DNA of 29,068 nt from a virus, in the IMG/VR virus record IMGVR_UViG_3300032334_001104, positions 1-29,068 of that record. One strand, 5' to 3'. Shown here in pieces: positions 1-29,068 of the stretch. Every line of letters starts with the position of its first letter. Position 1 is the stretch's first letter. Position numbers and translations under genes: made by a program. The notes beneath the pieces were generated by a model, which saw only the letters and a list, made by a program, of their open reading frames with translations, was not told the DNA's origin and ran no database searches.

Positions 1-1
1 A

Positions 2-496
2 TCAGGAGCAGGTAGAGTTTTATATCACGATTATTCAAATAATAAAAAAGAATATGGGGCTACTTTTGATAATTATCCAGATTCATTTGCTTATGGTGCT
101 AATGGTATTACACCAGTTCAAGTAGTTAAAGTGTTACCTTTTGATTCTAATGTTATTGAAAAATTAAACTCTTATAATAAAACAGGACAACCATTAGGAT
201 CGTTATTGGGTAAATATAAAAATGTTGTTGTTGTTGATGTTTTAGGTTCATCACATTATGATTGGTCTAACCCTAATAATGGTAAAGAAATAAAAGATTC
301 TAAATATAAAACAGGATATGCGATTTATTTAACAAATGCTGATGGTATTAAAGAAGAAGAATTATACCCAACAATGTTAGATGTTATGTTTAGAACATAT
401 AATAATCCAACAATAGGTAATGAAAAATTAATATCGTTAAATGATTATTTCAACAATAACTTTAAAAACTTATTAGGTGATAAACCTGAGTTATAA
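2..496 (+). CDS. Unrecognised phage protein, 3' part (5' end outside window)
   Basis: The reading frame is open from the first bases of the window to a TAA at 494-496, giving 164 visible residues with no convincing start, so the true start lies upstream of the window. An in-frame GTG at 131 exists but the frame before it (SGAGRVLYHDY...) looks equally coding. I do not recognise the family. The visible part is soluble-looking, rich in Asn, Tyr and Lys, with a hydrophobic strand NVVVVDVL in the middle and no membrane segment. It is the only plus-strand gene at this end and converges on a terminator shared with the next, minus-strand gene. Function unknown. Confidence 0.75.
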   Translation, partial: SGAGRVLYHDYSNNKKEYGATFDNYPDSFAYGANGITPVQVVKVLPFDSNVIEKLNSYNKTGQPLGSLLGKYKNVVVVDVLGSSHYDWSNPNNGKEIKDSKYKTGYAIYLTNADGIKEEELYPTMLDVMFRTYNNPTIGNEKLISLNDYFNNNFKNLLGDKPEL

Positions 497-500
497 TAAA

Positions 501-526
501 AAAAGGTGGATTTTACTCCACCTTTT
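501..526. terminator. Bidirectional rho-independent terminator
   Basis: A perfect 10-bp stem AAAAGGTGGA / TCCACCTTTT with a 6-nt loop TTTTAC. A-tract on the left and T-tract on the right make it work in both directions. It sits 5 nt after the plus-strand stop at 496, and its loop contains the stop codon (513-515) of the minus-strand gene. The core AAAAGGTGG/CCACCTTTT recurs in the terminator at 22663-22688. Confidence 0.85.
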
Positions 527-932
527 CTGTTTCTGATGATACGGAAGCCTCTTCGGCTTCAATAACTTTTATTTCGGGTATTATATCATCCCGTTTTATA
601 TTGAAATCAAGTTTGGTTAAATCATCCAATGATGACGAATTAAACAATTCTTCTAATTGTCTTTTCTTTTCAGCTAATAACTTAATCTTTTGTTCCCTTT
701 CAATATTACTACTAATAATTTGAGTAACAAGATTTAACATATCATTAAAAGATATCGTAGGATCTTTTGTTATCAAATAAGTTAAATTATCTTTCTTTTT
801 GACAATAATACCTTCTTGTTCTACTATCCAATCTGGTTTAAAATAACACTTCATTAGTTTTATTTGTCCATCAAACTCAAAGGAAAATACATGTCCTTTA
901 TATTCCTCAAATACTTTATCAATACTATTCAT
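513..932 (-). CDS. Hypothetical protein with coiled-coil and acidic tail
   Basis: 139 residues, family not recognised. The N-terminal half (about 1-70) is a mixed alpha/beta segment; residues about 75-100 (NIEREQKIKLLAEKKRQLEE) are highly charged and helical, likely coiled coil; the last 25 residues are acidic and Ser/Glu-rich, as in a disordered tail. There is no membrane segment or signal peptide. The start at 932 overlaps the end of the preceding gene (stop at 925) by 8 nt, which suggests translational coupling. It is the last gene of the long minus-strand run, ending inside a terminator. It could be a chaperone or assembly factor for the preceding protein, but that is only inference from position. 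Confidence 0.8.
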   Translation of the reverse strand: MNSIDKVFEEYKGHVFSFEFDGQIKLMKCYFKPDWIVEQEGIIVKKKDNLTYLITKDPTISFNDMLNLVTQIISSNIEREQKIKLLAEKKRQLEELFNSSSLDDLTKLDFNIKRDDIIPEIKVIEAEEASVSSETEKVE

Positions 933-1317
933 TTTTATCTCCTTTTTTTACATTTTGTAAAGAATGTAATGTTGATTTATCAATTTCCATTAATATTTTA
1001 TAGTTCAATAAATCATCCGAACCATAATCTCCTGATTGCTCAAATTGAATACTTTTAGGATTGAATATAAATCCATTCACAACAGTCCCTACCGGATCTA
1101 AAAACTCAATTGTTACATCTTCAATATTAAACAAATCTTTTGGATTGATTTGGAATTGAACAGTTTCATACACTTCGGTTGAAAACATTAATTTATCAGC
1201 ATCATTAAATATCTTATACTTTCTGAAAAGATATTCTTTAATATCACATCCTTTTAATTTAATAACCCACCTATTAGTTTTAAGTGGTTCAAAATACTCC
1301 CATTTACTTACACTCAT
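925..1317 (-). CDS. Possible tail-tube (gp19)-like protein
   Basis: 130 residues. The pattern NRWVIKLKG (16-24), a basic segment RKYKIF, then DVTIEFLDPVGTVVNGF and a closing strand NYKILMEID resembles the beta-sandwich layout of T4 gp19-like tail-tube proteins as I recall them from Bacteroidota phages, in particular the strand ending in a DP turn followed by a short helix. This is pattern memory, not an alignment. The gene lies 4 nt after the DUF1360-like gene and overlaps the next gene by 8 nt. It could instead be another tail-completion or baseplate-tube protein (gp48/gp54 class) or an unrelated beta protein. Coding status is secure; function tentative. Confidence 0.55.
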   Translation of the reverse strand: MSVSKWEYFEPLKTNRWVIKLKGCDIKEYLFRKYKIFNDADKLMFSTEVYETVQFQINPKDLFNIEDVTIEFLDPVGTVVNGFIFNPKSIQFEQSGDYGSDDLLNYKILMEIDKSTLHSLQNVKKGDKNE

Positions 1318-1321
1318 ACTA

Positions 1322-1627
1322 TTACCAATCAGGGTTTAATTTATATCTTAAATGGTCTAATAAAATTACTATACCAGCTGAAAAACAAGCATCGAAGAAC
1401 ATAGTAACTAAAAAACTACCACCAATGAATGTTGCTGTTGGGCTAAATAATACTAAACTTAAAAACCATCCAACGTGAAAACCACAACATAAAGGACATC
1501 TAAATACTGAACTCCAATATTCATTAATACTTTCAGTCCAATCTCTTAACCATCTAAAAATCTTGCTTTGTGTTATAATTGTTGTAATACCAAAGCTAAT
1601 AATACTAAATAAAAATAAATTAATCAT
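1322..1627 (-). CDS. DUF1360-like membrane protein with CPLCCGF motif
   Basis: I choose the ATG at 1625-1627 because it gives a four-base ATGA overlap with the preceding gene, as at several other junctions here; an in-frame ATG 15 nt upstream (1642) would add MWIYN. The 101-residue product has an N-terminal membrane helix (INLFLFSIISFGITTII), a short amphipathic stretch, the motif FRCPLCCGFHVGW, and two more hydrophobic segments (FLSLVLF..., then one containing FFDACFSAGIVILL). A Cys-Pro-x-Cys-x-Gly-Phe-x-x-Gly motif between helices is typical of DUF1360 small membrane proteins of phages and bacteria, whose function is unknown to me. It probably sits in the host inner membrane. Confidence 0.7.
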   Translation of the reverse strand: MINLFLFSIISFGITTIITQSKIFRWLRDWTESINEYWSSVFRCPLCCGFHVGWFLSLVLFSPTATFIGGSFLVTMFFDACFSAGIVILLDHLRYKLNPDW

Positions 1628-1806
1628 ATTGTAAATCCACAAATTAAAAGTGTAATTATTATTGAGAGTGATACACCTAAAACAATTAACTCTGCCATAG
1701 GTATAGGTCTTACTCTTTCGGCTGTTATTCTTTTATAAAATAAGAATCCGCTTCTTAAACAATTTAAGAAACTTATTACAAAAAGAAATACTAATATATG
1801 TGTCAT
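1624..1806 (-). CDS. Small two-helix membrane protein
   Basis: 60 residues, family not recognised. Two hydrophobic helices (about 3-14, THILVFLFVISF, and about 41-58, IVLGVSLSIIITLLICGF) flank a basic loop with KRITAERVR, so an inner-membrane hairpin is likely. It starts with an ATGA overlap (1803-1806) with the preceding gene and ends with an ATGA overlap with the DUF1360-like gene, so three small genes are translationally chained. Such tiny membrane proteins in phages can be accessory lysis or superinfection-exclusion factors; nothing in the sequence decides this. Confidence 0.65.
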   Translation of the reverse strand: MTHILVFLFVISFLNCLRSGFLFYKRITAERVRPIPMAELIVLGVSLSIIITLLICGFTI

Positions 1807-1997
1807 TTTACTCCGTGACCTTTCATTGATTTTTTTACTTTATTTACATTCTTCCACATACCCTTAGTTTCAGACATTAATTCCTTCAGTTTTTTTCTTA
1901 ACTTAAATGAATATACCTTCTTACCTTTAATAAAATATTGTTCAGATAAGATTTCAACTTCTTTAAGGATACGTTTTAGTTTTTCGTATTCTTCCAT
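1803..1997 (-). CDS. Histone H1 (Hc1)-like small basic protein
   Basis: 64 residues, strongly basic and almost wholly helical. The sequence EYEKLKRILKEVEILSEQ followed by FIKGKKVYSFKLRKKLKEL and a basic end fits the layout of Hc1-type bacterial histone H1-like proteins common in Bacteroidota: an acidic/hydrophobic first helix, a KG[NK]K turn, then an RARK-type helix. Hc1 proteins bind and compact DNA; a phage copy might condense DNA or influence the host nucleoid. The usual Ala-rich RARKA segment is replaced by FKLRKK, so the match is partial. The gene ends in an ATGA overlap with the next small membrane gene and begins 1 nt after the HAD gene's stop. A generic coiled coil is the alternative. 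Confidence 0.5.
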   Translation of the reverse strand: MEEYEKLKRILKEVEILSEQYFIKGKKVYSFKLRKKLKELMSETKGMWKNVNKVKKSMKGHGVK

Positions 1998-1998
1998 A

Positions 1999-2415
1999 TT
2001 ATTCAGCCTTCGCTTGGTTTATCAACCCCATATTTGTTAAATACTCCTCAACAACAACCCAATTAATAAATGGTCTACCATAAGGTATCTCAGCACCATT
2101 TTCATCTTTATTTGTCATTATACTTAAAGGAGCACCCAAACCAGCATCGTCAATATATAACTCAGCATAACACTTATTAGATGTTGTCCATCTCGCTTGT
2201 GTTGGGTTATAACCTACACCATATAATTCAATTTCATTTGTTTTAAACCAATCAACAGCATCACCTAATTCGTGTCCGCTACGCATTGTGTTTAAAATTA
2301 ATTGGTGTCCATTTTCTACCAATTTTTTTAATACCGGAACTGCTCCGACATCTTGTCCTACTTTTGGATACTCGTGAGTTACAACGGTTCCATCAAAATC
2401 TAATCCTATTACCAT
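1999..2415 (-). CDS. HAD-superfamily phosphatase (BT0820-like)
   Basis: 138 residues. HAD motif I is GLDFDGT at 4-10 (nucleophile Asp6, acid/base Asp8), motif II is LNTMRSG with Thr43, a Lys candidate for motif III is Lys81, and motif IV is YIDDAG with Asp89/Asp90. Length and the order DFDGT...HEYP...NTMR...YIDD match the small cap-less HAD hydrolases typified by BT0820 of Bacteroides. The substrate is unknown; phosphomonoesters, including nucleotides or DNA 3'-phosphate ends, are possible. It lies 8 nt after the RuvC-like gene and 1 nt before the Hc1-like gene, in a run with nucleic-acid-related functions, so a nucleotide or DNA-end role is a reasonable inference. Confidence 0.85.
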   Translation of the reverse strand: MVIGLDFDGTVVTHEYPKVGQDVGAVPVLKKLVENGHQLILNTMRSGHELGDAVDWFKTNEIELYGVGYNPTQARWTTSNKCYAELYIDDAGLGAPLSIMTNKDENGAEIPYGRPFINWVVVEEYLTNMGLINQAKAE

Positions 2416-2423
2416 AATTTTTA

Positions 2424-3074
2424 TTATTTATTTTTTTGATTTAATACTGCAATACCACAAGTAATGGCATCGGCAATATCATAATTATTCTTCTTTAATC
2501 TACCCTTACTATCTTTTAGCCATTCTAATTTAGGGTATAGTTTATTCACTTCATCAAATATCACTTTCTTCTTATCCAATGTAGCAAAACCTTCTTTATC
2601 CACCTTGTAATAATGTCTGTGTTCTTCATTAATATCTTCAATATTATCAGCTTTTTTCTTATATGCTCCGAATAATACCAATTTGTTTTTAGCTGAACCC
2701 ACTTGCATTAAATTAGGGAATGCTTTTGCTCTTGAATCATATGATGAAATGTATTTTGGTGCTACACCTAATATATCATAACACATCTTAGAGATAATTC
2801 CATTAAACTTTAATAGTGTTGCAACGGTATAAACGTTATTTGAACCCAATAATGGTTCTTCAATCCAAATATGTTTAATTGGCATACCTTCATATTCTTC
2901 AATAAGGGTTTGAACCAAGTTAGCTTTCTCATATAATAGAGAATCTGTTGTAGCATTTTTAACCTTTGGTTCGATTTGTTTAAGTTCTAATACTTTTTCA
3001 TTGTTATAGTCAAATAGAGCAATACCAACACAGGTTGTTGATACGTCTAAACATAACATAAATACTTTTTCCAT
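2424..3074 (-). CDS. RuvC-like Holliday junction resolvase / RNase H-fold nuclease
   Basis: 216 residues. The N-terminal strand LCLDVSTTCVGIAL carries the first acidic residue (Asp10) followed by the ST-T--G pattern of RuvC-like nucleases; WIEEPLL has Glu72/Glu73 as the second; a C-terminal NNYDIADAITCG has Asp199/Asp202 as the last pair. This D...E...D-x-x-D arrangement is that of RuvC and poxvirus A22/phage resolvases. The likely role is cutting branched DNA (Holliday or replication junctions) before packaging, as T4 endonuclease VII does with another fold. It precedes a HAD phosphatase by 8 nt and follows the structural genes, consistent with late expression. Confidence 0.85.
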   Translation of the reverse strand: MEKVFMLCLDVSTTCVGIALFDYNNEKVLELKQIEPKVKNATTDSLLYEKANLVQTLIEEYEGMPIKHIWIEEPLLGSNNVYTVATLLKFNGIISKMCYDILGVAPKYISSYDSRAKAFPNLMQVGSAKNKLVLFGAYKKKADNIEDINEEHRHYYKVDKEGFATLDKKKVIFDEVNKLYPKLEWLKDSKGRLKKNNYDIADAITCGIAVLNQKNK

Positions 3075-3110
3075 ATACGGAATATAAAAAGAAATAAGAG
3101 ATTGTAAATA

Positions 3111-3617
3111 TTATAAAGTTTTAGTTATATTAATAACTTTTCTCATATTCTTTTTGTTTTGATAATCATATACAGTCCCACCTGGTTTATATATTATAAA
3201 AATAAAATCCGTTCTAATACTATCAATCACACTATTAACCTCAATTTCTAAATCTTTTATAATAAGATCTTTGGGATTGTGTTGAGATATTATATGACTT
3301 AAATAAACAGACATTGTATTACCATATTCAATTAAATCTAAATTACTAAATCTTGGTTCTAATTTTTCTCCATTATTAAGAATAATTTCACTTTCATAAT
3401 TAATAGCGTAATCAATATCAGAATATTCTAAATGATCCCACAATTCACCTTCATATTCAATAGTATAATTTAATGACTTAATATTATTATCGATTAAAAA
3501 CTTATTATTGGCATCTTTAACCATTTTTTCAAAATTAGCTTTTCTTTCATCAATTTTTCTTGGAATGAAAAGTTTCTTTTTTTCTTCTTGTAATATTTTT
3601 TTAATGATATCTTTCAT
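3111..3617 (-). CDS. Hypothetical protein
   Basis: 168 residues; family not recognised. It begins with a basic amphipathic helix (MKDIIKKILQEEKKK), an opening I recall from many uncharacterised Bacteroidota-phage proteins, followed by an acidic beta-rich region with EYEGELWDHLEYSDIDYAI and NLDLIEYG and a basic end. No signal peptide, membrane segment or enzyme motif is visible. It starts 1 nt after the stop of the 870-residue tail protein and is followed by a 36-nt gap, so it is probably co-transcribed with the tail genes. Assembly chaperone or minor virion protein are both possible. Confidence 0.75.
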   Translation of the reverse strand: MKDIIKKILQEEKKKLFIPRKIDERKANFEKMVKDANNKFLIDNNIKSLNYTIEYEGELWDHLEYSDIDYAINYESEIILNNGEKLEPRFSNLDLIEYGNTMSVYLSHIISQHNPKDLIIKDLEIEVNSVIDSIRTDFIFIIYKPGGTVYDYQNKKNMRKVINITKTL

Positions 3618-3618
3618 C

Positions 3619-6231
3619 TTAGAAATCTAAGTTAATTTGATAGATTGTTGAGTTCTGTCTTGATTTAATTACTGGTGTAGCCAATTTAGCAATACCAACT
3701 AAATCTTTATCATCACTATATATACCCACTTCACTTATATATGGAGTTCCTGTAAATACATTAAATGTTGGATTTACTGATCTATTAAACATAGTTTCAT
3801 CAATCACACATAATAAATTAGTTTGATATACTGTAGCTCCAATGTCTGTTGATACATTACCGAATAAGAAATCTTCATCCCCTAATTGTAATGATGAATT
3901 GGTTGTATTATATGTCATATAATCAGTTATATTAAACTGAGTTCCATATGTTAAAGCCGACCAACTTAATCTTATTTTACTACTATTCAAATTAGAACCT
4001 ACAATTGGATAACCTGTTGTTTGATTTCTAACAGATGAAGTCATATCATATATTGTCCAACCTGAAGGGTTATATGTATCACCACTAATTGTTTTCTTTA
4101 ATAATACATAAAACTTATCTGCCGTATATCCTGTCCAATTACTGAAGTTAGATAAGAATCCAAACCCACCATTAGGGAAAGATAAATATATATCAGTAGC
4201 AACATTCTTACTTGGGTTTATTGTTGAGTAGTTCAAACAAGGTAAAGCCGTTGTAAATCCTGTTGATGAGCCTAACATATAACTAACCCATAATTGTTCA
4301 GTTGTTGCTGACATAATACCTATCGTATCTAAACCACAAGGATCTACAATACTTTCAGTTAATGTAGGTTTCGGTAGTGTCCAATTTCTATTTGATTTAT
4401 ATGATAAAGCAGCATTTACTTCTTTATCCTCCATAATAGCAACCTTCAAATCAGGGAATACTTTACCAACAGCATAACCATCAATTGTATCTACTAAATC
4501 ATAATATCTTAATGAAAAATCACCATTTATTGTTTTACCTGTAAATCCTGTTGTATTACCACTTGGTAAGTTAAATAACCCTAATGGTGTTGACACATTA
4601 AAGAAATCGTTGTCTAAAAATGTGTATGATAATGTATTCTTATCTAATATAATTTTTCTTGTATCATCAACCAATGAAATAACCCCATTAGCTGTTTCAC
4701 CTGAGTTTAATAAATTAAAACCAACATTTAATGATTTTCTTAAACTTGTTCCACCTGGTTTTGTTATGTTTAATAATGTAAACTCATTATCGATAGCTGT
4801 TGAACCTGTAAATGTCGTAACAATAACTCTATCACCAGGATTAAATGGAACTGAATCTGTCATATTAAATATTGACACATTACCTCTACCATCACCATAG
4901 TTTCCTGTTGTTACACCACTAAATGAAAAATTTCTTCTAGAATATATATTATATCCTGTAGCATTTGTTATACCACTCCAACTCAAAACAATACTTGTAT
5001 TTTCACTACCTGTATTATATCCCACACCATAAGTTGTTTTATCAAACAAATAACCATCCTTCTTATAGTAAAACTTCTTAGTTGTTAAAGTTTCACCTCT
5101 ATCAGTATAAGCAGATACATAGAATGTATAACCACTTAACATTTTAGCAACACCTACATTTGTATAACCTGTCATTTGTAAATTAGGTGTATCTATTGTA
5201 GGTATATTTGTTTCAATTTCATTTGTAAAATACTTATCTTCTGTATTAGCAGTAAATGTATGTCCAATAATATTACTTCTATGATACATAAGTGTTGGGA
5301 AACTAAACTTAGTTTTAGTCATAAACTCACCATATTCATTACCAACTGAATTGTTTGTGTAATGAAAAATACCCATATTTTCAAGGTTATTCGGATAGTT
5401 ATTAAACAAAACTAAAGATCCTTTATACGGATCTGTCTTATAAGGTCCATAACCTGTATTATAACCCATAGGGTTTTTATTCCATACAATAGATAAGTTC
5501 CAAACAGGAACGTCATATTGACTTAAAGTGCAAGTACCTGATAAATTAAGATTACCACTATCCCAATAAGCTGTTGGTGTGTTTAAACCATAGTAATCCG
5601 TAATAGAATTTCCGCTTGGATATACAAATATTTTAACTTGGTTTGCAGGATAACTATTCAATTTAGGTAATGCTCTATCTAAACTCATAGTGAAATTAGT
5701 TCCCATAGTTCCTGTTACACCAGTAACTCTATACCATAGGTAAGGAACTGGAACCGTAACAGAAGTTTCACCACTAAAACTAATTAAAATCATATCATTA
5801 ATAAGTGGAGTATAAGCGTTACCTGTTGTTGCGGTTGTTGCAGATATAGTTAAAGTATTTCTGAAATCTACACTATTAGCATTTAATACTTGTTTGTATA
5901 AACTGATTGTATTGTATGAAGAACCTGTGAAAAAACCCCTAATTTTAGCGGTATTTGTAATAATATTTTTATCTACATATTGATAGTCGATAGCTTTAAA
6001 AAAGTTAGCCGGATCTGATTCATTAGGTATTAAAGGATATTTAATATCAGGATTATTATCTTTTGGTTTAAGAATATTAAGACCTGATGGTGTAGGATAG
6101 TTATAATTTACTTCACTATCACCGACAGCAAAATAAGTGTAATTTAACATACCTTCAGCAAGTTTTAATCTACCTTTATCAGTAAGTTTTATATTTAAAA
6201 TTGGACTATTATTTTTTATTATGTATGACAT
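3619..6231 (-). CDS. Large tail/baseplate structural protein with Fn3-like module
   Basis: 870 residues. Residues 1-40 (KLTDKGRLKLAEGMLNY, then FAVGDSEVNY) form a conserved-looking N-terminal segment of the kind that opens tail or fibre proteins of T4-like marine phages, probably the virion attachment part. The rest is beta-rich, with many Thr/Gly/Asn/Tyr. An Fn3-like module spans about 350-440, with FYVSAYTDRG, VLSWSG and YNIYS; the same module appears in two other proteins of this cluster. The C-terminus (EVGIYSDDKDLVGIAKL) resembles the end of fibre or wedge proteins. No enzyme motif was seen. The gene starts 12 nt after the 216-aa protein; TATTTATA lies 4 nt before its ATG. A receptor-binding or baseplate-periphery role is inferred from position and composition. 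Confidence 0.8.
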   Translation of the reverse strand: MSYIIKNNSPILNIKLTDKGRLKLAEGMLNYTYFAVGDSEVNYNYPTPSGLNILKPKDNNPDIKYPLIPNESDPANFFKAIDYQYVDKNIITNTAKIRGFFTGSSYNTISLYKQVLNANSVDFRNTLTISATTATTGNAYTPLINDMILISFSGETSVTVPVPYLWYRVTGVTGTMGTNFTMSLDRALPKLNSYPANQVKIFVYPSGNSITDYYGLNTPTAYWDSGNLNLSGTCTLSQYDVPVWNLSIVWNKNPMGYNTGYGPYKTDPYKGSLVLFNNYPNNLENMGIFHYTNNSVGNEYGEFMTKTKFSFPTLMYHRSNIIGHTFTANTEDKYFTNEIETNIPTIDTPNLQMTGYTNVGVAKMLSGYTFYVSAYTDRGETLTTKKFYYKKDGYLFDKTTYGVGYNTGSENTSIVLSWSGITNATGYNIYSRRNFSFSGVTTGNYGDGRGNVSIFNMTDSVPFNPGDRVIVTTFTGSTAIDNEFTLLNITKPGGTSLRKSLNVGFNLLNSGETANGVISLVDDTRKIILDKNTLSYTFLDNDFFNVSTPLGLFNLPSGNTTGFTGKTINGDFSLRYYDLVDTIDGYAVGKVFPDLKVAIMEDKEVNAALSYKSNRNWTLPKPTLTESIVDPCGLDTIGIMSATTEQLWVSYMLGSSTGFTTALPCLNYSTINPSKNVATDIYLSFPNGGFGFLSNFSNWTGYTADKFYVLLKKTISGDTYNPSGWTIYDMTSSVRNQTTGYPIVGSNLNSSKIRLSWSALTYGTQFNITDYMTYNTTNSSLQLGDEDFLFGNVSTDIGATVYQTNLLCVIDETMFNRSVNPTFNVFTGTPYISEVGIYSDDKDLVGIAKLATPVIKSRQNSTIYQINLDF

Positions 6232-6243
6232 ATTCTATAAATA

Positions 6244-6894
6244 TTATTGTATTGAAAATAATTTGATATTATTTAATCTAACTTCATCAGTGCTCCTAAT
6301 AAAGAAATCTAACCATAAGTTTGTTGATGTTATACCGCTCATATTTATATAATGATTATAGGTTCCAGGTGTATTTACCCTAGTTACCCTATCATTATAT
6401 TTATATATATCCATCATAAAATCAGCATTATTGGTTACGTTATATTGTAATAAATAAGTTGTGGCTGAAACCGCTTTAATTAATACATTACCTGAAAAAG
6501 TAGTTGCTGTTGTTATAGTTAAACCGGTATAATTAGGTAAACTTTGTGTTGTATATACTTTAGTTAAAGCAGAATATGAATTATTTGTTGTAGTTATACC
6601 ACTAAAATTAGTGTAACTACCACCTGAAATATAAACATTATAACTATAACCGATATTATCCCAAGAAATAATGAATCCTTGAGAACCAGCACCTTTATCA
6701 AAAAAAGTAGATTTCCTTTCAATAAAATTACCTGAATAATCAAAAGAATCCACAACGATATTATTAAATCTAGCTCCTGTTGAAAATGTTCCGCCCGTAA
6801 TAATATTGAATGTATTAGGATAATGAATAGGATTTAAAACATACCCATCAACTCTTTTATCTTTTCTTATATCGCCACTTAAATATATATCCAT
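6244..6894 (-). CDS. Tail structural protein with Fn3-like module
   Basis: 216 residues, beta-rich, no signal peptide. After a short N-terminal segment, residues about 40-125 form an Fn3-like module: IVVDSFDYSGNFIERKS, then IISWDNIGYSYNVYISGG, then TTQSLPNYTG. This block is similar to one in the 393-aa protein (150-240) and one in the 870-aa protein (350-440). The C-terminal part (about 130-216) looks like a second beta-sandwich, possibly carbohydrate-binding-like, ending TDEVRLNNIKLFS. The gene overlaps the preceding 712-aa gene by one base (TAATG), implying coupled translation. Probably a fibre or baseplate decoration subunit. Confidence 0.75.
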   Translation of the reverse strand: MDIYLSGDIRKDKRVDGYVLNPIHYPNTFNIITGGTFSTGARFNNIVVDSFDYSGNFIERKSTFFDKGAGSQGFIISWDNIGYSYNVYISGGSYTNFSGITTTNNSYSALTKVYTTQSLPNYTGLTITTATTFSGNVLIKAVSATTYLLQYNVTNNADFMMDIYKYNDRVTRVNTPGTYNHYINMSGITSTNLWLDFFIRSTDEVRLNNIKLFSIQ

Positions 6895-9032
6895 TATAAT
6901 AAATTATCACTTACATTATTAGAAGTAAATACACTACTTTCATCAATACCTCTTTTATACACATATTTCTGTGTTTGAAGCTTAGTATTTGCAATCTTTT
7001 CACCCACAAAAGATATTGTTGTCGCAGGAACAAATTGTTTAATTAAATTACTCCAATAGTCACCAATACTATCTAAATACTTTAATACGTGTATGTATCT
7101 AAAACCTGTTGTTCCTGTCGCATTTAAATATTCCTCATATACTTTATATAGTGTTGGGTATTGAGATATACCTTTTCTATTTCTTACATTTATAAGTCTA
7201 GAATAAGTTTCATCTAAGAAATGTTGTAACCCTTGTGGGGTTTGATTTAACCATTGACTAAACCAAGTATTACCTGATAAAGTATTATAATAATAGTTAT
7301 ACACATCGTTCTCAATAGGTTTACTTAACTTCAAGTTCAAATCAATAAACTTATTATTTAATATTAATCTTTCGTCATTTGTTTCATAGTTAGCATAACT
7401 TTCATCTACGAAATCAGCCCTTACAACATCTGTTACACCAGATACAAACCAAACTTTTTTATTGTCTATCTCTTGTGTTAATTCAAATCCATAATTTAAA
7501 CCAGGGAAACTTTCAAAGTATTGTTGGTAAGTCGGCATCTGATAATAAAAAGTATCACTATTATCTAATATAAATGGATACCCTTCAGTATCGACAGGTA
7601 TTGTTGTAGTATCAATTATTGTCCCTGTTTGTGCTTCAGTTATACTAATAACCGATTCTAATTCATCAATACTAATCTTACCATCAGCTAAATATACATA
7701 TTCATTAAACTCATATAAACTTTCAGGTGCTCCGATGTATTCTAATATAAACTCAATAGCCTTTCTTGTTCCTTTTGATTTGAAAAGGTAAGCTGAGTTT
7801 AAAAATAATCTCCTCCAAAATTCAATATCTAATTCATACGGAGTTTTATTCTTATTATTCGTTAAAACTTGTGGGGTATTAGTCCCAAATACATTCACTA
7901 ATAAATCATCTGAACTATAAATCGTATCTGCTTTCCAACCAATTGTTTCGGCTAAGTTTTTAATTAAATTATCAGCCGCATTATTTTTCTTATCATAAGT
8001 AACCGTGTTAGCAAAAGCCAATCCATCAATATATTTCTTGATTTCATCAAAACTCCTACCATACACTTGTAACATCTTTTGTATTTTTTGATCTGGAGTG
8101 TCAAAATCTATAATACTATCAGATATATAAAATCTAGCTATTAAATTAGATTTAATTTCATCTATTTCATTACCAATACCAACTAATGTTGTTATATATT
8201 GTTCTAAATAACTTATGTTAATATTTGGATTGTACCCATAAAAATATGTTTCCCAAGTTATTGATGTTGTATCCTCAACTAATGTATCGTCACTATATCT
8301 ACGATAATTAAAAGTTGCGGTATATAACGGAGTAGAATCCCTATTCAATAAAAATTGTTGTATTTCATCAAATTGATTAAAAGCATTTTCCCTTTCTAAA
8401 TAATTTGGTTTAATAAGAATATTTGCCGTTGATGATGAAAATATGTTACCATTTACATTTATAGTTAAGTAACTATCATCAGAAGTTAAACTAACCAATG
8501 GAGTTTCTTCATTCTTATAATCTAACACAAACTTATAATAATATTTAACAAGATTTCTTAAAGTCGTACCAGTAGCACTAGTTTCTAATAACCCATCACT
8601 AGTTAAAGTAATATTATATGGGTTATAAATATAGTTTATTGGTATTTGAAATTGTGTTAAGTTTGTCGCCGAATTATATGTTAAATTATATAGTGTCTGA
8701 TTATAATAAATACCAGCAGGGAAATCACTAATAATACCATTAACCGCAGCTCTTAATCTTTCAGCTAATGAACCATAATTAGCGTAGTTTGTTATATCAG
8801 AATAGTTAAAGTTTATGAATATGTTTAAATTGGTATTATATCCGTTTGTTTGATAGTTATATACCAAAGGATGCCCAGCCATCGGTAACATACCCTGCGA
8901 TGTTTGTAAATTAGTTGTGATAGTGAAATCACCAAAACTAAACAAAGGAGTTCCCTTAGTAGAAGCAAATTGTAACCCTACTAAAGAGTCGCCGAAAACT
9001 GATGATCCATTTCTAAATTGTTTAATTGCCAT
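6894..9032 (-). CDS. Baseplate wedge protein with P2 gpI-like tail domain
   Basis: 712 residues. The central region, about 270-450, is helical and contains ISYLEQYITTL, QKMLQVYGRSFDEIKKYI and the segment FWRRLFLNSAYLFKSKGTRK at 405-424, followed by AIEFILEYIGAPES. The 'R-L-L...L-KSKGT-KA-E-L---G' pattern is the hallmark of P2 gpI-like phage tail proteins (TIGR02242-type), which connect to the baseplate wedge next to gpJ. The flanking regions are beta-rich. Its genomic closeness to gp6-like and gp25-like genes fits a wedge protein, functionally analogous to T4 gp7/gp8/gp53. One-base TAATG overlaps join it to the genes on both sides. I am confident it is a baseplate/tail protein, less so of the precise T4 equivalent. 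Confidence 0.8.
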   Translation of the reverse strand: MAIKQFRNGSSVFGDSLVGLQFASTKGTPLFSFGDFTITTNLQTSQGMLPMAGHPLVYNYQTNGYNTNLNIFINFNYSDITNYANYGSLAERLRAAVNGIISDFPAGIYYNQTLYNLTYNSATNLTQFQIPINYIYNPYNITLTSDGLLETSATGTTLRNLVKYYYKFVLDYKNEETPLVSLTSDDSYLTINVNGNIFSSSTANILIKPNYLERENAFNQFDEIQQFLLNRDSTPLYTATFNYRRYSDDTLVEDTTSITWETYFYGYNPNINISYLEQYITTLVGIGNEIDEIKSNLIARFYISDSIIDFDTPDQKIQKMLQVYGRSFDEIKKYIDGLAFANTVTYDKKNNAADNLIKNLAETIGWKADTIYSSDDLLVNVFGTNTPQVLTNNKNKTPYELDIEFWRRLFLNSAYLFKSKGTRKAIEFILEYIGAPESLYEFNEYVYLADGKISIDELESVISITEAQTGTIIDTTTIPVDTEGYPFILDNSDTFYYQMPTYQQYFESFPGLNYGFELTQEIDNKKVWFVSGVTDVVRADFVDESYANYETNDERLILNNKFIDLNLKLSKPIENDVYNYYYNTLSGNTWFSQWLNQTPQGLQHFLDETYSRLINVRNRKGISQYPTLYKVYEEYLNATGTTGFRYIHVLKYLDSIGDYWSNLIKQFVPATTISFVGEKIANTKLQTQKYVYKRGIDESSVFTSNNVSDNLL

Positions 9033-9925
9033 TATCCTATAATATTAGCTCTACTATCATTAAAATCTATATTATCTCTTAATCTTCTTATTTCATAGTT
9101 AGAATCAGTAAGAGTTACCTTTTGTTCGTATAAATCATATTGTTTATATATATTACCATCAAAATCATATACAGTATAAACACCATCATCCACATTTTTA
9201 ACTTGCTCACCATATAACATATAAGCCAATGTTTCAACATCATACTCCACTAAATCCAATTCAATATTCACAGGATTAAAGAATGAATTAGTTAATTTAA
9301 CCGTTTGATTTGGTTGTCCAATAAAAGGAATAGCATTTGGTCTTACACTTGGAGCCGCTGTTGGTGTTAAAGTACAAAATAATAAATTACCTGTATCACT
9401 ATATCTATATCTAATAGATTTCTGACTACTATCTGTTAAGTTTTGACTAATAGGTTCACATAAAAATGAAGATGTGATTACTTTGAAATAATTTTGTAAT
9501 AAACTACCATCAGAATTCACATATTCCACTTTATAACCAACTAATCCACCGTTAATAAACTTGTTTGTATATTCAGCTGGTGCTTGGGTTACATCGAACA
9601 CCAAACCTTTAACGTCAGGTGATGAACTTAATACACCACAATCTAATATTTTAGTTCTAATTTCAGCCGGTCTAATGTATAGATTATATATACCTTTTTG
9701 ATTGAATGTTGCCGATGGTAATGTAAGGTTATACATACCACCTAATATCTCATTAGTGTTACCACCTGTATCACTAGTGTTATAGATTGGCGCTATTATT
9801 TCCGCAGCACTTAACTTAGTGATTGTAGGCGCTCCAACAAAATCCCTTGTTGGGATGTATATTGAAAACACTTCCATATCAGAAGGTGATGCGTTTGCTG
9901 GTTTTTTAGTTCCGAATGTACTCAT
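9032..9925 (-). CDS. Tail/baseplate structural protein, family unrecognised
   Basis: 297 residues, beta-rich, no signal peptide or membrane segment. The N-terminus (GTKKPANASPSDMEVFSIYI) and segments such as GMYNLTLPSA, GIYNLYIRPAEI and SIRYRYSDTGNLLFCT suggest stacked beta domains; the C-terminus is more charged (DGNIYKQYDLYEQKVTLTDS, then EIRRLRDNIDFND). It sits directly before the gpI-like protein, with a one-base TAATG overlap, and after a PKD-containing protein, inside the tail gene run, so a baseplate subunit or fibre-attachment role is the likely inference. TATTTATA occurs 4 nt before the ATG, as for the 870-aa protein. No recognised family. Confidence 0.75.
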   Translation of the reverse strand: MSTFGTKKPANASPSDMEVFSIYIPTRDFVGAPTITKLSAAEIIAPIYNTSDTGGNTNEILGGMYNLTLPSATFNQKGIYNLYIRPAEIRTKILDCGVLSSSPDVKGLVFDVTQAPAEYTNKFINGGLVGYKVEYVNSDGSLLQNYFKVITSSFLCEPISQNLTDSSQKSIRYRYSDTGNLLFCTLTPTAAPSVRPNAIPFIGQPNQTVKLTNSFFNPVNIELDLVEYDVETLAYMLYGEQVKNVDDGVYTVYDFDGNIYKQYDLYEQKVTLTDSNYEIRRLRDNIDFNDSRANIIG

Positions 9926-9946
9926 ATCTTATAAATATATATTTTA

Positions 9947-11128
9947 TTATTTTTCTTGTTCTTTTATTACTTTAAAAAAGTTATTATCGTAATCCGTTAA
10001 ATCATTAACCGTATTTACATCACAAAACCTCATCACTGGTTCAAATACATTTGTATTACCCCTAAGTATAAATGCGTAATTATTTATTTTAGGTTCTTCA
10101 ATAATACCAACCAATATATCTCTTTTAGTTATACCACTAAAACTTAAATCGTTTCTACCCATACCATTTGGCGTGTATTGATAATATGTTGTTACACCTG
10201 TGGTTGCAGAATACTCATAAAAATACAAATTAGTATTACCTGATTGTTTAATGATATATAATGTAGAACCATTAGTTAATCCCGATTTACTTATTACTTC
10301 TTTACCTGCTGATATTGAACCAACATTTACAGTTTTTCCTGTGCCGTAATTGATAAACTCAAATAAGGTACTCTCAGTTAAACCTTGTGTTGTTGTTCCT
10401 GTTACCTGACAAGTATAATAATCAACCGTATTAGGTAAAGATGAAGTTGTTAAACCTGTATAAGTACTACTAACCGTGTATGATGTATTAAATAAAGTTG
10501 TTTTATATATATTTGAGCTACTAATTCCAGATATATATAAATCATACCTAACACCAGGATATGTCCAAACTAAACTAACATCTCCTGTGATTGATGGTCT
10601 ATAAAAATCTAATATTTGATTACGTTTTAAGAAATTATTATTACCATCAAAAGCATCCAAATAAAAATTAAAATATTGACTACTAAACGTAGATCCAACT
10701 ATATTTGTTGCAGTTAGGTAATTTCCAATATGAACAGTTTGACAAGTTTTCACATACCCAGCACTATTAGTTGCCGTTAAACATACTGTATAGGCTGTAG
10801 GAACGCTTGAGTATAATATTGGTGGATTTGTTGTATTTGCCGTTACCCCATTTTGTATTTCCCAATAGTAAGAATAACTTGGTGCTGTTGATGTGTTTAC
10901 AATACTTACAGCAGTATCACCACTTGGATACGCAACAAAGTTCACATCACTTAATAATTGTTTTATATCCCAAGCAACGTTATCATACACACCAATTTCT
11001 CTTGTATCTACATCTAACATAAATGGTATTTGAATGATACCATTAGTAATATTTAATGTATTACCTTTAACCGGTAATTGTAAACTACTTAATTGATTTG
11101 TCCCTATTTTTATTTCAATTTTTTCCAT
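9947..11128 (-). CDS. Tail protein with PKD-like and Fn3-like domains
   Basis: 393 residues. The first 55 residues (KIGTNQLSSLQLPVKG, IIQIPFMLDVDTREI) form an N-terminal beta segment shared in style with the next upstream gene and probably used for attachment. Residues about 60-135 match a PKD domain: YYWEIQNG followed by YTVCLTATNSAGYVKTCQTV, with two Cys that could form a disulfide. Residues about 150-240 carry the Fn3-like module (FYLDAFDGNNNFLKR, SLVWTYPGVRYDLYISG, SSLPN) also present in the 216-aa and 870-aa proteins. The C-terminal third is another beta region. Such modules usually bind surfaces or carbohydrates; a short fibre or tail-tip decoration is likely. It overlaps the preceding gene by one base. 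Confidence 0.8.
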   Translation of the reverse strand: MEKIEIKIGTNQLSSLQLPVKGNTLNITNGIIQIPFMLDVDTREIGVYDNVAWDIKQLLSDVNFVAYPSGDTAVSIVNTSTAPSYSYYWEIQNGVTANTTNPPILYSSVPTAYTVCLTATNSAGYVKTCQTVHIGNYLTATNIVGSTFSSQYFNFYLDAFDGNNNFLKRNQILDFYRPSITGDVSLVWTYPGVRYDLYISGISSSNIYKTTLFNTSYTVSSTYTGLTTSSLPNTVDYYTCQVTGTTTQGLTESTLFEFINYGTGKTVNVGSISAGKEVISKSGLTNGSTLYIIKQSGNTNLYFYEYSATTGVTTYYQYTPNGMGRNDLSFSGITKRDILVGIIEEPKINNYAFILRGNTNVFEPVMRFCDVNTVNDLTDYDNNFFKVIKEQEK

Positions 11129-12276
11129 TATCCTGTTGTTGGTCGTGGTAAATTATTAGAAGGTACACCAGGTACTCTTACATCCGATATAACTTTTTCA
11201 TACATTGTAATTATTGTCCCACCTGTTAAATTAAATGGATTTATATCAAAACTTTCTGTCGCTGGATTATATAACCTTACATTATATGTTTTTGTAGATG
11301 AGCTTAGGTTTAATTTAATATAAGTGTAATCATCTGTAAATTGTGACCTATAAAAAATTGTCCCATTATTACTTGGGTTTATTATATCATTCGCAGTTCG
11401 ACCAGATCTAGTTACCATTTGAATTGATTTACCTGTTTTTGGGTTATAAAAAGCAACTTGTAAATACAATTCAGTTATATCAGTACTTTTAGGTAAATAA
11501 ATATTATTACCCAAAGTTTTATTATACCTATCCAAATTTAATATAGGTTTTTTAATTGAGTCGTATGTCACTCCTTTTGGAGGGTTATAAAAATTAGCAA
11601 AATTAGGGAATATACTTAATACAGATGAATAATTTATTGCATTATATCCGGCTAAATTAAAATTAGTTTGACCTGTTTCACCTGTAAATATCAATTTATT
11701 ATAATAAAATGGGTCATCACCAGATGTAGTTGATTTAGCTCCTATTAATATTTTATCAACTTGTTTTCTATTTGAAATAGTGTTACTATTAAAATATGTA
11801 AATATAAATTGAGCGCTTGATAACGCTTGATTACTAATAGTTGTAACATCTACCTCTCTTACGTTTTTTATATTACCACCACCTAAATCAATTTGCCATT
11901 GATTTGTATCACCAACAGATACCCCTATTACTTGATTTTCGGTAGGTTGTAAATTATTATTATCTCTTAATGTGTTAGCGTAAGAGTTTATAAAATACCC
12001 ACTATCATTTGTAAATACAGTTTGTTTATTGTAAGGATAAAAAGGACTACTATTTTCACCACCTGTATCATCCCCACAACAAAAGAAGTTGAATTGATAT
12101 GATAAATTATCACCTTCGTATTGGTATAAATCCACTTCAAAGTCCACAATTGGGTTTATGTTTCCAGAACCCTCAGTATTCACCCAATCTTTAATTAAAT
12201 CTTCCTTATCGTCAGTAAAGTTTAATGTAAATGGTATGTTTAATGTTTTTGTTTGATTAGTATTTCTTATTTCCAT
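11128..12276 (-). CDS. Tail/baseplate structural protein, family unrecognised
   Basis: 382 residues with no known domain that I can name. The N-terminus (RNTNQTKTLNIPFTLNFTDD) resembles in style that of the 393-aa protein encoded next, suggesting a common way of attaching to the baseplate. A CC pair (FNFFCCGDDTGG) near residue 65 stands in an acidic context and might bind metal or form a vicinal disulfide. The remainder is beta-rich with Asn/Thr/Ser/Tyr bias. The gene begins 1 nt after the stop of the 1191-aa gene and ends in a one-base overlap with the next. Fibre or wedge component is inferred from context only. Confidence 0.75.
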   Translation of the reverse strand: MEIRNTNQTKTLNIPFTLNFTDDKEDLIKDWVNTEGSGNINPIVDFEVDLYQYEGDNLSYQFNFFCCGDDTGGENSSPFYPYNKQTVFTNDSGYFINSYANTLRDNNNLQPTENQVIGVSVGDTNQWQIDLGGGNIKNVREVDVTTISNQALSSAQFIFTYFNSNTISNRKQVDKILIGAKSTTSGDDPFYYNKLIFTGETGQTNFNLAGYNAINYSSVLSIFPNFANFYNPPKGVTYDSIKKPILNLDRYNKTLGNNIYLPKSTDITELYLQVAFYNPKTGKSIQMVTRSGRTANDIINPSNNGTIFYRSQFTDDYTYIKLNLSSSTKTYNVRLYNPATESFDINPFNLTGGTIITMYEKVISDVRVPGVPSNNLPRPTTG

Positions 12277-12277
12277 T

Positions 12278-15200
12278 TTAACAAATATCTATGTCATTTA
12301 TTGTTTGTAAAGTACCTAAACCATTACCATAATTATAATTATTATTATGACTTAAACTTCTTCTATTACCTGTAATTGGATTCCAATACTTACTTCTAAA
12401 TGGTAATATAAAATCATTATATACATAGTGTCTACCATTCAAAAATGGAAAATTAGTCCCATTTCCAGATTCATCAATATCACCATTAGGTATTAATTCT
12501 CTCCATTGCCATACATTGATTTTATCATTAAATACCGCCCAACTTTTCTTATCCTCAACATTATTACTACCATATATTGTATTTGTAAAATATTTCAATA
12601 TTACAGGATATAATAAATCTGTTTTAGCATATGTTGATGTTGTAGCTGAAAATGTTGTTGATCCGGTATATCCATATAAATCTTTTAATTTAAATAGATA
12701 ATTTGGCATTTGTAATGTGTATGTACTTAATTCTCTTTCATTATATTCAATAATATCACCATAAATTGAGTCCCCAATATTAATAGAATCGGGAATACTT
12801 ATTTTTGTTTCATAATCACCTAAATAATAAACCACAAAATGTTCAAACATTAAGTCACTAATTTTTACGTTATATGAATCACCGTAATACTGTAATGTAT
12901 ATACGTTAGTATATCCTGTTGTTGGTAAATTACTATAAGTCGTGTTATCAATTATCGCGTATAATCCACCTAATTCATAACCTAAAATAGTGGCACTAGT
13001 TAGTGTATCTGTCGATCCGGTGGCGAAATAAATAATTTCACCAATAGGAAAATCGCTTAATTGATTGTTTATATAAATTATAGATTTACCAGGGTATAAA
13101 GTACTACCCGCAATTTGTGATGAACCATAATCAGTTAAAGTTGGTTTAACACCTAATAATGACAATGTATTACCTGATGTTTCACTAATAGGTTTTTTCA
13201 AATATTCACTAAATAATGAAAAATATCTACGTGAATTATAGTTAAAATCATCCCCTTTTCTATACACTATTGATTGGGTTAGACCTGTCATATTCTCATA
13301 TGATGGGTAAGTATCCATAAACTCAATATAAGTACCTAACCCAAGTTCATTATCGGTATCAAATACAAATGTATCATCACTTAAATAAGTCCCATCCGGA
13401 GTAACACTACCATTTCTATATGTGTTTGTTAAACCTGAAGCCATTAAACCTAAACCATATATACTAGTGTTATGATATGATGAACCACTAATAAAAAAAT
13501 TAGTATTATTAGTTAATAATTCTCTACTTATAAAACCATTCCTAGCACCATAATATTCATCATAAAACTTATTTTTAAGTTTAGTTATTTTTTGAGTTGT
13601 GTTTGATAATATATTTTTCTTTTTAAAGAAATATGATATACTAGTTGTAGGAAAACCATTTTCATCATATAACCCACTAATATCAACTTCACTTTTATTA
13701 GTTAAATAAAAATTATTATTTCCAAAACCATTTTTAGATAAAGGTGTTGTTAATGTATAGTTATCACTACTTTCAATTACTTTATATTTCCTCACATAAT
13801 ATTTAGATAAACTACCACTATCTGTTGGGGTTAAAAACCTTCTAAATTGAAGGTAAGAACCAGTAAATCCTGTTAATTTTATTGTAAATAACTTATCACT
13901 TATACCATTATTTTTAGACCCAATACTCACAACAGGAAATACACCTAAATCATTTTTTGTTGCCCCTGATATTTGTTTTACCTGAACATAATCACCAACA
14001 CTAAGATTATGACTAAAATAAGAATTAAATACAGTATTTGTAGATGAACTTATTTCAAATAAAGTTAAACCTGGATTATATTTAGCGGGTATCCCATCAA
14101 CTATTGTAAATGTATTTGTTAATCCACTTTCAATGATATATAGATTTATTGTATCATCTTTATCATTTGAATACATCGAATATAAGTCCCAATTTTCAGT
14201 ATTATTATTTAAATATTCCAAATATTGTTTTGCCGGAACAACAGAATCATAATAATCGTCATACGATAATAACTTTTGTGTTCTATACTGATACGGTTCT
14301 CTTTCAACTAATTTATAATTAATTAACCCTTTAAAAGTATATGGATTTGTTGAACCCGTTATTACGGTGGTTGGTTGATCAAACGTATATAGATCCGTAC
14401 CCAATGTATTAGACCAACCATAATAATCCCTATAACTCACATTAGGTATTGTACTAGCACTTAATTCATATGAATCGGGCCATATATTTAACCAACAGTA
14501 TTGTTGATAAGCCTTTATTGTTAATGTGTCACCACTAGCCATTGATTGAGGTAAACCCATAAACCCAGCAACTGAATCATACGCATAACTTGTTTTTAAT
14601 AATCCAGTACCACCTTTTTTAGCTGTAACAAAAAATGAGTATGTTTGATACTTAGGTATTTTAACATTCATATTACCTCTAAATGTATATAAATTAGTCC
14701 TTATAACATTAGAATTAGTGAAATCCACTTCAGTTGTTCCTGTTACAAATCTTCCGATATTTATCCATCCCGTTGAAGCACTAACCAATATCGGACTTCC
14801 AGCCGCATTCGTATATCCATTTATTGAGTATGAACCATCTTTTTTAATGTCGGTTGGTAAATACCAATAATCTAATAATTCAGCTGTTTGTTCGGATGAT
14901 ATAGTAGTTAATGGTGAAATATTTGTAATAATAATATCATCATACGGCGCACTTAAACTAAAAATAGCCGATTTAGTTTTATAATATATAGCTTTATTAA
15001 TATCATCTTCTAGTACATTTGTATTTGTAACCACTTTTACTGGGTCATATAATAAATCAATATTACTTAAATATTTATCAAACGAACTTATACCTTGAGC
15101 TATCGAATAAAACTTGTTTGTTGTATTGTTTGTTGGTTTATAGCTCAAATATGAACCATTACCACTATTTTCCACTATTTGAACTGTAACACTACTACTA

Positions 15201-15853
15201 GTAGTTAATGTAACACCACTACTTAAAATATTAACAAAATTAGGTTCAATCGCACCTGATTTAATAAAACTATTTAGTATTTGTTTTTCATATATAACAT
15301 CAGTCCCATTTTTAATATTAATTTTAAGATTAAAAAGGTGTCCAACCGCATCAGTATTTTGTAAATACATACCTAAATCCAAACCAAAAGCATAAACCCC
15401 ATTCTCAGGTGGCGTAAAACTATAAGTTGAGGTATTAAACCCCGCTGGGTTTGAATCCTTAACTATTCTATTAAAAGGTATTGTACGTGCAACACTTAAA
15501 TCAGTATATGTGGTTATACCTGTGATACCAGCAATAAAATTTCTTGGATCGTTTGGGTTATTTGTTGGTTGTTTATTGATATTATAATTTGTATTATAAT
15601 TCTTAAAATAGTTATTAATAAATGGACTATTTAACGCATTACTATAATACATACCATTAATTTTAAGATATGTTCTATATAAATCAGAATCATGTCTTTC
15701 AGATACAAATTGTTCCCCTGAACTAATTGTATAGTTATATAAACCTTCTACCGAATTTTTCGAATCGTTTTCAAGGTTTAATTTAATTTGGATATCTTTA
15801 TCAGGACTTCCAATATATTTTTTATTAGGTAATAATATTTTGTTATTTTCCAT
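12278..15853 (-). CDS. Giant tail/adhesin protein (1191 aa) with C1q-like jelly-roll region
   Basis: The largest protein in the window. Residues about 1-65 form an N-terminal segment (PNKKYIGSPDKDIQIKLNLE) that may anchor it to the tail. Residues about 120-245 look like a C1q/TNF-type jelly roll: ARTIPFNRI, then FNTSTYSFTPPENGVYAFGL and GHLFNLKINIKNG. Another beta-sandwich-like stretch (KIPKYQTYSFFVTAKKG ... GDTLTIKAYQQY) follows around residues 390-460. The rest is a succession of beta-rich, Tyr/Asn/Ser/Thr/Gly-rich segments without enzyme motifs. No signal peptide. The C-terminal region (NGRHYVYNDFILPFRSKYWN) is conserved-looking. It lies between the 902-aa and 382-aa genes with 1-nt gaps. 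Host-binding fibre or large baseplate plate protein is inferred. Confidence 0.8.
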   Translation of the reverse strand: MENNKILLPNKKYIGSPDKDIQIKLNLENDSKNSVEGLYNYTISSGEQFVSERHDSDLYRTYLKINGMYYSNALNSPFINNYFKNYNTNYNINKQPTNNPNDPRNFIAGITGITTYTDLSVARTIPFNRIVKDSNPAGFNTSTYSFTPPENGVYAFGLDLGMYLQNTDAVGHLFNLKINIKNGTDVIYEKQILNSFIKSGAIEPNFVNILSSGVTLTTSSSVTVQIVENSGNGSYLSYKPTNNTTNKFYSIAQGISSFDKYLSNIDLLYDPVKVVTNTNVLEDDINKAIYYKTKSAIFSLSAPYDDIIITNISPLTTISSEQTAELLDYWYLPTDIKKDGSYSINGYTNAAGSPILVSASTGWINIGRFVTGTTEVDFTNSNVIRTNLYTFRGNMNVKIPKYQTYSFFVTAKKGGTGLLKTSYAYDSVAGFMGLPQSMASGDTLTIKAYQQYCWLNIWPDSYELSASTIPNVSYRDYYGWSNTLGTDLYTFDQPTTVITGSTNPYTFKGLINYKLVEREPYQYRTQKLLSYDDYYDSVVPAKQYLEYLNNNTENWDLYSMYSNDKDDTINLYIIESGLTNTFTIVDGIPAKYNPGLTLFEISSSTNTVFNSYFSHNLSVGDYVQVKQISGATKNDLGVFPVVSIGSKNNGISDKLFTIKLTGFTGSYLQFRRFLTPTDSGSLSKYYVRKYKVIESSDNYTLTTPLSKNGFGNNNFYLTNKSEVDISGLYDENGFPTTSISYFFKKKNILSNTTQKITKLKNKFYDEYYGARNGFISRELLTNNTNFFISGSSYHNTSIYGLGLMASGLTNTYRNGSVTPDGTYLSDDTFVFDTDNELGLGTYIEFMDTYPSYENMTGLTQSIVYRKGDDFNYNSRRYFSLFSEYLKKPISETSGNTLSLLGVKPTLTDYGSSQIAGSTLYPGKSIIYINNQLSDFPIGEIIYFATGSTDTLTSATILGYELGGLYAIIDNTTYSNLPTTGYTNVYTLQYYGDSYNVKISDLMFEHFVVYYLGDYETKISIPDSINIGDSIYGDIIEYNERELSTYTLQMPNYLFKLKDLYGYTGSTTFSATTSTYAKTDLLYPVILKYFTNTIYGSNNVEDKKSWAVFNDKINVWQWRELIPNGDIDESGNGTNFPFLNGRHYVYNDFILPFRSKYWNPITGNRRSLSHNNNYNYGNGLGTLQTINDIDIC

Positions 15854-15854
15854 T

Positions 15855-18563
15855 TTAATTTATCTCGTTATATATAAAATCCCTTAATTTCCAATATTGA
15901 TTACAAAAGAAATAATAATTTATTGTCCCATTTTCGTATGGGTTATTCACCTGTGTATGCTCAACAATATTAAACATCTCATCAGTTATAGGATAAAGCA
16001 TTAAATCCATTTCAGTTAATTTAAGTGCATTATACCCATTACTATCCAATACATCTTTAAAAGGTCCAACAGGATAATAAACACTATCATATTTAGTAGC
16101 TTCAAATGTTGGTAAATACATATTACCAATTATTAAAGGAAACAAACTACCTGTGGGTGTATTATAAAAGTTTATATTAACATTTTCTAAACGCATATTT
16201 TTCCTATTTTTTATCGCATCAGTAAAAAACTGGAAATATACTAAATCACCTTCTTGCAGATAAAATTGTTGATCGAAATAAGCATCCCATTTCACACCCC
16301 AATTAGTATTCCCAGCCAATTTTATATAATACGGGTCAAATTTTTTTATTATAATATTTTGATTATTAGAGTACTTCATTATATAGAAAAAATATTCAAC
16401 ATAATAATCACCTTTTGTATAAGCCTTATCTTTAGTATCAATATCACCTATCATTGTAAATGTCCCTCTTATCCTATAATTACCTTTAGATTTAACTTGA
16501 AATACACTATTTGTATAAACACCAGAACCAGGTGAATAATCAGGATGTGCAAGAGGACCCCATACACCAAAATCAGGATTATTAAAACCAATATTAAAAT
16601 CAACCCCAGGGTTGATTTGAGGGTTTCTTCCAGGACTTAAATTTGTGGTTGAGGGTGTTGTATTACCAATATGTCCATTCGGATAAAGTTCAGTATTTAA
16701 AGCAAGAGGATACCAATTTGTAGGTGGGTTTCCACCTAAATAAGGCACCACAGAATCGTCTAATGGTAACTGCTCACCAGGTAAAGCCAAACCTTTCGTT
16801 GTTAAATTAAGTACTAAAGTAGAATTTTCTATTGATTGTTTTGTACTATATAAATTAGGCATTGGGGCATATCTAGATCTTTTTAATGTATCACTATATG
16901 ATATTGTCCCACCACTCAAACCGTTATTTTCAACATTTAATGCCGAATAATAACCATATTTAGTCCATTGACTAGCTATTGTATATATATTACTCCTTCT
17001 ATTTATATAATCCCAATTTAATTCCGCACCATTTCTATATTTTGTACTAGCATTTTCTTTAGGGTATGGATAATAATTAGTATTGATTGGATTATAATAA
17101 CCATTAGGGAATGGTGAGTTAGGATAATATTGAGCGTTATATTTAATATTAAATCTACTTACAGTCGTTAATCCTGTCGATCCATCATAACCTATTTGCT
17201 CTACGAAATTAGCACTATTATTTAAATTAAATCCAATACTAGATGTTCTAGAATAAGTTTTACTATCATTTAAATTAACACTTACATTATTGTTAATATA
17301 TATCATCAAACAATAAGGTGTTCTTGTGAAAATACCGGTTGGGTTCTTACTAAAATCATCATTTGTTTTATACCAATTACCCTCTTCATCTATATTATAT
17401 CTATCCCACTTACAAGGAATAGCAGCATAGAAAGTTCCATCAGGTGCAACATCAGCAGATACATCAGGATCTTCTGTATCCCAACTGTCGGTTAAAAATA
17501 CAACCTTACCACCCATATTTTGTTTAGATGTCGCCAACGCCATATTATTTGAGGTGTATGTTGGCGTAAACGAATTAAATACATTATAATCAGAATAAAA
17601 CGAACCAATAATATAATTACATGGTTGATACCTATAATCCAATTGATAATCATATCTATTTATACCAATTTCACATATATCATTATCACCAAAAAATGAC
17701 TTTACTTGAACATCGGTTCCTCTACTTATTAAAACACCTGCCGTGTTATTAACATCACTACCATTGTTAGGTACTTGTTTTTGTATTACTGATATAGTAT
17801 CACCAGCTTGATTTCTCAAGTTAGATCCACCACCAAAACTACTTGCCGTTGTTCCAGTCGCTACAGTTACAACCGTCCCACCTTCACCTATCTGCGTTAT
17901 ATTACCAAGCGACATTGATTGTCCGACAGTATTACCTGTAACAGGATCACCACCATTAGCATTTAATGGTGAGGCGTTTACTTGTTGATCTTTTTTAAAA
18001 TTTTTCTTATCTTTTTGTCCTGTAGCTAATTGTTGAACAGGTGTTGTACTCAATGAACCAGCGTCAGTACTATCAAAATTCATTATTAATTTACCTTTAC
18101 CTAATGGAATACCCAATATCACATAATCCCCATTTTGATTAGTTGCGCCAACATATTTAAAATATTTTTTATAAACATATTCTAAAGCTGAATTAGCCAT
18201 TACTTCATCTTCACTTGGAAATCCACCAACAGGATAATGATTTTTATTTACTCTATATTTCGGTAATAAAGGATATTTATTACCCATAATATCATTATAT
18301 ATAGAACTTATAGTAATATCATTTTTATCTGTATCATCTAATGGTAAAATGTATCCGATCTTAACATTTTCCATAGGAAAACTATTACTATCAACAATTC
18401 TACCCATTATTACACCCCAATCACTACATGGGTTAGGATACGCATCTGTACCATAAATGCTTAAAGTTAAAATGTCCAAAACATCAAAATCTTGGTCAAG
18501 ATTAAATTTTAAGTATTGATTTTGCTCAGGAAGTATTTTAGTTTTAATTCTATATTTATTCAT
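15855..18563 (-). CDS. Large tail/baseplate protein with carboxypeptidase-regulatory-like domain
   Basis: 902 residues. Residues about 50-75 (VIMGRIVDSNSFPMENVKIG) and about 135-165 (YVGATNQNGDYVILGIPLGK) are the two halves of a carboxypeptidase-regulatory/CnaB-like beta-sandwich (strand, 'P-x-x-x-V-x-I', then 'T-x-x-x-G-x-Y-x-I-x-x-I-P-x-G'). About 65 residues are inserted between the halves. A Gly/Asn/Thr-rich, probably disordered linker (about 170-285) follows, then a beta-rich body. Near residues 690-790 a jelly-roll-like stretch (FQVKSKGNYRIRGTFTMIG ... YLQEGDLVYFQFF) is seen. It is the first gene of the 15-kb minus-strand tail run, divergent from gp25, with TATTTATA 5 nt before its ATG. 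A structural/adhesive role is inferred. Confidence 0.8.
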   Translation of the reverse strand: MNKYRIKTKILPEQNQYLKFNLDQDFDVLDILTLSIYGTDAYPNPCSDWGVIMGRIVDSNSFPMENVKIGYILPLDDTDKNDITISSIYNDIMGNKYPLLPKYRVNKNHYPVGGFPSEDEVMANSALEYVYKKYFKYVGATNQNGDYVILGIPLGKGKLIMNFDSTDAGSLSTTPVQQLATGQKDKKNFKKDQQVNASPLNANGGDPVTGNTVGQSMSLGNITQIGEGGTVVTVATGTTASSFGGGSNLRNQAGDTISVIQKQVPNNGSDVNNTAGVLISRGTDVQVKSFFGDNDICEIGINRYDYQLDYRYQPCNYIIGSFYSDYNVFNSFTPTYTSNNMALATSKQNMGGKVVFLTDSWDTEDPDVSADVAPDGTFYAAIPCKWDRYNIDEEGNWYKTNDDFSKNPTGIFTRTPYCLMIYINNNVSVNLNDSKTYSRTSSIGFNLNNSANFVEQIGYDGSTGLTTVSRFNIKYNAQYYPNSPFPNGYYNPINTNYYPYPKENASTKYRNGAELNWDYINRRSNIYTIASQWTKYGYYSALNVENNGLSGGTISYSDTLKRSRYAPMPNLYSTKQSIENSTLVLNLTTKGLALPGEQLPLDDSVVPYLGGNPPTNWYPLALNTELYPNGHIGNTTPSTTNLSPGRNPQINPGVDFNIGFNNPDFGVWGPLAHPDYSPGSGVYTNSVFQVKSKGNYRIRGTFTMIGDIDTKDKAYTKGDYYVEYFFYIMKYSNNQNIIIKKFDPYYIKLAGNTNWGVKWDAYFDQQFYLQEGDLVYFQFFTDAIKNRKNMRLENVNINFYNTPTGSLFPLIIGNMYLPTFEATKYDSVYYPVGPFKDVLDSNGYNALKLTEMDLMLYPITDEMFNIVEHTQVNNPYENGTINYYFFCNQYWKLRDFIYNEIN

Positions 18564-18617
18564 TTATATATAAATAAAAGAAAATCAAAAAATCTAAAGA
18601 AAACTATTTATTAAAAT
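18564..18617. promoter_or_regulatory. Divergent intergenic region with TATAAATA box
   Basis: This 54-nt AT-rich gap separates the divergent starts of the 902-aa tail gene (minus) and gp25 (plus), so promoters for both directions should be here or just inside the genes. TATAAATA at 18569-18576, identical to the T4 late-promoter box, lies 41 nt before the gp25 ATG on the plus strand. Read on the minus strand it is TATTTATA, 5 nt before the minus ATG. No TTTG -33 element is placed properly for either gene. A late-type promoter is plausible but unproven in such AT-rich DNA. Confidence 0.4.
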
Positions 18618-18992
18618 ATGGCTACTATTGGTATATTTTTTCCATTCACAGAAAGTGATACTGAGTTTGTTAAGCAAACCATAACAACCAACGATGAAAT
18701 ACGTTCATCATTGACACATTTATTATTAACTAATAAAGGTGAAAGATATTATTTACCTGATTTTGGAACAAATCTTAGAAATTTTATTTTTAATCCAAAT
18801 GATAGTACAACCTATGACGCAATGAGGGAAGATGTTAAAACAGCAGTTTCAAAATATTTCCCACAATTACAAATAACAGATATAATAATAAACACAGATC
18901 CAAATAACGAAAGAATAGCTAATCTTCAAATTAAATATATAAATAACGCTTCAATATTTGGTAAGCAAGATACAATTAATATTACACTATAA
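18618..18992 (+). CDS. gp25: Baseplate wedge protein, T4 gp25-like (GPW/gp25 family)
   Basis: 124 residues, close to the 132 of T4 gp25. The family signature is clear: FPFTESD near the start, SLTHLLLTNKGERYYLPDFG at 31-50 then TNLRNFIF, a helix with YDAMREDVKTAVSKYFP, and a closing strand INTDPNNERIANLQIKY. GPW/gp25 proteins hold the baseplate wedge together next to gp6 and contact the first sheath ring; despite the old 'lysozyme' label no catalytic residues are evident. It is directly followed by the gp6-like gene with a one-base TAATG overlap, the usual 25-6 gene order of contractile tails. The start is the first ATG after the divergent gap. Confidence 0.93.
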   Translation: MATIGIFFPFTESDTEFVKQTITTNDEIRSSLTHLLLTNKGERYYLPDFGTNLRNFIFNPNDSTTYDAMREDVKTAVSKYFPQLQITDIIINTDPNNERIANLQIKYINNASIFGKQDTINITL

Positions 18993-20794
18993 TGGCAGAA
19001 AGAAAAATATCATACGCAGAACGTGAATTCACAGGTTTAAGAAATGAACTTATTGGTTATGTTCAAACATATTACCCTGATTTAATTACCAACTTTGGTG
19101 ATGCTGGTTTATTTTCAGTATTATTAGATATCAACGCAGCGGTTGCAGATAACCTTAACTTCCACATCGATAGAAGTATTCAAGAAACCTATTTACAATT
19201 CGCACAACAAACTAATTCAATCTATAACATAGCAAGAACCTATGGATTGAAAATACCTGGTAATAGACCTTCTGTTGCCGTATGTCAATTTAGTATTAAT
19301 GTACCTGTTGATGGTGATAAAGAAGATGTAAATTATTTAGGTATTCTTAAAGCAGGTGCTAAAATTAGTGGTGGAGGACAAGTATTTGAAACTTTAACAG
19401 ATATTGATTTTTCATCTACAATTAATTCAAATGGATACCCTAATAGATTAAAAATCCCTGTATTTGATCCAAATAATAAAGTTGTATCATATCAAATTAT
19501 TAAAACAGAAATTGTCGTTAATGGTGAAACAAGAACATTTAGACAAATTGTAAATACAAATAACGTAAAACCATTTTTTCAAATCATTCTACCTGAAAGA
19601 AATGTATTGTCAGTTAGTTCAATTGTAGTTCAAGATGGAACAACAAATACCACAATACCTGAAGATTCAGTATTTTACGATGATAATCAAAGATGGTTTG
19701 AAGTAGATGCTCTAGCCCAACAAAGCGTGTATATTGAAGATCCCAATTTACCTGTTGTAGATGGGATTAGACAAGGTAAATGGACTAAAATAAATAAAAA
19801 GTTTATTACTGAATATACACCAGAAAACTTTATGATTATTACTTTTGGTGGTTCTGAAACAGATAATGATGCAATTACACAATTCACATTAAATGAATTT
19901 AATATCGATTATAATGAAATAACAAATAACCCTGTTTTAGGTTTAACACCAAAATCAAATACAACAGTATTTGTTAAATATAGAGTAGGTGGAGGACAAC
20001 AATCAATCCTTAACCCTAATACCTTAACAAGAATTACATCAGCTAATTTTGTTGTTAGTGGTCCTAACCCAACAAATAATACAGCAGTAGCAAATTCATT
20101 AAGAGCTACAAATGTTACTTCTTCATTAGGTGGAGCAAATCAACCAACAATCGAAGAAGCTAGAAATTATATTGGATTTAATTTCTCAGCACAAGAAAGA
20201 TGTGTTACTCTTGAAGATTATGAATCACAAATATTTAAAATGCCTGGTAAGTTTGGAGCACCTTCTAAAGTAAGTGTAACAAAAGCAGGTAATAAAATAA
20301 ATGTGAATATATTAACTACCGATGTTAATGGTAATTTAACAAGTGATATTAACTCAAATATAGCTAATAACATCGCATCATATCTTTCACAGTATAGAAT
20401 GATAAATGATTACGTTGTTGTTCAACCAGCACAAGTAGTGAATATTGGTTTTGTTCTTGATGTTCAATATAATAAACAATACCCACCAACCGATTTATCA
20501 TCAACAATTGTTACAAATATATCTAATATTTTTGATAAGTCTAAACTTGCTTTAGGTGATGATGTTTATTTAGGTACAGTTAAAAATGCTATTATGAATA
20601 CACCAGGTGTGTTAAACTTAACTTCACTTAAAGTATATAATAAAGTGGGTGGTAACTACTCACAAAATACATCAGTTCAAACTGTAAACTCAGATGGTGA
20701 AATACAAATAACAGAAGAGATAATACTTGCAGATGATAATCAAATCTTACAAATATTAAACCCTTCTATTGATATTGTAGTTAGATTGAAATAA
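18992..20794 (+). CDS. gp6: Baseplate wedge protein, T4 gp6-like (baseplate J family)
   Basis: 600 residues. The N-terminus has the gp6/gpJ opening: YAEREFTGLRNELIGYVQTY, then NFGDAGLFSVLLDINAAVAD followed by NLNFHIDRSIQETYL and a helix with IYNIARTYGLKIPG. A mid-protein 'SAQERCVTLEDYESQIFKMP' (about 404-423), equivalent to the 'R-A-VT-EDYE' motif of baseplate J proteins, precedes KVSVTKAGNKINV and a C-terminal dimerisation-like domain (VVVQPAQVVNIGFVLDVQYN). gp6 forms the wedge dimer that builds the iris of the baseplate with gp25 and gp53. It is translationally coupled to gp25. Its TAA (20792-20794) abuts the stop of the convergent NTase gene with no gap and no clear terminator. Confidence 0.93.
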   Translation: MAERKISYAEREFTGLRNELIGYVQTYYPDLITNFGDAGLFSVLLDINAAVADNLNFHIDRSIQETYLQFAQQTNSIYNIARTYGLKIPGNRPSVAVCQFSINVPVDGDKEDVNYLGILKAGAKISGGGQVFETLTDIDFSSTINSNGYPNRLKIPVFDPNNKVVSYQIIKTEIVVNGETRTFRQIVNTNNVKPFFQIILPERNVLSVSSIVVQDGTTNTTIPEDSVFYDDNQRWFEVDALAQQSVYIEDPNLPVVDGIRQGKWTKINKKFITEYTPENFMIITFGGSETDNDAITQFTLNEFNIDYNEITNNPVLGLTPKSNTTVFVKYRVGGGQQSILNPNTLTRITSANFVVSGPNPTNNTAVANSLRATNVTSSLGGANQPTIEEARNYIGFNFSAQERCVTLEDYESQIFKMPGKFGAPSKVSVTKAGNKINVNILTTDVNGNLTSDINSNIANNIASYLSQYRMINDYVVVQPAQVVNIGFVLDVQYNKQYPPTDLSSTIVTNISNIFDKSKLALGDDVYLGTVKNAIMNTPGVLNLTSLKVYNKVGGNYSQNTSVQTVNSDGEIQITEEIILADDNQILQILNPSIDIVVRLK

Positions 20795-21970
20795 TTAATA
20801 CATTGTTAATGTAATATCATCTATTTCCTGTTCAGTTACTTTAGATAATAATTTTAAAGCGTCTCTCTGAGATGATTTACTCAAAGTAAAACCTTTCCTA
20901 GTGTATTTAATTATTCTATCAAGTAAGGATGCCGGTGCTTTTAATGTTGGATTAATACGTATTCTTTTACTATTAGCATCACTAAAAAAATTATTATCAT
21001 ATATTAATTTCTTATTCTTCATATCTACACCACACATTACACAGATAAAATCAAATTGTTTAATAATTTCACCAACACCACCAAACTCATATCTGGTTGG
21101 ACTAATAAACTGATATCTCATATTATCAATAGTGTAAGTTATAGCATTAAAAGTAGTATGTTTGCTATTATTCATACTGAAAAAAGTTCTATTATTACCT
21201 CTTATTTTGTCAATATAAAAAGAATCAAATTCATTAATAGCCCTTTTATAATCATCCTCATTTGAAAACCATATATCAAAATCATTGATTTTTTCTTTTT
21301 TAATAACGGATGTTAATGCACCTCCAGCAATTATAGCATTATTATTTTCCAATATATTAATAATTTCTTCTTTAGTGATATGTGAATAAAGAGTAGATAT
21401 AATCTCTAAATTATAATGATCACTAAATACGTCTTTATCCAAGTTAATTAAATCGAATATGTGTGAATGGTAAGACATATCAGCCCTATCCCATATTGTA
21501 ATACTTTTTTCGGTTGATAACTGAACTATAAACTTATTGAATTGGCTACCATATGGTAATTTTTTAGATAATACTAAGAAAAAGACATCACCCTTTTTAG
21601 TGTATCTTTCCCATTGGTTATTGTCATCCGAAGAAATACACCATTTAGTACCTTTACCATATAACTTCATAGTTTCTTCATTGAATACTCTTTTAACTAT
21701 GAAATCATCATTCTCATATATTGTTTGAGAACCATTCTTTTTAATCATTTCTTCTTTATCTGTCTCAGATTCTAAAGTATCTACATAGTAAACGAAATCC
21801 TCAATTGTTTTAAACTTATAAATATCCCTATACTCAACAGGTATTTTATCATTTAATCTTTTATGTTTATCGCACATATAAATAAATGAAGGGTGTAAAT
21901 CACCACCATCGTAAATAGTTTTTAACCACTTCTTATATTTAGGGTCAATTGTTAATGAAAGTATATCCAT
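20795..21970 (-). CDS. TKWC-motif domain fused to nucleotidyltransferase-fold domain
   Basis: 391 residues, two domains. N-terminal part (about 1-165): a helical region then VKRVFNEETMKLYGKGTKWC (93-111 area), ISS, ERYTKKGDVFFLVLSK and a beta strand with FIVQLS; the GTKWCIS motif occurs in uncharacterised phage proteins, function unknown to me. C-terminal part (about 200-390): IIAGGALTSVI (Gly216-Gly217), then INDFDIWF (Asp230, Asp232), and a later KQFDFICV (Asp307), fitting the GG...D-x-D...D triad of polymerase-beta-type nucleotidyltransferases; a helical tail with PASLLDRIIKYTRKGF resembles poly(A)-polymerase/viral NTase relatives. It may therefore transfer nucleotides to RNA or protein. 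It starts 2 nt after a 55-aa ORF and converges on gp6. Confidence 0.8.
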   Translation of the reverse strand: MDILSLTIDPKYKKWLKTIYDGGDLHPSFIYMCDKHKRLNDKIPVEYRDIYKFKTIEDFVYYVDTLESETDKEEMIKKNGSQTIYENDDFIVKRVFNEETMKLYGKGTKWCISSDDNNQWERYTKKGDVFFLVLSKKLPYGSQFNKFIVQLSTEKSITIWDRADMSYHSHIFDLINLDKDVFSDHYNLEIISTLYSHITKEEIINILENNNAIIAGGALTSVIKKEKINDFDIWFSNEDDYKRAINEFDSFYIDKIRGNNRTFFSMNNSKHTTFNAITYTIDNMRYQFISPTRYEFGGVGEIIKQFDFICVMCGVDMKNKKLIYDNNFFSDANSKRIRINPTLKAPASLLDRIIKYTRKGFTLSKSSQRDALKLLSKVTEQEIDDITLTMY

Positions 21971-21972
21971 AA

Positions 21973-22140
21973 TTATTTTTTATTATTAAAGTATAAAGTA
22001 TCGTTAATATTATATTCGGTAGTACTAATTACCGTATATTTTAATGTGTCATTATAAGCGGTGTATTTATAATACCCATTCCTATATTCTTTGGTTTGTA
22101 TGATAAAAAATAAAACCGAGCTAAATATTAATGTTTTCAT
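21973..22140 (-). CDS. 55-aa peptide with hydrophobic N-terminus
   Basis: An ATG at 22138-22140 opens a 55-codon frame ending in TAA at 21973-21975, 2 nt before the NTase ATG. The product begins MKTLIFSSVLFFIIQ, a Lys plus hydrophobic stretch typical of a short signal peptide or membrane anchor, followed by a Tyr/Asn/Thr-rich polar part (YRNGYYKYTAYNDTLKY, ISTTEYNINDTLYF) that looks like a small extracytoplasmic beta segment. No Cys, so not a lipoprotein. A TTTG-N20-TATTCTTA sequence ends 4 nt before the ATG. Spacing suggests co-transcription with the NTase gene. Family not recognised; whether it is translated is unproven, but codon use and the tight junction support it. Confidence 0.6.
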   Translation of the reverse strand: MKTLIFSSVLFFIIQTKEYRNGYYKYTAYNDTLKYTVISTTEYNINDTLYFNNKK

Positions 22141-22144
22141 ATTT

Positions 22145-22176
22145 TAAGAATAATAAAACATACCCAAAAAAACAAA
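22145..22176 (-). promoter_or_regulatory. Possible Bacteroidota-type promoter for the 55-aa peptide/NTase pair
   Basis: On the minus strand TTTG (22173-22176) is followed by a 20-nt spacer and TATTCTTA (22145-22152), then 4 nt and the ATG. The -33 TTTG and the 20-nt spacing fit the Bacteroidota consensus TTTG-N19/20-TAnnTTTG; the -7 box matches it only partly. If used, the transcript would have almost no leader. Confidence 0.35.
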
Positions 22177-22217
22177 TTTATATTTATTAATCTGAAAATC
22201 AATATTTTAAAAATAAA

Positions 22218-22249
22218 TTTGGTAGTCCCAAATAAAGGTATTATATTTG
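22218..22249 (+). promoter_or_regulatory. Bacteroidota-type promoter of the DUF6011 gene
   Basis: TTTG (22218-22221), a 20-nt spacer and TATATTTG (22242-22249) match the Bacteroides consensus TTTG-N19/20-TAnnTTTG at every defined base. The ATG begins at 22253, only 3 nt beyond the -7 box, so initiation at the usual distance would fall at or near the ATG and give a leaderless or nearly leaderless mRNA. This implies transcription by the host primary sigma factor, as expected for an early gene. Confidence 0.65.
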
Positions 22250-22252
22250 TGT

Positions 22253-22663
22253 ATGATTAACCAATTAGAAAACAACGACATAAAAACCTTCATTTTCGCA
22301 GGAAAAGCTATTTTCACGATAACTAATACCAATACAGGTAATCGTTTTACTTATAGAGTTCGTAAAGCTAAAGATAATGATATTTATTTTGTATCAGTTT
22401 TAACTGGTTCCGACAACACAAGTAGCTATTCATTTATAGGCTATATCAAAAAAGGTTTTTTTAATTCAAGTAAAAAATCAAGAATTAGTAGTGAAGCAAC
22501 ATCATTCAAAGTTTTTAGTTGGTTTATTAATAATATTAATAAAATACCTTCAATTGTTCAAGTCCTTCACGAAGGAAGTTGTGGTAGGTGTGGTAGAAAA
22601 CTCACAACACCCGAATCAATTGAAAGAGGTATTGGACCAGAATGTATTAGATTAATGGAATAA
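22253..22663 (+). CDS. DUF6011-containing protein
   Basis: I start at the ATG at 22253-22255 rather than a TTG two codons upstream, because that TTG lies inside the -7 promoter box. The 136-residue product has a variable beta-rich N-terminal domain (FIFAGKAIFTITNTNTGNRF, IYFVSVLTGSD, YSFIGYIKKGF) and a C-terminal zinc-finger-like end with HEGSCGRCGRKLTTPESIER followed by GIGPECI. His, CGRCGR and the late Cys of GPEC are the probable metal ligands. This HEG-CGRCGR-LT-PESI--G-GP-C signature is DUF6011, found in bacteria, phages and large DNA viruses, function unknown. It stands alone between a promoter and a terminator, on the opposite strand to its neighbours. Confidence 0.85.
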   Translation: MINQLENNDIKTFIFAGKAIFTITNTNTGNRFTYRVRKAKDNDIYFVSVLTGSDNTSSYSFIGYIKKGFFNSSKKSRISSEATSFKVFSWFINNINKIPSIVQVLHEGSCGRCGRKLTTPESIERGIGPECIRLME

Positions 22664-22688
22664 AAAAGGTGGGTTTCCCCACCTTTTT
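22663..22688. terminator. Bidirectional rho-independent terminator
   Basis: An 11-bp perfect stem AAAAAGGTGGG / CCCACCTTTTT with the loop TTTC, flanked by A and T tracts, between the convergent DUF6011 (stop 22661-22663) and RNR (stop 22691-22693) genes. It serves both directions. Its core is the same as that of the terminator at 501-526. Confidence 0.88.
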
Positions 22689-22690
22689 AT

Positions 22691-24943
22691 TTAGTTTTTC
22701 ATTGCTTCTAACATTTCAGGACTTATCTCACAAGCCCCACCATAACAACTAGCCGCTCCCATAGTATCCATATCCACGTATTCAGGTTGTTTAATTGCCG
22801 TGTTAAAATCAAAATCCCTTTGTTTTAACTCACGATTAATTCTAACCCATTTGTGATATAAATGTAAATCTTTAAGACATAATACCATTTCTTTAATATC
22901 ACCCTTGAAGAATCTCTTAGCAAATTGTTTAGCTCTTCTAATCCAATCTTTCTTGATTAAACCCTCAACTCTTGTTCCTTGTAATTTCAAATCTCTTTTA
23001 TTTACATAGTCACAAGCTTCCCATAAGTTACCATCAAAAGCATGTAATCCATCAACAATTAAACCTGAAGCGAAGAAAGCCGCATCATCATACTTATTGT
23101 ATAATTCTTCACCTGACAATACTGATGTAAATGGTGCTTGGTTGAAATCTTTATCACCTGTTAATGGTAAGAATGATACCGCTGCGAAGTCATATCTATT
23201 ATTAAACAAATACTCTTCTACCACATCATAATCAGAATAATCCAATTCAACTGTATTAGAAACTGAATGTCTCAAATATGGTTGAACATTTCTTTCGTGA
23301 TTTGTTCCATACTCAACCCAATTGTTTTGGATTGTTTTAACCACTTCTAATTGATTCATACCAACCAAATCTTTCTTGAACTTAGCATTCTTATTAGCCA
23401 TTACTGGAATATATGCTACGTAATCTGTTTTGTTAGCACTCCATACAGATTCTTCAATCAAATAAGGGTGTTCTTCATTTAAGTATTTACCAATACCTGA
23501 TTGTTTGTTGATTTGCATTACCCTGAAATATCTTGGAGCGTGATCTCCGTGACAACCAGAAGGTGATTTCAACAATACTGAAGCGTTTCCTGATGGTTTT
23601 ACACAAGTTGTTCTCGATGCTGCGTTAATACCAATAATTTCAGCCAATTCTTGATTTACCTTTTTAACAATTTCAGCACCTTTTCTTTGGATTTCAGGAT
23701 TCATCATAATATGTGGATTAGCCATCCAACCTGTAAATGAACAACCTAACAAAGCTTCTCTTCTGAAAATTGATTCTGTTATTTCACCTAAGTATGGGAA
23801 ATCAGCATAACCAGCTTGTAATGTTCCTAAGATAGATAAAGCCTCACAAGCTTCATAAAACTTATCTTCAGTTGTACACATACCACCATTACCTTCAGTT
23901 AAGTTACATCCTTGAAAACCACTTAAACCCTCAATTTGTGGATATAAACCAATCTCAACACAAGGATTAGTTACTTGATCCTCATCATCTACAAAGTAGA
24001 AACCTGGTTCACCAAAATCTTTAATTGAAGTGAAAATCCTGTTGAATTGTTCTTTTGTTGTAGTGTTTCTGTTAATCACAGCTGAGTTGTTAGATCTTGC
24101 TCTTTGTGGACTTTCATAATACCAATTACCAACCTTAGCATTCATCATCTCATCATCTTCAGGTGAGAATAAACAAATAGTAGCACTTCTTCTTACACCA
24201 CCTGACAATACCGCATCTGCCATATGCATAATGAAGTCGTAAGCCATAATAGGTCTAATTAGATTAGAACCCTGATTTAAGTTTCTTTCAATTAATTCCT
24301 CACTCTTTAATAATGATTTTCTCAATCCTTCAGGTCCAGGAGCTTTAAATCCACCACTAATCATAGCACCTTCAGGTCTAATTAAACTCAAATCAAATCT
24401 AATTTCGAATCCTTGATACTCAGGGAATGGTGTTTCTTGTCCTTCTTCAACATAAGATGAAATCAAGATACCAAAAGCATCTGCCCATCCTTCAATGTTG
24501 TCAGGAACTACAAATGTTTTTGTCCCCTTTGTTCTTTTAGTGATATTAGGTAATTTGCTAATGTGTTTATATTGAACTGAAAATCCAACACCACAACCAC
24601 ATAATAACAAATACATAATCTCTTGGAAACTTCTTACTCTATTCACGTATGTAGCTGTACAATTGTATAGTCTAGCATTGTGTTTAAGAATTGGTTCTCC
24701 ACCAAATTGTAACGCTCTTTGTGAACCCAATACTAACCTATCTTTATAGGCGTTTTCAGCTTTCTCAAATAATTCATTAAATCTAGGGTTGTCTAAAAAA
24801 TTAGCATACTTTGTTTTATGCATGTTCATAACCCTATTAACCGAATCTTCCCAAGATTCTGTTCTGTTTTCTTCGTCAATCCATCTCGAATAATCTAAAT
24901 AATACTTTAAATCACTCGCTAATTGAAGTCCGTTTTTACTCAT
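22691..24943 (-). CDS. nrdJ: Class II (adenosylcobalamin-dependent) ribonucleoside-triphosphate reductase
   Basis: 750 residues, close to the monomeric 739-residue enzyme of Lactobacillus leichmannii. Key features in order: RLYNCTA with Cys95 (half of the active-site disulfide); FSVQYKHISKLPNI; NPCVEIGL with Cys328 (thiyl-radical Cys) and Glu330; GCNLTE with Cys346 (partner Cys); KPSGNASVLL; PRYFRV; and the C-terminal shuttle pair CYGGAC (Cys733, Cys738). It reduces NTPs to dNTPs with a B12 cofactor, feeding phage DNA synthesis with no second subunit or oxygen need. The Cys328-Cys346 spacing is 18 residues versus about 11 in the Lactobacillus enzyme, so a short insertion lies here. No cobalamin riboswitch is evident in the 159-nt upstream gap. 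Confidence 0.92.
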   Translation of the reverse strand: MSKNGLQLASDLKYYLDYSRWIDEENRTESWEDSVNRVMNMHKTKYANFLDNPRFNELFEKAENAYKDRLVLGSQRALQFGGEPILKHNARLYNCTATYVNRVRSFQEIMYLLLCGCGVGFSVQYKHISKLPNITKRTKGTKTFVVPDNIEGWADAFGILISSYVEEGQETPFPEYQGFEIRFDLSLIRPEGAMISGGFKAPGPEGLRKSLLKSEELIERNLNQGSNLIRPIMAYDFIMHMADAVLSGGVRRSATICLFSPEDDEMMNAKVGNWYYESPQRARSNNSAVINRNTTTKEQFNRIFTSIKDFGEPGFYFVDDEDQVTNPCVEIGLYPQIEGLSGFQGCNLTEGNGGMCTTEDKFYEACEALSILGTLQAGYADFPYLGEITESIFRREALLGCSFTGWMANPHIMMNPEIQRKGAEIVKKVNQELAEIIGINAASRTTCVKPSGNASVLLKSPSGCHGDHAPRYFRVMQINKQSGIGKYLNEEHPYLIEESVWSANKTDYVAYIPVMANKNAKFKKDLVGMNQLEVVKTIQNNWVEYGTNHERNVQPYLRHSVSNTVELDYSDYDVVEEYLFNNRYDFAAVSFLPLTGDKDFNQAPFTSVLSGEELYNKYDDAAFFASGLIVDGLHAFDGNLWEACDYVNKRDLKLQGTRVEGLIKKDWIRRAKQFAKRFFKGDIKEMVLCLKDLHLYHKWVRINRELKQRDFDFNTAIKQPEYVDMDTMGAASCYGGACEISPEMLEAMKN

Positions 24944-25042
24944 CTTTCTATTTCTTTTTAATTATTTTATTGTTTATATAAATATGTAATTTTTAGGAAA
25001 AAATACAAGGGAAAATGAAAAATCCCCCAATTATTTTTTATT
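24944..25042 (-). promoter_or_regulatory. Upstream region of the RNR gene with a possible promoter
   Basis: Between the helicase terminator and the RNR start, the minus strand holds CTTG (25006-25009), a 21-nt spacer and TATTTATA (24977-24984), followed by a 33-nt A-rich leader to the ATG. This loosely fits a Bacteroidota promoter (TTG, TAnnT). The remainder is AT-rich with a C5/G5 tract (25024-25028) and no riboswitch-like fold that I can see. Confidence 0.3.
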
Positions 25043-25068
25043 AAAAACCTAATAAAATCAATATTAGG
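25043..25068 (-). terminator. Probable terminator after the helicase gene
   Basis: Read on the minus strand, CCTAATA (25062-25068), a 7-nt loop, TATTAGG (25048-25054) and then TTTTT (25043-25047). The 7-bp stem with a U-tract lies 35 nt beyond the helicase stop and would end the replication transcript. The stem has only two G-C pairs, so it is weak. Confidence 0.5.
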
Positions 25069-25102
25069 TAGTTATATTTAATTAGGGGAAAATCTTTTTT
25101 CC

Positions 25103-26491
25103 TTAAAGAGCTTCTTCATCTCCTACTACTCTTTCTTTCTGCTTTTTTTGTAGAATGTCGTTAATTCTATTCCTTTTCTTTTCTTCTTTCTTGTTTTCAA
25201 CACCTAAGAAAGTAAGTTCTTCTGTACTATTGTCAGTATCAATTTGAACTGAGCCATTATCAAATAATACATTTTCAAATACAACACCTGCGGGTCCAAA
25301 TCTATTCTTTAAGATTGACATATTAGCCCTACCGCTTTCTTGTTGTTCCATTGTTCTACCAATAGAATATAAAAAGTGAGCAAATTGTGATTTTTTAATT
25401 GAACCACCACCCATATCGGATGTCACAATTTCCTGTCCAATTGACTGCCTACCACCTTGTGTAAATAAGTGGATAGGTATTTTAAGTTCCTCAGCTAATG
25501 TTTCAAATTGTCTTACCAATACACCTTCAGCTGTCCAACTTTCTTCTGCTAGTTGAATACAATCTAAATAATCCACAACAATCATATCAGGCGTAATATT
25601 GTTTTGCCTCTGTTTTTTAACCCAATTACGGATTTTCTCAAAGGTTGTTCCGTATGAAGGAAACTTCTTTAATACAAGCTTACCTTTACCTTTAATCCCT
25701 TGAATAATTTCAATAACCGCTGATTTATTTTCTTTTAAATCATTGATTGGAATACCTGTCCAACAAGCGTAATGCTTACGTTTAATATCCCTCACTTTAT
25801 CCTCAAAGAAAATATGGAATACTGTCTTACCTAAATTATAGTTTGTATTTGCTATCTTAGTCGCACAAGTGGATTTACCCGTTCCTAATGGTGCAATACC
25901 TAAACTTACTTCACCTGAACCTAACCCACCACCAGTTGATCTATCAAAACCACCGATACCAAATGGTAATGGTTTTCTTTCATCATTATCCAACACATTT
26001 TCAATATTATCCAAAGCATCTTCACCATTATCTTTATCTTCTGATATGTTAATAGCTTTCTTAATAATATCTTCACACTTATCATACGATTCAAAATCAC
26101 CTTTTTCAAGTATCTTTTGAACTTTCTGAATGGCTTTCTTTAACTCTTGTTGTTTACAGAAATTGATTACTTTATGTTGAACGAAACTACTATCAGCTAA
26201 TTCAACATTCTTAACCCCTTCAAGTTCATCGACAAGAACTCTTCTTGTAACTTCTGATGATGCCTCTGAATTGATGATACTTTCAATAGCATCCATCGTA
26301 GGTATAGCATCATACTTAACATAATACTCCTTAACATATTGAGTGATAACCCTAAAATATTGATTATCAAAATATTTTGGATCGATTATATTAATGTAGT
26401 TCTCCCCAAAAGTTCTGTCAGTAAAGATCTGAGCCAGAACCTTAGATTGAAAGCTATCACCTAAATACCCAAAATTTTCTTTATCACTCAT
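25103..26491 (-). CDS. Replicative DNA helicase, DnaB/T4 gp41-like
   Basis: 462 residues. An N-terminal helical domain (1-150; e.g. FQSKVLAQIFTDRTFGENYI) precedes a RecA-type ATPase: linker PLPFGIGGFDRSTGGGLGSG, Walker A APLGTGKST (200-208, Lys206), catalytic Glu230 in HIFFED, Walker B MIVVDYLD (Asp307), and a QGGRQSI/GGGSIKKSQF region corresponding to DnaB motifs H3/H4. The C-terminal 40 residues are basic and charged, as in a partner-binding tail. It would unwind DNA ahead of the phage polymerase and recruit primase; no primase is in the window. The gene follows the 161-aa gene by 1 nt in the block with dUTPase and exonuclease genes. Confidence 0.92.
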   Translation of the reverse strand: MSDKENFGYLGDSFQSKVLAQIFTDRTFGENYINIIDPKYFDNQYFRVITQYVKEYYVKYDAIPTMDAIESIINSEASSEVTRRVLVDELEGVKNVELADSSFVQHKVINFCKQQELKKAIQKVQKILEKGDFESYDKCEDIIKKAINISEDKDNGEDALDNIENVLDNDERKPLPFGIGGFDRSTGGGLGSGEVSLGIAPLGTGKSTCATKIANTNYNLGKTVFHIFFEDKVRDIKRKHYACWTGIPINDLKENKSAVIEIIQGIKGKGKLVLKKFPSYGTTFEKIRNWVKKQRQNNITPDMIVVDYLDCIQLAEESWTAEGVLVRQFETLAEELKIPIHLFTQGGRQSIGQEIVTSDMGGGSIKKSQFAHFLYSIGRTMEQQESGRANMSILKNRFGPAGVVFENVLFDNGSVQIDTDNSTEELTFLGVENKKEEKKRNRINDILQKKQKERVVGDEEAL

Positions 26492-26492
26492 A

Positions 26493-26978
26493 TTATTCAG
26501 CCTCTTCTGTGTGTTGTAATGCGTTTTGTAATCTCGAAATAATTGTTGAGATAGAATCTTTGATGTCTACAATGTATCTAATTTTTTGTCCACTTTCAAA
26601 GAAAACAGGGATACATAATCCATATCCAGAAAACATAGTTTCCGATACAGGTCTACCATCTACTTTCACAGTAAATGTGAAATTGTCTTTAATGTCATTA
26701 AGATTATACTTAGGTATATCTTTAATCACTAATTCACCATCATCATCATAGTAAAAACCATACGGATCGTAATTATTCCAAAGGTGATCAACACTCTTTT
26801 TCATAATCCCCTTTTTAATGATGCTCACAACCTCATCTGTTGTGTCTTTCATTGACAAACTTCTCGCCGCTTTGTCATTGAACTTTCTTACGTTGAAGAA
26901 TCTTTGGACAATAATGTCCTTGTTTAGTTTTAACACGAACTCAAATCGTGTTTTGAATTTTTCGTTTCCGATACTCAT
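26493..26978 (-). CDS. Hypothetical protein next to the helicase
   Basis: 161 residues; not recognised. It begins with a basic beta/alpha segment (FKTRFEFVLKLNKDIIVQRF, NVRKFNDKAARSL), a middle acidic region (NNYDPYGFYYDDDGELVIKD), a beta region (FTFTVKVDGRPVSETMF) and a C-terminal helix (DSISTIISRLQNALQH). No membrane segment or enzyme motif. It ends 1 nt before the helicase start, so the two are very probably co-expressed, and a helicase-associated role (loader or regulator) is a fair guess by location only. It is separated from the dUTPase gene by 28 nt. Confidence 0.75.
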   Translation of the reverse strand: MSIGNEKFKTRFEFVLKLNKDIIVQRFFNVRKFNDKAARSLSMKDTTDEVVSIIKKGIMKKSVDHLWNNYDPYGFYYDDDGELVIKDIPKYNLNDIKDNFTFTVKVDGRPVSETMFSGYGLCIPVFFESGQKIRYIVDIKDSISTIISRLQNALQHTEEAE

Positions 26979-27006
26979 TTTTTATTTATTTTTAATTGTT
27001 AAACAT

Positions 27007-27429
27007 TTAGTTTCCACTTGAACCAAAACCACTATCTCCTCTTTGAGTTTCATTTAACTCACTCACTTCCTCTAACTCAATTGTTGGGTAAGGCATAATG
27101 ATTAATTGACCTATCTTATCACCAATATTGTAAGTTTCACCATTATCCCAAGCTAATTTTTTAAATCTAAACTTGATTTCCCCTCTATAACCTGAATCTA
27201 CAACCCCAACGTGATTTGCTAATATTTGTTTTGTTTTACTGATTGAAGATCTTGGAAATAATAGTCCAACGTGACCTTCAGGTATTTCAACAGCGATGTC
27301 TGTTCCATACTCATAATAAACTTCACCTTTTACCAATGATGTTGCCACCATATCCATACCAGCGTCACCTAATTTAGCATATTGTGGTGTCACCGCTTTT
27401 TTACTTAATTTTTTAAATCTTACTATCAT
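27007..27429 (-). CDS. dut: dUTP diphosphatase (trimeric dUTPase)
   Basis: 140 residues, normal length. All five family motifs are present: I, GDAGMDM (21-27); II, PRSSIS (59-64); III, GVVDSGYRGEIK (75-86, catalytic Asp78 and uracil-contacting Tyr81); IV, IGQLIIMP (106-113); V, the flexible C-terminal RGDSGFGSSGN (130-140). It hydrolyses dUTP to dUMP and PPi, keeping uracil out of phage DNA and supplying dUMP for thymidylate synthesis. The start shares an ATGA overlap (27426-27429) with the end of the exonuclease gene, so the two are coupled. With the RNR it makes up the dNTP-supply function of this block. Confidence 0.95.
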   Translation of the reverse strand: MIVRFKKLSKKAVTPQYAKLGDAGMDMVATSLVKGEVYYEYGTDIAVEIPEGHVGLLFPRSSISKTKQILANHVGVVDSGYRGEIKFRFKKLAWDNGETYNIGDKIGQLIIMPYPTIELEEVSELNETQRGDSGFGSSGN

Positions 27430-28442
27430 AATATTGCTTTTTTATATAATTTTTTTTCTTTCTCCATAATAATATAAAATGGTTTGAAGAAATCAATGAA
27501 CCCTGAATCTGATTTCGGCATATATGAATAGATACCATCATTAATCATTTGTTTCATTAATACCTTGTAATCTCTACCTTCAGGGTTTAATACACCATTA
27601 ATTAATTCTTCTTCAATCTTTTCTTTAACTTCATCAGTTACCAACGGCTGACTTAAATCAATTATCTTTCGATTTGTTATGTATAAGGTTTCACCCATTA
27701 CACCATATTTTGATTTACCATTAATTAAATTGCGTAATACTGACGCTTCTCTTCCCCTTGATTCAGGTAATAATTTACCCCCTTTTTCAATAACCCATTC
27801 TAATGTTTTTTCTTCTTTTACTAACTCTGGAAATAACTTAAATAAAGTTGCTTCTCCCATACCATAAACACCTGCTATGTTATCTGAATTACAACCTGTT
27901 AAAACTTTTACTAAAGATACATTTTTATGAGTATAATCTAAATACTTACTCCAATTTTTTTCATTTACAAAATCTCTTTTATCGGCTAAATAAACTTCTG
28001 TGTTATTACTGATTAATTGCAATAAATCCCTATCATTTGTATATACATACTTATACTCGTTTGGAGTATTTAAACAATAGTAAGCAATACAATCATCAGC
28101 CTCAGAACCCTCATCTTCAAATTGTCTTAAATATAATTCCTCACAATAATATTGAGATTTAATCTTTTGAATGTTAAACTGATAATCTTTATCTATTTTA
28201 TTGTTTAACTCTTCACGCTGTATTTTATAGTCAGGATAAAATGTTCTTCTATAATCCTTAGAATTAGAACCATCCCAAAATACAATAACTTTATCAGGAT
28301 ATATCTTATTTATCATCATCTTAATTGTGATGATAAACTGAAATAACCCACCTATATTATCTTCATTAAATATAATGTTTTTAGCACCTTTAGTACCCCT
28401 TTTTAATAGATAGTTTCCATCTATTACTAATGTTTTTACCAT
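27426..28442 (-). CDS. rnh: 5'-3' exonuclease / flap nuclease, T4 RNase H-like
   Basis: 338 residues, against 305 for T4 RNase H. PIN/FEN acidic residues appear in order: LVIDGNYLL (Asp8), IVFWDGSNSKDYRR (Asp57, then the RR-x7-K region), DEGSEADDCIAYY (Asp116/Asp117), YTNDRDLLQL (Asp137, Asp139) and LTGCNSDNIAGVYGMGEATL (Asp187, with the helix-hairpin-helix-like G-GE-T). These are the residues that hold two Mg2+ in FEN-type nucleases. The enzyme removes RNA primers and 5' flaps from Okazaki fragments. The gene precedes dut with an ATGA overlap. TTTG-N20-TAGAATTA ends 4 nt before the ATG, a possible start for the replication transcript. Confidence 0.92.
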   Translation of the reverse strand: MVKTLVIDGNYLLKRGTKGAKNIIFNEDNIGGLFQFIITIKMMINKIYPDKVIVFWDGSNSKDYRRTFYPDYKIQREELNNKIDKDYQFNIQKIKSQYYCEELYLRQFEDEGSEADDCIAYYCLNTPNEYKYVYTNDRDLLQLISNNTEVYLADKRDFVNEKNWSKYLDYTHKNVSLVKVLTGCNSDNIAGVYGMGEATLFKLFPELVKEEKTLEWVIEKGGKLLPESRGREASVLRNLINGKSKYGVMGETLYITNRKIIDLSQPLVTDEVKEKIEEELINGVLNPEGRDYKVLMKQMINDGIYSYMPKSDSGFIDFFKPFYIIMEKEKKLYKKAIL

Positions 28443-28446
28443 AGCT

Positions 28447-28478
28447 TAATTCTATTAAAAAACACCTTAAAAATCAAA
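28447..28478 (-). promoter_or_regulatory. Possible Bacteroidota-type promoter of the exonuclease gene
   Basis: On the minus strand TTTG (28475-28478, overlapping the TGA of the preceding gene) is followed by a 20-nt spacer and TAGAATTA (28447-28454), then 4 nt and the ATG. The -33 and spacing fit; the -7 box fits in part. It has the same box-to-ATG distance as the promoter candidates at 22145 and 22218. Confidence 0.33.
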
Positions 28479-28725
28479 CAATCCTTAAAATACCTTCACC
28501 ATCTCTCCAAACACTACCTTCTGCCAATCCTATTGGGCTGTTTGGTAGGTTTCTAAATACAACATTACTATTAATATTAGTATTAGTATCAAAATTATTA
28601 GTATTAGTATTTAAATAAGTAATATCCCCCAAATTAGGAATATAATTATACCCTAAATCAATAATCCCGGTATTTCTATTAACTAAAGGTTTTTTCTTAC
28701 TTATTAAATGTCTTAAACTCCTCAT
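28474..28725 (-). CDS. Small fibre-like protein with Asn/Thr repeat
   Basis: 83 residues. The N-terminus is basic (MRSLRHLISKKKPLVNRN), the middle is a low-complexity Asn/Thr stretch with a 7-residue period (NTNTNNF / DTNTNIN), and the C-terminus reads NLPNSPIGLAEGSVWRDGEG then ILRIV. The 'LP-SP-GL--G--W-D-G-LRIV' ending is one often seen where phage tail-fibre or virion proteins describe a final beta-hairpin. Size suggests a fibre tip, a virion decoration or a fibre-attachment peptide. It begins with an ATGA overlap with the glycosyltransferase gene, so the two are translationally linked. Family not firmly recognised. Confidence 0.65.
   Translation of the reverse strand: MRSLRHLISKKKPLVNRNTGIIDLGYNYIPNLGDITYLNTNTNNFDTNTNINSNVVFRNLPNSPIGLAEGSVWRDGEGILRIV
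28576..28610. repeat. Two 14-nt direct repeats, 21-nt period
   Basis: ATTAGTATTAGTAT occurs exactly at 28576-28589 and 28597-28610, separated by 7 nt, and each copy itself contains two ATTAGT units. The period is seven codons and encodes the Asn/Thr repeat of the 83-aa protein on the minus strand. Confidence 0.85.
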
Positions 28726-29068
28726 TTTAATACCGATCTATAAAACTCCATTCTGTTTTTTGAAACAAAATCTAAATTGTATTTTTCTTTTACAGTTTCA
28801 TATAAAGCATCACCCATATCTTTAATTTGTTCTGGGTTATTAACTAATCTCTTAATTAACTTATGCCAATCTTTATGACTTCTTTTTTGTTCAACCAAGA
28901 AACCATTCTTACCATCAATAATATCTTCTGAATATGGTTCAATATGTGACGCAATTAAAGCTTTCTTATGGAATCCAGCCTCCATTACCTTTAATGATGA
29001 TTTAACTCTATTAAACTCAGTTTCTACTAACGGAGCTAATGAGATATCAAAGTAGTTATAGTTTGTAG
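28722..29068 (-). CDS. GT4-type glycosyltransferase, C-terminal part (continues beyond window)
   Basis: The frame stays open to the window edge, giving about 115 residues of the C-terminal part; an internal ATG at 28983 is not the true start. Visible are YFDISLAPLVETEFNRVKSS, LKVMEAGFHKKALIASHIEP, DGKNGFLVEQ and a C-terminal helix with NPEQIKDMGDALYETVKEKY. The 'APL--T-FN--KS--K--EAG--K--I' stretch followed by 'NG-LV' is the nucleotide-sugar binding half of group 1 (GT4, GT-B fold) glycosyltransferases. The acceptor cannot be told: phage DNA, a virion protein or host surface glycan. The ATGA overlap with the fibre-like gene hints at a virion-linked role (inference). Confidence 0.82.
   Translation of the reverse strand, partial: TNYNYFDISLAPLVETEFNRVKSSLKVMEAGFHKKALIASHIEPYSEDIIDGKNGFLVEQKRSHKDWHKLIKRLVNNPEQIKDMGDALYETVKEKYNLDFVSKNRMEFYRSVLK

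Follow-up and report, generated by a model that had tools for sequence, protein, structure and literature searches.

A phage TKWC-domain protein with a predicted class II nucleotidyltransferase head and an altered nucleotide-choice motif

Introduction

Class II nucleotidyltransferases (NTases) are textbook enzymes of tRNA maturation, and the characterised members of the CCA/poly(A) polymerase (CCA/PAP) type act on RNA. In the CCA- and A-adding enzymes, motif D (EDxxR) picks the nucleotide. The closest known enzymes are the CCA- and A-adding members of class II, together with bacterial poly(A) polymerase (PF01743; PDB 4wby, 1vfg, 5hc9, 1miv; E. coli PcnB). In a selection with randomised human CCA enzyme, neither D165 nor R168 of EDxxR could be exchanged for another residue (PMC11784652).

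Two further groups of NTases are relevant. Phages encode NTases of PHROG 4400, 18122 and 1614 (Klebsiella KP13-16, Aeromonas 4L372XY, the crAss-like csAssE-Sib 'polyA polymerase' and Streptococcus 9871), which are standalone or carry other C-terminal extensions; we found no TKWC domain and no characterised member among them. Polyvalent proteins include Pol-beta NTases, minimal MNT/NTox45-like domains of conjugative elements that are predicted to NMPylate proteins (PMC5512222); the main text of that paper mentions neither PcfJ, CCA nor polyA. In jumbo phages, NTases of the RNA-repair cassette kind have been read as RNA repair (PMC7824862).

Here we analyse a protein of tailed phages, TKWC-NTase, in which an N-terminal domain with a TKWC motif is fused to an NTase domain. 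The NTase itself belongs to a known superfamily but has altered motifs, and its TKWC partner is an uncharacterised domain. As far as we could search, the combination has not been described before: like the initial annotation, we found no characterised protein that carries it.

Results

Gene, neighbours and evolution

The window, that is, the whole stretch of DNA analysed, is a 29-kb virus record from IMG/VR (29,068 nucleotides). Its relevant features are as follows.

18618-18992: gp25-like baseplate gene (PHROGs match)
18992-20794, plus strand: gp6-like baseplate wedge gene, convergent neighbour (PHROG 219, 1.9e-13; 91-98% identity in close relatives)
20795-21970, minus strand: TKWC-NTase gene (391-aa ATG ORF; 22 full-length relatives; dN/dS 0.14-0.45)
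20813-21391, minus strand: residues 194-386, predicted head of a class II nucleotidyltransferase with the beginning of the neck (PHROG 4400/18122; Foldseek PDB; hhalign to PcnB)
20927-20941, minus strand: K344-A345-P346-A347-S348, where motif D (EDxxR) would lie, with its templating residues exchanged (alignment with EDPVR of PcnB and DDPLR of a canonical phage paralogue)
21050-21052, minus strand: D307, within QFDF; corresponds to the Asp in RRDFT, the class II motif B, and to D162 of PcnB by alignment (invariant)
21275-21325, minus strand: motif A, G216-G217 ... D230-x-D232 (invariant in 14 relatives and 13 diverse phage NTases)
21401-21970, minus strand: N-terminal TKWC domain, putatively PcfJ-like, residues 1-190 (179 viral-contig stretches; model pLDDT 83; Foldseek BFVD matches)
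21638-21652, minus strand: GTKWC motif, residues 107-111 (Y104 G105 K106 G107, W110 C111 and D164 invariant in 36 TKWC domains)
21973-22140, minus strand: small 55-aa ORF (MKTLIFSSVLFFIIQ...), co-oriented with and directly upstream of TKWC-NTase (absent in relative L028)

The TKWC-NTase ORF runs from an ATG to a stop codon, and GTKWCIS, Gly216-Gly217, Asp230-x-Asp232 and Asp307 all lie where the initial annotation had placed them. The T4-type baseplate genes gp25 and gp6 were identified by PHROGs, and TKWC-NTase is indeed convergent to gp6, stop codon against stop codon. Further right, the minus strand carries genes for a ribonucleotide reductase (RNR; PHROG 367), a DnaB-like helicase (PHROGs) and, read from the sequence, a dUTPase-like protein, all of which share its orientation. 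The 55-aa upstream ORF, which runs in the same direction and has a hydrophobic, signal-peptide-like N-terminus, is shared by the window and five of the six relatives aligned; L028 has a clean deletion of it. A divergent gene on the plus strand (22247-22663; PHROG 20259) encodes a C-terminal zinc-ribbon-like motif, CGRCGRKLTTPESIERGIGPEC. Given that the closest cultured relatives of gp6 are in Flavobacterium immuto phages and similar phages (~27% identity) and that the GC content of the window is 29%, the host is probably a Bacteroidota bacterium.

Full-length homologues (51-97% identity) are encoded at 22 IMG/VR loci, and the two domains are fused in all 22. In each relative checked the gene occupies the same position, convergent to gp6, and it is preceded by the RNR gene wherever the contig extends that far. 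Phages with a 48-50% identical gp6 have another gene after gp6 and no TKWC or NTase gene beside it. The gene is nevertheless not a sporadic insert, being present at the site in every close relative found.

Among the relatives, gp6 is 91-98% identical, compared to 51-97% for TKWC-NTase. For non-trivial pairs with the window, dN of TKWC-NTase is ∼5-9 times that of gp6; its dS is also above that of gp6, and given this, alleles may have been exchanged between relatives. Nearly all comparisons give a dN/dS of 0.14-0.45 for both domains, which, with the 22 homologous loci, argues against a chance reading frame. A dN so far above that of gp6 and yet so low a dN/dS indicate, at the level of sequence, a functional, fast-evolving protein under purifying selection. 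The core of GTKWCIS, GG, DxD and D307 is invariant in 14 aligned relatives, T108 excepted.

The C-terminal domain

PHROGs 4400 and 18122 match the NTase domain at ∼2e-21, and PHROG 1614 ('nucleotidyltransferase') matches at 4e-5. An AF2 model built from 54 sequences has a mean pLDDT of 84.8, with the NTase blocks mostly at 90-98. When this model was compared with the PDB by Foldseek, 36 structures matched at E<=1e-3 (best 1.6e-6), and every one of them is a class II CCA-adding, A-adding or bacterial CCA/poly(A)-type enzyme. A profile of 13 phage NTases aligned with E. coli PcnB by hhalign at P 0.0011 (E 1.1e-3), a match to which HH-suite itself assigns a probability of 20% and which is weak if taken alone; in this alignment GG and DxD are matched, QFDF falls on RRDFT, and the P346 region falls on the motif-D region. 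PF01743 gave a weak match in five of 13 relatives and did not detect TKWC-NTase above the Pfam threshold; with the single window protein as query, nothing in Pfam or NCBIfam exceeded threshold. Sequence searches of the PDB, with the full or the TKWC profile, gave no meaningful match. Together, the profile and model comparisons identify residues ∼194-386 as a predicted nucleotidyltransferase head of the class II CCA/poly(A) type, and bear out the two-domain reading of the initial annotation, with its C-terminal NTase of this kind carrying GG and DxD.

Features in common with the class II CCA/PAP enzymes are the head fold, GG...DxD, the motif-B Asp, the motif-D proline with its helix, and the start of the neck. 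Unlike those enzymes, TKWC-NTase has FDF for RRD, KAPAS for EDxxR, no body or tail, and an extra N-terminal TKWC domain. The motif A pattern, GG-x(9-13)-DxD, is found as G216-G217 and D230/D232 and does not vary among the 14 relatives or among 13 diverse phage NTases. Of motif B (RRDxT), the Asp alone is kept. D307 had been taken for the third Asp of a polymerase-beta-type active site; instead, it aligns with D162 of PcnB, the Asp of the class II motif B RRDFT. Motif D is absent: where PcnB has EDPVR and the phage paralogue DDPLR, TKWC-NTase has K344-A345-P-A-S348. When a canonical class II protein from G009, a related phage, was included (RRDFTLNA, DDPLRLLR), two MAFFT settings gave the same alignment, with P346 on the proline of EDPVR. 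Because P346 falls on this proline and QFDF on RRDFT, D307 corresponds to the motif-B Asp, and EDxxR is now KAPAS.

P346, R352, K355 and G360 are invariant across the 13 diverse phage NTases, including those of PHROG 4400, 18122 and 1614, which have the same NTase domain; judging from this conservation, these residues possibly form an alternative base-recognition site. Position 287, a possible equivalent of the Glu of 'EVATFR' by topology inference only, is Gln in the TKWC-NTase family. The protein stops at residue 391 and has no tRNA-binding body or tail, the model showing two or three helices after the head. The class II head, with GG...DxD retained, is thus predicted to be active, and canonical CCA addition seems unlikely, since motif D and the tRNA-binding body and tail are both missing.

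The TKWC domain

A scan of 2.9 million viral contigs for YGKG[ST]KW returned 201 stretches, 179 of which encode relatives. YGKG, Trp and Cys within KWC, and D164 never vary across 36 diverse TKWC domains. No relatives of the domain or of the full protein were found in 84,980 GTDB bacterial and archaeal genomes, in a search that required a near-exact YGKG[ST]KWC or KYKKWL peptide. A literature search for 'GTKWC' returned unrelated venom peptides only.

The model of the N-domain has a pLDDT of 83. Used alone in a Foldseek search of the PDB, it gave no match at E<=1e-3. In BFVD, it matched TKWC proteins encoded by phages, an ankyrin protein from a Marseillevirus-like virus, a structural protein of phage PA5oct, and phage 'PcfJ like protein' models (E 2.3e-4). 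The Pfam PcfJ family (PF14284) matched four of 24 TKWC domains at E<=1 (best 7.8e-4), one of them scoring 15.2 bits against a cut-off of 25, and was not reported for the window protein in the Pfam scan. The likeness to PcfJ is thus weak in sequence, and the Foldseek matches favour a remote kinship; TKWC domains differ in carrying YGKG[ST]KWC and score under the Pfam cut-off wherever a score is shown. On these profile and model similarities, we read TKWC as a divergent, remotely PcfJ-like viral module. Among proteins of Marseillevirus-like LCMAC viruses, ankyrin-containing and others, a TKWC-like fold is modelled (BFVD entries A0A481Z016 and A0A481YZT2), and exchange of TKWC between phages and giant viruses is possible.

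Partners of TKWC include ankyrin, LRV, HEAT and pentapeptide repeats and ART-PolyVal. One phage protein of polyvalent type (L075 942-7289; 2116 aa) carries at least one TKWC domain, with a second similar stretch, together with ART-PolyVal, GNAT and DUF5662, and it is here that TKWC proteins resemble the polyvalent proteins. TKWC-NTase differs from the latter in having only two domains and an NTase of class II rather than of the minimal MNT/NTox45 type. Eight TKWC domains are encoded in one 98-kb contig of a relative and four in a 109-kb contig. Of these paralogues, up to eight per phage genome, several have (L/I)xEG leaders and some lie within tRNA arrays (L279, L280 = G002; L282 = G001; L285 = G004).

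Leaders of this kind, with an (L/I)xE-G end that we take to be of the T4 prohead-protease type, bear on packaging into the virion. [LI]xEG occurs within the first 40 residues of 14 of 33 non-redundant TKWC proteins, against seven among 254 ORFs taken from those loci as controls, a difference inflated by relatedness inside one TKWC subfamily. In PA5oct, the annotation of one TKWC protein (EST35_0205) reads 'structural protein, ESI-MS/MS'. The copy in the window lacks a leader of this kind: it starts at MDILSLTIDPKYKKW, directly before the TKWC domain, and for this reason we do not claim packaging for it.

tRNA genes and RNA repair in relatives

ARAGORN found tRNA arrays of 27, 24 and 10 genes in three relatives (L267, G001 77000-87500; L268, G004 13500-24000; L269, G003 4500-8500), and TKWC genes are found within these arrays or at their ends. 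When gene ends were set by covariance model, only 10 of 56 tRNA genes passed a loose test for an encoded CCA; all 56 have C at base 74, and most have A at base 75. No tRNA genes were seen in one 98-kb relative that carries the TKWC-NTase gene. A general link between TKWC and tRNA was rejected, as tRNA genes occur in none of 57 diverse TKWC loci and adjacency was observed solely in the window's phage group.

In G009 (L284 2464-5353), a PNK-like P-loop kinase, the canonical class II NTase (RRDFTLNA, DDPLR) and a T4 Rnl1-type RNA ligase are encoded near one another. G007 (L287 1-753), a relative near-identical to the window, has the kinase as well as a copy of the NTase that is truncated by the contig end. 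The tRNA arrays, mostly without encoded CCA, and the cassette of kinase, NTase and ligase suggest that RNA-end metabolism matters to this phage group.

Discussion

What might TKWC-NTase do? We infer an activity, a targeting role for TKWC and an RNA substrate, and give an even chance to the best-supported reading, in which an active NTase, targeted by TKWC, adds nucleotides to RNA 3' ends with a specificity other than CCA. In such a phage accessory enzyme, GG...DxD and the motif-B Asp would hold the NTP from which NMP is transferred. With neither the EDxxR template nor a body and tail to bind tRNA, the enzyme would not build CCA in order, and would probably add one kind of nucleotide, or a few, by way of another recognition surface (R352 and K355, invariant in the 13 phage NTases, are candidates). 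The TKWC/PcfJ-like module would replace the missing substrate-binding part and bring the NTase to its target, most likely RNA 3' ends (tRNA or tRNA fragments, of phage or host) during infection. Several points count against this reading. The phage group already encodes a separate canonical class II NTase in its RNA-repair cassette; the sequence of TKWC-NTase, lacking body, tail and EDxxR, offers no known RNA-recognition feature; neither the 98-kb relative nor any of the 57 diverse TKWC loci has tRNA genes; and Gln287 may, going by topology alone, occupy a carboxylate position.

That motif D and the RNA-binding domains are lost would also suit an effector that modifies proteins, in which the NTase puts AMP, CMP, UMP or GMP on a host or phage protein recognised by TKWC and so silences a defence or another host process. 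Class II membership counts against this, since the characterised members act on RNA, and we regard it as a serious though unlikely alternative. The partners of TKWC are effector-like (ankyrin, LRV, HEAT, pentapeptide, ART-PolyVal with GNAT), and a dN ∼5-9 times that of gp6 is what would be expected of a conflict protein. NMPylation is also predicted for the Pol-beta NTases of polyvalent proteins, although those are minimal MNT/NTox45-like domains and the present one is of the CCA/PAP type (PMC5512222). An effector carried in the capsid, as other TKWC proteins may be, and entering the host with the DNA would overlap in part with the other readings. The leader frequencies and the PA5oct annotation point that way; the window copy has no leader, the leader statistic is inflated by one subfamily, and the gene is co-oriented with those for RNR, helicase and dUTPase, which together make injection improbable.

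The CCA-type fold and the relatives' tRNA arrays, mostly without encoded CCA, might also suggest that the phage finishes its own tRNAs with this protein, acting as a canonical CCA-adding or tRNA-repair enzyme. With no body or tail, a canonical NTase encoded elsewhere in the group, and EDxxR lost, when D165 and R168 are irreplaceable in the human enzyme (PMC11784652), we consider this very improbable. Scarcely more credible is a catalytically dead NTase fold serving as an antitoxin or as a scaffold that binds nucleotides or RNA: motif B is cut to FDF, motif D is lost, and Gln stands at a possible carboxylate position, but even highly divergent phage NTases keep GG, DxD and D307 without exception.

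The reading of TKWC-NTase as a targeted enzyme acting on RNA ends can be set in a wider frame. TKWC could be an undescribed, virus-specific targeting or delivery module of phage (and giant-virus) effectors, up to eight per phage genome, here joined to a class II NTase whose base-recognition site has been rebuilt, the fusion being a tailing effector of a new kind that acts on RNA or protein; we put this forward tentatively, as possible but doubtful. A whole family of phages appears to have dropped the motif for nucleotide choice, kept the catalytic core, and coupled it to a viral module whose partners are effector-like. TKWC-NTase is thus a defined, expressible protein with which to ask what phage NTases add, and to what, and a search for TKWC would lead to a sizeable group of phage effectors that lack annotation, some of them with signs of virion packaging.
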